Assembly: GCA_026954325.1 (NCBI GenBank)
Contig: JAIXKK010000153.1
Coordinates: forward strand, 1-64,000
Source: Bryobacterales bacterium
Lineage (GTDB): Bacteria; Acidobacteriota; Terriglobia; Bryobacterales; Bryobacteraceae
DNA length: 64,000 bases
Direction: 5' to 3'
The position numbers and the translations under genes were made by a program. Positions within the stretch are counted from its first letter, which is position 1; each line of letters opens with the position of its first letter. This document shows positions 1 to 64,000 of the stretch, in pieces. Under the pieces are notes generated by a model that ran no database searches, was not told the DNA's origin, and saw only the letters and a list, made by a program, of their open reading frames with translations.

Positions 1-1
1 G

Positions 2-43
2 CATTACGGTCTTTACGACACCGTCGTTGCAAAGGACTGGTAA
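2..43 (+). CDS. Possible 3' end of an unidentified gene
   Basis: A frame open from the window edge encodes 13 residues ending in AKDW before a TAA stop at 41-43. The following 100 bases contain no gene before the DUF3037 start. Only the tail is present, so the product cannot be identified, and an open stretch this short can occur by chance. Confidence 0.25.
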   Translation, partial: HYGLYDTVVAKDW

Positions 44-144
44 GCAGGATTGCCCTGCAGCGGCACGTTGTGACTCGCAGAGCCGCGCAGAGACCGCGGG
101 CCGATGAATTGGGGAACATGAATAAGTGTTCCTTGGAGGCAGGT

Positions 145-939
145 ATGTGTCCGGCCAAAGGCTATTATTCGATCATTCAGTACTGCCCCGACCCTTCGCG
201 GCTGGAGGCCGTCAATGTCGGAGTAGCGCTCTTCTGTCCGGAGATGCGCTGGCTGAAAGCGCGGTTCGGGAGGCGAAAGACGCGGATCCGGCAGCTTTTC
301 GGCGCGCAGGATTGGGAATTCGTCGCCCTGCAACAAACCGCGATTGAGGCACGGTCTCTGAAGGAGGGGCGCGCCTTCGAGCGGCTGGAGGATTTCGAGG
401 CGTATATATCCCGAAGAGCGAATGCCCTTACGTTGACGGCTCCCCGATCCGTGAAGGTGGAGGACCCGGAGGCGGAATTGGAGCATCTGTTGCAGCGGCT
501 GGTTGGGGCAGGCGAAAGAACCGCACCACGCGTTCCGAGTCCGGCACGGGAACTGGGCAGCAAGCTACAACAGGCCGGGGCCGCGCCCATGCTGCGAGAT
601 GTTGTTGTCCGTCCGCCGAATCTACCCAGACCGATCAAAGCGCCGTACGCCTATCAGAACGGGCGGCTGAATCTGATTGAGCCGATGCAACTGGAAGGCG
701 AGACGCCGATGGCTGTGTTCCGAAGGGTGAGTGTTCGTGCGGTGGAAGGCGGGTTGCTAGCCGACTACACGGATCCGCAATACGGAAAGGTGGGGCTGGT
801 GGTGGTAGCGAAATTCGGACCGGCGCAGCAACAGGAGCAAGAGACCGCGGCCACGGTTTTCGAGAGGCATAACGTTCCCATGTACACTTTCGACGAGTTG
901 GAGCCGCTGATCGAAGATATGCGCCAACACGCGGATTGA
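145..939 (+). CDS. DUF3037 domain-containing protein
   Basis: The 264-residue product begins MCPAKGYYSIIQYCPDPSR and continues with VNVGVALFCPE, the conserved opening of the DUF3037 family, whose function is unknown. An upstream in-frame ATG at 70 exists, but the ATG at 145 is preferred: it lies at the domain boundary and has a GGAGG-like site (135-139) just upstream. The C-terminal half (residues about 180-264) has no recognisable motif. There is no signal peptide or membrane segment, so it is probably cytoplasmic. A 247-bp piece of this gene (272-518) recurs inverted at 13210-13456. Confidence 0.75.
   Translation: MCPAKGYYSIIQYCPDPSRLEAVNVGVALFCPEMRWLKARFGRRKTRIRQLFGAQDWEFVALQQTAIEARSLKEGRAFERLEDFEAYISRRANALTLTAPRSVKVEDPEAELEHLLQRLVGAGERTAPRVPSPARELGSKLQQAGAAPMLRDVVVRPPNLPRPIKAPYAYQNGRLNLIEPMQLEGETPMAVFRRVSVRAVEGGLLADYTDPQYGKVGLVVVAKFGPAQQQEQETAATVFERHNVPMYTFDELEPLIEDMRQHAD
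272..518 (+). repeat. Inverted repeat, copy 1 (inside DUF3037 gene)
   Basis: These 247 bases match the reverse complement of 13210-13456 without a gap, at roughly four bases in five by eye. Both copies encode the same DUF3037 segment (RIRQLFGA ... FERLE-FEAY-SRRAN ... HLLQRL-GAGER). They point toward each other around a 12.7-kb block. Confidence 0.8.
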
Positions 940-955
940 GTGAGCGCCAATCCGC

Positions 956-2270
956 ATGAAATTCCGCATCGCCGACACCTTTACGGATAGTCTTGCCCGG
1001 GTGACGGGCGAGGAGCGGAAGGCGGTCAAGACAACCGCTTTCGATCTTCAGTTGAACCCCGCGCACCCGAGCCTGCAGTTTCACAAGCTGGACAAAGCAA
1101 GGGACAAGCGGTTCTGGCCGATCCGGGTGCCGAACGATCCGCGGGTGATCGTCCACCGGACGGGATTTGCCGGCGGATGTACGAGGCGAACTTCGGGAAG
1201 GCGCGTATCGCGGACCGGGAGACGATTCAGCAGGTCATCCTTGAGTGCTTCCGCGGCGGCGGAGGGGCACAAGTTCACGCCACAATTCCTGGTGACGGAA
1301 TGGGAGCAGGTTGTGGATGCCTGGCAATTGGGGACGTGGGAGGAGTATCGCGATGTGGTCCGGTTGGGGCGGAAGACGCGGCTAAAGGAGGGACAGCGCG
1401 CGCTGCGTTGGGGAATCTTCGAGCGGGTTCGTGGGGAACTACGGGCGAGAGAATGGGTGACGAAAGCTGAGATGTTCCGCCGAGCCGCCAGCCGCATGGC
1501 GCAGGGCGCTCATGCTGTGTTCGAGTACGCAGTCGTGGACGAAGCACAGGATGTGAGCGTGCCCCAACTGCGTTTCCTGGCAGTGTTGGGCGCGGGCCGA
1601 GCGAACGCCCTTTTCTTTGCGGGGGACGCGGGGCAGCGCATCTTCCAACAGCCGTTTTCGTGGAAATCGCTGGGGGTGGATGTTCGCGGACGATCGCACA
1701 CGCCGCGCATCAATTACCGAACTTCTCACCAGATTCGTACGAAAGCGGACCGGCTGCTGGGAGCGGAGGTGCCGGACGTGGACGGGAATGCGGATGAGCG
1801 TAAGGGGACAGTGTCCACATTCAATGGTCCACCGCCGGAGATTGTAGTTGCGAAGAGCCGGGAAGAAGAGATTCAGGTGGTGGGGAGATGGCTGAGCGCG
1901 AGGTCAGGAGAGGGGATTGTCCCGCACGAAATTGGGGTTTTCGTCCGTTCCGCGGCGCAGTTGGAGCGTGGCGAAGCCGCGCTGCAAAGGGCGAATCTCC
2001 CCTTTAAGGTCAAGCGGCAAGGCGTCCGCCAGTTCGATGCATCTGGCGAAAGGGCTGGAGTTTCGCGCCGTGGCGGCGATGGCCAGTGACGACGAGGTCA
2101 TTCCGCCGCGGGAGCGCATCGAATCAGTGAGCGACGACAGCGGCCTGGAGGAGGTATACAACACGGAGCGCCATCTTTTATACGTGGCTTGCACTCGGGC
2201 AAGGGATCACCTGCTGGTTACGGGCGCGGCGCCGGAATTTTTGGACGATTTACGGCCGGGCGCGCAGTGA
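956..2270 (+). pseudogene. Decayed UvrD/Rep-type helicase with RelE-like N-terminus
   Basis: The start encodes MKFRIADTFTDSLARVTGEE, typical of helicases that begin with a RelE/ParE-like fold. After residue about 68 (VIVHRTG) the reading jumps frame into YEANFGKARIADRETIQQV (frame of 1177), then back to the first frame at about 1270 (HKFTPQFLVTEWEQVVDAW), which carries the helicase motif VVDEAQD and QRIFQQPFSW. A third frame from about 2035 supplies MHLAKGLEFRAV and LLYVACTRARDHLLVTG. The stretch that should hold the Walker A motif, between the RelE-like part and YEANFG, is missing. With one large deletion and at least two further frame changes, the gene is almost certainly non-functional as a helicase. 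Confidence 0.85.
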
Positions 2271-2617
2271 CCTGAAGAGTAAGAGTCCTGCCTGCTACCT
2301 GACCTCGTCGCGGCAATAGAGTTGCGCCGAAAGACGAACTTCCGATCCTCGCCAGCGTTATTGAAGGGAACCCTGGACCGATTCGGCCCCAAAGAACGAG
2401 CATGCCGCCCTCGGAGCGGATCGTCGCCGGCGCCGAGATCTGGCCGGCAAGCCCGGAATCCGTGGGACGCGTCCCGCCGTCGAGTTCATTCTGGGACTCC
2501 CGGCCGCCACCCGGCTCCAATGTAACGGTAGTCCTCATTTCCACACCATGCCGGCCGGTCCGCCGCTGTCAAGATCCCGTCGGGAGAACGGGTTGAGAGG
2601 CCCGCGCGGCCTCGCCG
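2271..2617. other. Non-coding gap
   Basis: No convincing gene lies in this 347-base stretch. On the minus strand, a frame beginning at 2544 encodes MEMRTTVTLEP, which resembles the first residues of VapB-like antitoxins, but the similarity ends after about a dozen residues. At most it is a remnant. Confidence 0.4.
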
Positions 2618-3850
2618 CTACGTCGCCGCCGCTGTTCCTTCCTCCACGCCCGATTGTCCGCTCCGGATTCGATCCCGCGACTGAAAGAACACCGCCAATA
2701 ACAGCAGAATCACGAAGGAGCACGCGGAGGAGGCGAGCCAGAATGCCCGCCAGTTCCGCCCTTGCGAAGTGGTAAAGAAATCCACCGTCCATCCGGATAG
2801 CAGCGAGCCGAGGAACATCCCCAAGCCGTATGTCAGGAACATGATAAAACCCTGCGCCGTCCCGCGCAGGCGCCGCGGAGCCTGCTGGTCGGTATACAAC
2901 TGGCCGGTCATAAAGAAGAAATCGAAGCAGATGCCATGCAGCACGATCGCGCCATAAAATAGCCACATGAGGCCGCCCGCATTTCCGAACGCCAGCATCG
3001 CGTACCGCACTGACCATGCGGCCAGCCCCAGCAGCATGATCGGCTTGAGCCGGAGATGCCGGAAGATATACGGCATCAGCAGCATCATTACGATCTCCGC
3101 CACCTGGCCGAGGGTCATCTTGCCCGCCGCGTTGGTTACCCCCGAGGCATTCAGATAAGCGTTGGTGAACGAAAAATAGAACGTCAGCGGAATGCATGCA
3201 AGAACCGAAGCGATCACAAACACGGCAAACGGCCGGTCCTTCATCATCACGAGAGCATCGAGCCCGATGGCTGTCCGCCACGAGGCGGGGGCGCCCTTCG
3301 CCTTGGGGGGAGTGTGCGGAAGCGTCAAACAGTAGAGACCCATCACAACCGAAGCTCCAGCCGAGATGAGGAACGGCGTGGCCGAGCGTTCCATCGCCAG
3401 CGAACCGATGACGACGTTGATCACGATGTGCCCCAGCGTCGCGAACAGGCGGATGCGTGGGTAGTCCGACGCGGGATCGCTCACGTTGCGCAACGTCAGG
3501 GAATTGGTGAGAGCCAGGGTCGGGAAGAAGCACAGGCAGTAGGCGAGCATCAACAGATAAACGGCCGGGAACGACTTCGCCGTGGACACGAGATACAAGA
3601 GCACCGCGCCGGCCAGGTGCAGCGCGCACAGCACGCGTTCGGCGGCGAAGTACCGGTCCGCGATCAGCCCCACGAAAAAGGGCGAGATCATGCACGCCAG
3701 CGCCGAAGTCCCGAACACCGCTCCTGTCTCGGTCCCCGTGAAATGGAGCGTCAACGTCAGGTAGGTTCCGATGACGACGTACCACGATCCCCACACAACG
3801 TAGTTGAGGAACATCATCAGGCTGAGGCGCGGCGCAAGGGCTTTTGGCAT
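2618..3850 (-). CDS. MFS transporter, nucleoside:H+ symporter-like
   Basis: The 410-residue product has about twelve hydrophobic segments, starting with LSLMMFLNYVVWGSWYVVIG and including GTSALACMISPFFVGLIADR, the loop 2-3 signature region of the major facilitator superfamily. The opening and the LRGTAQGFIMF segment fit the nucleoside:H+ symporter (NupG/XapB) family; the substrate itself is inferred only. The methionine at 3850 is preferred over one 11 codons upstream because it sits just before the first hydrophobic segment. The gene follows the IclR regulator on the same strand with a 90-base gap, so the two may be cotranscribed. Confidence 0.8.
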   Translation of the reverse strand: MPKALAPRLSLMMFLNYVVWGSWYVVIGTYLTLTLHFTGTETGAVFGTSALACMISPFFVGLIADRYFAAERVLCALHLAGAVLLYLVSTAKSFPAVYLLMLAYCLCFFPTLALTNSLTLRNVSDPASDYPRIRLFATLGHIVINVVIGSLAMERSATPFLISAGASVVMGLYCLTLPHTPPKAKGAPASWRTAIGLDALVMMKDRPFAVFVIASVLACIPLTFYFSFTNAYLNASGVTNAAGKMTLGQVAEIVMMLLMPYIFRHLRLKPIMLLGLAAWSVRYAMLAFGNAGGLMWLFYGAIVLHGICFDFFFMTGQLYTDQQAPRRLRGTAQGFIMFLTYGLGMFLGSLLSGWTVDFFTTSQGRNWRAFWLASSACSFVILLLLAVFFQSRDRIRSGQSGVEEGTAAAT

Positions 3851-3940
3851 CAGTGATGAGTGTACCCGACCGGGCGCCGCCATGCCCGGAGAGGCACGGG
3901 AAAACCAGGCTGCTGCTGAGTTGGATTCGAACCGCGGCTA

Positions 3941-4873
3941 CTAATCTGGAGCCGTTCCATCATCGCGCCGTACGATTGGTTCCAAGAGCGACGAAAGGTT
4001 GCTGGTGGAGGGTCTGTAACCCAACTGAACTGAGATGCGCAACGCGGCTTCTTGTACCAACCGGGCGAATTGGAGGACGCCCGTGCCATTGATCAAAGAC
4101 CGAGGCCCACTGGTGCTGATTGCACCGATAACCCTCTCACCTTGATCTTTGATGCCTGCAGCCACGCAGCGGACTCCTCGGGTTCCCTCTTCATTGTCCA
4201 CCGCGTAGCCAACTTCGCGGATTCGGTGTAACTCCTCGCTCATTGCAGCAAGAGAGGTAAGAGTGTTTTCCGTGTATCGCTCGCGTTCCGTGTTGAAGAT
4301 TCGCCGCAGATCTTCCGCGGGCCGATGCGCCAGCATTGCTTTCCCCAGTGCAGTGGCATGCACGGCGCGCCGTTCCCCGGCATCCGCAAACAGGTTCAAG
4401 GAGCGCGGCGGACCAATGCTATGAAGATATAGCACCATGTCGTTATCCCAGACCGCCAGATGCGCCATGGTCTTGGCGTCCCGTGCCAGATTATGCACCA
4501 ACTCATACCCGCACCGATAGATTTTCGAATGCCGGAGATAGGCGGTACCCACCCAGAGAGCTGTCCCCGCCAATTGATAACGGCGAGTCGGCATGTCCTG
4601 CTCGACAAAGCCTCCGGCAATCAGAGTGGTTAGGAAACGGTGAGCCGAACTCTTCACGATCGAGAGTGCATTGGCAATCTCCGTCAAGCTGTACGCATAC
4701 GGACTCCGCGCCAAGACGCGAAGTACCTCCAGACAGCGCAGGCTCGAGGACATAATGTTCCGGGTTGCGGAACCGTCCGTATCTTGTCCCGCATCTTGTC
4801 CCGCCCGCGCCCCAATCCTCACGGCAGGGAGACTGCGGGAATCTTGCGACCCTTGTCTCTTTTTTCTTGACAT
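3941..4873 (-). CDS. IclR family transcriptional regulator
   Basis: The 310-residue product has an IclR-type winged helix at residues about 42-100 (SLRCLEVLRVLARSP, then SSAHRFLTTL) and a C-terminal effector domain at about 115-290, with VHATALGKAMLAH and GVRCVAAGIKDQ, both characteristic of the family. An alternative start at 4753 (MSSSLRCLEVL) would give 270 residues, nearer the family norm. The longer N-terminus contains a direct duplication of a 12-bp unit (4781-4792 and 4793-4804; RAGQDAGQD). It is divergent from the Oar-like receptor at 5016, and the shared intergenic region holds a good inverted repeat (4924-4940), so it probably controls that receptor operon. Confidence 0.9.
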   Translation of the reverse strand: MSRKKRQGSQDSRSLPAVRIGARAGQDAGQDTDGSATRNIMSSSLRCLEVLRVLARSPYAYSLTEIANALSIVKSSAHRFLTTLIAGGFVEQDMPTRRYQLAGTALWVGTAYLRHSKIYRCGYELVHNLARDAKTMAHLAVWDNDMVLYLHSIGPPRSLNLFADAGERRAVHATALGKAMLAHRPAEDLRRIFNTERERYTENTLTSLAAMSEELHRIREVGYAVDNEEGTRGVRCVAAGIKDQGERVIGAISTSGPRSLINGTGVLQFARLVQEAALRISVQLGYRPSTSNLSSLLEPIVRRDDGTAPD

Positions 4874-4895
4874 CTTTTGGCTACTACGATATCGT
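4867..4895 (+). promoter_or_regulatory. Predicted sigma70 promoter of receptor operon
   Basis: A perfect TTGACA (4867-4872) is followed, after 17 bases, by TATCGT (4890-4895; four of six match the consensus). Transcription would begin near 4902, leaving a leader of roughly 110 bases before the receptor start at 5016. The -35 box overlaps the first codon of the divergent IclR gene if the longer IclR start is used. Confidence 0.55.
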
Positions 4896-4923
4896 TCTCT
4901 GTGTTTATACCATGCGAACCGCA

Positions 4924-4940
4924 GTTCCGCAATGTGGAAC
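4924..4940. promoter_or_regulatory. Candidate IclR operator
   Basis: The 17-bp element GTTCCGCAATGTGGAAC is an inverted repeat: seven of eight bases match between half-sites around a central A. It lies just downstream of the predicted receptor promoter, between the divergent IclR and receptor genes. Length and symmetry suit a dimeric IclR-family protein. The assignment is inferred from position and symmetry. Confidence 0.5.
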
Positions 4941-5015
4941 TCTGTTCGCGAGTGTTACTCGACTGGACGGAACCGCCCCGAGCGCGGATTCTTGTCACGC
5001 ATGAGGAGCTTGGAA

Positions 5016-8000
5016 ATGTTTCCTTTGCGAATTGCAATTCTATTATCGGTTGCTTTCGTGGGTCTGGCGCAAGAGTTTCGCGCGACACTGCGAGGCGCGA
5101 TCACCGACCCTTCGAATGCGGCCATCCCGGGCGCGGCTGTGACTCTGCGCAATCTGGACACTGGCGTTGAACGAAGCGATGTGGCCGACAGCACGGGGAA
5201 CTACCTGTTCTCTTTCGTCGTGCCTGGAAGATACTCATTAACCGCCGCGGCGCAGGGTTTCAAGACGTATAAGCAGGACGAAATCTCTCTCAGCCTGAAT
5301 CAGGTCGCACGCCTGGATGTGCAGTTGCAGTTAGGGGCGGCGGCAGACACCGTTTCCGTGACTGCCGATGTGTCCATGGTGCAGCCGGACTCCTCGTCCT
5401 TGGGAACGGTCATCGGCAGTAAAATCGTCGATACGCTACCAATGAAGGGGCACAGCAGTTTCCTGATGTTCAATCTGGCCACCGGCGTTACCACCAATCG
5501 CTACGGAGGCGATGGCCGGCCTAACGACTGGTCTACAAACATGCTTTTTCCTCCAAACGGCGCGCCGCTGGGCACTAGCGACGCCTCCGTGGATGGCGTA
5601 CCCAATACACTCGATTTTAACCACGGCACCGGTCTTTCAGCTTGGGTCCCGGCCACTGAATCCGTCGCGGAATTCAAGTTACTGATGGGAACGCTGCCGG
5701 CGGAATACGGCCGATCGGGCGGGAGCATCATGAATGTGGTGATCAAATCAGGCACCAACGCGCTTCATGGATCATTCTATGACTACTTGCGGAACTCGGC
5801 ACTGGATGCGAACCTGTTCTTTTCCCGGGGGCGCGGACAGAAACTGGCGGCGTTCGCAGCAAACACGTTTGGCGTCGGAGTGGGCGGGCCGGTATATTTT
5901 CCAAAGCTTTACGACGGCCGCAATCGCACTTTCTTCTATGCCAATTATGAGGGTGTCCGGGAAGGCAATGGCTTGAACAATACGAACAACGTGCCTACGG
6001 ACAAGATGCGGGCCGGCAATTTTTCCGAAGTGAGCAGCCCGATCTATGACCCTTTCTCGGTTCAGACCATTGACAGCGCACCCATGCGGGCGCCGTTTCC
6101 TGGTAACGTCATTCCGGCCTCCGTGCAAGACCCCGTGGCCCGCAAGATCATGACGTATTACCCGGCGCCAAACAGCGTGGGCCCGAACCCTGCTACTCCT
6201 TGGGTGCAGAACTTTGTTTTTTCCGCGAAGTGGCCCCGTAACTACAACATGCTGGTTACGAAGTTCGATCATCAACTGAGTCCGCGGCACCAGACTTTTG
6301 CGCGTCTGAATTACGGCACGGCGCGCCTGGTCTATCCCTTTCAGTTCAATGGAATTGCAACACCGGGGGGCAATATTAATAACCGTCCCCACTTTGGCAT
6401 TGGAGTCGGCGACACCTTCTCCATTAGCCCCGACAAGGTATGGGATTTCCGCTTGGGGTACACCCGCGGGATTGAACGCTTCCGGCCGTTCTCAGACGGC
6501 TTCAACCTGACGGAACTCGGTTTCCCGGCCTCATTTCAGAACCTGGTGCAGAGTCCGGCGTTTCCCACCGTCAGCGTGACCGGGTTCCAAGGCCTTGCCG
6601 GCAGTTATTACAAAGAGGATCCCTCCGATACCTGGTCCTTGCAATCCAGCATCTCGGTGCATCGGGGATCGCACCTTTTCAAAATCGGCGTCGACGCGCG
6701 CCTGATCCGGCTCAACATATTCGAGAACTATGCGCCATCCGCGGCATTCAGTTTCGGTCCCGTATCGACCGGAGGGCCCCGTGCCGATACACCGGTAAGC
6801 AACAGTGGTTTTTCACTCGCCTCCCTGTTGGTCGGATACGGTAGTGGCAGCATCGACACGAACACGGCGGTCTCGATGCAAAATCGCTACTACGGCATAT
6901 ACATACAAGATGATTATCGCGTCACTCCCAAGTTGACCCTCAACATAGGTCTCCGTTATGAATATCAGAGCCCCCGAACCGAACGTTACGACCGTACGAC
7001 TCGTGGATTCGATAGTGCTGCTGCAAGTCCTCTACGCGTCCCTGGGCTGAACCTGCGGGGAGGCCTTCTGTATGCAGGGATCGGCGGGCAACCACGGGGA
7101 TTGTACGATCCTGATTACCAGAATTTCGGGCCGCGCTTCGGGTTTGCTTATACCGTGACTTCGAAAACGGTGCTTCGCGGAGGATATGCCCTGAGCTACA
7201 TTCCTGTGCTGACGCCGGTCAGTCCGACGGGGTTCAGCGTGACGACACCCTGGGTAAGTTCCACCGATGGCATCACCCCCAAGGACCTGTTGCGCAATCC
7301 TTTCCCGAACGGGGCGCTGCCGGCGCCGGGCTCTTCACAAGGCTTGGGCACCCTCGTCGGGCAGGCCGTCGCTTTCGTTTCACCCGGCGACCGCACCCCC
7401 ATGTATCACAACTGGCAATTAAATCTGCAGAGATCGCTGCCTTCGCGTATGTTAATAGAAATGGCGTACGTGGGCAGCCGGTCGATCCGCATCTTTGGCG
7501 GGTCGGATTATCTTCCGGTGTTATCTGAACAATTAAATCAGCTTGACCCGAGTTTCTATGCGTTGGGGACCGGTCTTTTGGAACCGGTTTCCAATCCTTT
7601 CTTTGGGATCATTACCGCCGGCCCGCTGAGCGGCCGCACTGTGCAGCGCCAGCAACTGCTGCGGCCTTACCCTGAGTTCACCAATGTGACGCGGCAGGCG
7701 GCCGCCTTCGGTAACGGCGTTTATCATTCGCTACAGTTGAGGGTGGAGAAGCGCACGGCTCACGGAGTCACGGCGGTTGTGGCATACACCTATTCCAAAA
7801 ACATTTCTGACATCAACATTGCGCAGAATGCCTATGACCGAAAGGCGGAGCGGGCCGTGAACGGCTTCGACGTGCCGCAGCGGCTAACCGCGTCCGTAAA
7901 TTGGGATTTGCCTTTCGGCAAAGGCCGTCACTTCCTGCAGGGCGCATCGGGATTGTTGAATCAGGCAATCGGCGGGTGGGCGCTCACGACCATGAGCACC

Positions 8001-8432
8001 TTCCAGTCAGGCTTTCCGCTTCGGTTTGGACTTGCCAGCCCGAATCTGTATATCGCCGGCACTGGCTCTCAACGTCCCAACGCCGTCGGCGATCCGTTCG
8101 CTGGAATCAGCGGAAGCATCAGTTCGCGGCTGGGGCGGTATTTCAACACCACCGCTTTTGCGCAGCCCGCCCCATTTACGTTCGGGAACGCGTCTCCCTT
8201 GATTTCGAGCATCCGTAGTCCGGGTATGAACAACATCGATCTGACGTTATCGAAGAGCTTTCGGATTACGGAGCGCGCTCGTATGGAGTTCCGTGCTTCT
8301 TCGTATAATTTTCTCAATCATCCGGTGTTCTCCGCGCCTGATACGACTTTGGGGAATGCCACCTTTGGCCGGATCTCCGGCCAGGCAAACATGAGCAGAC
8401 AAACGGAATTTGCCTTGAAGCTGCTATTTTGA
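5016..8432 (+). CDS. Oar-like TonB-dependent receptor
   Basis: The product is about 1,138 residues. It starts MFPLRIAILLSVAFVGLAQ, a signal peptide, with a GAGGAGC ribosome site (5003-5009) that decides this start although the frame is open far upstream. Next comes a carboxypeptidase-regulatory beta-sandwich (residues about 22-105: LRGAITDPSNAAIPGAAVTL, GNYLFSFVVPGRY), a plug region (about 120-230, with EYGRSGGSIMNVVIKSGTN), and a long outer-membrane barrel ending in an aromatic residue (LLF), as outer-membrane proteins do. It probably imports a large or complex substrate. It heads a run of four same-strand genes with tiny gaps, so it likely supplies the substrate for the exported enzymes downstream. 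Confidence 0.92.
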   Translation: MFPLRIAILLSVAFVGLAQEFRATLRGAITDPSNAAIPGAAVTLRNLDTGVERSDVADSTGNYLFSFVVPGRYSLTAAAQGFKTYKQDEISLSLNQVARLDVQLQLGAAADTVSVTADVSMVQPDSSSLGTVIGSKIVDTLPMKGHSSFLMFNLATGVTTNRYGGDGRPNDWSTNMLFPPNGAPLGTSDASVDGVPNTLDFNHGTGLSAWVPATESVAEFKLLMGTLPAEYGRSGGSIMNVVIKSGTNALHGSFYDYLRNSALDANLFFSRGRGQKLAAFAANTFGVGVGGPVYFPKLYDGRNRTFFYANYEGVREGNGLNNTNNVPTDKMRAGNFSEVSSPIYDPFSVQTIDSAPMRAPFPGNVIPASVQDPVARKIMTYYPAPNSVGPNPATPWVQNFVFSAKWPRNYNMLVTKFDHQLSPRHQTFARLNYGTARLVYPFQFNGIATPGGNINNRPHFGIGVGDTFSISPDKVWDFRLGYTRGIERFRPFSDGFNLTELGFPASFQNLVQSPAFPTVSVTGFQGLAGSYYKEDPSDTWSLQSSISVHRGSHLFKIGVDARLIRLNIFENYAPSAAFSFGPVSTGGPRADTPVSNSGFSLASLLVGYGSGSIDTNTAVSMQNRYYGIYIQDDYRVTPKLTLNIGLRYEYQSPRTERYDRTTRGFDSAAASPLRVPGLNLRGGLLYAGIGGQPRGLYDPDYQNFGPRFGFAYTVTSKTVLRGGYALSYIPVLTPVSPTGFSVTTPWVSSTDGITPKDLLRNPFPNGALPAPGSSQGLGTLVGQAVAFVSPGDRTPMYHNWQLNLQRSLPSRMLIEMAYVGSRSIRIFGGSDYLPVLSEQLNQLDPSFYALGTGLLEPVSNPFFGIITAGPLSGRTVQRQQLLRPYPEFTNVTRQAAAFGNGVYHSLQLRVEKRTAHGVTAVVAYTYSKNISDINIAQNAYDRKAERAVNGFDVPQRLTASVNWDLPFGKGRHFLQGASGLLNQAIGGWALTTMSTFQSGFPLRFGLASPNLYIAGTGSQRPNAVGDPFAGISGSISSRLGRYFNTTAFAQPAPFTFGNASPLISSIRSPGMNNIDLTLSKSFRITERARMEFRASSYNFLNHPVFSAPDTTLGNATFGRISGQANMSRQTEFALKLLF

Positions 8433-8453
8433 GATCTCTTAAGGAGAATACTT

Positions 8454-9674
8454 ATGCCCGTGAACCGCCGTCATTTCCTCACCGGCAGCGTTGCCGTTGC
8501 CTCCAGCGCCGCTAGCCGCGCCGGCACATTGGACTTCGAAAGTATCCGGGCGGACTTCCCCCGTACGCGGAACGCAGCCTACATGGACAACGCGTCCTCC
8601 CACCCCATCAGCGTCAATTCCTCGGCCGCGCTACACCGCTACGTGGATTGGGTGACAAACGAAATCGGCGAACCGTGGTGGCCCTACTGGACTGCCGCCC
8701 GCCAGGAAGCCAAGGACCTGTTCGCGCGGCTCATCAATGCCGACCCAAGCGAAGTCTCGTTCGCGCGCAGCACCATCGAAGCCGAAAGCAATCTGCTCAA
8801 CGGCATCAACATACAGGCTTCGGGCGGCAACGTCGTCACCAATGACCTGCACTACTCCGCCGCCATCTACAACTACAAAATGCGCCAGCGGGACGGCCTC
8901 GATGTGCGAATCGTCAAACACCGCGATTGGCAGATTGACCTCCGCGACCTCGAGCGCGTCGTGGACCGCAAGACCAAACTCGTCTCCCTCGCCCTCGTTT
9001 CGAACGTGAACGGATATCTGGCCGACATCAAGGCCATCAGCGATTTAGCCCACGCGCATGGAGCTTACGTCTATGCCGACATCATTCAATGCGCGGGCGC
9101 CATTCCCATCGACGTGAAAGCGATGGGCATCGACATGGCCGCCTGCTCCACCTACAAATGGCTGATGGGCATGAAAGGCTTCGGCTTCATGTACGTGCGG
9201 AAGGATCTCCAGGGTACATTCGCGCGGCCCACTCAGCACTCGGGCGGCGTGCGCTTCAACTACGCGCCCTGGGTGGAGAAACCTGAGCCGGGTGTCGACG
9301 ACATCGCCTTCCACCCCGTCACGGGCCCCTCTCGCTACGAAGTAAGCTATGCCTCCTGTCCGGGCATCATCTGCGCCCAGGAAAGCCTCAAGTACATCCA
9401 CCGCCTGGGCGTGCGAAACATCCGCAATCATGTCCGTACGCTGACGGATCGCTTACATAAGGAACTGCCCGCCATGGGGTACCCCTCAATTACACCGAAA
9501 GGAAACGAGAGCCCCATCGTGGCGTTCACTTTCAAAGACCCCGATACCGCGATGCGCAAACTGCGCAAGGCGGACGTGCACGTGGCCATGCGTTTTGGCA
9601 ACAAAATGCGGATCGCGCCCTCAATCTTCAACAACATGTCCGATATCGACCGCCTGCTGGGGGCGCTGGCTTGA
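8454..9674 (+). CDS. Tat-exported class V aminotransferase-fold enzyme
   Basis: The 406-residue product begins with a twin-arginine signal (NRRHFLTGSVAVASS). The rest is a class V aminotransferase fold (cysteine desulfurase / isopenicillin N epimerase-like). Asp209 and Gln212 (YADIIQ) fit the ring-contacting positions, and Lys235 in STYKWL fits the PLP-binding lysine. The start has an AAGGAGA site 7-8 bases upstream. It lies 21 bases after the receptor gene and overlaps the next gene by four bases, so translation is probably coupled. The reaction could be lyase, epimerase or transaminase; the sequence does not decide. Export of a PLP enzyme by Tat fits a need to load cofactor before transport. 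Confidence 0.85.
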   Translation: MPVNRRHFLTGSVAVASSAASRAGTLDFESIRADFPRTRNAAYMDNASSHPISVNSSAALHRYVDWVTNEIGEPWWPYWTAARQEAKDLFARLINADPSEVSFARSTIEAESNLLNGINIQASGGNVVTNDLHYSAAIYNYKMRQRDGLDVRIVKHRDWQIDLRDLERVVDRKTKLVSLALVSNVNGYLADIKAISDLAHAHGAYVYADIIQCAGAIPIDVKAMGIDMAACSTYKWLMGMKGFGFMYVRKDLQGTFARPTQHSGGVRFNYAPWVEKPEPGVDDIAFHPVTGPSRYEVSYASCPGIICAQESLKYIHRLGVRNIRNHVRTLTDRLHKELPAMGYPSITPKGNESPIVAFTFKDPDTAMRKLRKADVHVAMRFGNKMRIAPSIFNNMSDIDRLLGALA

Positions 9675-12244
9675 GATTTGGTTTCTGCTCCCGCGGGTGC
9701 GGACGGCGCGCGATGCCGCTCTTGCGGGCCGGTCTTTGGCTCGCTGTCTCCCTCGCCTTCGGGCTCATTCCCACCTGCTTCGCCGGCCCCGCTTACTATC
9801 CGGCCGTGCGGCAGGGCGGGCTCTACATGTTCAATTATTACTTCCCTCCGGCGCCCGCCGCCACGCCCTGGGCCCCCTGCTGGTCTCCGGACGACAAGTG
9901 GATTGCCGTGGCCATGCAGGGGTCGCTATGGAAGGTCGATCCCGCCACCGGCGCCGCCGTCGAACTGGTGCATGATGGAAAATACAGCTCCTCGCCGAAC
10001 TGGTCGCCCGACGGCAAGTGGATCATCTACACGGCGGACCACGACGGGCGCAACATCCAACTCGCTATCCTGAACGTCGCCACCGGAAGAACACACGCGC
10101 TCACAAATGATGACCACGTTTACCTGGATCCGGTCTTTTCTCCCGACGGGCAATCCGTCGCCTACGTCTCGAGCCTGCCCTCCGGCCACCTCAACATCTA
10201 CGTCCGCAAAATTCAGGACGGCAATTGGTCCGCGGAACCCGTCGCGCTGACCCGCGACCACCGCTTCGCGGGCGACCGCCTCTACGTCGGCGGTTGGGAC
10301 CTGCACACGCAGCCGGCGTGGACGCGCGACGGCAGGGAGATCATCTTTGCCGGCAACCGCGAGGCAGCCCTCGGCTCGGGGGACCTGTGGCGCATGCCGG
10401 CCGAGCCTGACGGCATCCGCAAGGCCGTCCCCATTCTGAAGGAGCAGACTCTGTTTCGTACCCGGCCCGATGTCTCCATCGACGGCAAGCGCATCGTCTA
10501 CTCCTCCACCGCGGGCGCGGCCGAACAGTTCAACAATCTCTATGTGCTCCCCGTTACCGGCGGCGCGCCCTACAAGCTCACCTTCGATGACTGGGACCAC
10601 TTCTCTCCGCGCTGGTCAAATGACGGCGAGTGGATCGCCTACATTTCAAACCAGGGAGGACTACCGCAACTGGCGCTGCTTGAAACCTACGGCGGAGCGC
10701 GCCGCGCTATTTCCATCACCAGTCGCCGCTGGAAGACCCCCATGGGCAAGTTGCACGTGCGGGTGATCGATGACAGCACCGGTCAACTCACTCCGGCGCG
10801 CATTCAGGGATTGGCCGCGGATGGCAAGTTTTATCCGCCGCCCGAAGCCTATTCGCGGCTCGGCATCGGCATCACGCACAACTTCCATACGCGCGGCGAG
10901 TTCACCGTCGAGGTCCCGCCGGGAGACATGACACTCCAGGCCATAAAAGGATTCGAATACCAGCCCGCCCAGGCGCGAGCGCTCATCGAGCCGGGCCGCC
11001 AAGCCGAAATCGAATTGCGCTTGCATCGCGCCGTGGACGCTCCCGCGCGCGGCTGGTATTCCGGCTCCACGCACGTCCACATCAACTATGGCGGCAATCT
11101 GCGCAACACGCCGGAAAATCTTGTTTTCATGGCCGAGGCCGAAGACGTGCACGCGGTCATGGCGCTGGTCGCCAACAAGGATAACCGGATTCTGGATTAT
11201 CAGTATTTCATCGGCCCCGGCGAACACCCCGCCTCGCGCGAAAATCCGCGCGTCAAGTTGCACATCGGCGAGGAGTACCGCCCGCCCTTTTACGGCCACG
11301 TGTCCTTCCTCGGCCTTCGCGATCATCTCATCTCCCCCTTCCTCACGGGCTACGAAGGCACCGGTGTGGAAAGCCTCTATCCGAGCAACACCGATATGTT
11401 CCGTAAAGCCCGCGCGCAAGGGGCTTTCACTACCTATGTGCATCCCTTTGTCGCCGTGGATGCCGATCCGCTCGAGACCGGCTTGGGAGTCGCGCGCGCC
11501 CTCCCGGTGGACGCCGCTCTCGGAGTGCTCGACGCCCTCGAATGGTCGTACTCCGGACACGCCCAACTCGGCGTCTGGCATCATCTGTTGAACAACGACC
11601 TCGCGCTCACGCCCGTGGGCGGCGAGGACTCCATTACGAATCTGCACCACTACCGCATGTTGGGAGCCTTCCGCGCCTACGCCCACCTGGACGGGCCGTT
11701 CACCTTGGACAACTGGCTGGCCGCGCTCCGCAAGGGACACACCTATGTGAGCAGCGGACCGCTTCTTGAATTTCGCGTCAATGGCCAACTCCCCGGTGAC
11801 GTTATCCGACTGCCGCAATCGGGCGGAACGGTGCGGATCGAGGGAACCGTGCATTCCATTACACCGCTGTCGAAAATCGTCATTCACTCGAACGAGGGTG
11901 TTCTCAAGGAAATTCCGCTTGATCCGGACCGCCGCGGGGCACGCTTCCGCGAAGAGTTGCCGGTCAAGGCAAGCCGCTGGATTTCCCTTTCCGCCGAGGG
12001 CCCTCCGGACGCGGTCATCGATTCTGAGTATCCACTTGCCGTCACCAATGCCGTTCGCGTCTACGTGGGAGACGGTAAGATCCGCAATGCCGCCTCGGGG
12101 CAATATTTCATCCGCTGGATCGATAAGCTTCAAACCACGGCCGAACAGTGGCCGTGGTGGAGATCCAGCCGCGAAAAGAATCATGTGCTCACTCAATTCG
12201 GCCAGGCGCGCGCAGTGTATGAAAGGCTCGCCGCCGGCCAATAA
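9671..12244 (+). CDS. Secreted beta-propeller / PHP (CehA/McbA-type) metallohydrolase
   Basis: The 857-residue protein starts at a TTG that overlaps the preceding stop (TTGA); an ATG at 9713 (MPLLRAGLWLAVSLAFG) is an alternative that leaves a cleaner signal peptide. Residues about 60-350 contain at least five TolB/WD40-like PD40 repeats (SPDDKWIAVA, SPDGKWIIYT, SPDGQSVAYV, TRDGREIIFA, SNDGEWIAYI). From about 455 a PHP-type metallohydrolase domain begins with the metal-binding HxH in STHVH, followed by TYVHP and GGEDSITNLHHYR, as in CehA/McbA family phosphoesterases and amide hydrolases. The propeller may bind or present the substrate. It is likely periplasmic and cotranscribed with its neighbours. 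Confidence 0.85.
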   Translation: MRFGFCSRGCGRRAMPLLRAGLWLAVSLAFGLIPTCFAGPAYYPAVRQGGLYMFNYYFPPAPAATPWAPCWSPDDKWIAVAMQGSLWKVDPATGAAVELVHDGKYSSSPNWSPDGKWIIYTADHDGRNIQLAILNVATGRTHALTNDDHVYLDPVFSPDGQSVAYVSSLPSGHLNIYVRKIQDGNWSAEPVALTRDHRFAGDRLYVGGWDLHTQPAWTRDGREIIFAGNREAALGSGDLWRMPAEPDGIRKAVPILKEQTLFRTRPDVSIDGKRIVYSSTAGAAEQFNNLYVLPVTGGAPYKLTFDDWDHFSPRWSNDGEWIAYISNQGGLPQLALLETYGGARRAISITSRRWKTPMGKLHVRVIDDSTGQLTPARIQGLAADGKFYPPPEAYSRLGIGITHNFHTRGEFTVEVPPGDMTLQAIKGFEYQPAQARALIEPGRQAEIELRLHRAVDAPARGWYSGSTHVHINYGGNLRNTPENLVFMAEAEDVHAVMALVANKDNRILDYQYFIGPGEHPASRENPRVKLHIGEEYRPPFYGHVSFLGLRDHLISPFLTGYEGTGVESLYPSNTDMFRKARAQGAFTTYVHPFVAVDADPLETGLGVARALPVDAALGVLDALEWSYSGHAQLGVWHHLLNNDLALTPVGGEDSITNLHHYRMLGAFRAYAHLDGPFTLDNWLAALRKGHTYVSSGPLLEFRVNGQLPGDVIRLPQSGGTVRIEGTVHSITPLSKIVIHSNEGVLKEIPLDPDRRGARFREELPVKASRWISLSAEGPPDAVIDSEYPLAVTNAVRVYVGDGKIRNAASGQYFIRWIDKLQTTAEQWPWWRSSREKNHVLTQFGQARAVYERLAAGQ

Positions 12245-12263
12245 AACAGTGTTTGAGGACATC

Positions 12264-13157
12264 ATGCCAGCCGTTTATCGAACCACCGGTGCAATTATCA
12301 TTTTCCTGATCTTCCCCGGAGCCGCTAGCGCCCAACTGGGGTTGTTTTCCCGCGAGCAGAGAATCGATTTCACCCGCGCCTGGCAAGGCGCCCGTTTTGA
12401 CGACGGCCGTCCCAAGGCGCCGGATTCCGTCCTCGACCGTATGAAAACCGTCAGCGCGGAAGAAGCCTGGGGCGTGCTGCGCGAAGCCGGTTTCCACAAT
12501 CAGTTCACGGGCGGCTGGAAACAATTCAATGTCTCCGGCAACCGCCTGGTCGGCCGCGCCGTAACCGCGCGCTTCATGCCCCTGCGCCCCGATACCGATG
12601 CGGTAATCAAGAGCCATGCCGCGAGCGAAGGACGCATCGGCCCGGGTCAGCAATCCTGGGTCATCGACACGCTCCAACCCGGTGACATCTTCGTCGCGGA
12701 TCTTTACGGCAAGATCATTGTGATCGGCGATAATCTGGCGACCTCGATTTTCACCAAAAGCAGGAACGGAGCCGTAATCAACGGCGGCATTCGCGATCTG
12801 ACCGGCATCGCGCAGATCGGCGGTTTTCAGGGATATTACCGCTTCTCCGATCCCGGCGTCTTCGAGAACAGCATGCTCATGGGAATCAACGTTCCCATTC
12901 GCATCGACAACGCCACCATCATGCCCGGGGACGTGGTCCTCGGAGATCCCGAAGGCGTTACCTTCGTTCCTCCGCAACTTGCCGAAAAGATCGTCATCAC
13001 AGCGGAGGATATCCACTTGCGCGACGAATGGGGCCACCTCATGCTGCGCCAGGGCAAATACACCCCCGGCCAGATCGACAGCCGCTGGAGTCCGGAGATG
13101 GAAGCGGACTTTCACAAGTGGACCCGGACGCGCAAGCCAAATCCATCATCCAGGTAG
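12264..13157 (+). CDS. Secreted RraA family protein
   Basis: The 297-residue product begins with a signal peptide (TTGAIIIFLIFPGAASAQ). The ATG at 12264 has a GAGGA site four bases upstream. The body matches the RraA / 4-hydroxy-4-methyl-2-oxoglutarate aldolase fold: GDIFVADLYGKIIVIGDNLA and NGGIRDLTGIAQIGG hold the glycine-rich and [G]xxRD motifs that bind metal and substrate in aldolase members. Members can be class II pyruvate aldolases, oxaloacetate decarboxylases or RNase E regulators; export argues against the last. It is the final gene of the run that starts with the Oar-like receptor, 19 bases after the metallohydrolase. Confidence 0.85.
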   Translation: MPAVYRTTGAIIIFLIFPGAASAQLGLFSREQRIDFTRAWQGARFDDGRPKAPDSVLDRMKTVSAEEAWGVLREAGFHNQFTGGWKQFNVSGNRLVGRAVTARFMPLRPDTDAVIKSHAASEGRIGPGQQSWVIDTLQPGDIFVADLYGKIIVIGDNLATSIFTKSRNGAVINGGIRDLTGIAQIGGFQGYYRFSDPGVFENSMLMGINVPIRIDNATIMPGDVVLGDPEGVTFVPPQLAEKIVITAEDIHLRDEWGHLMLRQGKYTPGQIDSRWSPEMEADFHKWTRTRKPNPSSR

Positions 13158-13209
13158 AGGCATACGGAGCGTTGGCCGGTTTGGGTGCATTCGGCGAATG
13201 GATGACGCC

Positions 13210-13456
13210 CTTTCGCCGGCGCCGGCCAAACGTTGTAACAGATGATCCCATTCGGCTTCCGGTTCCTCCACTTTCGCGGGTCGCGGCGGCGTCAGCGTGA
13301 GTGTGTTCGCTCTTCGGGATACATATGCCTCGAAACCCTCGAGGCGCTCGAATTTTCGCCTCTCCTCCAGGAAGCAGGCTTCCATCGCGGCTTGTTGCAG
13401 GGCAACGAATTCCCAATCCCGGGCGCCGAAAAGCTGCCGGATCCGCGTCTTTCGCC
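13210..13456 (-). pseudogene. DUF3037 gene fragment (inverted repeat, copy 2)
   Basis: On the minus strand this 247-base piece aligns without gaps to 272-518. It encodes FERLEGFEAYVSRRANTLTL and HLLQRLAGAGER, but has neither the start nor the end of the family. It sits between the convergent ends of the RraA and Ku genes, where loss of the rest of the gene would be tolerated. Confidence 0.85.
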
Positions 13457-13482
13457 ACCTCGCTTGAGGGCGTCGCGCGGCG

Positions 13483-14307
13483 TTACGCGCTCCCGCTGCG
13501 CCGCACCTTCGGCCTCTCCTCTTCCACCGCCGTCTCCGCCGGCTTTTTCAGCGCCGCCAGGCTCGCCTTCAGCGCGTCCATGATGTCGATCACCTTCACC
13601 TGCTGGGCTTCCGCCGGAGCCACCACCTCCTGCCCCGCGATCTTCGCTTCGATCATCGCCCGCAGGTTTTCCCGATAGTTATCCTTATATTTCGACGGCT
13701 CGAACTTCGCCGCCAGAGCCTCCACCAGCATCATCGCCATCCCCAGTTCCTTCTCTTTCACCGTCGAGGAATCCGTGCGAAAGGCTTCCGTCTTACGGAT
13801 CTCGTCCTCGAAGTACATCGTGTGCAGTGTAATGCCCTGCCCCGAAGGGCGTAGAACGACGATGTGCTCGCGGTTGTGCATTGCAATCTTCGCCACCGCG
13901 ACATACCCGCTCCGCTTCAGGGACTCGAACAGCAGCGCGTACGGCTTCTCCCCCGCATCCTCCGGAGCCATGTAATACGAACTTTCGTAATAAACCGGAT
14001 CGACTTCCTGTTCCTTGACGAATTCGAGAATCTCCATAACCCTGGCGGTTTTCGGAGCCATCTTCCTGATTTCTTCGTCCTCCACCACTACGTAGCGATC
14101 CTTCTCGTATTCGTAGCCCTTCACAATCTCGCCGCGGGAAATCTCCTTATCCTCCGCCGCGCAAAATATCTTCATCTTCACGCGGGAATGATCGTGCTTG
14201 TGCAACTGGTTGAAGCTGACGGTTTCCGCCCGCGCCGCCGTGAACAGTTTGACCGGCAGGGATACCATGCCGAATGTGAGATGACCTTTCCAGACTGTAG
14301 CAGCCAT
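13483..14307 (-). CDS. ku: Ku protein, non-homologous end joining
   Basis: The 274-residue product opens MAATVWKGHLTFGMVSLPVKLF, the hallmark of bacterial Ku, with further family segments in YEYEKDRYVVVEDEE and MHNREHIVVLRP. Length matches the family. Ku forms a homodimeric ring on broken DNA ends and recruits ligase LigD. The tail after residue about 250 is short and charged, as in minimal Ku proteins. No ligD lies in the window. Its codons end mostly in G, opposite to the C-ending codons of + strand genes nearby, reflecting strand composition rather than transfer. Confidence 0.95.
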   Translation of the reverse strand: MAATVWKGHLTFGMVSLPVKLFTAARAETVSFNQLHKHDHSRVKMKIFCAAEDKEISRGEIVKGYEYEKDRYVVVEDEEIRKMAPKTARVMEILEFVKEQEVDPVYYESSYYMAPEDAGEKPYALLFESLKRSGYVAVAKIAMHNREHIVVLRPSGQGITLHTMYFEDEIRKTEAFRTDSSTVKEKELGMAMMLVEALAAKFEPSKYKDNYRENLRAMIEAKIAGQEVVAPAEAQQVKVIDIMDALKASLAALKKPAETAVEEERPKVRRSGSA

Positions 14308-14380
14308 CGGGAACCTCCAGAGTTTCTTCTCCCTCCATCTTAGCGGTCCTACTATTCACAACTACAGGGGGCAATCCCGA

Positions 14381-14386
14381 TATAAT
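14381..14386 (+). promoter_or_regulatory. Predicted -10 element abutting the start codon
   Basis: A perfect TATAAT lies seven bases before the ATG at 14393, so transcription would begin at or within a base or two of the start codon. No Shine-Dalgarno sequence is present. The -35 region is weak: TTCACA at 14355-14360 is 20 bases away. This suggests a leaderless transcript. Confidence 0.45.
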
Positions 14387-14392
14387 GCGACC

Positions 14393-15769
14393 ATGAAATG
14401 GACTCAGAAGATGTTCCAACGCCGGTCTCGCTCTCTTTCCCGCCGCCGTTTTCTCGGCGCCACCGCGGGCGTCATGGCCGCCTCCTCGTTTTGGGCCGAC
14501 CAGGATCTGGAAGCCGCCATGCAGCGCGTGAACACGAACTCCAAACCTTCCGACCTGAAGATCACCGATCTTCGCGTCGCCACCGTGGCGCGCGCCCCGA
14601 TGACCTGCCCGCTCATCCGTATCGATACGAACCAGGGAATCTACGGACTGGGCGAAGTTCGCGATGGCGCCAGTAAGAACTACGCGCTGATTCTCAAGAG
14701 CAGGCTGCTTGGCGAGAACCCCTGCAACGTGGATAAAATCTTCCGCAAGATCAAACAGTTCGGCGGACACGCGCGCCAGGGCGGCGGTGTCTGCGGCGTG
14801 GAGATGGCCCTTTGGGACATCGCCGGCAAGGCTTACAACGTCCCCGTCTATCAATTCCTCGGCGGAAAATTCCGTGACCGGGTGCGTTGCTACGCCGACA
14901 CCACTGAGTCCCACGATCCGCGGGTCTTCGGCAACCGCCTCAAAGCCCGCATGCAGGAGAAGGGATTCACCTGGCTCAAGATGGACCTCGGCGTGGATCT
15001 CGTCGCGGACAAACCCGGCATGCTCACTCGCCCCGTCGGCGCGGATGAACGGCAGTTCGCCCGCACCCAGCACATGTTCACGGGGATGGAACTCACCGAC
15101 AAAGGTATCGCCGCCATGTCGAATTTCGTCGGCCAGGTCCGCGAAATCATCGGCATGGACGTCCCCCTCGCCGCCGATCATTTCGGCCACATCGGGTTGA
15201 ACTCCTGCATCCGCCTCGGCAAGGCCCTCGAAAAGCACAATATGGCCTGGCTCGAGGACATGATCCCATGGCAATACCCCGAACTGATGCGAAGAATCAC
15301 GGACTCGGTCGATATCCCCATCCTCACCGGCGAAGACATCTACCTCAAGGAAGACTTCATTAAGCTCGCCGGCATGCACGCCGTCGATATCGTCCATCCG
15401 GACCTCGCCACCTCCGGCGGGATTCTCGAAACGAAAAAGATCGGGGATGCCTGCATGGAACACGGTGTCGCCATGGCCATGCACTTCGCCGGCACTCCCA
15501 TCAGTTTCATGGCCAACGTACACTGCGCCGCGGCCACCGAGAACTTCCTTGCCCTCGAACATCACTCCGTCGACGTCCCCTGGTGGGAAGACCTCGTCCA
15601 CGGAGACAAGCCCTTGTTCGACAAAGGGTTCGCGAAGGTGCCGGATAAGCCGGGCCTCGGCATTACCTTGAACGACGAAGTGGTGAAGCAGCACCTCGCC
15701 GAACCGGGCTACTTCGAGCCGACTCCGCAGTGGGATAAAGACCGCGTCAACGATCGCCTCTGGTCCTGA
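14393..15769 (+). CDS. Tat-exported mandelate racemase / muconate lactonizing enzyme family protein
   Basis: The 458-residue product starts with a twin-arginine signal (SRRRFLGATAGVMAASS) and then the enolase-superfamily architecture: capping domain (about 55-180) and TIM barrel (about 185-420). Candidate metal ligands are the Asp of LAADHFGH, the Glu of WLEDMIPW and the Glu of LTGEDIYL. The Lys of TWLKMDL and the His of MHFAGTP fit the acid/base positions. This set fits sugar-acid dehydratases of the family, but the substrate is not decidable. Secretion is unusual for the family. It is probably translated from a leaderless mRNA. Confidence 0.88.
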   Translation: MKWTQKMFQRRSRSLSRRRFLGATAGVMAASSFWADQDLEAAMQRVNTNSKPSDLKITDLRVATVARAPMTCPLIRIDTNQGIYGLGEVRDGASKNYALILKSRLLGENPCNVDKIFRKIKQFGGHARQGGGVCGVEMALWDIAGKAYNVPVYQFLGGKFRDRVRCYADTTESHDPRVFGNRLKARMQEKGFTWLKMDLGVDLVADKPGMLTRPVGADERQFARTQHMFTGMELTDKGIAAMSNFVGQVREIIGMDVPLAADHFGHIGLNSCIRLGKALEKHNMAWLEDMIPWQYPELMRRITDSVDIPILTGEDIYLKEDFIKLAGMHAVDIVHPDLATSGGILETKKIGDACMEHGVAMAMHFAGTPISFMANVHCAAATENFLALEHHSVDVPWWEDLVHGDKPLFDKGFAKVPDKPGLGITLNDEVVKQHLAEPGYFEPTPQWDKDRVNDRLWS

Positions 15770-15814
15770 TCGGATTATCCGGAAGGAACGAGCCGGCCGT
15801 GCGACCATGGAGAG

Positions 15815-16402
15815 ATGTCCGACCGGCTCACCCTTTCCTGCTGGATCCGCGGGTTTCAGCCGCTCTCGATGCTCACTCATTGGGAGCGCCTTCTGCGGAC
15901 GTTTCCTTACTCCCGGTTGGGAGATCGCTTCACCACGTGCCGTATTTATGCCGTGGAACTGAGCGAACCCATTCTCTTCGAAAATGCCTACCGCCCCCCT
16001 TTTGATCCGGGCGAAGCGATGCGCATGGCCCGCGATTACCAGCATGAGGACAGCGCCTACCAGGTGGAAGGCTACTGGGACCTGATCCGCAAAGATGCGG
16101 ATTGGGCGCTGGGTCCCGTCCCCATCTCCCTGTGGTGTTTCGGCCCCGGCTTCGTCAACGAAACCGGTGACCATCTCCGCGTCGAGTTTGGCCCGGAGGA
16201 TGTATTCCTTCCAGTTCCCGGAGACGGCGCCAGCCTGCGCGCCTCGCAAGCCAATCTCCGCAGTCTCACACGCCTTGTCCATGAAATCGGGCAGAGTCTT
16301 CCCGTCGACCGTCTGCATTTGTGGTCGGAGTCCGGCGTCAACTTCGCCGAAAAACTCGAGCGCGCCGTCACCGGAGGCGGCAGCGGCTTAGCGCTGCAGT
16401 AG
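15815..16402 (+). CDS. Conserved hypothetical protein
   Basis: The 195-residue product (MSDRLTLSCWIRGFQPLSML) is not recognised. It is acidic, lacks a signal peptide and membrane segments, and contains aromatic-rich runs such as CWIRGF, SAYQVEGYWDLIRKDADWALGP and SLWCFGPGFVNETGDHLRVEFG. Codon use matches its neighbours, so it is probably real. It lies 45 bases after the enolase-superfamily gene on the same strand, and its last 15 bases overlap the end of the convergent receiver gene. Confidence 0.6.
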   Translation: MSDRLTLSCWIRGFQPLSMLTHWERLLRTFPYSRLGDRFTTCRIYAVELSEPILFENAYRPPFDPGEAMRMARDYQHEDSAYQVEGYWDLIRKDADWALGPVPISLWCFGPGFVNETGDHLRVEFGPEDVFLPVPGDGASLRASQANLRSLTRLVHEIGQSLPVDRLHLWSESGVNFAEKLERAVTGGGSGLALQ

Positions 16403-16753
16403 TTCGGCTACTGCCTGGGCCAGCATCCCGGGCGGGTAAGGCTTTTGCAGAAACGCGACCCGCGCCGTGGGAGGAAGCCCCAGGTTGTCGACGTCCATCA
16501 GACTCCCGCTCGAAACGAGGATGCGCAGATCCGCACAACGCCCCATGACGGCCGCCAGCAGTTCCATCCCTTCCATGTCCGGCAACCAGTGGTCGAGCAC
16601 CGCCACGTCAAACGGACTCCGGGCCTGATCAATCGCTTCCAAACCCTCCCGCCCGGTGGCGCGGCACACGACTTCATGCCCCTGGCGAGTCAGATAAGTC
16701 TCCATGAGCTTCAGCAACGCGCCTTCGTCATCCACCACCAGAATGCGTGACAT
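16388..16753 (-). CDS. Single-domain response regulator receiver
   Basis: The 121-residue protein is a stand-alone CheY-like receiver. It opens SRILVVDDEG with the acidic pair Asp8-Asp9, has the phosphoacceptor Asp54 in AVLDHWLPDMEG, Ser81/82 at the switch position and Lys104 followed by Pro in LQKPYPPG. No output domain is attached and no histidine kinase lies nearby, so it must act by protein contact or within a phosphorelay. It is ten bases downstream of the barrel-protein gene on the same strand and may be cotranscribed with it. Confidence 0.9.
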   Translation of the reverse strand: MSRILVVDDEGALLKLMETYLTRQGHEVVCRATGREGLEAIDQARSPFDVAVLDHWLPDMEGMELLAAVMGRCADLRILVSSGSLMDVDNLGLPPTARVAFLQKPYPPGMLAQAVAELLQR

Positions 16754-16763
16754 CTTCTTCGAG

Positions 16764-18110
16764 TTAACGCAATGAGATGGGTATTGCCCCGGGACTATAC
16801 GTGACGCCTGCCGTGATACGGCTTCCCACGCGCCGGAATGACGACGTGGTCACGTTCAAGCGCCGCACATCGGCTGTGGCCGTGAAGCTCAAATCCCGCC
16901 AAAAACGGTAGTTGAACATGGCCCCGCCGCCAAAGCTGGCAAACGTCCCGCTGTAACTCCCAAACCCTGTAGTATTGTAATAACTTGCGGTGGTGGAAGC
17001 CGACCACCGGTCGCCGCTATTGTAGGTATAGTTGACGCTGGCGGACTCCATGCGGCTGAGCAGGAGCACGCCGTTTCCCGGGCTTGCTCCGCGTGTATAC
17101 ATCAACGAAATGCCGTTGTGCTTCGAGCGGCGATCAATCATTGCCTGAATCATCGGAATGTAGTTCACGGCGTTGAATGCCTCCCGCCCCGTGGTCTGGC
17201 CCAGCAATTCCTGGATTACCGGGTCCAATGTCACTTGCCGGACGCCCGCAAAGTCGGTTTTCATCCCTCCTCCGCCCAATGTAATCGTCCAATAGCGGTT
17301 CAGTATCCGCCGAAGCGTCAAACTGACGGAGTTCACGTCCCCCTCTCCGAAAACCCTCGGGTAATCGACGTGAAAGTATTGATAGGACACTCCCACTGCC
17401 GTGCGGCGTGTCACCTGCCGTGAGAACTCGCTGAAAGCCCGCTGTCCATTCACTCCCACCAACACTTTCGACTGCCGCCGGACAGCGAACCCCGATCCGC
17501 CGACATTCAGTGAATTGCGCGCGCCGATCTGAACCGTGTACGCGCCCATCGCTTCCAGAAAATATGACCGGTTGTTGAACACATCGTTGATCGGCACCCC
17601 GAGGAAGAACGGATCGAGCGATCCATAGCTGAACACGCCTCCCACCGGAAGGGTGCTCGTGCCCGCCACCACCTTGAAGATGGCTCCCGTGCGCCGCGTG
17701 ATCTGGGCTCCGTAATCGAGGCTCAACATGTGGTCGCTACCGTCGTAATACGTCTTCGAGGTGTAGTGACGGTAACTGCCCTGGTAGTCCAGACCCAGCC
17801 GCGATTTCTTCCATTCCCGCGTACCGTAAGCCCCTACGTTCGCCTCAACGCCGAACAGCGTTCCTGGATCGGTGATATTCCCGTTCTGGTCCAAGCCGAC
17901 GCCCATGAACCCATCGTCCGCCACGCCGCGCACCGATCCATACACTCGAATGTTGGTGGGCTCCCCGCCTCGCGCGCCGGCGCCCCGCAAGCCGCGGCTC
18001 GATACCGCGGGTCCCCCGTACCCCGGGGTGGCAATTTGCCCTTGCATCACACCCCCGGCTATCAGCGCCAGGATGATCGTCAAAAACAAGTTAGTCCCCC
18101 ACTGTTTCAA
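16764..18110 (-). CDS. Predicted outer-membrane beta-barrel protein
   Basis: The 448-residue product starts with a signal peptide (WGTNLFLTIILALIAGGVMQGQ). The remainder is a chain of alternating polar/aromatic beta strands, for example SRLGLDYQGSYRHYTSKTYY, TAVGVSYQYFHVDYPR and RWSASTTASYYNTTGFGS, as in outer-membrane barrels. It has no TonB plug. No named family is recognised; a porin-like or opacity-type role is possible. It precedes the receiver gene at a 10-base gap. Confidence 0.65.
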   Translation of the reverse strand: MKQWGTNLFLTIILALIAGGVMQGQIATPGYGGPAVSSRGLRGAGARGGEPTNIRVYGSVRGVADDGFMGVGLDQNGNITDPGTLFGVEANVGAYGTREWKKSRLGLDYQGSYRHYTSKTYYDGSDHMLSLDYGAQITRRTGAIFKVVAGTSTLPVGGVFSYGSLDPFFLGVPINDVFNNRSYFLEAMGAYTVQIGARNSLNVGGSGFAVRRQSKVLVGVNGQRAFSEFSRQVTRRTAVGVSYQYFHVDYPRVFGEGDVNSVSLTLRRILNRYWTITLGGGGMKTDFAGVRQVTLDPVIQELLGQTTGREAFNAVNYIPMIQAMIDRRSKHNGISLMYTRGASPGNGVLLLSRMESASVNYTYNSGDRWSASTTASYYNTTGFGSYSGTFASFGGGAMFNYRFWRDLSFTATADVRRLNVTTSSFRRVGSRITAGVTYSPGAIPISLR

Positions 18111-18245
18111 TCAAGACGGACGCCCACCGCAACCTTCCTAGCAGTCTGACAGGCAGTGAGACCCAAAGTCAAGGAGAATAAAGGCTTACAAACCACGGCC
18201 GTTCGCGGGGAGTTTCGAGGCCGGCGGCGCCCCCCGCCTGACGCG

Positions 18246-18810
18246 CTACTCGAAGCACTTGATCAGTTCCTCGGCGAACAACAGATGCCCCCGGTCATCG
18301 GGATGATTGATCCCATTGTTCAAGAGCGTGATGTAAGGGATCCCCTCCTTCCGCAAATGCTCCCACCGCGCGGAGGCATCCGCCAGCGCAATGTGATGCC
18401 GCGTGGCCAAATCGCGCAAGGCGAGCACGTACGGCCGCTGGTCCTTGTCCCGCTGGGTGTGAAACCCCATCATCGCCATCCGCGTGAAATGCGGCGTAAT
18501 CAGAATCAATTCCGCCCCCAGTCCGTGCACTCTGCGCAGAATCTCCCCATACACCCGCTCTACTTCGTCCGCCTTCAACCCGGCGTCGTTGACGAACTCC
18601 ACCGTCACCAGGTCCGGCTTCGCCGCCTCCACCCGCCCCCATTGAAGCCGCGCCGCCGCTTCGGCAATGGGGAACTTGTATTTCTCCGGATACAGCCACT
18701 GCCGCGAGTTTGATCCCCCCACAGCCACCGTGATCATATCCAGCGGGAGCCTGGGCGGGCACAGTCCCCGGAACGCAACACATCAGCGATAAGCAATAAA
18801 CGGCCCTCAT
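18246..18810 (-). pseudogene. Broken secreted SGNH/GDSL hydrolase
   Basis: A signal peptide (MRAVYCLSLMCCVPGTVPAQ) begins at 18810 in one frame. About 25 codons later the family sequence continues in a different frame: TVAVGGSNSRQW, PDLVTVEFVNDAGL (block III) and GINHPDDRGH (block V with the catalytic Asp-x-x-His). The block carrying the nucleophilic serine (GDS) is absent, so an internal deletion plus frame change has joined the signal peptide to the back half of the enzyme. The remaining frame could be read from an ATG at 18737, but that product would lack the serine. Confidence 0.65.
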
Positions 18811-18827
18811 AGCATCATGCACCCCAC

Positions 18828-18857
18828 TTGACAATATATCGATAAACACGAAATAAT
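18828..18857 (+). promoter_or_regulatory. Predicted sigma70 promoter of second receptor
   Basis: TTGACA (18828-18833) and AATAAT (18852-18857) are separated by 18 bases. The leader to the ATG at 18890 would be about 25 bases and includes a GGGAGGT ribosome site (18873-18879). It starts within 20 bases of the broken SGNH gene's signal-peptide start. Confidence 0.5.
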
Positions 18858-18889
18858 GCCCCCATTTCACCTGGGAGGTCTACTGACCC

Positions 18890-21800
18890 ATGTTTGTCCT
18901 GACCCTTTCGCTGCTCCTCGCAGCTTCTCTCTCTTTCGCTCAAACCTTCACCGCCTCCATCTCCGGAATCGTCTCCGATTCCTCCGGGGCCGTTGTCGCC
19001 GGCGTTTCCATCAAGGTAACCAACACTGCCACCAACGCCACGTTCCGCTCTACTTCCAACGAGTCGGGCTTCTACGTCGTCAATGAACTCCCGCCCGGCA
19101 GCTACTCTATCACCGCCGAACAGGCGGGCTTCCGCACCTTCGCCCTCGATTCCTTTCCGCTCTCCACGCAGCAGAAAGCCTCGCTCAACGTCGCGCTCGA
19201 AGTCGGACAGATCAGCGAACGAGTCCAGGTCACCGGCGAGGCCCAACTCGTCGAATCCACCAGTTCCACGCTCGGAGCCGTCGTCGAGAACAAACGCATC
19301 CTCGACCTCCCGCTCAACGGCCGCAACATCTTCAACCTGGCCGCCCTGGTTCCCGGCGTCTTCATGGTGCGGCAGGTCACCGGCATCGCCGACACCTTCA
19401 CCGCGAACCGCTTCATCGTCAACGGGGGCCAGGAATCGACATCCGACATCATGCTCGACGGCGTCACCGCCACGGTGTCTCATAACATCTCCACCATCCC
19501 CGCCATCAGCGCCATTCCATCCGTCGAAGGCATCCAGGAGTTCAAAATCCAGACCAACGCCTATTCGGCCGAATACGGACGCAGCGGCGGCGGCCTGGTC
19601 ACCCTGGTCACCAAGTCCGGCACGAACGACTTCCACGGCAGCGTCTACGAATTTCACCGCAACTCCTTCTTCGACGCGAACAACTTCTTCGCCAATCGCG
19701 CCGGACGCGCGCTCGCCAGCTTCAAACGCAATCAGTTCGGAGCCTCCGGCGGCGGCCCCGTTCTCATTCCCAAACTCTACAACGGCAAGAACCGGACATT
19801 CTTCTTCTTCAACTACGAAGGCCAGCGCATCCTCGCCGCCAGCCTCGCGCAGCACACGCTGCCCACCGAACTCGAGCGCGCCGGCAATTTCACGCAATCC
19901 TTCAACAGCGCCGGCCAGATGAAGGTGATCTACGATCCTTTCGGCACCCGCCCCGACCCCGCCCGTCCCGGCCGCTTCCTGCGCGATCCCTTCGCCGGCA
20001 ACATCATTCCCCAGAACCGCTTGGATCCAGTCGCCCTCGCCGCGCAAAAATACTATCCCGCCCCCAACAGTCCCGGACTCCCCTTCACCCGCCAGAACAA
20101 CTTCGTTACCCAGGCGGCCATCCTCCAACCTCAGGACCGCTACGAGTGGAAAATCGACCATGTCTTCGACGAAAAGCAGCGCATGTTCCTGCGCTACACC
20201 CTCATGGACAGCATGTATTCCAAACCGAATTTCTGGGGCAACATCGTCGATCCCGGCTGCTGCGACCCCATGCTCCAACGCCTCCAGAACGGAGCCGTTG
20301 ATTACACCCGCACCATCAGCAACGCGAGCGTCCTCAACCTGCGCTACGGCTACGGCCGTGTCCGCGGCAACCGCTATCCCTGGTCAAAGGGCTTCCAGGT
20401 TTCCTCCATCGGCCTGCCCGCCGCCATCGACGGCATCTCGAACCAGCCTGTCTTCCCCACCATCACCATTCAGGATTACACCCAACTCGGCCCCAACGGC
20501 GGCGACGTTTACCTCATGGCCGATCAGACCCATAGCCTCATCGCCAATCTCTCCCACGTCCGCGGCCGCCACAGCATGAAGTTCGGCTTCGACGGCCGCT
20601 TCAACTTCGTCAACTACGGCCAACTCGGCACGCCCTCGGGCGGCTTCAACTTCGATCGCCAGATGACCCAGGGTCCCGACCCTCGCACGCCTACCGCCGT
20701 TGGCGGCATCGGGTACGCTTCCTTCCTCCTCGGCGCCGGCTCATCGGGCTCCATCTCCCACCAGATCCGTCCCGCCAACGCCAATCGCTACTTCGCCTTC
20801 TATCTTCAGGATGACTTCAAGGTGGCCCGAAAACTCACCCTCAACGCCGGTCTCCGCTGGGACTTCGAGAGCGGAACCACCGAACGCCACGATCAACTCT
20901 CCGCCATCGATCCCCTCGTCCGCAACCCCATCTCCGACAAGGTCGGCTTCGACGTCAAAGGCGGCATCATCTTCGCCCCCACCACGCTCGGGCGCCGCAC
21001 CATCCGCAACACCGATCCGCGCCAGATCAATCCGCGCCTCGGCCTGGTTTACGAACTCAACCCCAAGACCGTCATCCGCGCCGGATACGGCATCTTCTTC
21101 GGTCTCCCCTCCTATGCCGCCAACTCCAACTACACCGGAGGCGCCTTCAACTCCTCCACTCCCTGGCTCACTTCCCTCGACGGCATCACTCCCAATGACC
21201 TGCTGAAGAGTCCCTTCCCGAACGGATTCAACCTCGCCCCGGGCCGCTCTCAGGGCCTGCTCACGCAGCTTGGGCAGGGACTCGGCGGCGGCTGGCCGGA
21301 CACCCTCCAACCCGTCTACAACCAGCAGTGGAACCTCAACATCCAGCGCAGCCTCGGCCGCAACATGGTTCTCGAGATTGCCTACGCCGGCAACAAGGGT
21401 ACCCACCTCCCGTTCACCAGCTATCAGATCAATCAGCTCAGCGCCCAGCAACTCACCCGCGGCAATGACCTGCTCTCCCTCGTTCCCAATCCCTTCCATG
21501 GCTTCGTCAGCGTCGGCACGCTCGCCCAACCCACCGTGCAGCTCGGCCAGCTCCTCCGCCCCTTTCCCGAATTCACCGGCGGAACCGCCACCAACCCCGC
21601 CTGGGGCAACTCGAATTACCACGCCCTCCAGACCCGCTTCGAACGCCGCTTCGCCGATGGCTTCAGCCTCCTCGCCTCCTATACCTGGTCGAAGACCATG
21701 AGCGACGGCCCCGACGGATTCTGGAACAACAACGGCTCCCAAATCCTGCGCGACTAGAACTGCCGCCGCTGCGACTACAGCATCTCCTCCTATGACCAGC

Positions 21801-22342
21801 CTCACCGCTTTGTCACCAACGTCACTTACGAACTGCCGCTCGGAAAAGGCAAGAAATTCGGCGCCGGCATGAGCCCCGTGCTCAACGCCATCGTTGGCCA
21901 GTGGCAGGTGAACGGCATCCTCACCATCTCCCAGGGACAGCCCCTGCGCTTCACCACGCCGCAAAACACCAGCTACTCCTTCGGCGGCGGCCAGACCCCG
22001 GACGTTAACGGCCAGGACCCGCGCATCTCCAACCGCACCATCGACCGCTGGTTCGATACTTCCGTCTTCAGCCAGCCGAAGGACTTCACCTTCGGCAACA
22101 TGGCGCGCAGCATCGCTTCCCTCCGCAATCCCGGAGCCCGCGTCCTCGATTTCTCCGTCTTCAAGGAGTTCCATTTCAAGGAGCGCGCGCACATCGAGTT
22201 GCGCGGCGAAGCTTTCAATTTCACCAATACGCCGCTGTTCGGAAACCCGGGAACCACCATCAACACGCCCACCTTCGGCGTCGTCACCAGCCAGGAAAAT
22301 GCGCCGCGCCAGGTTCAACTCGGCCTGAAGATCTACTTCTGA
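18890..22342 (+). pseudogene. Oar-like TonB-dependent receptor interrupted by in-frame TAG
   Basis: A signal peptide (MFVLTLSLLLAASLSFAQ) is followed by a carboxypeptidase-regulatory domain (residues about 22-110: SGIVSDSSGAVVAGVSIKV), a plug (EYGRSGGGLVTLVTKSGTN) and a barrel. Reading stops after residue 955 at TAG (21755-21757) but continues in the same frame for 194 more codons (YSISSYDQPHRFVTNVTYELPLGKGKK), ending in GLKIYF, the expected aromatic C-terminus. No frame change is involved: one base substitution (for example CAG to TAG) accounts for it. A strong terminator follows at 22355, as for an intact gene. The truncated form would lack the last barrel strands and probably would not insert. 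Recent decay, readthrough or a base-call error are all possible. Confidence 0.88.
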
Positions 22343-22354
22343 TTTCTTTCCACA

Positions 22355-22397
22355 GACTGCCGCCCACCTTTCGCTCCGGGCGGCAGTCTTCTTTTTC
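22355..22397 (+). terminator. Rho-independent terminator
   Basis: A perfect 11-bp stem (GACTGCCGCCC at 22355-22365 with its complement at 22378-22388) closes a 12-base loop and is followed by TTCTTTTTC. It lies 13 bases past the final stop of the second receptor. Confidence 0.9.
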
Positions 22398-22411
22398 ACC
22401 CGATATTTCCC

Positions 22412-22439
22412 TTGTTTAATCCAACAATTCGTGTATAAT
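22412..22439 (+). promoter_or_regulatory. Predicted sigma70 promoter of the orphan giant gene
   Basis: TTGTTT (22412-22417) and a perfect TATAAT (22434-22439) are separated by 16 bases. Transcription would begin near 22446, giving a leader of about 95 bases before the ATG at 22541. Confidence 0.6.
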
Positions 22440-22540
22440 CTCCACTACCGGGGCTTGCGAAACCAATTCAGCAGCCATCCATTCGCCTTACAGAGCATCC
22501 GTTCATGGGGAGTCAACACACGGAAACAAGGAGTTTGAAT

Positions 22541-25500
22541 ATGAGTGCGGCTCCCGCGCCTGGTTTTCAGAAATCCTTCCCCCTCGACCCCGGAATTCTC
22601 GGGGATAAGAGCGCTCTCGCGCTCGAACTTGGGGGCACTACCGACATGGACGTGGCTCTCGCCATCACAACCAACAAACCCTTCCCCACGCGCCCCGATG
22701 GCGTCATCGATCTCGCCCACATCTCTCTCAGCGCCGCGGGCGGCAAGCCCGTCGCCTTCCAAGGTGGCGGCGGCCTCACCGTCGGCTTTCAATTCTCCGC
22801 CGGGGTTACCGCGGGCGCCGCCGTCTTCGACGACCCGAACGCCGCCATAAAAGCTCTCGGCCTCGGCGAAACTCCCGGCCTCGATCTCTCCATCGAAGCC
22901 GCCGCGGGGTCCCGCTACGCGCTCCTCCGCACCGGCTATACCGCCAGCGGCAGCGTCAGCGGTTCGCATCCCATCGGAGCCATCGGCAGCGTCACCTTCG
23001 GCGCATCCGGAGCGTCCTCCGGCATCAGCGCCGTCCTCCACCGCTTCTCTGATGCCACCGGAGCGGACGACGTTCTCTCCAGCACAGTCCGCGGTTGGAA
23101 GCTCCCTCGCCACGTCCTCACCGCGGACAAGATCGAGCCCGCAACCTGGGTGGCCGGTGAGGCCAGCGGTTCCCTCGCCGTCAATATCGGAGCCAAACTC
23201 GGCTACGACTTCAACTTCGTCCGCGAAGTGAAGGCCTTCGGCCTCTCCGGCGACATCGGCCTCAAAATCGACGCCGCCGCCACCGCCACCTTCGGCTTCG
23301 AGGTGAGCGGCCGCTACCTCGTCGTCATCGGCCGCGAATCTTCCTCGCCGGCCGACGAAAAACTCCGCCTGCGCCTGTTCAAGCTTTCAAGCAGCGGCAT
23401 GCAGTTCGGTCTCAACCTCAACGTAGGCGTCACCGGAGTGGAAACCCTCACTCCCGGCAAAGCCGATGACTTCGTGAAAGCCGTATTCGGCGTTCATGGC
23501 GCACAGATCGTCAATGTCCTCGCGCAAATCGACAAGTGGACGGATCCCAACCGCGGCGTCGGCCAGCTCGTCGCCGGGCTGGTCAATGACAAAGCCCTCC
23601 AACTGCTACAGGACTTCACCGGCGTCGATCCGAAAACGGCATTCAATGAGGCCCGCGCCAAACTACTCGGCGCCATCCGCCTCTACCAGAGCCTCCCCAC
23701 CAAGGTGGCGAGCGAACTCACCAGCCTCCTCGGCCAACTCGACGCCCCTGCTTTCAAATCGCTCCAGGACGCGCTCACTCTGCTCTCGAGCGCCAACCAG
23801 GATACGCAAACCAAAGCCTTTCTCGACCTCCTTGGAGCCGCCGGATTCGCGGATACCCCTGCCGGCAAGCTCCTCACCGCCGCCGCCGATCGCGGTCTGC
23901 TCAACCTCCTCGACCGCCTGCCCGAGGTGCGCGGCATCTCCGCCACCATCCAATCCATCCTCGACGGCGGAATCATCGCCAAACTCCAGAGCTTCATCAA
24001 CACAAAACTCGATCTCGACAAATTCATTCGCATCGCCAGCCAGGCGGACTTCGACAAGCTCGATTCCTTCCTCGTGGGCAGACTCTCCGCGTTCTTCGAT
24101 AAGCAACTCGCCTTCGCCCACATCGACGAAATCCGCGCCGCCATCCGCCTTGTCACCAGCAAGCGCCAGGAGATTTACGACAAGGCGAAGACAGCGCTCA
24201 ACTCCCGCTACGGCCTCGAAGTGGCCGCCGCCTGGCAGCGGACCAGCGCCAGCACCGCCATCGTCGACGCTGTCTTCGACACCTCCGACGCCAAAGCCCG
24301 GGCGCTGCTCGAGGATGTCCTCACCAGCGGCAATGCCGGACTCGACAATCTCTTCACCACCCCCCTTTCCACCGTGCAACTCAACGCCGCCGTGCTTACG
24401 CATGAGTTGACCCGCAAGAGCACGCTCGAAATCTCCCTCCCCCGCTTCAATTTCCAGACGCAAAGCGTCACCACCGCGCTTGCGAACGTCCACCCCGAAG
24501 ACGACGGCGGACGCATCCTTCTCTACGACGCCACTGGGTCTGCCACCGTCACCGTGCGCAACAAGTTCACGAGCGGCCTCACTGTCACCATCGCCGCCGC
24601 CATCTCGCGCCTCGGCTTCTCTTCGCCGGATCTGCGCATACACCCGGGCAGCGGCAACACCTGGACCTACCGGTTGCTCTACGCCAAACCCAAAATGAAG
24701 CGCGAGGAACTCGAAGCCGTCACCCGGCCCTTCCTCATTCAGTACATGGCCGGCCATTTCGCCACCGGAACCAGCCTCAGCACCTGGTACAACATGCTCG
24801 AGAGCACCTCCGAAGAGAAACTCCACAACGGGCCGGAAACGTATGGCGACCTCTGTGCTTCCTTCGAGGTCACCATTCCGGGCGACGCCCTCGGCGCGTG
24901 GCTGCTCCCCATCGCCAACGTAAAAGCCGCCGCCCAGCAGATGTCCGTCGCCATCCAGCGCTCGCTCAGGTCGTACCTCACTACGTTCTACCTGAGCGAC
25001 ATCGGCAAACTCGCCAACCTCGCCTCCAGCGCCCCGCTCCTCGCCTGGGCTTCCCTCCCCGCAGCCGTCAAGTTCAACGGCACGGACTTCAGCGAAACCG
25101 GCGGCGGCAACGTCTTCTGGGACCATGTGGACATCACACTCCGCCGCGCCGCCGCGTCTCATTCCACCACCGCCGGCAATCTGCTGGCCATGCTCCCGGA
25201 ACTCCGTTTACGCCTGGAAGAAGCCGGCCTGCACGGTACAGTGCAGTTCTATCAAAACCCGGAAGCCGGAAACATCCTCTCCGGAGCTACCACGCCATTC
25301 GGCGACATCCTCTTTGAAAGTCTTCTCCTCTTTGAAGCGCAAGTCGTCGAAAAGGCGAACGACGCCCTCAAGGATATTCAGAAGTTCCTCTCCGTCGCCG
25401 GCACATCGCCCACACAAGCCGTGAAACGCCTCGCGGACTTCGCCGCCGACATCACCTCCGCCTTCGGAAAGCTCATCGGCAACAGCGTGTTTGCCGATCT

Positions 25501-25708
25501 CGCCACGTTCCGCGCCGTTGCGCAAATGGTGTTCGCGGAAGCCTCGCGCACCCTCGGCGGCGCTGTTGCCGCTCAACCGCGCGCGATGCTCACCCTCGAC
25601 ATCCTCAATCCCGCGCCGCCCCGCGCTTTCCAACTCGCGGATTTCCTCGAGGGCGCCGTCCCCTCGGGCGCGGACATCGCCGTCGCCCAGCGCCTGGTCA
25701 CCACCTGA
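22541..25708 (+). CDS. Unrecognised protein of 1,055 residues
   Basis: The ATG at 22541 is chosen because AAGGAG (22528-22533) sits seven bases upstream. No family is recognised. There is no signal peptide, membrane segment or nucleotide-binding motif. The N-terminal third (to about 330) is glycine-, alanine- and valine-rich with alternating beta-like patterns (KPVAFQGGGGLTVGFQFSAG). The middle (about 340-620) is mainly helical with many leucine/aspartate repeats (LLGAAGFADTPAGKLLTAAA). A second beta-rich part (about 640-720) contains DATGSATVTVRNKF, and the end is again helical. It has its own promoter and stands alone between a terminator and a convergent operon. Structural, toxin-like or extracellular roles are all open. 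The C-terminus may be cut short by a one-base slip. Confidence 0.8.
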   Translation: MSAAPAPGFQKSFPLDPGILGDKSALALELGGTTDMDVALAITTNKPFPTRPDGVIDLAHISLSAAGGKPVAFQGGGGLTVGFQFSAGVTAGAAVFDDPNAAIKALGLGETPGLDLSIEAAAGSRYALLRTGYTASGSVSGSHPIGAIGSVTFGASGASSGISAVLHRFSDATGADDVLSSTVRGWKLPRHVLTADKIEPATWVAGEASGSLAVNIGAKLGYDFNFVREVKAFGLSGDIGLKIDAAATATFGFEVSGRYLVVIGRESSSPADEKLRLRLFKLSSSGMQFGLNLNVGVTGVETLTPGKADDFVKAVFGVHGAQIVNVLAQIDKWTDPNRGVGQLVAGLVNDKALQLLQDFTGVDPKTAFNEARAKLLGAIRLYQSLPTKVASELTSLLGQLDAPAFKSLQDALTLLSSANQDTQTKAFLDLLGAAGFADTPAGKLLTAAADRGLLNLLDRLPEVRGISATIQSILDGGIIAKLQSFINTKLDLDKFIRIASQADFDKLDSFLVGRLSAFFDKQLAFAHIDEIRAAIRLVTSKRQEIYDKAKTALNSRYGLEVAAAWQRTSASTAIVDAVFDTSDAKARALLEDVLTSGNAGLDNLFTTPLSTVQLNAAVLTHELTRKSTLEISLPRFNFQTQSVTTALANVHPEDDGGRILLYDATGSATVTVRNKFTSGLTVTIAAAISRLGFSSPDLRIHPGSGNTWTYRLLYAKPKMKREELEAVTRPFLIQYMAGHFATGTSLSTWYNMLESTSEEKLHNGPETYGDLCASFEVTIPGDALGAWLLPIANVKAAAQQMSVAIQRSLRSYLTTFYLSDIGKLANLASSAPLLAWASLPAAVKFNGTDFSETGGGNVFWDHVDITLRRAAASHSTTAGNLLAMLPELRLRLEEAGLHGTVQFYQNPEAGNILSGATTPFGDILFESLLLFEAQVVEKANDALKDIQKFLSVAGTSPTQAVKRLADFAADITSAFGKLIGNSVFADLATFRAVAQMVFAEASRTLGGAVAAQPRAMLTLDILNPAPPRAFQLADFLEGAVPSGADIAVAQRLVTT

Positions 25709-25791
25709 GCGGCACGCCGCGCGACATCAGCCCGGCGCGGATCGCCCACCCCATAGTGGAGGAACTGATCGCCCATTCCCGCGGACAATAG
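25709..25791 (+). other. Possible lost C-terminal tail of the giant protein
   Basis: Just past the stop at 25706-25708, the frame reached by adding one C to the CC before TGA reads LSGTPRDISPARIAHPIVEE and on to a TAG at 25789-25791, about 28 codons with protein-like composition. It may be the original tail, or chance. Confidence 0.35.
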
Positions 25792-25890
25792 CCGCGGCAT
25801 CAACCCATCAAGCTGTTTTCAGCCCCCGACGCAGGTAGTCCGGAGGATGGCGGCCATGACGCGCCGCCACCTTACTCTTCCCTGACGCCA

Positions 25891-26835
25891 CTACACCGCT
25901 ACGGCCGTGTTCGCCGTCGCCAGAGCCCGCGCCACCGGCGCGAGATCCTCTTTCTGCCGCTCGCTCAATTCGCTTACGAACGGCGGCACGCCCCCCGTCC
26001 GCGCGATCCCAGCCAGTTCCGCCGCCGCGTGCAGTACGCGCGCCGGACCCCACGCATCGCGCATATCCTCATGCGCCAGAAACGCCCGCCGCACCTCCTC
26101 GGCCGGACCGTAGTCTTCCTTGTGGCACGCCTCCAGAATCCGGTTGCTCAGCGCCGGGGCAAGACATCCGCTACCCGTCGTGAACCCAGGCAAACCGAAA
26201 TCCCGCAGGTGCGTGATCGCCGGACGTTCCCCGATCCCGCTCAACACCACGTTCCGGTCCACGCGCCGCAGCAGCGCCTCCAAATAGTGATCCACTCCCG
26301 GATCCTTCCGCACCACCGCGTACTTGATCCCGGCGCAAATCCCGTCGCTCACCATCCCCGCCACGGCATCCAGACCCGCCTCCAGATTCGCGCCGAAGTT
26401 GTGCTCATCCTTCAAATAAAGAATCAGCGGCGTCCCCGACGCTTCGGCGAACTCACGCAATCCGCGCGCCAACCCGGCCGCATCCCGCGGATCCCCGCAT
26501 GGCAGATGCATCACCGCCGGAAACGGATACCGCCGCAGCAGCGGCGCCTGATCCATCAGCCGCCCGTACGACGGACCCGCGCTCGGAATCGCCCACAAAT
26601 GACCGGCAAAGCCGTTCAGCCATCCGAGCATCTCCTCGTACTCTCCCAGGGTCACGTGATACAGAAAGGCGTTTCCTCCATACAGAAAACGCGTCATTCC
26701 GCCGGCTTCCATGTGACGCACCAGCCGGTCGTTCTCCGCCCAATCAATCCCCCGCCTGGCGTCATTGCGCCTGGCAAGGGGCGGCACGGGAAACACACCG
26801 CGCCAATCGGAAACCTTCACGGGATTCGTTCTCAT
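25891..26835 (-). CDS. Dihydrodipicolinate synthase (DapA/NAL) family protein
   Basis: The 314-residue product (MRTNPVKVSDWRGVFPVPPL) is a TIM-barrel class I aldolase. The candidate Schiff-base lysine lies in CAGIKYAVVRKDPG, and YGGNAFLYHVT takes the place of the usual GTTGE loop, so it is a divergent member and not a lysine-pathway DapA. The start at 26835 has an AGGAGC site and is preferred to one 23 codons upstream. It is the last gene of a four-gene minus-strand run, 31 bases after the racemase-like gene. An aldolase or lyase acting on a pyruvate or keto-acid product is plausible. Confidence 0.8.
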   Translation of the reverse strand: MRTNPVKVSDWRGVFPVPPLARRNDARRGIDWAENDRLVRHMEAGGMTRFLYGGNAFLYHVTLGEYEEMLGWLNGFAGHLWAIPSAGPSYGRLMDQAPLLRRYPFPAVMHLPCGDPRDAAGLARGLREFAEASGTPLILYLKDEHNFGANLEAGLDAVAGMVSDGICAGIKYAVVRKDPGVDHYLEALLRRVDRNVVLSGIGERPAITHLRDFGLPGFTTGSGCLAPALSNRILEACHKEDYGPAEEVRRAFLAHEDMRDAWGPARVLHAAAELAGIARTGGVPPFVSELSERQKEDLAPVARALATANTAVAV

Positions 26836-26866
26836 TCCAGATTCGCTCCTAACAATTACCTCAAGT

Positions 26867-27544
26867 TCAATGGGTGGACGCGGCAATGGCGCCCAGCCGT
26901 TCACGGATCGTGTTCAAACTCGCGCGCAGACTCGATAGAACCGGCACCGGAAGCGGCGGCAACTTTCTCAACAGCCGCGCCATCGATACCTGCGCCAGCA
27001 CAATCGCATCCACCGGTTCCCGCCCCAGTTCCTCTAACCCTTCGAGCAACAACTCATCATGATGGATGTTCTTGCCGCCGAGCAATGCCTCATACGCTTC
27101 CGGCACCAGTTTGAACGTCAACTCCACTTCCACTCCAGCGTCCGCGGCCGCATCTTCGAGCAGTTTGCGAATCACCGCCTGCGTCGGCGGAAACGACACA
27201 AGCACTCCCAACCGCCGCGCCGATGTCACCGCTTCGAGCGCCAGTGCTTCATCAATCTTCACCAGCGGCAGTCCGGTCGCATCTTCAAGACGCCTCATCA
27301 TGTTCCGCGAAACCGCCGAGCACGTCACCATCGCCAGTTCGGAGTTGTAGGTATCGCGGGCCGCGCACAGCAGGTCCACAAACCGCTCCTCGGCTTCGCT
27401 TTCTTTTTGTCTCGCGAAGAATCGCAGAATCCCGTCATCGAGGAGATTCGTGATCTCGAGTTCCGGGGCGTGATCCAGGTAATAATCGGCCAGCATCGGA
27501 ATCGCGGCCGGGGACGTGTGAATAAATGCCACCTGGCGTCTCAT
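26867..27544 (-). CDS. Asp/Glu racemase superfamily protein
   Basis: The product is 225 residues from MRRQVAFIHTSPAAIP. The first catalytic cysteine is clear (Cys75 in VTCSAVSR). The usual second cysteine position reads IVLAQVSMARL, without cysteine. This fits members of the Asp/Glu/hydantoin racemase superfamily that act with one cysteine, such as decarboxylases or isomerases, rather than a two-base racemase. It lies 18 bases after the kinase-like gene and 31 before the NAL-family gene, in one transcription unit. Confidence 0.8.
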   Translation of the reverse strand: MRRQVAFIHTSPAAIPMLADYYLDHAPELEITNLLDDGILRFFARQKESEAEERFVDLLCAARDTYNSELAMVTCSAVSRNMMRRLEDATGLPLVKIDEALALEAVTSARRLGVLVSFPPTQAVIRKLLEDAAADAGVEVELTFKLVPEAYEALLGGKNIHHDELLLEGLEELGREPVDAIVLAQVSMARLLRKLPPLPVPVLSSLRASLNTIRERLGAIAASTH

Positions 27545-27562
27545 GGTTGCTACCACCAGCCC

Positions 27563-28564
27563 TCATTGTATGTCAGCCGCAAGTTCGGCGTACGCCAGTT
27601 CCAGCACACCTTCTACCGCCGCCGGCGGCGCCTCCGCCAGACGCCTCGCAAAACAGCGTATCCGCTCTCGCAGCGGCTCTTCCCTGATATACTCCACCGG
27701 CGATTTCCCGTCCATACGCGCCATCATCAGCAGCGGCAGGTGCGCCACCGTCCCCGCCTCCACTCCCTTGCCCGCCTCCAGCGTTCGCCAGTATTTCTCC
27801 GCGCACCGCCGGTACAAGCCGGCGAACGCCGGGCGGAAAAAGCTCTTCAACAGCAGATGATTCAACAGGAAAGCGCAATCGAACGCCGGATCCCCATAAT
27901 GAATCACCTCAAAGTCGATAGCCGTAACGTGGTTCCCATCCACCATCAGGTTCTTCGGGCTCCAGTCTCCGTGCACCAGCCCCGTCCGTTCCCTGTTGCA
28001 CCGCGTAATCGCCGCCTCGAACAGCCTGGCCATCTCCGGATGCCTTGTTGCCGTGAACCGGTAGTAGGGGTCAAGCCGCAGTTGATCGAATACCTCCTGG
28101 CCGGCGAACGCCTCCCGCAGGCGCGCGCTTGCCGCGCTTCCCTGCAACAGCGCCTTGTGCATCCGCCCGATGAACTCCGCCTGCTGCTCCGTCGCCTCGC
28201 CCGCCATCAGCGCCTCTTTCCAGGTTCGTTCACCGCGCGCCGCCGTCATCGCGAACAGGTAGTTTTCCCGGTCTTCGTACAACACTCGCGGCACGGCGCC
28301 CTCCGGCAGCACGCCCGCCAGAAACTGCATCGCCTCCGACTCCCGCCAAATCCGGTCACGCCGTGAAAACCAGTCCTCCCGCACCCGCAATTTCGCGAGC
28401 GACTGCTTCACGATGTAACGCCGTTCCGGCGCCTCCACCAGCAGCACATGATTGCTCACGCCGCCGCCCAACGCCGTAACCCGCAAATCCCGCGCCGCGC
28501 AACCCTCGCGCGCCGCCAAATACGCGCGCGCTTCGGGACCATCCAATTCGATGGGGCCGCGCAT
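27563..28564 (-). CDS. APH-family small-molecule kinase
   Basis: The 333-residue protein has the aminoglycoside phosphotransferase / choline kinase fold: ALGGGVSNHVLLVE (glycine-rich loop), Lys53 in YIVKQSLAK, the catalytic HGDWSPKNLMVDG (Asp200, Asn205) and metal-binding Asp217 in IDFE. Substrates in this superfamily range from antibiotics to methylthioribose, choline and amino-sugars. Its start lies two bases after the cysE stop, so the two are coupled, which points to a metabolic rather than a resistance role. Confidence 0.85.
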   Translation of the reverse strand: MRGPIELDGPEARAYLAAREGCAARDLRVTALGGGVSNHVLLVEAPERRYIVKQSLAKLRVREDWFSRRDRIWRESEAMQFLAGVLPEGAVPRVLYEDRENYLFAMTAARGERTWKEALMAGEATEQQAEFIGRMHKALLQGSAASARLREAFAGQEVFDQLRLDPYYRFTATRHPEMARLFEAAITRCNRERTGLVHGDWSPKNLMVDGNHVTAIDFEVIHYGDPAFDCAFLLNHLLLKSFFRPAFAGLYRRCAEKYWRTLEAGKGVEAGTVAHLPLLMMARMDGKSPVEYIREEPLRERIRCFARRLAEAPPAAVEGVLELAYAELAADIQ

Positions 28565-28566
28565 AC

Positions 28567-29223
28567 TCAGTAGGAAATTCTCTCTGCTTTCGGAGCCTTC
28601 AAAGCGCGCAACTGCGACTCGAGTTCCTCCACTCGCGTTTTCAACTCATCAATCGCCTGCATCTCCGGATCCGGCAGTTTCCCGTGCTCCAACACTTCCA
28701 CCGCCTCGTTGCGCGACCGCACGATCCGTCCCGGCACCCCCACCACTGTCGAATGGTCCGGAACGGATTTCACCACCACCGACCCCGCCCCGATCTTCAC
28801 GTGGTCGCCAATGTGAATGTTGCCCAAAACCTTCGCCCCCGTCCCCACCACCACATGATTCCCAAGCGTCGGATGCCGCTTTCCCTTCTCCTTCCCCGTC
28901 CCGCCCAGCGTCACGCCCTGATACAACAGCACATCATCGCCGATCTCCGCCGTCTCGCCGATCACCACGCCCATCCCATGGTCAATGAAGAACCGCCTGC
29001 CGATCGTCGCCCCGGGATGGATCTCGATTCCCGTGAAAAAGCGCCCCACCTGTGAGATCAATCGCGGTAAGAGGGGCACCTTACTCCGGCATAGCCGGTG
29101 TGCCAACCGGTGCAGCAGGATCGCATGAAAGCCCGGGTAACAGAACCAGATCTCCAGCACGCTCTTTGCCGCCGGATCCTCCCGGAAGATAGTGTCAATC
29201 TGCTCCCGAATCGTACGAAACAT
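28567..29223 (-). CDS. cysE: Serine O-acetyltransferase
   Basis: The product is 218 residues from [16 protein letters not shown]. It has the short N-terminal helical part of EpsC-type serine acetyltransferases, then left-handed beta-helix hexapeptide repeats: [27 protein letters not shown] (catalytic Asp-His), [15 protein letters not shown] and [17 protein letters not shown]. It acetylates serine with acetyl-CoA, the first step of cysteine synthesis. The last 40 residues form a predicted coiled coil ([18 protein letters not shown]). It is the first gene of the operon and is divergent from the enolase gene, with 53 bases between them. Confidence 0.93.
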
Positions 29224-29276
29224 GATCCAGCCTCTATTATTGCGCGGAAAAGAAGGCACAATGAAAAGAGTCTCGC

Positions 29277-30527
29277 ATGTACATCTCCGCTATCGACGCC
29301 TGGGAAATCCTCGACTCCCGCGGCAACCCAACGGTCGCCGCCTCCTGCCGCCTCACCAACGGTATCCTCGCCAAAGCCCATGCTCCCTCGGGCGCGTCCA
29401 CCGGAACTCATGAAGCCCTCGAACTGCGCGATCAGGACCCCGCCCGCTACGCCGGCAAGGGCGTCCTCCGTGCCGTCGAAAACGTGCGCGCCCACATCGC
29501 CCCCGCTCTCCTCGGCTGCCGCGCCGATGAGCAGGCTTCCCTCGACGCCCGCATGATCGCGCTCGACGGAACCCCCGGCAAATCCCGCCTCGGCGCCAAC
29601 GCCATCCTCGCCGTCTCCTGCGCCGTTGCCCGGGCCGCCGCTCTGTCCTACGGCGTCCCCTTATGGCGCTACCTCGCGGGCCGGCGCCGCCCCTCTCTTC
29701 CCGTTCCCATGACGAATATCCTCTCGGGCGGCCTCCACGCCGGCCGCAACATCGAGTTTCAGGATTTCCTCGTCATCCCTCACGGCATTGAAGGCTACCC
29801 GCGCCAACTCGAGGCCATCGTCGCCGTGCACCGCCACGCGCGCCTCCTGCTTGAAGAAGCCGGGTGCCTCCTCACCGGCGTCGCCGACGAAGGCGGCTGG
29901 GGTCCCAGGCTCGAATCGAATGAGCGCGCCCTCGCCTTCCTCACTCAAGCCATCGAACGCGCCGGCTTTCAACCCGCCGCCGAAATCTCCATCGCACTCG
30001 ACGTCGCCGCCTCTCACTTCCTTCGCGGCAGCGCCTACGTCCTCGAAACGGAGTCACGGTCGCTTACGAGCAAAGACATGGTGGACCTGCTCGCCGGCTG
30101 GCGCGCGCGCTACCCCGTTACCTCCATCGAAGACGGTCTCGCCGAAGACGATTGGGAAGGATGGAAACTGCTCACCGCCCGGCTCGGCGAGTCCACTCAA
30201 CTCGTCGGCGATGATTTCTTCACCACCAATATTCACCGCCTTAACCGCGGCATCGATGAATCCTGCGCCAACGCCGTGCTCGTCAAGATGAACCAGATCG
30301 GCACCCTCACCGAAACCTTCGCCGTCATCGACCGCGCCCGCGAGGCCGGCTTCCGCGCGGTCATCTCCGCCCGCTCCGGCGAAACCGAAGACGATTTCCT
30401 CGCCGATCTCGCTACCGCCTCCGGAGCCGGACAGATCAAGATCGGCTCCATCACCCGCTCCGAACGCCTCGCCAAGTATAACCGCCTTCTCGAAATCGGC
30501 CGCGAACTCCAGTCTTCCACCCGCTGA
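29277..30527 (+). CDS. Divergent enolase
   Basis: The 416-residue product aligns with phosphopyruvate hydratase throughout: [33 protein letters not shown] (Glu205), metal ligands Asp242, Glu285 and Asp312, Lys337 in KMNQIGTL, and [17 protein letters not shown]. Two active-site residues differ from the canonical form. The His of SHRSGETED is Ala365 ([10 protein letters not shown]), and the Glu of the QEF motif is Asp163 (FQDFLV). So the metal site and catalytic Lys/Glu are kept while substrate-phosphate and acid contacts change. It may be a paralogue with altered activity; a standard enolase is probably elsewhere in the genome. No adjacent glycolysis genes are present. Confidence 0.85.
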
Positions 30528-30546
30528 AGTAAAATCAGGGGTGACC

Positions 30547-31419
30547 ATGTACAACAGACGCCACTTCGGAAAACTCGCCTTGGCCTCCCTGCCCTCGGCA
30601 GCGGCTCTCGCCGCCGGAAAGCCCGACTCCAAAATCCACGGAGTTTGGATCGGAGCCCAGTCCTACAGCTTCCGCACGCTCCCTTCCCTCGACGACGCCA
30701 TCAAAGCAATGTCGCAGATCGGTCTCAGCGAATGCGAACTCTGGCAGGGCCATGTCGAACCGCGGCAGCAGCGCGGTCCCGAAGGGCGCGAGGAGCAGCG
30801 CAAGTGGCGCGCCTCCGTCTCCATGGACCATTTCAAACAGGCCGCCGCCAAATTCAAAGCCGCCGGCATCACCCTCTACGCCTATAACTACAGTTTCCGC
30901 GACGATTTCACTGACCAGGAAATCGAGCGCGGCTTCGAAATGGCGAAAGCCCTCGGCGTGAAGTGCATCACCGCCTCCGCCACCGTCTCCGTCGCAAAAC
31001 GCGTCGCCCCGGTCGCCGAAAAGCACAAGTTGATGGTGGGCATGCACGGCCACGACAATCTCAAGGACCCCAACGAGTTCGCCCGCCCCGAAAGCTTCGA
31101 AAAAGCCATGTCCGAATCCAAGTGGATCGGCGTCAACCTCGACATCGGCCACTTCACCGCCGCCGGCTACGACCCCATCGACTTCCTCAACAAACACCAC
31201 GACCGCACCGTGACCCTGCACATCAAGGACCGCAAGAAACACCAGGGCGCCAACTTACCCTTTGGCGAAGGGGACACCGACATCAAAGGCGTCCTTCAAC
31301 TCCTGAAGGCCAAAAAGTGGAAGATCCCCGCCAACATCGAATACGAGTACAAAGGCGCCTCCGATCCCCAAACCGAAGTCGCCAGGTGCTTCGACTACTG
31401 CAGGAAAGCTCTCGCCTGA
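30547..31419 (+). CDS. Tat-exported sugar phosphate isomerase/epimerase-fold protein
   Basis: The 290-residue protein has a twin-arginine signal ([15 protein letters not shown]) and a xylose isomerase-like TIM barrel: [61 protein letters not shown] and [10 protein letters not shown], with candidate metal-binding His/Asp/Glu residues. Acidobacteria encode many exported members; the substrate is unknown. A GTG six bases upstream (30541) is an alternative start. It follows the enolase at a 19-base gap and may share its transcript. Confidence 0.85.
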
Positions 31420-31458
31420 CCCCGCGTGGCGCGGCCTCTCCCGCTCGATGAGCCTTAA

Positions 31459-34400
31459 TTAATCCGCCCCCGCCGCCATCGTATACCGCGGCGTCACCGG
31501 CGGCGGCGCCGCCGCCCCTCCGAACTTCACCGACACGATCTTCGACACGCCCGGCTCCTGCATCGTCACCCCGTACATCGTCTCGCACGCCTCCATCGTC
31601 CTCCTGGCATGCGTGATCGTGATGAACTGCGTCTGGTGCGACATCTCCTTCAGCAGTTTCACCAGCCGCGCCGTGTTCGCTTCATCCAGCGCCGCATCCA
31701 CCTCATCCAGCACGCAGAACGGACTCGGCTGATACCGGAAAATGGCCAGCAGCAGCGCCATCGCCGTCAATGACCGCTCGCCGCCCGAAAGCAACAGCAC
31801 GTTTTGCAGCTTCTTCCCCGGAGGCGATGCCATGATGTCGATCCCCGATTCCATGCTGTTCTCCGGATCCGTCATCCGCATCTCGCCCACGCCGCCGTTG
31901 AACAACACCGTGAACATCTGCTTGAAATTCGCGTTGATCGCCTCGAATGCCTCGCTGAACCGCTTCCGCGATTCCACGTCGATCTCCGCAATCGCCTTCT
32001 CCGTATCCCGGATCGAATCGAGCAGATCCTGCCGCTGCGTGTTGAGAAAATCGTAGCGCTGCTGCGCTTCCTGAAACTCCTCGAGCGCCTGCGGATTCAC
32101 CGGACCCAGATTGTCGATCTTCGTCTTCACTTCCTGGTACTTCGCCTCGCAGGCAGACAACTCCGTCTCCTCCGGAACCGTCTCATCGCCTGAGCAAAGC
32201 TCCTCCAGCGCGCAGTTCAGTTCCTTCCGGCAGGTCTCTTCGAGATACTGCAACTCGGATTGCAGCTTCACCAGGTGCACTTCAATGTGCCCCCGGCTCT
32301 CCTGCGCCTCGGCGAGCGTCGTGCGCAGCCCGCGCAATTGCTCCTCCGCCTGCGCCAGCGCCCCGCGCGCCTGCATCTCCCGCTCCTCCAGAACCCGTAC
32401 CGTTTCCTCGAGCTTCGCAATCTCGCCCGTCAATTCCGTCAGCCGCGCGTCGATTTCCAGATTGTCTGAAAGCAGCCGTGCACGGTCCACCCCCAGCCGC
32501 TGCATCTCGTTCGAAAGATCCTGCCGCCGGTTGCGCAATTCCAGAATCTGGTTATCCAGCCGCGCCCTCGCGGATTGCTCGGCGCGCCGCCGCTCCTCGA
32601 GCCCCGCCATCTCCGCCCGCAGCGCCGCGTGCTCTTCGGCCAGTTGCGCGTTCAGTTGCCGCAACTCGGCAAGTTGCCGGCGCGCCGCCTCCAGCGCCTG
32701 CTCTTCCCGCGCGCGATTAGCCTCGGCGGTCTCCAGTTTCTCCTGCATTCCCGCCTGACGCGCCCGCGCCTTCTCTCCGTCGCCGGCAAGCCGCTGCAAC
32801 TCCATCCGCACCACGCTCAACCGCTGATTGGTGCGGTTCAGTTCCTCGGAGAGCTTGCGCATTTCATGCTCCAGCGCCAGCGCGTCCTTCTCCTGCATCT
32901 GCTGCGTCCCGCGCAGCCGCTCCATGTCCTCTACCAGCAGCGCGATCTCCTCTTCAAGCCCGGTAAGCTGCTTCGAGGTCTTCGCCACCTGCGCGTCCTT
33001 CTCCTTGTGCGCCGCCGTCAGTTCCCGCAGTTCCCGCTTCAACGCCAGCGGACCCGCGCCCGTCTTCTTACCCCCGCTCACCGCATGCCCGTGGTAGGAA
33101 ATCCCGTCAGGCAGCAGGAAGTACAAGTCCGGATATTGCAGCGCCAGCCGCTGCGCCGATTCCCGGTCCTGCACCAGAAAACACCGCGCCAGCCGGGGAA
33201 TCAGTTCCGTCGGGGCTTTTGTCAGCCCGTTGGTCATCTTCAACTGCTCGCTCAGCCGCGCCACGATCCCGGTCTCCGGACCGAGCGCAGGTTCCTGCGG
33301 CGCGCCCGGCGGGATATTCATGTCCGGCTCCGGATGCACCAGGAACGTAGCCCTCCCATCCAGGTCGCTACGCATCAGATCCACGCCCCGGTGCGCCTCC
33401 TGCCAGTCCCGCACCACCACATACTCCAACTCCTCGTGCAGGAACTCCTCCGTCGCCTTTTCCCATCCCGAATCCACTTCCATGAAATCGGCCAGCACGC
33501 CGAGCGGCTGCAACTCCCGCGCTTTGCCACGCTCAATCGCAGTAAACAGCCGCTTTACAGAATCTGTCGTATACGACCGGTGCGAAAGAATTTCCTGTGT
33601 CGAATCCTTCCGCGCCTTGATCCGCGAAAGCTCGGCCCGCTGCGTCTCCAGCGCCCGCCGCGATTCCGCCGCGCTCGCCTTCCGTGTCTGCAACTCCTCT
33701 TCGACGCCCCGGCGCCGCTCCATGATGGAAGTCAATTCCAACTGCCGCGCCGCGATCTTCCCGGCCAGTTCCTCCTTCACCTGCCCGATCCGTTCCAGAT
33801 CGGTCAGCGCGCCCTGCTCTTCCCGCTGCGCCCGCCCGCTTTCCCTCTCCAAACCCGAAAGGTATTCGCCCACCTGCGCCAACTGGTTCTTGAGCGTGGA
33901 CGTTTCACCGAGCAGCCGCAACACGTGCTGACGGCCGTTCTCGAGGCCATGCTCCCGCTGCCGCAACTCCGCCGCCCGCTGGTCCCGCTCCTCGCTCTTC
34001 TTCGCCAGCCGCTGCCGCGCATCTTCCGATTTCTGGTTCAACTCTCCCAATGAGACGGCGTGCGATTGAAACTCGCCCTCGAAAATCTCCAGCCGCTTCT
34101 CGATCTCGGATGCCTCTGTCTCGCCCTGCGCCAGCCGCTTCTCGATCCCCCCAACCTGGCCCGCCTGGCTCTCCAGACGGCCGCGCGCCCGCTCCGCTTC
34201 CACGCGGAACTCCGACAACTCCCGCCGCCGCTCCGTCAACTCGTGCTCCAGTTCGAAGCACTGCTCCTGCAACTCCGTCTGTTGCTTTTCCTTCTCCGCA
34301 ACCGACGCCGTCAGCGCCTGGAACTGGCGGTTCGCCTCGCCCAAGTCGAGCGCCGTCTTCGCCGCCTCGCGCTCCCGCACCTTGTACCGTCCGGCCAATG

Positions 34401-35226
34401 CCTGCCGCAGATGGCCCAGCATTTCCGCCTTCAGTTCCTCATACCGCTTCGCTTTCGCCGCCTGCCGCTTCAGCGAGTTCACCTGCCGCCCGACCTCTTC
34501 CAGAATGTCGAACACCCGCGACAGGTTCTGCTTGGCGCCTTCCAGCTTCGCTTCCGCCAGCCGCCGCCGCGTCTTGAACTTGCTCACCCCCGCCGCTTCT
34601 TCAATCACCGCCCGCCGCTCCTGCGGCTTCGTGCTCAGGATCTGCGTGATGCGCCCCTGCTCGATGATGGCGTAGCTCTCCGGCCCCAATCCGCTCCCCA
34701 TGAACAGGTCCTGAATATCGCGCAGCCGCGCCACCTTCCCGTTAACCAGGTACTCGCTCTCGCCCGACCGGAACAGCCGCCGCGTAATGGTGACTTCCTT
34801 CGGCTTGGGAATGCTCGTGACGTAGGCATGCCCGTTCGCGTGCCCGTTGGAATGGCCATTCGCATGGCCATTCGCGTGCCCGTTGGCGTGGCCATTGGCA
34901 TGGCCGTTCGCCTCAACCGCTTCGGCATGCACTTCCACCGCCGTCACCGGATCCGGATTCGGATCCACCAGCGTCATCGTCACCGCCGCCAAGCCCACAG
35001 GCTTACGGTCCCGCGTTCCGGCGAAGATCACATCTTCCATCCGGCTCCCGCGCAGGCTCTTGGCGGACTGCTCCCCCAGAACCCAACTGATGGCGTCGGC
35101 AAGATTCGACTTGCCGCACCCATTGGGACCCACTACTGCCGTAAAGCCGGCGCCACGGAATCGAAGCTCGGTGCGGTCGGCGAAGGATTTGAAGCCCTGG
35201 ATTTCCAGGCGTTTGATCTGCAGCAA
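31459..35226 (-). CDS. smc: Chromosome segregation protein SMC
   Basis: The 1,255-residue protein has the full SMC layout: N-terminal ATPase head with Walker A GPNGCGKS (33-40), coiled coil (about 200-520), hinge (about 530-690), second coiled coil, and C-terminal head with the signature LLLSGGERSLTAMALL and Walker B (FCVLDEVDAALDEAN). It organises and segregates chromosomes with ScpA/ScpB, neither of which is seen here. Translation starts at a TTG (35226) preceded by AAGGGG. An insert in the N-terminal head (residues 107-134) consists of seven NGH(A/S) tetrapeptides, between the VTMTLVDPN and EVTITRRLFRSGESEY strands. Confidence 0.96.
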   Translation of the reverse strand: MLQIKRLEIQGFKSFADRTELRFRGAGFTAVVGPNGCGKSNLADAISWVLGEQSAKSLRGSRMEDVIFAGTRDRKPVGLAAVTMTLVDPNPDPVTAVEVHAEAVEANGHANGHANGHANGHANGHSNGHANGHAYVTSIPKPKEVTITRRLFRSGESEYLVNGKVARLRDIQDLFMGSGLGPESYAIIEQGRITQILSTKPQERRAVIEEAAGVSKFKTRRRLAEAKLEGAKQNLSRVFDILEEVGRQVNSLKRQAAKAKRYEELKAEMLGHLRQALAGRYKVREREAAKTALDLGEANRQFQALTASVAEKEKQQTELQEQCFELEHELTERRRELSEFRVEAERARGRLESQAGQVGGIEKRLAQGETEASEIEKRLEIFEGEFQSHAVSLGELNQKSEDARQRLAKKSEERDQRAAELRQREHGLENGRQHVLRLLGETSTLKNQLAQVGEYLSGLERESGRAQREEQGALTDLERIGQVKEELAGKIAARQLELTSIMERRRGVEEELQTRKASAAESRRALETQRAELSRIKARKDSTQEILSHRSYTTDSVKRLFTAIERGKARELQPLGVLADFMEVDSGWEKATEEFLHEELEYVVVRDWQEAHRGVDLMRSDLDGRATFLVHPEPDMNIPPGAPQEPALGPETGIVARLSEQLKMTNGLTKAPTELIPRLARCFLVQDRESAQRLALQYPDLYFLLPDGISYHGHAVSGGKKTGAGPLALKRELRELTAAHKEKDAQVAKTSKQLTGLEEEIALLVEDMERLRGTQQMQEKDALALEHEMRKLSEELNRTNQRLSVVRMELQRLAGDGEKARARQAGMQEKLETAEANRAREEQALEAARRQLAELRQLNAQLAEEHAALRAEMAGLEERRRAEQSARARLDNQILELRNRRQDLSNEMQRLGVDRARLLSDNLEIDARLTELTGEIAKLEETVRVLEEREMQARGALAQAEEQLRGLRTTLAEAQESRGHIEVHLVKLQSELQYLEETCRKELNCALEELCSGDETVPEETELSACEAKYQEVKTKIDNLGPVNPQALEEFQEAQQRYDFLNTQRQDLLDSIRDTEKAIAEIDVESRKRFSEAFEAINANFKQMFTVLFNGGVGEMRMTDPENSMESGIDIMASPPGKKLQNVLLLSGGERSLTAMALLLAIFRYQPSPFCVLDEVDAALDEANTARLVKLLKEMSHQTQFITITHARRTMEACETMYGVTMQEPGVSKIVSVKFGGAAAPPPVTPRYTMAAGAD
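34825..34908. repeat. Seven-copy 12-bp tandem repeat inside smc
   Basis: Seven in-frame 12-bp units encode NGHA six times and NGHS once (SMC residues 107-134). Units differ at silent positions. Because the unit is a multiple of three, copy-number change would not break the frame. Confidence 0.95.
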
Positions 35227-35748
35227 CTGCCACCCCTTATGGGAACAGATAAGTTAACATTGCGGGCACGGCCACGCACCCGGTCTCGGGGGATGGCTTC
35301 ATATTACCGATGAGGGCGGAAAAATGCAAGCGGTATTCTAGGGATGGGGCTCGCGTCATCTCGAGCCCAATATGTGGTGGCCGCCCGCGCGAAATTCACA
35401 GATCTCCCCGACCTTGCAATGAGAAGACCCGTTGCCGCCTCATGCCGCCATACGGTTGCCGTCTTACTTCGTGGCAGACTACCCCCATATCCCGTTGTGT
35501 AGAGAGAGACGCAAGGAATCGTCGCTATGGACTACATTTCACGGCGGAGATTGAAAAGAAGACTCGCCGAAACGCGAGACATATAACGAGATCGAAAGTG
35601 GCAAGGTAAAGCTGATCGATGGCGAGGAAGCCTTTGCCCGGTTGCATGAGAGATGAGCCGGCCGGCAAAGCCTGAGCGCATAACAATGCCGCCCCTGCCC
35701 AGCGCGCGGCGCCTCCAACCCCCAAGGACGCGCGGGGCACGAAGCCCG
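35227..35748. other. Gene-poor interval with a possible antitoxin remnant
   Basis: This 522-base stretch contains no complete gene. At about 35576-35656 (+ strand) a short frame encodes ETYNEIESGKVKLIDGEEAF and a few residues to TGA, resembling the C-terminus of small addiction-module antitoxins. It has no start codon or upstream domain, and the partner toxin is absent. The remainder is featureless and less biased in composition than nearby coding DNA. Confidence 0.45.
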
Positions 35749-37333
35749 CTACGCCTTCCGCGTCGCCGTGAAACTCGCCATCCCGTACTCCCCAAGGTCC
35801 ACTGTCCCCGACATCTTCTTCCCTTCCACGGTCCCCTTGTAGGTGTACTCGAGCGATGTCCCCTCAATCCGCCCGCGGCTGTGGAACTGCACCCTGTCGC
35901 CGTCGACATGACCCTTGAGCGGCCCTTTCACCAGCCTTCCGGTGTATTCTCCGCTCAGTTCATTACCCTTGGCATCCAGATAGAACGTGTGCCGGGCCGT
36001 TCCTATTTTGAACTGCACCACCGATTCCCACAACCCGGATACATCACCGGAGGGTGCGGCGCGATGCGGCTTTGAACGCGGTCCCGGAGCCTTGCTCAAA
36101 ATCTCATGCAGACGGTCCGCCACGACCTTGTACTCTCCCGCCCACATCGCCGCCGGCCGCAGCAGCATCTCGCTCGCCTCATCGCCTTCCCGCATTCCCG
36201 CATGCGTCATGATGCGGGGTTCGCCTTCGAGCAACTGCTTGCCGACCTCGCCCGCGCTAATGCCGATTTTCCTCGGGTCCCACACCACCTTCATCGTCGG
36301 ATAGTATGCCTTGTCCTTGGGCTCGATGATCTCTCCTGAAACACCCGGCACCTTCGACACCACATCCGTAATGTGCCGGAACCACGCCCGCCATTCGGCA
36401 TCCTCGGCATCGCGATTACGCTTGCCTGACCGCAGCATCTCGATAGCCTTCACCATCCCGGCGACTTCTTCCTTGCTCACCTTCATCGCCCGCGCGAACG
36501 CGTGATGCGGCGCGCTGTTCATGAATGCCGCCTCCACCAGGTCTTTCCTGCCGACTAGCATCCCGGCCGTCTGCGGCCCGCGAATGATCTTGCCGCCCGA
36601 ATACGCCACCATGTCCACGCCGCGCGAAAGATACGGATTCGGCACCAGCGGCAGCCGGTCCGCAACGTCCATCACCACCGGAACTCCGTGCTTGTGCGCC
36701 ACCGCTATACTGCTCCAGCGTGAACGGATTCCCGTCATTGGCCAGGTTGATTTGCCCCGTCGCCATCGCCGTCCGCGGGCCGAACGCTTTTTCGAGATCC
36801 TCCAGCGTCTCCACTTCCACCATCTTTACGCCCGTGCTTCGCACCGCATGATCGTAGACGCTCCGCGACCAGCGCGGAACCACAACCTCGCCTTTCAAGC
36901 CCGTCGTGTCCGGAAGCTGCTGCATCTTTTCCGGATCGCCGCCCGCCACGCACGCCAGCGTGGCGCACGTCATCGACCCGGCCGCTCCGGAACTCACCAT
37001 CGCGGCTTCCGCTTGCAACAGTTCCGCAAGGCGCTTTCCCGCACCCTCCATCAACTCATCCAGGTTCACCGGATAGAATGAGGCGCGGTTCATCGCCTCA
37101 ATCACCTCCGGCAACATCGCCGAGCCGCCGTTGATCGTGTACGTCGAGGTGCAGTTGATGAACGGCTTCACGCCGAACTGCTCGTATACCTCCGGTCCGC
37201 TTCCACGCACCGGCAAGCTCGTCGCGCCTTGCGCCTGCTCACTGAGCAACCCGGCAAACCCCGCCGAGGCGCCCGCCAAAAACATCTCCCTCCGGTTCAT
37301 TCCCGAAGCCGGTTTCGATTTCTTCGTTCTCAT
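35749..37333 (-). pseudogene. Frameshifted SelA-like PLP enzyme with C-terminal extra domain
   Basis: The 5' part (37333 to about 36712) encodes a Tat-like signal (NRREMFLAGASAGFAG) and a SelA / D-glucosaminate-6-phosphate ammonia lyase-type fold (GVKPFINCTSTYTINGG, VSSGAAGSMTCATLACVAGG). After FTLEQ near 36711, one extra T shifts the frame. The family sequence resumes in the second frame as IAVAHKHGVPVVMDVADRLP, with the PLP lysine in AYSGGKIIRGPQTAG. The last 95 residues (LWESVVQFKIGTARHTFYLD) form a beta-rich domain not usual in the family. The start has a GAGGAGA site. Removing one base restores a single frame of about 528 codons, so this is recent decay or a sequence error. Confidence 0.88.
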
Positions 37334-37490
37334 AGTCAGTCTCTCCTCAGCGGCCAGTCACTGGATTTCTGCCGACAGTGTATCACGCGCACCGCCTCAC
37401 CAACACTGGCCCGCCCGATCCGACATGGCCCGATCTGACGGCCCGATTTGATAACCTACTCCGGTATACCAAAGTTCAAAGGAGAACCCC

Positions 37491-38705
37491 GTGCGAAATT
37501 GCCTCCTGCTCATTACCGCACTCATCATGGCTTCCGCCCTCTGCCCGGCACAAACCCCGGCGCCATTGCGCGTCCATCGCCAGTTCCTCTATCCCAAGGA
37601 ATTCGCCCCCGGCAAACCCTACTCCCCCGGCGTCCTCGCCGGCAAAACCCTCTACATCGCCGGCCAAATCGATAAGGACCCGCGCACGGGAGCGCAGCCA
37701 AGCGGCATCCGCGAACAGACACGCATGGCCATGAACAGCGTGGGCCACGTCCTCCACGCCGCCGGCATGGATTTCGGAAATGTCGTTTCCTGCCACGTCC
37801 AGCTTCGCGACATGGGCCAGTACAAGGACATGAACGAAGTCTACGGCAGCTTCTTCGGCCCCGATCATTACCCCGCGCGCACCACGCTCGAATTCCCCGG
37901 CCTCCCTAGCGGGGCCAATATCGAAATCAGTTGTACCGCTTACGCCGACAAGTCGAAAATCTCGATCGTCACTCCTCCCTCGGGCGCCATTCCCCCCGCC
38001 ATGGGTCCCTACCGGTCCGCGGTCTTTGCCGGCGACACGCTCTACGTTTCCGGCAGCGGCGGCCGCACGCCCGTCACCAATGAACTCGATCCCACCCTCG
38101 AAGGCCAGACCAGACAGACAATGGAGAACATCGGCCAAATCCTCAAAGCCGCCGGGCTCGAGCACAAGGACGCCGTCTTCACCAACGTCTACTATCTCGA
38201 TCCCGCCGGGCCAAGGAACGGCGCCTACGCAAGGCTCGGCTCCGTCTACAAGAATTTCTTCCCCCTCGGTTCCGCGCCCAGCCGCGCCGGCTTCCTCATC
38301 GGCAAACTCCCCGGCACAATCAGCGTCGAAATCACCTTCATCGCCACCCGCGACCGCAAGAACAAAGGCCGCGTCGTTCCCGACTCCGCCGGCCTCAGCC
38401 CCACATCCTCCAACGGCGGCGTTCTCGATGACAATACGCTCTACACCTCCGGAAAATCCGCCGCCGGCCCAACCCTCGAAGCCCAGATGCGCGGTTCCCT
38501 CGAAACCATCCGCGGCATTCTCAAACTCGCCGGGATGGATCTCGAAAACATCGTCAATACCAACGTTTACCTCAAAGACGCCGCCCAGATGGACGCCATG
38601 AACGCCGTCTACAAGGAATATTTTCCGAAGAATCCGCCCGCCCGCACCACCGTTCAGGTCTTCCAGGATCAGCTCATCCAGGTGCAGGCCGTCGCCGTCC
38701 GCTGA
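37491..38705 (+). CDS. Secreted protein with three RidA domains
   Basis: The 404-residue product has a signal peptide (CLLLITALIMASALCPAQ) and three consecutive RidA/YjgF-type domains: about 28-152, 155-286 and 294-404. Each keeps the arginine that binds the substrate carboxylate in enamine/imine deaminases: Arg130 (PARTTLEF), Arg265 (PSRAGFLI) and Arg385 (PARTTVQV). RidA is normally a cytoplasmic homotrimer, so this chain could fold as a one-polypeptide pseudotrimer outside the cytoplasm. AAAGGAG precedes the start. The cytochrome c and PQQ dehydrogenase genes follow closely on the same strand. Confidence 0.9.
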   Translation: MRNCLLLITALIMASALCPAQTPAPLRVHRQFLYPKEFAPGKPYSPGVLAGKTLYIAGQIDKDPRTGAQPSGIREQTRMAMNSVGHVLHAAGMDFGNVVSCHVQLRDMGQYKDMNEVYGSFFGPDHYPARTTLEFPGLPSGANIEISCTAYADKSKISIVTPPSGAIPPAMGPYRSAVFAGDTLYVSGSGGRTPVTNELDPTLEGQTRQTMENIGQILKAAGLEHKDAVFTNVYYLDPAGPRNGAYARLGSVYKNFFPLGSAPSRAGFLIGKLPGTISVEITFIATRDRKNKGRVVPDSAGLSPTSSNGGVLDDNTLYTSGKSAAGPTLEAQMRGSLETIRGILKLAGMDLENIVNTNVYLKDAAQMDAMNAVYKEYFPKNPPARTTVQVFQDQLIQVQAVAVR

Positions 38706-38738
38706 TGTCTTCGCCAACCGCGCTCGTAGTGCAGTATC

Positions 38739-39548
38739 ATGATCCTCACTCCAATGATTCGCGCAGTCTTTCTCTGCATCCTCACGGCGGCCGCTCTGCC
38801 TGCCCAGCACGGCCGCTATCTCTCCGAATCGAAAAACGCCGCTATCGGCGACCCTCAGTCCATCGCCGCGGGCGCAAAACTCTACGCCACCTCATGCGCG
38901 GGCTGCCACGGCCCCGACGGCAGCGGCGGCCGCGGACCCAACCTCGTCCGCCGCTCTCTCTGGCATCCCCTCAGCGATGAGGCTATCTTCGCCGCCATCC
39001 AAAAAGGAGTCCCGGGTACCGATATGCCTCCCACCCGCCTCCCCGATGAGGAAACCTGGAAACTCGTCGCCTTCCTTCATTCCATGATCGGCCCGGCAAG
39101 CGAAAACAAAGTCCCGGGCGACCCCGCCGCCGGAGAGCGCATCTTCCGGAGCCGGTCCACCGGCTGCTCCAACTGCCATTCCATCGCCGGACGTGGCGGC
39201 AGGCTCGGCCCCGACCTCACGGACATCGGCGGCCGCCCGCTCGGTCTCATCAAGGACGCCGTGCTCAAGCGCTCCCGCGATCTGTCCCTGGCCGGCAGCG
39301 AAGGCGTCACTGTCAAGCTAAAGAACGGACAGGTGATCGAGGGCGTCGCCCGAAACCGAAGCAACTATTCGCTCCAGATGGTGGATAAATCCGGAACGCT
39401 CCACCTGTTCCCGATGGGCAGCGTGAGCGAACTCAAGATCTCCGAGCGTTCCATCATGCCCGATGACTACGCCAAGCGCCTCTCACGCAAGGAACTCGAC
39501 GATCTGCTCGCCTACCTCGCCCGCCAGACCTCCCGGAGGACGAACTAA
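38739..39548 (+). CDS. Secreted dihaem cytochrome c
   Basis: The 269-residue product has a signal peptide (MIRAVFLCILTAAALPAQ) and two c-type haem sites: CAGCH (53-57) and CSNCH (143-147). Methionine axial ligands are plausible in GTDMPPTR and in the C-terminal SIMPDDYAKRLS. A beta-rich stretch (SEGVTVKLKNGQVIEGVARN) lies between the second haem and that methionine, as in Acidobacteria and Planctomycetes cytochromes. It overlaps no gene but ends two bases before the PQQ dehydrogenase, and is its likely electron acceptor. The start could also be the ATG at 38754. Confidence 0.9.
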   Translation: MILTPMIRAVFLCILTAAALPAQHGRYLSESKNAAIGDPQSIAAGAKLYATSCAGCHGPDGSGGRGPNLVRRSLWHPLSDEAIFAAIQKGVPGTDMPPTRLPDEETWKLVAFLHSMIGPASENKVPGDPAAGERIFRSRSTGCSNCHSIAGRGGRLGPDLTDIGGRPLGLIKDAVLKRSRDLSLAGSEGVTVKLKNGQVIEGVARNRSNYSLQMVDKSGTLHLFPMGSVSELKISERSIMPDDYAKRLSRKELDDLLAYLARQTSRRTN

Positions 39549-39550
39549 TC

Positions 39551-41149
39551 ATGCATCAGTGGACGGCCTACTTTCTCCTGCTCACCGCACCGGCAGCCGC
39601 CCAGGTCAGCTATCAGGACATCCAAAAAGGACCGGCCCAGGACTGGCTCACCTACGCCGGATCTTACGGCGCGTGGCGCTATAGTCCTCTCAAACAGATC
39701 ACCGTCAACAACGCCCGCAATCTTACGGCACAGTGGGTCTATCACGTCCCCAACGCCCGCGGATTGCGCGCCTCGCCCATCGTTTACAAGGGCGTGATGT
39801 ATGTCACCAACACCAACTCCATCTACGCCCTCGATGCCCGCACGGGCCGCCTCATCTGGCAATGGCTCGACACGCGCGCCAACAAACAAGGGGTCAATCG
39901 CGGCGCGGCCATCCTCGGTGATCGTGTCTTCTTCACCAGCACCGATAACTACCTCAACGCCCTCGACCGCCAGACCGGCGTTCTCCTCTTCAGCAGGAAA
40001 TTCGCCGATGCCGATTCCGGAATCACCTCCACCTCCGCGCCCCTCATCGCCGGCAACAAAGTAATCGTCGGCAGCGCCGGGGGCGATAGCGGCATGCGCG
40101 GTTTCCTCGCCGCCCTCTCCCCCGAAACCGGCGACGAAATCTGGCGTACCTACACCGTGCCCGCAAAGGGTGAGCCCGGCTCGGAAAGCTGGTCCGGACT
40201 CATCGAGTGGGGCGGCGGGGCCACCTGGCTTTCGGGCGCCTTCGACCCCTCCACCGACACCCTCTACTGGACCACCGGCAACCCATGGCCCGATTTCGCC
40301 GGCCAACCCCGCCAGGGCGATAATCTCTACACCTGCTCCCTGATTGCCGTCGATCTCGCCACGGGGAAAATGAAGTGGCACTTCCAGTTCACGCCGCATG
40401 ACACCCACGATTGGGACGCCCAAAGCTGGCCCGTCCTCATCGATACGGAATGGGAAGGCAAACCCCGCAAACTGGTCGTCCACGCTAACCGCAACGGCTT
40501 CTTCTACGTCCTCGACCGTGTCAGCGGCCAGTTCCTGCACGCCACCCAATTGATCGACAAGGTCACCTGGGCGAAAGGCATCGACGCCAACGGACGCCCC
40601 ATCGCCGTCCCCGGCCAGGACCCCACCCCGGAAGGCAACTGGGTCTGCCCCAGCGTCAAGGGAGCCACCAACTGGATGGGCCAAAGTTACAACCCCATCA
40701 CCGGCCTCCTCTACGTCCTCACCCTCGAACAGTGCGGCCTCTACACCAGTTCCTCAAAAACTCCCGAGCCCATGAAAAACTTCGCCGGCGGCGGAGCCAC
40801 TGAAGAGGGCGGCCAGGTCATCCTCCGCGCCATCGACCCCAAAACCGGAAAGCGCGCCTGGGAGTACCCCATGACCGGCCTCGGACGCATGTGGACCGGC
40901 ACGGTTTCCACCGCGGGCGGCGTCGTCTTCACCGGTGACGACGACGGGCACATGCTTGCCCTCAACGCCAAAACCGGAGCCCACCTCTGGCACTTCAACA
41001 TGGGCGAGTTGCTCACCGCCTCCCCCATCACCTACGAAGCCGGCGGAAAACAATACGTCGCCATCGCCTCCGCCTCCGCCATCTTTTCCTTCGGCCTCTT
41101 CGAACCGGCCGAACCCATGATCCCGCCGAAGGTGATCTTCACGAAATAA
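39551..41149 (+). CDS. Secreted PQQ-dependent dehydrogenase
   Basis: The 532-residue product has a signal peptide (WTAYFLLLTAPAAAQ) and an eight-bladed quinoprotein propeller with repeated tryptophan-docking motifs (YALDARTGRLIWQW, AALSPETGDEIWR, AVDLATGKMKWHF, RAIDPKTGKRAWEY, LALNAKTGAHLWHF). It resembles methanol/ethanol-type quinoprotein dehydrogenases and would oxidise an alcohol or sugar in the periplasm. No fused cytochrome is present; the cytochrome gene two bases upstream fills that role. Substrate is undetermined. No PQQ biosynthesis genes are in the window. Confidence 0.9.
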   Translation: MHQWTAYFLLLTAPAAAQVSYQDIQKGPAQDWLTYAGSYGAWRYSPLKQITVNNARNLTAQWVYHVPNARGLRASPIVYKGVMYVTNTNSIYALDARTGRLIWQWLDTRANKQGVNRGAAILGDRVFFTSTDNYLNALDRQTGVLLFSRKFADADSGITSTSAPLIAGNKVIVGSAGGDSGMRGFLAALSPETGDEIWRTYTVPAKGEPGSESWSGLIEWGGGATWLSGAFDPSTDTLYWTTGNPWPDFAGQPRQGDNLYTCSLIAVDLATGKMKWHFQFTPHDTHDWDAQSWPVLIDTEWEGKPRKLVVHANRNGFFYVLDRVSGQFLHATQLIDKVTWAKGIDANGRPIAVPGQDPTPEGNWVCPSVKGATNWMGQSYNPITGLLYVLTLEQCGLYTSSSKTPEPMKNFAGGGATEEGGQVILRAIDPKTGKRAWEYPMTGLGRMWTGTVSTAGGVVFTGDDDGHMLALNAKTGAHLWHFNMGELLTASPITYEAGGKQYVAIASASAIFSFGLFEPAEPMIPPKVIFTK

Positions 41150-41249
41150 CGCCGGGCCGGCCCCGCGCGGGTGATTCCGCCCTCTCTCGCTGGGCCGCCG
41201 GGCTTACAGACGCCTTCGACCCCTCCACCTCGCCAGGGACGCGCCAACA

Positions 41250-42134
41250 TCACCCTCGAATCTCGGCGAACGCGTCCGCGATCTCCCGCTTCGCCTCCGG
41301 CCCAACCACCGTCAGCGGCAGGCGCGGCGGGCCGCCATAGTACCCGTTCTGGTCCATCGCGTACTTCAACCCCGGCACCCCGTACTTCGCCGTCACCAGT
41401 CGCGCCGCCCGCGCAATGCGGTCCTGCCAGTCCCGCGCCGCTTCGTGCTCCCTCATCCGGTGCGCCTCCCAAATCGTGATGCAGGCGTACGGCGCCGCAT
41501 TGGCGAACGCCGGCACGGCCCCCACCGCCCCCACTTGAAACGACGGCCACAACGTCAGAGCCGATCCCACCAGCACCTGGAAACCCTTCTTCACCGTCCG
41601 GATCATCTCCATCACTTTCTCGATGTTCGCCGAGCTTTCCTTGATCGCGATGATGTTCGGATGCTCGCTCAGCAGCGCCACCGCCTCCGGTGAAATGTCC
41701 ACCCCGGTGGTCTGCGGCCAGTTGTAGATCATGATCGGGATCTTCGCCTGGTCCGCCACCGTGCGGAAGTACACCAATTGCGCCTCATCCCGGTTGAGCA
41801 GCGTTTTGTAGTAATGCGGCGTCCGCACCATCGCCGCCTTGTATCCCATCTCCGCGGCCCTGTTCGTCAGCCATACCGTCTCCCGCACGCTCTCCACACC
41901 GGTCCCCGCAATCAGCAGTTTCCCGGCGGCCGCCGCCTCGGCCGCCCACCCCCACACCTCGAACTTCTCCTCTGCCGTCAGCATCACGCTCTCCCCCGCC
42001 GAGCCGCACACCACATAGCCGGATAGCGCCGTCTTGTTCCACTTCTCCACGTTGTGAAATACCTTCGCCCGGTACAGCGAGCCGTCGTACTGGAAGGGAG
42101 TTGTAATCGGAGGAAAAATACCTTGAAGTTTCAT
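41250..42134 (-). CDS. Dihydrodipicolinate synthase (DapA/NAL) family protein
   Basis: The product is 294 residues from MKLQGIFPPITTPFQYDGSL. It has the family loop CGSAGESVMLTAEEK, tyrosine in MIYNWPQTTGVD and the Schiff-base lysine in IIAIKESSANIEK. It is closer to standard class I aldolases of this family than the other member at 25891. Without lysine-pathway neighbours it may act on other keto acids. An upstream TTG (42155) could extend it by seven codons. It is the next gene after the atp terminator on the same strand, so it needs its own promoter, and it is convergent with the PQQ dehydrogenase. Confidence 0.88.
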   Translation of the reverse strand: MKLQGIFPPITTPFQYDGSLYRAKVFHNVEKWNKTALSGYVVCGSAGESVMLTAEEKFEVWGWAAEAAAAGKLLIAGTGVESVRETVWLTNRAAEMGYKAAMVRTPHYYKTLLNRDEAQLVYFRTVADQAKIPIMIYNWPQTTGVDISPEAVALLSEHPNIIAIKESSANIEKVMEMIRTVKKGFQVLVGSALTLWPSFQVGAVGAVPAFANAAPYACITIWEAHRMREHEAARDWQDRIARAARLVTAKYGVPGLKYAMDQNGYYGGPPRLPLTVVGPEAKREIADAFAEIRG

Positions 42135-42152
42135 GACTCGTTCATCGTCCCG

Positions 42153-42191
42153 CAAAAATTAAGGGGGCCAAGCCCGTCAGGCCCGCCCCCT
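42153..42191 (-). terminator. Rho-independent terminator of the F0 operon
   Basis: Read on the minus strand, AGGGGGC pairs with GCCCCCT around a 16-base loop and is followed by TAATTTTT. It lies 25 bases past the atpE stop and separates the ATP synthase genes from the DapA-family gene. Confidence 0.8.
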
Positions 42192-42215
42192 CATGCTCTG
42201 AATATCGCGAAAAAC

Positions 42216-42503
42216 CTACACAACCTTGGCGAAGATGATAACCAGCACATAGAGCGCCAGCGACTCGATCAGCACCAGACCCAGAATCAGCGCGCCGCGA
42301 ATCGCGGCCGCTGCCGCCGGGTTGCGCGCCATGCCTTCGGCTGCGCCCGCCACGGCCTTACCCTGGCCCAGGGCGCACAAGCCCGAGGCGATCGCCATCG
42401 AGAAGCCAGACGTAATGGCCACCCAATTGGCGCCATCCGCGGCGTAAATCGGCGAGGCGATCAACAACAGCGCCAGCGCCAGAAACATCGTTTTCACACT
42501 CAT
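42216..42503 (-). CDS. atpE: ATP synthase F0 subunit c
   Basis: The 95-residue product begins with a cleavable-looking leader (MFLALALLLIASPIYAAD), then the two-helix hairpin of subunit c, with the polar loop GAAEGMARNP between helices and the ion-binding glutamate in GLVLIESLALY. The first helix ends in ALGQGKA. The Gln-Glu-Ser set is also found in Na+-binding rings, but the threonine after the serine is replaced by leucine, so ion choice cannot be called. The c-ring rotates with ion flow in the inner membrane. Confidence 0.95.
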   Translation of the reverse strand: MSVKTMFLALALLLIASPIYAADGANWVAITSGFSMAIASGLCALGQGKAVAGAAEGMARNPAAAAAIRGALILGLVLIESLALYVLVIIFAKVV

Positions 42504-42602
42504 TCGTTTCTCCTTGCTATGAATTGCCGCTCAGGAGGTGGTTCTATCCCTCGCCTGGGGGCGGGGTAGCTCACACTGGCGGCCATTATGCCCTACAAAA
42601 AA

Positions 42603-43340
42603 TCAATGCCCTTCGTGCGCCACCGCGCCGCCGACGTACAACATCGTCAGCAGCATGAAGACATACGCCTGAAGCAGCGCCACAAACACGTGCAGACCCA
42701 TGAACGCGACCGGCGCGATGAAATACGTCAGCGTCAGAAACAGCAGCGTCACCTGCTCGCCCGCGTACATGTTGGCGTAAAGACGAATGCTGAGCGACAG
42801 CGGCCGCGCCAGGTTCGAAATGATTTCGATGGGAAACATCAGGGGCGCCATCGCCGGAATCGGCCCCGCAAAATGCGCCAGATACCTGGCCCCGCCCTGC
42901 GCCTTGACGCCCATGATGTTGTAATACAGGAACGAGGCAAGCGCCAGTCCCACCGGCACGTAAGGAAACATCGTCGGCGACTCCAGGCCCGGAATGAGGC
43001 CGATCAGGTTCGAGACCAGCACAAAAATGAAAATCGCGCCGCAGAAGGGAATGTACTTGTCGCCATGGTGCGGGATATTCGTGTGCGCCTCGCCCCTCAC
43101 GAAATTGTAAATCGCCTCGAAAATATGCTGCGTCGCGCCCGGATTCTCCATCGACAGCCGGGGCTTCAGCATCGCAAACATAACAACAATGATTGCCGCT
43201 ACCACGATCTGCATCGTGATCCAGTTGGTCCATGGACGCGCCGCGTTTTCCGCGTGCTGGCCCACGGCATTCAAAATCGCCGTCCCCACGCCGCCAAGGT
43301 AATCGTTGAACAGTCGGGTAATTAAGATCTCATGTTCCAT
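42603..43340 (-). CDS. atpB: ATP synthase F0 subunit a
   Basis: The 245-residue membrane protein has the subunit a signatures: NLIGLIPGLESPT, the essential arginine in PLSLSIRLYANMYAGEQV, and a C-terminal helix VALLQAYVFMLLTMLYVGGAV. It forms the ion half-channels next to the c-ring. It overlaps atpI by 11 bases and precedes atpE. No subunit b gene follows; the operon ends after atpE. Confidence 0.96.
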   Translation of the reverse strand: MEHEILITRLFNDYLGGVGTAILNAVGQHAENAARPWTNWITMQIVVAAIIVVMFAMLKPRLSMENPGATQHIFEAIYNFVRGEAHTNIPHHGDKYIPFCGAIFIFVLVSNLIGLIPGLESPTMFPYVPVGLALASFLYYNIMGVKAQGGARYLAHFAGPIPAMAPLMFPIEIISNLARPLSLSIRLYANMYAGEQVTLLFLTLTYFIAPVAFMGLHVFVALLQAYVFMLLTMLYVGGAVAHEGH

Positions 43341-43716
43341 GAATGAACTCGTAGAGGATTTCGAGCAAGGCTGCGGCGGCTGCGATCATCAGACCGCACA
43401 GCGCCGCCGTCAGGTGTAACCCGAATATACGCATCATAGCATAAACAAAGGCGAAAATGAGCAGATACCGCGCCCCCAGCAGAATGCTCCGGAACGCCCC
43501 CGGTTTGCTCTTCCCCCCTGGCCCGATCGCCATCACGAAGCGGTGGGTATAGTGAAAACTCACCAGCGAAATCAACGCCCCTGCCCCGAACCCGATCCCC
43601 CACGGCGGTCCCTTCCCCACGAAAAACACCACCGTCCCCAGCACCGCCAGCCACAGCATGATCCGCCGCATGCGCTCCACCGCCGCGTCCAGGTTGAACT
43701 CAGGATTTCCCGCCAC
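43330..43716 (-). CDS. atpI: ATP synthase subunit I-like assembly protein
   Basis: The 128-residue product has four hydrophobic segments (LWLAVLGTVVFFVG, GIGFGAGALISLVSFHY, ILLGARYLLIFAFVYAMM, ALCGLMIAAAAALLEILYEF) as in AtpI, which helps assemble the c-ring. It sits between the AtpZ-like gene and atpB and overlaps both, indicating coupled translation. Confidence 0.8.
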   Translation of the reverse strand: MAGNPEFNLDAAVERMRRIMLWLAVLGTVVFFVGKGPPWGIGFGAGALISLVSFHYTHRFVMAIGPGGKSKPGAFRSILLGARYLLIFAFVYAMMRIFGLHLTAALCGLMIAAAAALLEILYEFIHGT

Positions 43717-43930
43717 TGTCTTCCCGGTTCAATTCCACAATCAGATTGGCCACCCCCGCCCCGATCCCCAGGAGCAGAAAAATCAAGTACAACACATGCG
43801 TCCCCAGCCACTTGTCGAGATAGTACCCCAGGACGTAACCTACTACCGTCGCCGCGGGTAATTGAAGCGCCAGCGTCATATAGCGGCCATATTGCTGCAT
43901 CAGGCTCCTGTCCTGCCGCCCGCTCTTCAT
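43700..43930 (-). CDS. atpZ: AtpZ/AtpQ-like F0F1-associated membrane protein
   Basis: The 76-residue product (MKSGRQDRSLMQQYGRYM) has two hydrophobic helices (LALQLPAATVVGYVLGYYLD and LYLIFLLLGIGAGVANLIVE), matching the small proteins encoded ahead of atpI in many bacteria and linked to ATP synthase assembly or Mg2+/Ca2+ transport. AGGAAGG precedes the start. It overlaps hemD by four bases (ATGA) and atpI by 17. Confidence 0.82.
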   Translation of the reverse strand: MKSGRQDRSLMQQYGRYMTLALQLPAATVVGYVLGYYLDKWLGTHVLYLIFLLLGIGAGVANLIVELNREDSGGKS

Positions 43931-44757
43931 GTCCTTCCTCGCTTTCTTTCCATCAGCGCCCGCGCCCGTTCCGCGGTTTCCCCCACAAGGATCCCCATCT
44001 TCGGATGACTCGGAGCGAAATCCGTCCCAATCCCGCACTCCTCCAACACATCGCTGCACGACGGCCCGATGGACGCCACCACCACTCTTCGCCGCAGTTC
44101 GTCCGCCACCTCCGCCCCCACCCCTTCCTCGCCCGCAATTTGGAGCAGGTGAGGAGCCTGCATGGCCGTCGTGAACATCGCCACGTCAAACTCGCCCGCC
44201 GCCAAACCGCGCGCCGCCCGCCGCAAAGGCCCGGTATCTTCCGGCAGCCTGTATTGATACACACGCACCGGCGTCACCTCCGCCCCGCGCGCCTCCAACC
44301 CCGCCACCAGTTCCGGACAAGGCCGCCCGTACTCCTGCACCGCTACGCGCCTCCCCGTGCGCCCCTCCGTCGCCGCCAGCAATTCGCGCCACGTGTTCGG
44401 CTCCGGAGCCATTATGTCCGCCGTCAACCCCATCTCCCGCAGCGCCCCCGACGGCTTCGGCCCCCTCGCCACCACCGTCACCCGCCGCAGCGCCGCCGCA
44501 AACTCCCCTTCCGGATACCTTGTCGCGATCAACTTCGCCAGCGCCCGCGTCCCCACCCCCGTCAGCAGCACCACCATGTCGAACTCACCGGCGAACAACC
44601 GCTTTGCGAATCCGAACGCCGCCTCGTTCTCCTCCACCGGAGCCTCGCGCAACGACGGAGCCACGAACGGCACACCCCCCTGGTTGCGGATCAACGTCGC
44701 CATCTCCGCCCCGCGCCGCGTCTCCAGCGCCAACACGCGCAGTCCGTCGAATCCCAT
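43927..44757 (-). CDS. hemD: Uroporphyrinogen-III synthase-like protein
   Basis: The 276-residue protein has the two-lobed HemD layout: VLALETRRGAEMATLI at the start, DMVVLLTGVGTRAL in the first lobe, and DVAMFTTAMQAPHLL plus VVVASIGPSCSDVLEECG in the second. It would cyclise hydroxymethylbilane to uroporphyrinogen III. Sequence conservation in this family is low, so the call rests on fold-level motifs. It is the first gene of the minus-strand operon and overlaps atpZ by four bases. Confidence 0.8.
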   Translation of the reverse strand: MGFDGLRVLALETRRGAEMATLIRNQGGVPFVAPSLREAPVEENEAAFGFAKRLFAGEFDMVVLLTGVGTRALAKLIATRYPEGEFAAALRRVTVVARGPKPSGALREMGLTADIMAPEPNTWRELLAATEGRTGRRVAVQEYGRPCPELVAGLEARGAEVTPVRVYQYRLPEDTGPLRRAARGLAAGEFDVAMFTTAMQAPHLLQIAGEEGVGAEVADELRRRVVVASIGPSCSDVLEECGIGTDFAPSHPKMGILVGETAERARALMERKRGRT

Positions 44758-44804
44758 ACCTCTAGCCTACCGTGCACCGTACCACCCGGCGCGGCGGAAG
44801 ATCA

Positions 44805-45167
44805 TTACTGCCGTTCCCAACTCCCCGGCAACCCCGGTATGTAATACCACTGCGTGTGCCTGCTCGAATCCTCGGCGATCACCGTCAAACTCGCCCACGC
44901 CCCCGATATCTTATTCACCGTCGCCACCCAGGTGAACGCGTTGGGCGTCGTCCAGGTCGTGAATCTCCACTTCGAGCCCGGCACAAAACCGTCAGGAAGC
45001 ACCGTGGCTTCGCTCGGATTCGTCACAAAAACAGGCAGCGGAGAACTCGCTCCGATTTGCGCCGGGGCCTGCGCTTCAACGTGTTGCACCCACGCCGTCA
45101 CGGAACACGCGGCCATGACCAGCGCCATCGTCACACCAATACGGATAGAAGTAGAGGAAAGTCGCAT
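44805..45167 (-). CDS. Small secreted hypothetical protein
   Basis: The product is 120 residues from MRLSSTSIRIGVTMALVMAACS, a signal peptide (possibly a lipoprotein signal because of the cysteine). The mature part is beta-rich and tryptophan-rich (KWRFTTWTTPNAFTWVATVN, SRHTQWYYIPGLPGSW). No family is recognised. An upstream start at 45263 would place the signal internally and is less likely. It lies 47 bases upstream of hemD on the same strand. Confidence 0.55.
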   Translation of the reverse strand: MRLSSTSIRIGVTMALVMAACSVTAWVQHVEAQAPAQIGASSPLPVFVTNPSEATVLPDGFVPGSKWRFTTWTTPNAFTWVATVNKISGAWASLTVIAEDSSRHTQWYYIPGLPGSWERQ

Positions 45168-45263
45168 ACAGACCATTGACGCGCACTCCGGGAAAATGTG
45201 CAAAACTCCGTTCCTTTCCCCGGCGGCCGTCCGGTTGCAGTAAACTTCCCTACAGGAGACCAC

Positions 45264-46348
45264 ATGATCTATTCCCGACGCGAAGTGATGTCCACCTTAC
45301 TGGCCACGGCGGCCGCCCATGCCGCCGCATCGGATTCAAAACTGGGAATCCCCGGCCCCTTCCCCGGACGCGTAGTGGCCGTCAATAGCGAGAACTCGAT
45401 CGTCTCGGGCCAGTACCAGCCGGAAATCATCCGGAACATGATGCACAAAGGCATGCTCTCCCTCACCGGAGCCCCCGCCTGGCCCGATGCCTGGCGCATG
45501 TTCGTCCAGAAAGGCGATGTGGTCGCCATCAAGGTTTGCCCGTCGGCGGCGCCAAGCTTTCCTCCGACCCCTCCGTTTTGCATACCATCATCGACGGCAT
45601 CAAGCAGGCCGGCGTCCCCGATCGCGACATTGTCGTCTTCAACCGCTACCGCCAGGAAACCTTCGCCGCCGGCATCAATAAGTGGGTGCCCGAAGGCGTC
45701 CGCCTGGCCTGGGCCGCCGAAAGGTACGAGGAATCCCAACTCGGCATGGATGGCTATGACCCCGGCGTTTACATGGAAATGGCCCTGGTCAAGCCGGGCG
45801 ACAATCCCAATGACGTCCACTCGCGCCGCTCCTACGTCGCTCAGGTCATCTCCAAACAGGTGAACAAGGTCATCAATCTCCCCGTCGTCAAATCCCACCA
45901 GTCGGCCGGCGTCACTCTCTGCCTCAAGAACATGTCCCACGGCATGGTGAATAATGTCAATCGCAGCCACATCAACCGCGAACTGAACGCCTGCAATCTG
46001 TTCATCCCCGCCGTCGTCGACCTGCCCGTCATTCGCCAGAAGGTGGTTCTCCACGTCCTCGACGGCGTCAAAGCCGGTTACAACGGCGGGCCGGGAACCC
46101 CTCCCCAGTTCCGCTGGGAGCACAAGACCATGTACTTCGGCACGGACCCCGTGGCCCTCGACAAAATCGGCTGGCAGGTCGTCGACGCAAAGCGCAAGCA
46201 GGAGGGCCTCCCCCCCGTCGCCGAAACCGGCCCGGACGACCGCTTCAACCACTATTGGGGCCAACCCCAACACATCGAACTCGCCTCCAAACTCGGTCTC
46301 GGCGTTTTCGACGACGCCAAACTCGACGTTAAACGCCTCTCCGTCTAG
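45264..46348 (+). pseudogene. Frameshifted DUF362 protein
   Basis: The gene starts at 45264 (AGGAG site upstream) with a Tat-like signal (YSRREVMSTLLATAAAH). After GDVVAIKVCP near 45541 one G appears to be missing, and the sequence resumes in the next frame as VGGAKLSSDPSVLHTIIDGI. It continues with NKVINLPVVKSHQSAGVTLCLKN and FGTDPVALDKIGWQVVDAKR, diagnostic of DUF362 (PF04015), a family often linked to Fe-S proteins. The four-cysteine cluster found in some members is absent. Restoring one base gives a single frame of about 361 codons, so decay is recent or this is a sequence error. Confidence 0.88.
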
Positions 46349-46523
46349 GCGCGGCAACAAGCCCGTCAGATTTCTTCCCTCTGCGTCCTCGGCGGCTCTA
46401 CCGAGAAATACAGCTCCCGCTACCAGCAGCACCGCTCCGCACAGGCCACCCTACACGCTCGCCAGCCACAATGCTCGCTAAGGGTCAAAGCTCCGCGAGA
46501 ACGAACATGCGAAACTTGATCTG

Positions 46524-48770
46524 ATGAGTTCTATCGCCCTTTCATCCGACGTTCTCTTACATATCTCGAAGCTGATCAACGTTCCCCTCAGAGGCCTCGT
46601 GGCCACCATCGAACTGCTTGACGAAGGCGGCACCGTCCCCTTCATCGCCCGCTACCGCAAAGAGGCCACCGGCAACCTCGACGAAGTCCAGATCCGCGAG
46701 ACCCAGGAAAAACTCGAATACTTCCGCGAACTCGAAGACCGCCGCTCCACCATCCTCCAGTCCATCCAGGAACAAGGCAAGCTCGCCGCCGACCTCAAGA
46801 ACAAAATCGCGGCGGCCATGGAGAAAACCGAACTCGAGGATCTCTACCTCCCCTACAAGCCCAAGCGCCGCACCAAAGCCTCCATCGCCCGCGACCGCGG
46901 CCTCGAACCCCTCGCCGCCTTCCTTTGGGAGCAATCCGCCGCCGCGCCGCTCGCCGAATTCGCCGCCGCTTTCGTCAACCCCGAAAAGGAAGTCCCCTCC
47001 GTCGAAGAGGCCCTCGAAGGAGCCTGCCACATCATCGCCGAAATGGTCAGCGAGGACGCCGACTTCCGTAAAAAAGTCCGCTCCATGATGTCCGGACAGG
47101 GTGTCGTCTCCAGCCGCCGCATCGAAGGCGTGGAAGACCCCGAATCCAAGTTCGCGCAATACTACGAATTCCGCGAGCCCGCCTCCAAAATCCCCTCCCA
47201 CCGCATGCTCGCCATCCGCCGCGGAGCGAAAGAAGGCATCCTCCACTTCGAAATCGAGATCGAGCCCCAAGGCCCCCTCGCCTGGCTCCAATCCCAGGTC
47301 ATCAAAGGCCCCTCGGACTGCGCCCCCTACCTCGAATCCGCCGTCGCCGATTCCTATGACCGCCTTCTTAATCCCTCCATCCAGACCGAAGTCCGCCTCG
47401 AACTGAAAGACCGCTCCGACGAAGAGGCCATCAAGGTCTTCCGCGAGAACCTCGAAAACGTCCTCCTCTCTCCGCCCGCCGGCATGCTCTCCGTCATCGG
47501 CATCGACCCTGGCATCCGCACCGGCTGCAAACTCGCCGTCGTCGATTCCACCGGCAAGTTCCTCGAGCACTCCGTCATCTATCCCCATGAGCCCAAGAAC
47601 GACCTCGCCGGCGCCGTCCGCACCCTTGCCTCGATGATCGCCAGGCACAACGTCCAGGCCATCGCCATCGGCAACGGTACCGCCTCCCGTGAAACCTCCG
47701 CCTTCGTGCAGGACTTCCTCCGCCAGGCCGGCCTCGCTAAAATCTTCAGCGTCGTCGTCAGCGAATCCGGAGCCAGCGTCTACTCCGCCTCCGACGTCGC
47801 CCGCCAGGAGTTCCCTGATCTCGACCTCACCGTCCGCGGGGCCATCTCCATCGCCCGCCGCCTTCAGGACCCACTCGCCGAACTGGTCAAGGTCGATCCC
47901 AAGTCCATCGGCGTCGGCCAATACCAGCACGACGTCGATCAGCGCCGCCTCAAGCAAAGCCTCGAGGCCACCGTCGAAAGCTGCGTCAATCGGGTCGGCG
48001 TCGATCTCAACACCGCCTCCGTCCCCCTGCTCCGCCACGTCTCCGGGCTCACCGAGCGGACTGCCCAGCACATCGTCGAATTCCGCAACCAGAACGGCCG
48101 CTTCCTCAACCGCCGGCAATTGATGGCCGTCCAGGGGCTCGGACCCAAGACCTTCCAACTCGCCGCCGGATTCCTGCGCATCCGCGGTGGCGACAACCCG
48201 CTCGACATCACCGCCGTCCACCCCGAATCTTACCCCATCGTCGAGCGCATCGCCGAATCGCTCAAGGTCTCCCTCCACGACCTCATCGCCAAGCCCTCCC
48301 TTATCGAAAACGTCGATATCCAGGCCTTCCGCACCGAGGAAGCAGGCAGCTACACTCTCTCCGACATCAAAGAGGAACTCCGCAAACCCGGCCGCGACCC
48401 GCGCGATACCTTCATCCGCCCCGCCTGGCGGGACGACGTCAAGGAGATCGGCGACCTCAAACCCGGCATGCAACTCGAGGGCGTCGTCACCAACGTCACC
48501 CGCTTCGGCGCCTTCGTCGATGTCGGCGTCCATCAGGACGGCCTCGTGCACGTCAGCGAGATGAGCCACCGCTTCATAAAGGACCCTTCCGAAGCCGTCA
48601 AGGCCGGGCAGATCGTCAAGGTTCAGGTGATCTCCGCGGATCCCAAGGCCAAGCGCATCGCCCTCTCGATGAAGGCCTGCGAACCGCGGCCGAAGCAGCA
48701 GCCGCCCAAGCCGGCCTCGACGCTCGAAGACAAACTGGCCGCGCTCAACGCCAAATTCCGCGTCCGTTGA
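46524..48770 (+). CDS. tex: Tex family transcription accessory / RNA-binding protein
   Basis: The 748-residue protein matches Tex over its whole length: N-terminal helical domain with GTVPFIARYRKEATGNLDE, the YqgF-like RNase H fold (VIGIDPGIRTGCKLAVVD, VSESGASVYSASDVARQEFPD), tandem helix-hairpin-helix (GVDLNTASVPLLRHVSGL, RRQLMAVQGLGPKTFQLAAGFLRIRGG) and a C-terminal S1 domain (LEGVVTNVTRFGAFVDVGVHQDGLVH). Tex binds nucleic acid and RNA polymerase. It is monocistronic; codons are strongly C-ending. Confidence 0.96.
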   Translation: MSSIALSSDVLLHISKLINVPLRGLVATIELLDEGGTVPFIARYRKEATGNLDEVQIRETQEKLEYFRELEDRRSTILQSIQEQGKLAADLKNKIAAAMEKTELEDLYLPYKPKRRTKASIARDRGLEPLAAFLWEQSAAAPLAEFAAAFVNPEKEVPSVEEALEGACHIIAEMVSEDADFRKKVRSMMSGQGVVSSRRIEGVEDPESKFAQYYEFREPASKIPSHRMLAIRRGAKEGILHFEIEIEPQGPLAWLQSQVIKGPSDCAPYLESAVADSYDRLLNPSIQTEVRLELKDRSDEEAIKVFRENLENVLLSPPAGMLSVIGIDPGIRTGCKLAVVDSTGKFLEHSVIYPHEPKNDLAGAVRTLASMIARHNVQAIAIGNGTASRETSAFVQDFLRQAGLAKIFSVVVSESGASVYSASDVARQEFPDLDLTVRGAISIARRLQDPLAELVKVDPKSIGVGQYQHDVDQRRLKQSLEATVESCVNRVGVDLNTASVPLLRHVSGLTERTAQHIVEFRNQNGRFLNRRQLMAVQGLGPKTFQLAAGFLRIRGGDNPLDITAVHPESYPIVERIAESLKVSLHDLIAKPSLIENVDIQAFRTEEAGSYTLSDIKEELRKPGRDPRDTFIRPAWRDDVKEIGDLKPGMQLEGVVTNVTRFGAFVDVGVHQDGLVHVSEMSHRFIKDPSEAVKAGQIVKVQVISADPKAKRIALSMKACEPRPKQQPPKPASTLEDKLAALNAKFRVR

Positions 48771-48772
48771 TG

Positions 48773-49271
48773 TGGCGGCCTGCAAGGGAAATGGACTTGC
48801 GGAGTTTTTCTCTGGAAGGCATGAGGTCAACAGGATCGAGAGAGGACGCTCGGGAGAAGGCGATGCCGGGACGGCTGGGAGATGGTCTGCCGGGTTCCTT
48901 TCACCAGCCGGGATCATCCGCGGAAGGACTCCGCCAAACGGTGACCTGGCGATCCCTGTTTGGCGGCAAGCGCAAAATCCTGCTCGCAGTCGCCGGATAC
49001 TTTCACCGCAACCGGGACCGCTTGCACTATGACGAATATCTGGCCCAGGGGTTGCCGATCGCCAGTGGCCCGGTCGAAGGCGCTTGCAGGAACCTGATTA
49101 AGTTAAGGATCACATGGAGAGGTCAGGCATGCGTTGGGCACTCATGGCCGAAGCCTCAAGCTCGGCGCGCTGTACCTCAGTGAGGACTTTGATTCCTACT
49201 GGGATTTTTACATCAGCCAGGACCGGCAGCGGCCTTCCCCCGCCGGTCATTGGAGCGTCGCCGCAAAGTAG
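48773..49271 (+). pseudogene. ISKra4-type transposase C-terminal remnant
   Basis: In one frame the text reads AGYFHRNRDRLHYDEYLAQG and LPIASGPVEGACRNLIK, the conserved C-terminal catalytic region of ISKra4-family transposases. It then shifts frame to read MRWALMAEA, and again for LYLSEDFDSYWDFYISQDRQ up to a TAG at 49269-49271. The N-terminal half of the transposase is absent and no terminal inverted repeats were seen. It begins immediately after the tex stop codon and coincides with the GC-skew switch. Confidence 0.85.
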
Positions 49272-49529
49272 GCCGCCCGAATGAATTGAGAAATGCGTGA
49301 AAGTCAACAGAGGAAAGAGGGGCTTTGTATCTTGCTGCCCCTTCGATGAATTCAGCCTAATTCCCGGCGTCATGGCGGCGGCCATTATGGTCAAACCTTT
49401 ATGATGGCGGGGCGCCCTCGACACTGTGCAGCGAGCGCGCGGAACAGGGCGGTTCAGTAAGGAGGAAACCCGCGCGGGGAAACAGGCGTCTGAATCCAGT
49501 AGATCGCACGGTAAAATGAAAGCGTCCTG

Positions 49530-50300
49530 ATGTCTCGTTTCTGGTTCGTTTTTCTCTTCTCAATCGCGTATGCTTTCGCCCAGGACCCGGGCCGGCCGGC
49601 GGAAACCGCGCAAGGCGGGAACCCCGCCGCCCGAGCGGAAAGCGCGGATACCGCCGATCCGCCTCCGGACGGCGACGTGGCCTCAATCCGTCCGGCAACA
49701 CCGGCTTCCAAGGCGCAGCCCAAGCGTATCCTCGGCCTCATGCCCAATTACAGGGCGGTGAGCGCGGGAACCATTCCGCCGCCGCCCACTCCAAAGCAGG
49801 CCTTCAGGATCGCCACCCAGAACAGCTTCGATTACTCGTCGTTCGTTTTCGTGGGCATCACTTCGGCAATGTCGTTCGGCACTGGCGGACATCCGCAACT
49901 GGGCGTAGGCATGAAAGGATACGGCCGGTATTACTGGCGAGGCTTCGCCGACAAGACGAATGGGAACTATCTTGTGATTTTCGCGCTGCCGACCATATTC
50001 CATCAGGATGAACGCTACTACGCCATGGGCGAGGGTTCGTTCTGGAAGCGAGCCGCGTACGCGGCGTCACGAATCCTGATCACGCCGAACTACCAGGGCC
50101 ACAACAGCTTCAATGCCTCCGAGATATTGGGACGGGGGATTGCGCAGGGCATCTCGATGTCCTACTATCCGAGCAACAGCCGGACGTTGGGCGCTATCGG
50201 CGTGAAATTCGGATACGCGCTGGGCCGCGATGCGCTCACCAATGTGTTTCGCGAGTTCTGGCCGGATATCGCGACACACGTTCTACACCGCCATCCCTGA
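49530..50300 (+). CDS. Secreted hypothetical protein
   Basis: The 256-residue product has a signal peptide (MSRFWFVFLFSIAYAFAQ), a low-complexity linker rich in Pro/Ala (to about residue 60) and a conserved-looking domain with HQDERYYAMGEGSFWKRAAYAASRI, NSFNASEILGRGIAQGISMSYYPSNSR and GRDALTNVFREFWPDI. A similar architecture is common among uncharacterised Acidobacteria proteins. The glycine/aromatic pattern suggests membrane or envelope association. It is the first intact gene after the skew switch. Confidence 0.7.
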   Translation: MSRFWFVFLFSIAYAFAQDPGRPAETAQGGNPAARAESADTADPPPDGDVASIRPATPASKAQPKRILGLMPNYRAVSAGTIPPPPTPKQAFRIATQNSFDYSSFVFVGITSAMSFGTGGHPQLGVGMKGYGRYYWRGFADKTNGNYLVIFALPTIFHQDERYYAMGEGSFWKRAAYAASRILITPNYQGHNSFNASEILGRGIAQGISMSYYPSNSRTLGAIGVKFGYALGRDALTNVFREFWPDIATHVLHRHP

Positions 50301-50356
50301 CCGGGAGACCAGCCGAGGTCCCGTTCTCCTTTCCGCCTATCCGCCGTGATCGCCTG

Positions 50357-51277
50357 TCACAAACCGGCGAAGCGCACTCCCATCGGGAGGTGGATCTCCA
50401 GGCGCTGTGATGGAGGAACATTCCCGGGCGGCGGCGGCGCCGGACCGGAGGGCGGCTCGAACGAGGCGGCCAGCGCTCCGCACTCCGACCACGCGTCGAT
50501 CAGAGACCGTGAAAGGCCGATGTCCGCGTGGAGGGCGTGACGGAGTTGTTCGGGCGTCAGGTCTCGGGTGAAGACGCCGGCGCGCGTTCTCTCATAGCGC
50601 GTATTTCCGCGAAGAAGGATCATCCGGCCGGGAAGGCCGCGAAGCGCGTACAGGCGCTGATTAAAGGGGCTCTGGCGGCGGGAGTTCTCGTAGTTGGCGA
50701 GGGCCGCCTCAGGGGAAATGGACTCGGGGAAGATGCGGCACGGAAGGAAAGTGGACTGATGAGGGCCGCGCGTCCAGACAACGTGGCTTGCGGAATCGGG
50801 TTCGACTTCGACGGCGGTGACGCCGTCGGCGTAGGTGTAGAGGCTGTCGGCTAACGGGACCGGCTCACAGGTCAGGAATGAGGAGTCGGCCAGGAATTCC
50901 GCCGAGTCCAGCGTGACGATGACGGTTCCGTGGTTTCGAACCCCCATGTCGTGCATGGATCCGGTAGCGAGGCGGGCGCGAAAGCCGAGCGCGCAAAGAA
51001 GTTCATAGAGCGCATTGGACCCGGGCCAGCAGGTTCCGCCCGCGCCGGTTTCGAGCCAGGCTCCGAAGAAATCGGTGGCATCGCGGCCGGGAAGAGGCGA
51101 ACCGGTACGCAGGGCGAGCAACTTGCGCACGTTGTCGAACGGGACGCGCCGGCTCCAGGCGTTGTAGACAAGGCGAAGTCCCTCGGAGGTTGTGGGCGGC
51201 GTGTTGTTGAGGCCCAGGCGCCGCAGAATGCGGTCGCGGAGTCCGGCGGGGATTCCAGACGAAACAATCTCTGTCAT
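50357..51277 (-). CDS. Arylamine N-acetyltransferase-like protein
   Basis: The 306-residue protein has the NAT catalytic triad: Cys83 in GAGGTCWPGSNALYELL, His116 in VRNHGTVIV and Asp131 in LADSSF. The N-terminus (LRLVYNAWSRRVPFDNVRKLL) also matches the family. It would transfer acetyl from acetyl-CoA to an arylamine, or catalyse a related acyl transfer. The last 40 residues are proline-rich. AAAGGAGC lies upstream of the start. It stands alone. Confidence 0.85.
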   Translation of the reverse strand: MTEIVSSGIPAGLRDRILRRLGLNNTPPTTSEGLRLVYNAWSRRVPFDNVRKLLALRTGSPLPGRDATDFFGAWLETGAGGTCWPGSNALYELLCALGFRARLATGSMHDMGVRNHGTVIVTLDSAEFLADSSFLTCEPVPLADSLYTYADGVTAVEVEPDSASHVVWTRGPHQSTFLPCRIFPESISPEAALANYENSRRQSPFNQRLYALRGLPGRMILLRGNTRYERTRAGVFTRDLTPEQLRHALHADIGLSRSLIDAWSECGALAASFEPPSGPAPPPPGNVPPSQRLEIHLPMGVRFAGL

Positions 51278-51323
51278 ACAAGCTCCTTTGCCGGCAGTCT
51301 ATGACTCTCGAAGAACAAAAGGC

Positions 51324-51548
51324 TCAGCCGGTGACGGGAATCCGCGCCACGCCGCGGCTGCTCAGTTCCGCGTGAACCCGCGGACCGAGGCGCGCGATGA
51401 GTTGCGGCATCGCCTCGATGTCCGCGGTGGAAGTCCGGAAGTTGACGATGCAGAAACGCAGCGCGAACCTGCCGTTGATGACGGCATTCGATACGAACGC
51501 TTCACCGCTTTCCTCAATGGCCGCCATCAGGCGCCGGTTCAACTGATT
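51324..51548 (-). pseudogene. C-terminal stub of a PLP-dependent decarboxylase
   Basis: The frame encodes NQLNRRLMAAIEESGEAFVS and RFALRFCIVNFRTSTADIEA, the C-terminal signature of group II aromatic-L-amino-acid / tyrosine decarboxylases. The remaining 400 or so residues, including the PLP lysine, are absent; the sequence joins directly onto the truncated PIG-L gene. Seventy-odd codons remain. Confidence 0.85.
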
Positions 51549-52009
51549 GAGATAAAGTCCATGCGGTAGGAGGCGTCAGCGGCGCACAATGCGGCGGCGG
51601 TAGTGAATTGAGAGATGGCGATGTGGTCCGGGTGGCCGTAGGCTCCCTCCGGGCCGAAAGTCACCACTACGTCGGGCCGGATGCGCCGGATGTGGCGGAG
51701 AATATCTGGGATGGCCGTCCTCGAATCGACCTGGTCCACGCCTCCATCCGGGTATCCGAGTACGGAGACTTCCCTGATGCCGAGCACCGCCGCGGCGGCT
51801 CGCAGTTCCATTTCCCGAACACGGCCGACTTCCTCGATATTGGCGGATTTCCCGGCGGCGCCGAAGCGGCCACGCTCTCCGCGCGTCGCCGTGACGAGGT
51901 AGGTTTCGATGTTCTCGGCGGCGTATTTCGCCAGGGTGCCGCCGAATCCCAGCGACTCGTCGTCCGGATGGGCCAGGACGGCGAGAAGTTTGAACGTGTG
52001 ACTCCTCAT
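51539..52009 (-). CDS. PIG-L family deacetylase, truncated
   Basis: The frame encodes 156 residues with the zinc-binding AHPDDE (13-18), the family segment GGTLAKYAAENIETYLVTATRGERGRFG, and the distal histidine motif YGHPDHIAIS. Full-length N-acetylglucosaminyl-type LmbE/PIG-L deacetylases are usually 220-270 residues; this one ends six or seven residues after YRMD, where decarboxylase sequence begins. All zinc ligands are present, but the C-terminal part of the fold is missing, so stability is doubtful. Confidence 0.8.
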   Translation of the reverse strand: MRSHTFKLLAVLAHPDDESLGFGGTLAKYAAENIETYLVTATRGERGRFGAAGKSANIEEVGRVREMELRAAAAVLGIREVSVLGYPDGGVDQVDSRTAIPDILRHIRRIRPDVVVTFGPEGAYGHPDHIAISQFTTAAALCAADASYRMDFISIS

Positions 52010-52117
52010 AACTCTATTGGCGAGAAACGAGGCTCCAACAGATCAAGGCCTGTATTCTATTTCACGCTTGAATGATGGACGCTTCATGCGCCGCGGGAAG
52101 ATGATCGAGGACCTGAA

Positions 52118-53800
52118 CTACCGGTGATGTCCACCGCCGCCGCGTCCGAAGGAACCACCGCCCCCGTGTCCGCCGGAAAAGCCGCGGCCGCCGGAGAAAC
52201 CTCCGCCACCCGGCATGCGAGGAGAAGAAAACGATCGCGGCGCGGAGAAACCGCGGCTCGGCGCCTGGAATCCGCCACCGCCAAAACTACGCGGAGAGGA
52301 GAATGATCGCGGGGCGGAATAGCTTCGCGGAGGGGCGGAGTAACTCCGGCTGGGGGCAGTGTTGGATCTTGGTGAGAAGGATCCGCTATTGCCCGGCGCC
52401 GCGTATCCGCGCGAGAACGACCGGCCGGTGGATGGTTCATTTCCGGAGTTCCGTGTCGAGCCGTAACCGCGGGAGCGCTGCGATGGGGAGGCGTAGTTGC
52501 GCCACCCGTTGGCGGAGGGGGCGTTGGGTGTTGTCTGCTGAAGGGAACCCGCGCCGCCACGGCTGCCCGGCCGGATTCCAGAGTTTTCGGACGGGGCAAA
52601 GCCACGCGAATACGATTGCCCGTTAGGCGCACGGTTACCGCCGAAACTGCGCCATTGGCCGGCGCCGGCGGACCGGTCTCCCGCGACGCCTCCGCGCGAG
52701 CCACCCCTGTTAGAAAATGAGCCGGAGTTGGGCGAAAATCGCTGGCCACCGGCGTAAGTACGGCCGCCGCCGGCGTGTCCGCGATCCATGCCACCAGCAC
52801 CAAAACGGCTGCCTCCAAACCGGCCCGCCACGGCCCGGTTAGGGTAGGGAACCCCCATACGGTGGCCGGGATCATGCATCCACCCCACCCGTCCGCCAAT
52901 CCGTCCGCCGCCGGCATAGCCTCCGTAATATCCGCCAGGGCCATAATAGCCGCCATGACCGCCAAAATAGCCGCCACGGAACCCGTAGCGGTTAAAGAAG
53001 CCGACGTTGACATAGAGGCTTTGGCCGAACCATCCGCAACCCCATCCCCATCCGCCCCAGCCTCCCCAACCCGGGAAGTAGGCGCTCATATAGTACGCGG
53101 GGCCGAAGCCGAAACCGAAGCCGAAGCCGGGCGGATACCACAGGTCTGGGTAATACCCCCAGACAGGCGGCCCCCAGACATAGGCGGGGCTGTAAATGGG
53201 AACATAAATCACTTGCGGATTGGCGGGCTGGATTTCAATGGCATCCTGGCCATCCTGGGTGGCCGTGGTCACAACCTGCTGCGAAGTGGTAGCCAGCCTG
53301 CCGTTGGCCCGGGCGCGTGCGCGCATTCGCTGGATCGCGCTCATCACATCGGCCTGCTGAGCAAGGAAGGCGTTCCCGAGATCCGTGGTCCATCGAATGT
53401 CGTTGGCCAGCAGCGCCAGGGCATCGGGAAACGCCACCAGCGCCTGGACGCTGGGATCCCAATTCTGCTGCCGTGCCGCCGCCATGAGTTGCGACCCCTT
53501 GAGATTGCCGTTCTGCCTGAGCCACTGCTGCGCCTCGACCACTTCAAGCGGGTAAGTGCTGGCGGAGAGGACTTGGCTGAGCAGCGGATCCGGATAGAGG
53601 GCGACAGGCGCCACCAGGTTATCCAACTGGTTGGCGGACAGGAGTGGAGCGGCCTGCCGCGTGTCCGCGGGCCGGACGGGCGGGGCCTGGGCGCCCGGAT
53701 CGGAGCCATCCTGGGCAAAGCCCGGGACGGGGACAATAAGGAAGACTGCAATGGCTGCAACTCCCCAGAACACCGAATTCCCACTCGATAGCCGAGGCAT
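52118..53800 (-). CDS. DUF3300 domain-containing secreted protein
   Basis: The 560-residue protein has a signal peptide (VAAIAVFLIVPVPGFAQ), a DUF3300 domain (about 50-250: LDNLVAPVALYPDPLLSQVLSASTYPLEVVEAQQWL, IQPANPQVIYVPIYSPAYVWG) and a long Gly/Tyr/Ser/Arg-rich tail (about 240-560) with repeated units such as RSYSAPPRSYSAPRSFSSPRS and GGGGFSGGRGFSGGHGGGG. It ends in GGGGHHR. The tail is probably disordered and surface-exposed. The function of DUF3300 is unknown. Confidence 0.9.
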   Translation of the reverse strand: MPRLSSGNSVFWGVAAIAVFLIVPVPGFAQDGSDPGAQAPPVRPADTRQAAPLLSANQLDNLVAPVALYPDPLLSQVLSASTYPLEVVEAQQWLRQNGNLKGSQLMAAARQQNWDPSVQALVAFPDALALLANDIRWTTDLGNAFLAQQADVMSAIQRMRARARANGRLATTSQQVVTTATQDGQDAIEIQPANPQVIYVPIYSPAYVWGPPVWGYYPDLWYPPGFGFGFGFGPAYYMSAYFPGWGGWGGWGWGCGWFGQSLYVNVGFFNRYGFRGGYFGGHGGYYGPGGYYGGYAGGGRIGGRVGWMHDPGHRMGVPYPNRAVAGRFGGSRFGAGGMDRGHAGGGRTYAGGQRFSPNSGSFSNRGGSRGGVAGDRSAGAGQWRSFGGNRAPNGQSYSRGFAPSENSGIRPGSRGGAGSLQQTTPNAPSANGWRNYASPSQRSRGYGSTRNSGNEPSTGRSFSRGYAAPGNSGSFSPRSNTAPSRSYSAPPRSYSAPRSFSSPRSFGGGGFQAPSRGFSAPRSFSSPRMPGGGGFSGGRGFSGGHGGGGSFGRGGGGHHR

Positions 53801-53981
53801 CGTTCACCGCCTTCCACCACGCATTTCCGAACCATTTTTATTTGAGCACGTCAGTGACCAAACGTAACTCATTCCAAGGCATGGCGCTTGAGTGGTTGGT
53901 GCAAGGAAAAAGATGGCCGAGAACCACCACGCCGGTGGAAATGAACCACCGATGGCGGACTGAAAGCTGAATTGGCGGCAA

Positions 53982-54746
53982 CTACACCATGTACATGCCG
54001 CCGTTGATCTCGATGGTCTGTCCGTGGATGTATCGGGCGGCATCGGAGCAGAGGAAAACGACGGCATCCGCGACCTCCTCATCGGTTCCGAGCCTTCCGG
54101 CGGGCGTGGCCTTGATCACACTATCGAGGACATCGCGAGTGCTGAAGACCTGGTGGAAGTGGTTGTCCACGGTGCCTGGGCTGACGGCATTGACGCGGAT
54201 CCCTTTGGGGGCAAGTTCCTTTGCCATTCCTTTCGTAATGCAGGATACGGCGGCCTTGGCTGCCGCGTAGATGGCGGCTCCGGGTCCGCCTCCGTTGCGG
54301 GCGGCGATGGAACTGACGTTGACGATGACGCCCCGGCCTTTGGAGATCATGGAGGGGGCGGCTTCCTGGGAGAGGAACCAGGAGGCGCGAAAATTGAGAT
54401 CCATCACTTCATCGAAGAGTTCATCGGAGAACTCGAGCAGGGAGGCGCGCTTGACGAGGGAGCCGGCGTTGTTGACGAGGATGTCGATTTCCGGCGCCTC
54501 ATCGTGCAGTTTCTCGCGAAAGGCGCGGATGCCTTCCGCCGAACTGAAGCTGCCGTAAAGGGCGGCGGTTTCGACACCGGCGCCGCGGATGGCAGCCATT
54601 ACCTTTTCGGCGCCTTCCTGGTTGGACTGGTAGTGAACGAGTACGCGGGAGCAGCCGCTTTTGGCGAGGGCGATGGCGGTGGCGGCTCCGATGCCGCGGG
54701 AGGCGCCGGTGACGAGGGCGGTCTTGCCGTTCAATTCAGGTAGCAC
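53982..54746 (-). CDS. SDR family oxidoreductase
   Basis: The 254-residue protein is a classical short-chain dehydrogenase: TGASRGIGAATAIALAKSG (NAD(P)-binding), NNAG, and catalytic Ser-Tyr-Lys in NVSSIAARNGGGPGAAIYAAAKAA. FabG-like length and order. It starts at GTG (54746) with AGGAGA five bases upstream, 33 bases after the cyclase gene, and is the last gene of the Hsp70 operon. Substrate unknown. Confidence 0.92.
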   Translation of the reverse strand: MLPELNGKTALVTGASRGIGAATAIALAKSGCSRVLVHYQSNQEGAEKVMAAIRGAGVETAALYGSFSSAEGIRAFREKLHDEAPEIDILVNNAGSLVKRASLLEFSDELFDEVMDLNFRASWFLSQEAAPSMISKGRGVIVNVSSIAARNGGGPGAAIYAAAKAAVSCITKGMAKELAPKGIRVNAVSPGTVDNHFHQVFSTRDVLDSVIKATPAGRLGTDEEVADAVVFLCSDAARYIHGQTIEINGGMYMV

Positions 54747-54779
54747 GGGAATCTCCTGGTAGTTGTCTGGGTACCGAGC

Positions 54780-55589
54780 CTAAGATACCAGGGCGAGAGG
54801 GCGAATGGGAGAGCCGGTTCCTCCGGTCAGCTTGAGAGGCGCGGCGAGGAAGAGAAACTCGAAAACCTTTTCGGCGGCGAGTTGTTCGAGGTTGAGGGCC
54901 TCGATGATATAAATGCCGCGTTCCACCAGGAGGTGGAGATGGACTGGCATGTTCGGATTGGGTACGCGTTCGAAGGCGACAGTGTCTGAACCGGCGGCAA
55001 TCACGCCGCGGGAACTGAGCCAGCGCGCCGCGGGTTCCTCGGGACCGGGGCCGCGCACCTCATGGATATAGCGCGCGGCGTCGGACCAATAGCGCGCCCA
55101 GCCGGTGCGGATGAGCACGATGTCGCCGGGCTGTACGGTGACTTGCTGGAGCCGGCAGGCGGCGTCGAGGTGTTCGGGAGTAACGGTGAAGTCAGGGGGA
55201 AGGATCTCTTCGCCGGCGAGGGGCGGGATGTCGAGGAGGATGCCGCGGCCGATGAGCGGGGGCATGGTATCGACGGAAAGACGCTCGAGGCCTTTGGCGT
55301 AGGACTGGACATCGGCGGCAGAGGCGCCGTCGTGGAGTTTCCCGTCCCTCGAGAAGTGGCAGAGGGCGTCGACGTGGGTGCCGACATGGCCGCCGAGGGC
55401 GATGGCTTCGCTAGCGGAACTGCCGCGGACGGGGGAGACGAAATCGCCGTGTTTTTTGACGAGGCTGAAGAGATAGGGTGGATGGGAAGGATGGTGGGGC
55501 ATTCCGACGAAGTAAGGTTGCGCCAGGTCATACACCTTGGCGGATCTGAGAAGCGCCGCCAGTTCGGCGGTTTTCGATGTGGTAATCAA
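54780..55589 (-). CDS. Cyclase family protein (kynurenine formamidase-like)
   Basis: The 269-residue product starts at a TTG (55589) overlapping the exchanger stop. It carries the cyclase-family signatures: VYDLAQPYFVGMPHHPSHP, the metal-binding GGHVGTHVDALCHF, and GDIVLIRTGWARYW. Members hydrolyse formylkynurenine or cyclise polyketides. Here the genomic company (Ca2+ exchanger, Hsp70) gives no substrate. The overlap implies translational coupling to the exchanger. Confidence 0.85.
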   Translation of the reverse strand: MITTSKTAELAALLRSAKVYDLAQPYFVGMPHHPSHPPYLFSLVKKHGDFVSPVRGSSASEAIALGGHVGTHVDALCHFSRDGKLHDGASAADVQSYAKGLERLSVDTMPPLIGRGILLDIPPLAGEEILPPDFTVTPEHLDAACRLQQVTVQPGDIVLIRTGWARYWSDAARYIHEVRGPGPEEPAARWLSSRGVIAAGSDTVAFERVPNPNMPVHLHLLVERGIYIIEALNLEQLAAEKVFEFLFLAAPLKLTGGTGSPIRPLALVS

Positions 55590-56646
55590 TGGCTCACCCC
55601 TTCCGGCAGGAAATAGAACACGATTCCCAGGATGATGTACACAGCGAGCAATTGTACTCCTTCGAGCCAATGGGATTCCCCATCGCCGGAGATTTGCGCG
55701 GTGATGGCCACGGCGAGGACAACGGCGACCACTTCGGCGGGTGTGAAGACCAGATCCATGGGATGGGGGCCGATGAGGTAGCTGGCAAGGACAAGAATGG
55801 GGGCGACAAAGAGGGCGATCTGAACGCTGCTGCCCATGGCAATGCCGAGGCTCAGGTCCATGCGGTTTTTGATGGCCATGAGGATGGCGGTGGAATGCTC
55901 GGCCGCATTGCCGACGATGGCGACGACGATGATGCCTACAAAGACACTGGTCATGCCGAGGGAGTGGGCGGCATGTTCGACGGAGCCGACTAGGATTTCG
56001 CTCATCCAGGCGATGAAGGCAGTGGAGACAAACAGGATGGAGAGAGACTTGGCGAGGCTCCAGGCTTTCCTGTTGTTTCCTTCCTCGCCGAGACTCTCGA
56101 ACAGTTGGCGGTGAGTGTGGAGGGAGAAGAGGAGGCTGGCGAAGTAAGTGGCAATGAGAACGACGGCGATTTCGAGGCTGAGGCCGGCCTCTTTGCCCGG
56201 CGCGGCGGCGCCGCCGAGGTAGTGGAATGCGGCGGGCATGATGAGGGCGATGGCGGCGAGGGTCATCATGCTGGCCTGGGAGCGGGCTCCGGTGGCGTTG
56301 AAGCGGAGGATCTTGTGTTTGTATCCTCCGGCAAAGCAGGCGGCTCCGAGAACAAGGAGGACGTTGCCGATGATGGAGCCGGTGAGGGAAGCCTTGACGA
56401 CACCGTGAAGGCCCTTGTGCAAGGCGACGAGGGCGATGATGAGTTCGGCGGCATTTCCGAAGGTGGCGTTGAGAAGGCCGCCGATGGCTTCGCTGGTACG
56501 GGAAGCAAGGTGTTCGGTGGCGCGCCCGAGCCAGCCGGCGAGCGGGATGATGGCCAGGCAGGCGCAGAGGAAGATGGCGATGTGCCAATCGGGGTGCGCG
56601 AATTCGAGCCACACGCAGACGGGGACGAACAGGAGAAGAAAGTTCA

Positions 56647-56647
<1 letters not shown>
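55586..56647 (-). CDS. cax: Calcium/proton exchanger
   Basis: The 353-residue membrane protein has the two alpha-repeats of the CaCA superfamily: NATFGNAAELIIALVALHKG and GNAAEHSTAILMAIKNRMDL, with the acidic residues that bind Ca2+, and about eleven hydrophobic segments. It exports Ca2+ in exchange for H+. Its ATG overlaps the Hsp70 stop (ATGA), and its stop overlaps the cyclase start, so all three are coupled. Confidence 0.93.
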
Positions 56648-58209
<1,562 letters not shown>

Positions 58210-58415
58210 CTTTAAACTGTAGCGCAGGGGGTCGGCGAGGCTGTAGTTTTGCGGGACCACTTCGGCCATGCGGCGTGACTGGCGAGGAACGGAAAGGATA
58301 CATTCCGGTTCCGGGCAAAAGACGATATCGAGAGGTTGGATTCCGGGGAATTTCCGCGGGTGTTGGGGAAGGCGCGGGGACCGTAGTATGTCCCGGCGGG
58401 ATGTGGCGTTCCGGG

Positions 58416-60275
58416 CTACTTGCCCAGGGCTTTGAGGATTTCCTCCTTGAGATCGAGATTGCGAATGAGGCGGTGGAGATAGTTGGGGTGCACGCCGAGG
58501 CGGTGGGCGGCTTCGGTGTAATTGCCTTTGGTATGGCAGACGGCTTCGAGGATCAGCCGCCGCTTCTCGCCGGTAACAGAAGAGCGGAACTGGCCGAGGG
58601 CTTCAGGAGGGGGGCGCGAGGATTCAAGGAGGTCTTCGGGAAGATCTTCGGGGAGGATATACTCCGAATTGCCGAGAACCACGGCGCGTTCGATGGCGTT
58701 GCGCAGTTCGCGTACGTTGCCGGGCCAATCGTAGGCTTCGAGAATCGCGCGGGCCTCCGGGGAGATGCCGTTGATTTTCTTGTTGACCTGCGCGGCGACG
58801 CGGGAGGCGACATAGGTTGCCAGCAATTGGACATCGCCGGTCCGCTCCCTGAGCGGGGGCATGGTGACAGAGAGCACGTCGAGACGATAGTAGAGGTCCT
58901 GGCGGAAGGTTGCTTTCTCGATGGCGGCTTTGAGATCGGCATTCGTGGCGGCAATGAGGCGGACATCGACGCGGATGGAGCGGGTGCCGCCGACGCGTTC
59001 GAATTCGCGCTCTTCGATGGCGCGGAGCAGCTTTGCCTGCAGGGAAATGGGGATCTCGCCAATCTCATCGAGGAAGAGAGTTCCACCGTCAGCGAGTTCG
59101 AAGCGGCCCTTCTTTTGAGCAATGGCGTGGGTGAAGGCTCCGCGCTCATGGCCGAAGAGTTCGCTTTCGAGAAGCGGTTCGGTAAGAGCGGCGCAGTTGA
59201 CGGCAACGAAGGGACGCTGGGCGCGGGGACTGTTGCGGTGAATGGCGCGGGCCACCAGTTCCTTGCCGGTGCCGCTCTCGCCGCGGATGAGGATTGTCGC
59301 TGATGTAGGGGCGGCGCGGGAGATAAAGCGGTAGACATCCTGCATGCGGGGGCTTTCGCCGACCATGTCGTGTTCGAGGTTGATTTCCTCGCGCAGGCGG
59401 GTGTTTTCCGCGGCAAGCATTTCGAAGCGGCGCGCGGAATCGAGGGCCAGGCCTCCGATGGAGCCGGCGGCGGCGGCAAACTGCAGGTGATCGTCGTCGA
59501 AAGTGCCCGTAGTTTCGAGGTAGAGCGCGCCGATCAATTGATCGCGGCTGGCCAGGGGAGCGGCGATGCGGCAGGAGGTGTCTTCCCGGGCGAGGGTGGC
59601 GATACCGTCGCGGGCGGCGCGCTCCAGGAGATGATCGGGCACGGTGACGGTGGTTTCAAAACCGGCCGTATCGTCCCAACTGAAGGAAAGGGGATCGGCG
59701 GGCGGCGGGCACGTGAGGAGGATGGCGGCCTGATGCGCGGCCGATGCTTCGGCGATGAGGCCCAGGAGTTGATGAGCGAGGGGCTTCAGGCCGTCGGCGG
59801 AGCGAATGACGGTGCTGATTTTGAGGAGAGCCTGAAGGCTTTGGGTGGCGCGCGGGTCATGGGGAAGGTCTGTACCGGTGAGGTAAAGAGAATCGAGATG
59901 GGGCAACTCGACCATGGTGGCGGTCTGCCGGCTTGTGCTGTCCAGGCGGATGGAGCGGTTCTCGCCGGCGTCCGCGGGCTGATCTTCGGTGAGAAACAGG
60001 ATGTGCCTGTCGCCAATGCGGATGGTGTCGCCGTGGGCAAGGGCACGCTCACGGACGGGGACGCCGTTGACGAAGATGCCGTTGCGGCTTTGAAGATCGC
60101 GGATGAGGAAATCGCCGGACTGCTGGGCCAGAATCCGGCAGTGGTGGCGGGAAACCAGTTCGTCGCTCAGGACAAGATGATTTCCCGGATGGCGGCCAAT
60201 GGAGAGATCCCGGCGGTCAAAAAGAGTGACCTGGCCTTTGGAAGGACCGTCAAGCAGGATGAGCCTGGGGGTCAT
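58416..60275 (-). CDS. FHA-GAF-AAA+ sigma54-dependent activator with GAFTHA motif
   Basis: The 619-residue regulator has an FHA domain (about 23-92, [21 protein letters not shown]), a GAF domain (about 150-285), an AAA+ sigma54-interaction domain (about 303-530; Walker A GESGTGKE 332-339, Walker B TLFLDE 399-404) and a C-terminal Fis-type HTH (about 570-612). The conserved loop that touches sigma54, normally GAFTGA, reads GAFTHA (379-384; bases 59124-59141). FHA implies control by phosphothreonine signalling. It is divergent from the small secreted gene at 60455. Confidence 0.93.
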
Positions 60276-60387
60276 GTTGGGGGCAGCCTAACGAGGAGTA
60301 TAGCCCAAGCTAACCAGAAGGATAGTGTTTTTGGGCCGGCGGGCGTTTCGATCACGCAATATCAATCACATGGGGACATTGGAGCGA

Positions 60388-60403
60388 TGGCCCGGGAAGT
60401 GCC
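60388..60403 (+). promoter_or_regulatory. Candidate sigma54 promoter
   Basis: TGGCCCGGGAAGTGCC matches the -24/-12 pattern TGGCACG-N4-TTGCW with the required GG-N10-GC spacing: six of seven in the -24 box, three of five in the -12 box. It lies between the sigma54 activator and the gene at 60455, with room for a start site near 60415. Confidence 0.45.
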
Positions 60404-60454
60404 CTTCTGTTTGGCGAACCGGTGACCGGGTTCAACGTAAAGGAGGAAAAGAAA

Positions 60455-60865
60455 ATGACTTACCGCAATTTCCTGCTACCCGTTCTGGGTGCGCTGGTGA
60501 TGACTCTTTCGGGTTTTGCGCAAACTGGCGTGGAGGCAAGAGTCCCGTTTGACTTTCATGTGGGGAAGGCCGTGTTTCCGGCCGGTACGTACAGGGTGAA
60601 GTTCGGCGAACCGGCCGGCGCCGTGCTTGTCAGATCCATGGAGGGCAAGGGTGCGGCGATAGTTATCACCAATGGCCTTTCGCCCGCCAAAGAGCAGGTG
60701 TGCCGGCTGGTGTTCCACCAGTACGGGAACGTCTTCTATCTGAATCAGGTGTGGGGGCCTGACGGCGGAGGGCGGCAACTGATTCCGACGGCGGCGGAAC
60801 GGGAGACGGCAATGGCCGCGGTGCGAAGCGCAAGGATCGACGTCGCGGCGAACATCCACAAGTAA
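60455..60865 (+). CDS. Small secreted protein
   Basis: The product is 136 residues from MTYRNFLLPVLGALVMTLSGFAQ, a signal peptide, with a strong AAAGGAGG site (60439-60446) eight bases upstream that decides this start over an ATG 11 codons earlier. The mature part is a compact beta-rich domain: VEARVPFDFHVGKAVFPAGTYRVKF, AVLVRSMEGKGAAIVITNG. The VPFDFxVG..FPAGxY pattern is frequent in small Acidobacteria secreted proteins of unknown role. A sigma54-type promoter and the divergent sigma54 activator suggest regulated expression. Confidence 0.8.
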   Translation: MTYRNFLLPVLGALVMTLSGFAQTGVEARVPFDFHVGKAVFPAGTYRVKFGEPAGAVLVRSMEGKGAAIVITNGLSPAKEQVCRLVFHQYGNVFYLNQVWGPDGGGRQLIPTAAERETAMAAVRSARIDVAANIHK

Positions 60866-61223
60866 CAATGCAATGGAAAGCGCACATCCCGCGGAGGAAA
60901 CCTGGAAGGTGGGAGCGGCAGCGACAAGACTGCCGCTCCTTCTGATTGATGGTGAGTTGTTGGTGGCGAGACGAGATTGATGGCGAGAATTCGCGGCACT
61001 GTCCTGAGACCCTGCTGCTCCGGAAGGTGAATCCGGAGGGCAAGGTCCCGCGGTAGGGCCCTGACCTGACCGGGGCAGGAAGGAGAGGAAACCAATCCAC
61101 GGTGGTGCGCATCAAATTTACGCACGGACGCAGAGATTCCTCCCGAGGGGGTTCGCCTTGACGCTATGTCTTGACAAGACTAGAATTGAGGGTAGCTTGA
61201 GGACGTTTGCCATCAGGTACCTT
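60866..61223. other. Intergenic region with one hairpin
   Basis: No gene is seen in these 358 bases apart from the terminator at 60912-60943. A TTGACA at 61171-61176 could be the -35 box of the following gene, but the matching -10 is weak. Confidence 0.6.
60912..60943 (+). terminator. Stem-loop terminator
   Basis: A perfect 10-bp stem (GGAGCGGCAG at 60912-60921, complement at 60930-60939) with an eight-base loop is followed by only a short T-rich run (TTCT). It lies 46 bases after the small secreted gene. Confidence 0.65.
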
Positions 61224-62894
61224 ATGCGAGCAACAGCGACCGTTTTCTCTCTGGGCATGGCGCTGAGCCTTGTCGTCACACCCGCCGTCGCCGCCGACAA
61301 AAAGAAGGCAAGCGACGAAAACCGCGAAACCGTCGCAAAACCGCTGTCGGAAAAGGAGCGCAAGAAGCGGGAAGCCAAGCTGCGGAAGGAGTTGGAAACA
61401 CCTTACCGCAAATGGCTGAACGAGGATGTCGGCTATATCATTTCCGACGAGGAACGGAAGGCATTCAGGAATCTGAACACGGATGAGGAGCGGGAGCAGT
61501 TCATCGAGCAATTCTGGCTGCGCCGCGACCCCACTCCGGACACACAGGAAAACGAATTCAAGGAAGAGCACTACCGGCGCATCGCCTACGCGAATGAACG
61601 GTTTGCCTCGGGGATTCCGGGATGGAAGACGGATCGCGGCCGGATATACATCACATTCGGGCCGCCGGACGAAATTGAATCCCATCCTTCGGGCGGCACC
61701 TACGAGCGGCCATACGAAGAGGGCGGCGGCACCACGTCCACCTATCCGTTCGAGCAGTGGCGGTACCGGTGGCTCGAGGGAATCGGTTCGGACATTATTA
61801 TAGAGTTCGTCGATACGACGATGACCGGCGAGTACCGGATGACGATGGATCCCTCCGAGAAGGACGCCTTGCTGTATGTTCCCAACGCCGGTTTGACACT
61901 GATGGAACAGATGGGCCTTGCGAGCAAGACGGACCGGTTCAGCCGGACGGACGGAACGAGGCTCGGCACGGGTACGATGCCGCTGCCGGCGCGCATGAAT
62001 CAGTTCGAACGGCTGCAACAATACGCCAACCTGCAAAAGCCGCCGCCCGTGAAGTTCAAGGACCTGGAAGCGGCGGTGAATTCGACCATCCGCTACAACC
62101 TTCTTCCGATGAAGGTGCGTACGGACTTCATGCGCCTCACCAATTCGACGATTCTTTCGAATATCACCATCCAACTGGAAAAACGCGATTTGCAGTACAA
62201 GCAGCAGGATGGAGTTTCGAAGGGCGTGGTCAACATCTATGCGCGCATCACGTCGATGACGCGCCGGGTGGTGAACGTGTTTGAAGACGTCGTCAGCGTC
62301 GAGTTTCCTTCGGCATTGACGGCGGACGCAATCAAAGGCGTATCTCTTTATCAGAAATCCGTTCCGCTGCCGCCGGGAACCTACCGGGTGAATATTGTGG
62401 TGAAGGACATCAACGGCGGTAACATGAACAACTACGAAATGGCGCTGCACGTACCGCATTACGATGACGAGAAGCTTGGTTCGAGTTCGCTGGTGCTGGC
62501 GGATCTGATCGAAAAGGTTCCCACCCGCAGCATTGGAACCGGGCAGTTCGTGATCGGCACCTCGAAGGTGCGTCCGCGGATCGGAGAGACGTTCCATCGC
62601 GACGAGAAGATGGGCATCTATCTTCAGATCTACAACTTCACCACGGACGAGAAGACACGCAAGCCGAGCGGTACGGTGGAGTATGAAGTGGTGAAGACGG
62701 GAAGCAACGAGAAGATTTTCGATTTCAGCGAGCAAATCGATAAGATTGAAGGCGCCTCCGGGCAGCAGGTAACCATCGAGAAGCTTTTGCCGCTTCAGAA
62801 CATGGAGCCGGGACAGTACATTTTGAAAATGAAGGTGCAGGACAAGCTCGGCAATCAAGTGCTGACGCCTCAGGCAACTTTCACAGTGGTTTAG
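61224..62894 (+). CDS. GWxTD domain-containing secreted protein
   Basis: The product is 556 residues from MRATATVFSLGMALSLVVTPAVA, a signal peptide, followed by a charged linker (KKKASDENRETVAKPLSEKERKK) and the GWxTD domain: FWLRRDPTPDTQENEFKEEHYRRI, then GWKTDRGRIYITFGPPDEIES. The C-terminal 250 residues are beta-rich (VNIYARITSMTRRVVNVFEDVVS, QIYNFTTDEKTRK) and probably extracellular or periplasmic. Function is unknown, but the family is a hallmark of Acidobacteria. An upstream TTG at 61158 is less likely because the signal peptide would be internal. Confidence 0.9.
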   Translation: MRATATVFSLGMALSLVVTPAVAADKKKASDENRETVAKPLSEKERKKREAKLRKELETPYRKWLNEDVGYIISDEERKAFRNLNTDEEREQFIEQFWLRRDPTPDTQENEFKEEHYRRIAYANERFASGIPGWKTDRGRIYITFGPPDEIESHPSGGTYERPYEEGGGTTSTYPFEQWRYRWLEGIGSDIIIEFVDTTMTGEYRMTMDPSEKDALLYVPNAGLTLMEQMGLASKTDRFSRTDGTRLGTGTMPLPARMNQFERLQQYANLQKPPPVKFKDLEAAVNSTIRYNLLPMKVRTDFMRLTNSTILSNITIQLEKRDLQYKQQDGVSKGVVNIYARITSMTRRVVNVFEDVVSVEFPSALTADAIKGVSLYQKSVPLPPGTYRVNIVVKDINGGNMNNYEMALHVPHYDDEKLGSSSLVLADLIEKVPTRSIGTGQFVIGTSKVRPRIGETFHRDEKMGIYLQIYNFTTDEKTRKPSGTVEYEVVKTGSNEKIFDFSEQIDKIEGASGQQVTIEKLLPLQNMEPGQYILKMKVQDKLGNQVLTPQATFTVV

Positions 62895-62943
62895 TCGGGT
62901 CATTCAGCCCGGCGGAGATGGTTCCGCCGGCTTTATCAGGCTG

Positions 62944-64000
62944 ATGCAGCTAATGGCATTTCCGAAAACCGGTCGTTGGGCCGCGTTCTTCGCGGTAATC
63001 ATGAGCGCCGCGCCCGCCTTCGCCTCGCAAAACAGTCTCACGGGTAGTATTGCCGGAGTGGTGAGCAATGCTCTCGGCGTTCCTCAGATGGGGGCCAGTG
63101 TGCTGTTGTTCAACCACTTGGAAAGGCAAGTGGCAAAAGCATTTACCGACGAGCGCGGAACGTTCCAGTTCGACTCTCTCCCCGCGGACCACTACAATGT
63201 GCGCATCACGCTCTTGAGTTTTCTGCCGGCGATACGGAACAACATCAGTGTGCAGCCGGGCGTGCGGCAGATCCTATCCATCAACATGGCGGGAGTGCTG
63301 AGCACCATTGAACTGGTGTATTCACTGCCCCTGCAGCAGGGCCTGATGAGCGACGACTGGAAGTGGACCCTGCGAAGTTCCATGCCGACGCGGCCCGTTC
63401 TGCGCGTTCTCGATAACGGAAGCGGGGATCTGATGCGGCAGTTGCGGGCGAGTTCGGGGATGTTTACGGACACCACGGGCGTCGTCAAGCTCTCGGCTGG
63501 AGACATGCCGGCCGCGCCCACGCTGGGAAGCCAGCCGGATTTAGGGACGGCGTTCGCCTTGGCGACATCCGTGCACGGAGCAAACCGGGTTGGCATTAGC
63601 GGGAACGTCGGCTACGGGTCCGCTTCGGGAAATCCCGCCGCGGGGTTCCGAACCTCGTTCAGCCGGCAGACGGAAGACGGCCGCAGTCCGGAACTGGCTA
63701 TCACGATGCGGCAGATTTTCCTGGCGGGACGCGTGGGCAGCGGACTGGTGACCGGAGCGTCGGATTCGGTTCCTGTGTTACGCACGATGTCACTGAGCCT
63801 CAACGACCAAATCCAACTTGGGGATAGCCTGCTGGTATCGTACGGGGGCACTCTCGAATCGGTGCAGTTCCTTCAGCGTCTGAATTATTTTTCGCCGTAC
63901 GTGCGGTTGAGCTACGATCTTGACCATGCGGGCGTATTGGAGTTTGGATACAGTTCCGGACTGCCGCCGACTCAGCTTTACGAAGGCGCAAGCAACGCGA
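62944..64000 (+). CDS. Secreted carboxypeptidase-regulatory-domain protein, 3' end outside the window
   Basis: The frame is open from ATG 62944 to the window edge (352 codons). It has a signal peptide (TGRWAAFFAVIMSAAPAFA) and a carboxypeptidase-regulatory beta sandwich (about 30-115: LTGSIAGVVSNALGVPQMGASVLLFN, DERGTFQFDSLPADHYNVRI), then beta-rich sequence that could be a barrel (VGISGNVGYGSASG, SLSLNDQIQLGDSLLVSYGG). It follows the GWxTD gene by 49 bases on the same strand, so the two may be cotranscribed. No TonB plug motif is seen in the visible part. Confidence 0.85.
   Translation, partial: MQLMAFPKTGRWAAFFAVIMSAAPAFASQNSLTGSIAGVVSNALGVPQMGASVLLFNHLERQVAKAFTDERGTFQFDSLPADHYNVRITLLSFLPAIRNNISVQPGVRQILSINMAGVLSTIELVYSLPLQQGLMSDDWKWTLRSSMPTRPVLRVLDNGSGDLMRQLRASSGMFTDTTGVVKLSAGDMPAAPTLGSQPDLGTAFALATSVHGANRVGISGNVGYGSASGNPAAGFRTSFSRQTEDGRSPELAITMRQIFLAGRVGSGLVTGASDSVPVLRTMSLSLNDQIQLGDSLLVSYGGTLESVQFLQRLNYFSPYVRLSYDLDHAGVLEFGYSSGLPPTQLYEGASNA

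Follow-up and report, generated by a model that had tools for sequence, protein, structure and literature searches.

Does an abrupt reversal of strand composition within a draft contig mark a replication origin, a fault of the assembly, or the scar of a rearrangement? The question is raised here by the end of tex, a gene lying on contig C165 (68,273 bases) of a Bryobacterales draft assembly of 228 contigs and 6.97 Mb. The window that we analysed comprises bases 1-64,000 of this contig, and the genome-wide skew figures given below come from about 0.92 Mb of sampled contigs. An Rfam search of the window gave no match.

Position and form of the skew switch

The switch is real. The cumulative GC skew of the whole contig reaches its minimum at 48,765, at the stop of tex and inside its last codons (ORF end 48,770). 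The best change point is found at the same place (support interval 48,667-48,792); it raises the log-likelihood by 390, whereas over 1000 shuffles of 500-bp blocks the gain never rose above 110.

A sequence-only reading of this DNA had described the bias as indifferent to gene direction, and the GC skew at fourfold-degenerate sites, read on the + strand, bears this out. From 18.9 to 48.8 kb the annotated genes of both directions have fourfold skews of -0.43 to -0.77: on this C-rich side the values for + genes (tex -0.77, DUF362 -0.74, enolase -0.75) stand beside those for minus genes (hemD -0.77, SMC -0.57, Ku -0.45). On the G-rich side we found +0.77 for Hsp70 and +0.65 for the sigma54 activator, both on the minus strand, and +0.19 for GWxTD on the + strand. 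An ORF without family, at 16.8-18.1 kb, has a fourfold skew of -0.19.

The extent that had been proposed for each domain stands only in part. The strand was taken as C-rich from about 8.4 kb; it is strongly so from 17.2 kb onward (raw GC skew -0.23) and weakly over 2.3-17.2 kb (-0.07). It was taken as G-rich from about 49.5 kb, which holds only weakly: the rise occurs in two steps, at 48.77 kb then at about 54 kb. Between them, at 49.5-53.9 kb, G-richness is weak to moderate at fourfold sites (+0.06 to +0.32) and the raw skew is nearly neutral (+0.035 for 49,444-53,966). The strongly G-rich part begins near 54 kb (53.8-54.8 kb by its support interval) with a raw skew of +0.23 and fourfold skews of +0.64 to +0.77 up to 60 kb; it is weaker beyond. 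As for the turn itself, said to fall within about 750 bases holding a transposase fragment, it does adjoin this fragment, but at the left edge of the interval, i.e. the tex stop, and not at 49.5 kb. The GC content is about equal across the blocks (0.626, 0.634 and 0.631).

Table 1. Features around the switch, in positions of the window
Feature	Position	Strand	Basis
C-rich skew domain, mean GC skew -0.226, genes in both directions, ends at tex	17180..48765	.	segmentation and per-gene fourfold skew
Synteny block common with contig C225 of relative G003: DHDPS, atpB, hemD, DUF362, tex; 91-92% identical	41254..48766	.	blastn
tex (Tex RNA-binding protein with S1 domain); the C-rich domain ends with this gene	46524..48770	+	Pfam Tex_N, Tex_YqgF, S1
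Seam, 0.7 kb; left-block homology stops and right-block homology starts at its edges	48771..49443	.	
Dispersed-repeat fragment, multi-copy in G003, 75-80% identical	48819..48913	.	
Decayed C-terminal ISKra4-family transposase, two frame changes	48911..49272	+	NCBIfam NF033572
Middle synteny block: 49530 gene, NAT-like acetyltransferase, PIG-L, DUF3300	49444..53966	.	synteny and fourfold skew
G-rich domain: SDR, cyclase-like, Na/Ca exchanger, Hsp70, sigma54 activator	53967..60275	.	fourfold skew and synteny

The seam that follows tex was searched against the whole genome and is single copy in the assembly; no contig end overlaps it. The transposase fragment that it holds had been correctly assigned to the ISKra4 type: it matches positions 343-421 of the 422 of profile NF033572 (E 3e-26), with a score of 92 bits against a cut-off of 205, as a fragment would, and its DNA is about 87% identical to an intact copy, encoding a 506-aa transposase, in relative G003, against which the frame changes are seen. 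An intact ISKra4 transposase is absent from the seam, which has only the C-terminal remnant, and we found no inverted repeats framing this remnant.

Gene order in relatives and the displaced neighbours

Homology to the tex side ends at 48,766 in relatives G003 and G009 and at 48,770 in G011; that of the right block starts at 49,444. In G003 and G009, tex is followed by a rhodanese gene, then by a Gfo/Idh gene (a segment 93% identical between the two), and in the other relatives examined it has different neighbours. On the other side of the joint, a segment with a ychF-type GTPase precedes the 49530 gene, i.e. the 49.5-kb block, in G003, G009 and G011. Conserved synteny of tex with the genes at 49.5-54 kb, proposed beforehand as the observation that would speak against a rearrangement, was looked for, and the adjacency of tex to the 49.5-kb block was absent from every relative examined.

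Both lost neighbours are present elsewhere in the same genome. The rhodanese segment lies on contig C161, from 57,753, where it adjoins a copied FUSC-gene tail, with a hydrolase-like gene and transposases of the IS4 and IS630 types nearby. The ychF segment lies on contig C104 (C104:324), its homology being lost at base 277-324 toward the left end, so that ychF leads there into a part of tRNA-Glu. The contig starts with 55 bases (L217, 1-55) of the 3' part of this tRNA gene, identical to the intact gene on contig C222; this may represent the site at which an integrated element is attached, or else a branch point of the assembly.

At locus L220, which represents C161, the short copy of the FUSC 3' end occupies 17,690-17,751, just before the rhodanese gene; the FUSC gene ends at 12,018, and two transposase elements and the large hydrolase-like gene separate gene and copy. 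A stretch of 38 bp at C161:57,715, aligned by blastn to the tail of tex, was considered as a retained end of tex but reads as the copy of the FUSC 3' end.

The tex tree groups the source genome with G009, then with G003, then with G011 (support 82/80, 87/89 and 100/100 respectively, moderate at the inner forks). Given this branching order, the tex-rhodanese and ychF-49.5-kb adjacencies, both broken in the source genome, are most simply taken as ancestral, and the joint of tex with the 49.5-kb block as derived. The situation differs at the edge near 53.97 kb: this is a synteny break with respect to G003 and G009 and not to G011, which keeps the order of 49.5-58 kb and of 61-68 kb, without the SDR and cyclase-like genes. 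As the order of G011 is continuous across it, this edge looks older than the tex joint.

Inheritance of skew with DNA blocks

The blocks on each side of the joint keep their skew in close relatives, whatever their position there. The fourfold skew of tex is -0.80 in G003, -0.84 in G009 and -0.53 in G011, and in the first two the C-richness extends from tex into the rhodanese gene. The Na/Ca exchanger and Hsp70 range from +0.64 to +0.80 in close relatives, the strong skew of this block being kept in G003, G011 and G004, and the middle block lies between -0.20 and +0.33. For orthologues of at least 90% amino-acid identity, the coding-strand skews are correlated at r = 0.96 (n = 42 pairs, which share ancestry and are not independent) and the sign is kept in all 37 of the 37 strongly skewed genes; in the lower identity bins r is 0.19 (80-90%), 0.36 (65-80%) and 0.06 (50-65%). 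Within this Bryobacterales genus, skew is passed on with the blocks over roughly 10% nucleotide divergence, and is changed in more distant congeners. Besides, with respect to the C-rich strand, the operon at 62-67 kb of C161 lies inverted in the distant congener G001, where its coding-strand skew is opposite; a bias set by the chromosomal strand would produce this.

Since skew travels with blocks, joining unlike blocks yields a switch, and this explains the one at tex without an origin. We give a probability of roughly 0.86 to the reading of the switch as the joint of a rearrangement, in a chromosome whose strong mutation bias is strand-asymmetric and independent of gene direction. A joint of this kind had already been suggested from the sequence; it is now supported by the gene order of relatives and by the finding of both lost neighbours on other contigs. 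Each stretch of DNA would carry the imbalance of G versus C that it gained at an earlier position and orientation. In the source lineage the DNA downstream of tex would have been exchanged, the C-rich tex block becoming linked, at the tex stop, with a block formerly beside ychF, and debris of mobile elements—the ISKra4 remnant and the second repeat—would have been left in the seam. The step would then reflect the unlike inherited skews of the joined blocks, still unrelaxed.

Since the seam is filled with transposon debris, the ISKra4 element may plausibly have mediated the joint. The event may have been driven by a transposon, or by ectopic recombination at mobile elements, and might have been an inversion, a translocation or a succession of several steps. 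A single two-break inversion was rejected: it predicts a reciprocal joint, ychF next to rhodanese, which we sought on C104 and C161 and did not find, so that a simple inversion does not fit. Further points count against the reading as a joint. It is known from one draft assembly only, and skew varies largely in magnitude (0, 0.3, 0.7) and not in sign alone, so that a plain inversion model is insufficient without relaxation over time. The bias itself would stem from replication; against such a basis counts the near absence of skew in G019, a genome from another genus of the family.

The genomic mosaic and the other readings of the switch

Among the sampled contigs, 23% of the genes have an absolute fourfold skew above 0.5, and neighbouring genes agree in + strand skew whether they lie on the same strand (r = 0.79) or on opposite strands (r = 0.74). 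These contigs contain 13 boundaries of at least 0.5, the turn being C-to-G in seven cases and G-to-C in six, that is about a dozen such seams per megabase in the sampled genome; the tex switch is the largest step. Transposase or integrase genes occur at four of the 12 other boundaries (C45:145 kb, C46:3 kb, C39:3 kb and C161:55 kb), a link that is anecdotal. In G019 (a single contig of 6.69 Mb), 22 sampled sites gave as largest absolute 20-kb value 0.12; as this genome is almost free of skew, it yielded no replichore map and the strong strand bias is not family-wide. The unusual feature is the strength of the strand-skew mosaic.

Two further observations were made on the sampled contigs. The fourfold AT skew rises with the GC skew (r = 0.44), the G-rich strand being also A-rich. 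Two skew boundaries, on C39 and C46, share a 1.7-kb element, nearly identical between them, that carries an rve-domain integrase (L066, 1,425-3,142, and L233, 2,843-4,561).

That local changes of skew sign record inversions is established (PMC6220195). The tex switch is of the same nature as a local sign change, independent of gene direction and tied to rearranged DNA; unlike those cases, its amplitude is extreme (fourfold skew to about 0.77 in the window) and the mosaic has no visible replichore background. Skew anomalies have also been used to spot misassemblies (PMC7111523), and here likewise an inflection within a contig can point to a false join or to some major rearrangement; unlike there, the gene order of relatives and the displaced neighbours favour a real event, and flanking inverted exact repeats are lacking. 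Mobile elements are established as main drivers of rearrangement (PMC12863080). Like IS-rich genomes in which gene order is shuffled and global skew lost, namely Wolbachia (PMC4703054) and Candidatus Solibacter usitatus Ellin6076, reported to be without strand bias (PMC3174227), the present genome has mobile elements, frequent rearrangement and no simple global skew; unlike in both, its local skew is strong, blocky and not erased. Taken alone, the locus is an ordinary rearrangement scar. However ordinary, since skew is inherited with blocks, skew steps in draft genomes can flag rearrangements and perhaps date them; they should not be read as origins, nor automatically as misassemblies.

A genus-wide mutation process, exceptionally strong and strand-asymmetric, might imprint domains of a few to tens of kb, beyond what one origin and one terminus would give, for example through many firing sites or a domain-specific fork direction. 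We regard this as unlikely; if true, the tex joint would be one edge among those of a map of domains, and such a map could serve as a rearrangement clock.

It is improbable that the joint is an assembly chimera, i.e. two unrelated contigs of the genome falsely joined via mobile-element sequence. The fragmentation of the draft into 228 contigs, the repeat-derived seam and the multi-copy state of related elements in G003 would all make such an error easier, but the seam is single copy and overlapped by no contig end, and its IS copy is decayed, hence offers no exact repeat. Repeat-mediated misassembly was set aside, no second copy of the seam having been found in the whole genome. A chimera would also leave unexplained the altered contexts of both former neighbours, rhodanese inside C161 and ychF running into the tRNA copy on C104.

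That the switch is a chromosomal replication origin, with forks leaving both ways, is very improbable, even if the C-rich to G-rich polarity, the size of the step and a like C-to-G turn beside tex in two Acidobacteriaceae genomes agree with it. The sequence-only reading had remarked that no dnaA was near, and rightly: dnaA is on a separate contig, C2. DnaA boxes are at chance level, two matches in 64 kb against 1.4 expected, without cluster. The two flanks are separated in close relatives, and there both tex and the gene next to it are C-rich; the second half of the step, at a distance of 5 kb, coincides with a block edge that was inherited; the sampled contigs contain seven C-to-G boundaries; and the Acidobacteriaceae turn is on the opposite side of tex. 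The C-to-G skew minimum at 48,765 was confirmed at the scale of contig C165.

Horizontal transfer of the blocks, from donors with different skew, would fit their unlike skew magnitudes and the mobile-element debris of the seam but is hardly credible, both sides having orthologues in congeners at similar identity, a near-equal GC content and, within the strong domain, housekeeping genes (enolase, smc, atpB and tex).

In the two Acidobacteriaceae genomes, the sharp C-to-G turn lies between polA and tex, at 9,666 of L099 (Edaphobacter) and 9,744 of L102 (Granulicella), the fourfold skew passing from about -0.6 to +0.8/+0.9. The queA-polA-tex order is conserved at these loci, and dnaA is present in both genomes.
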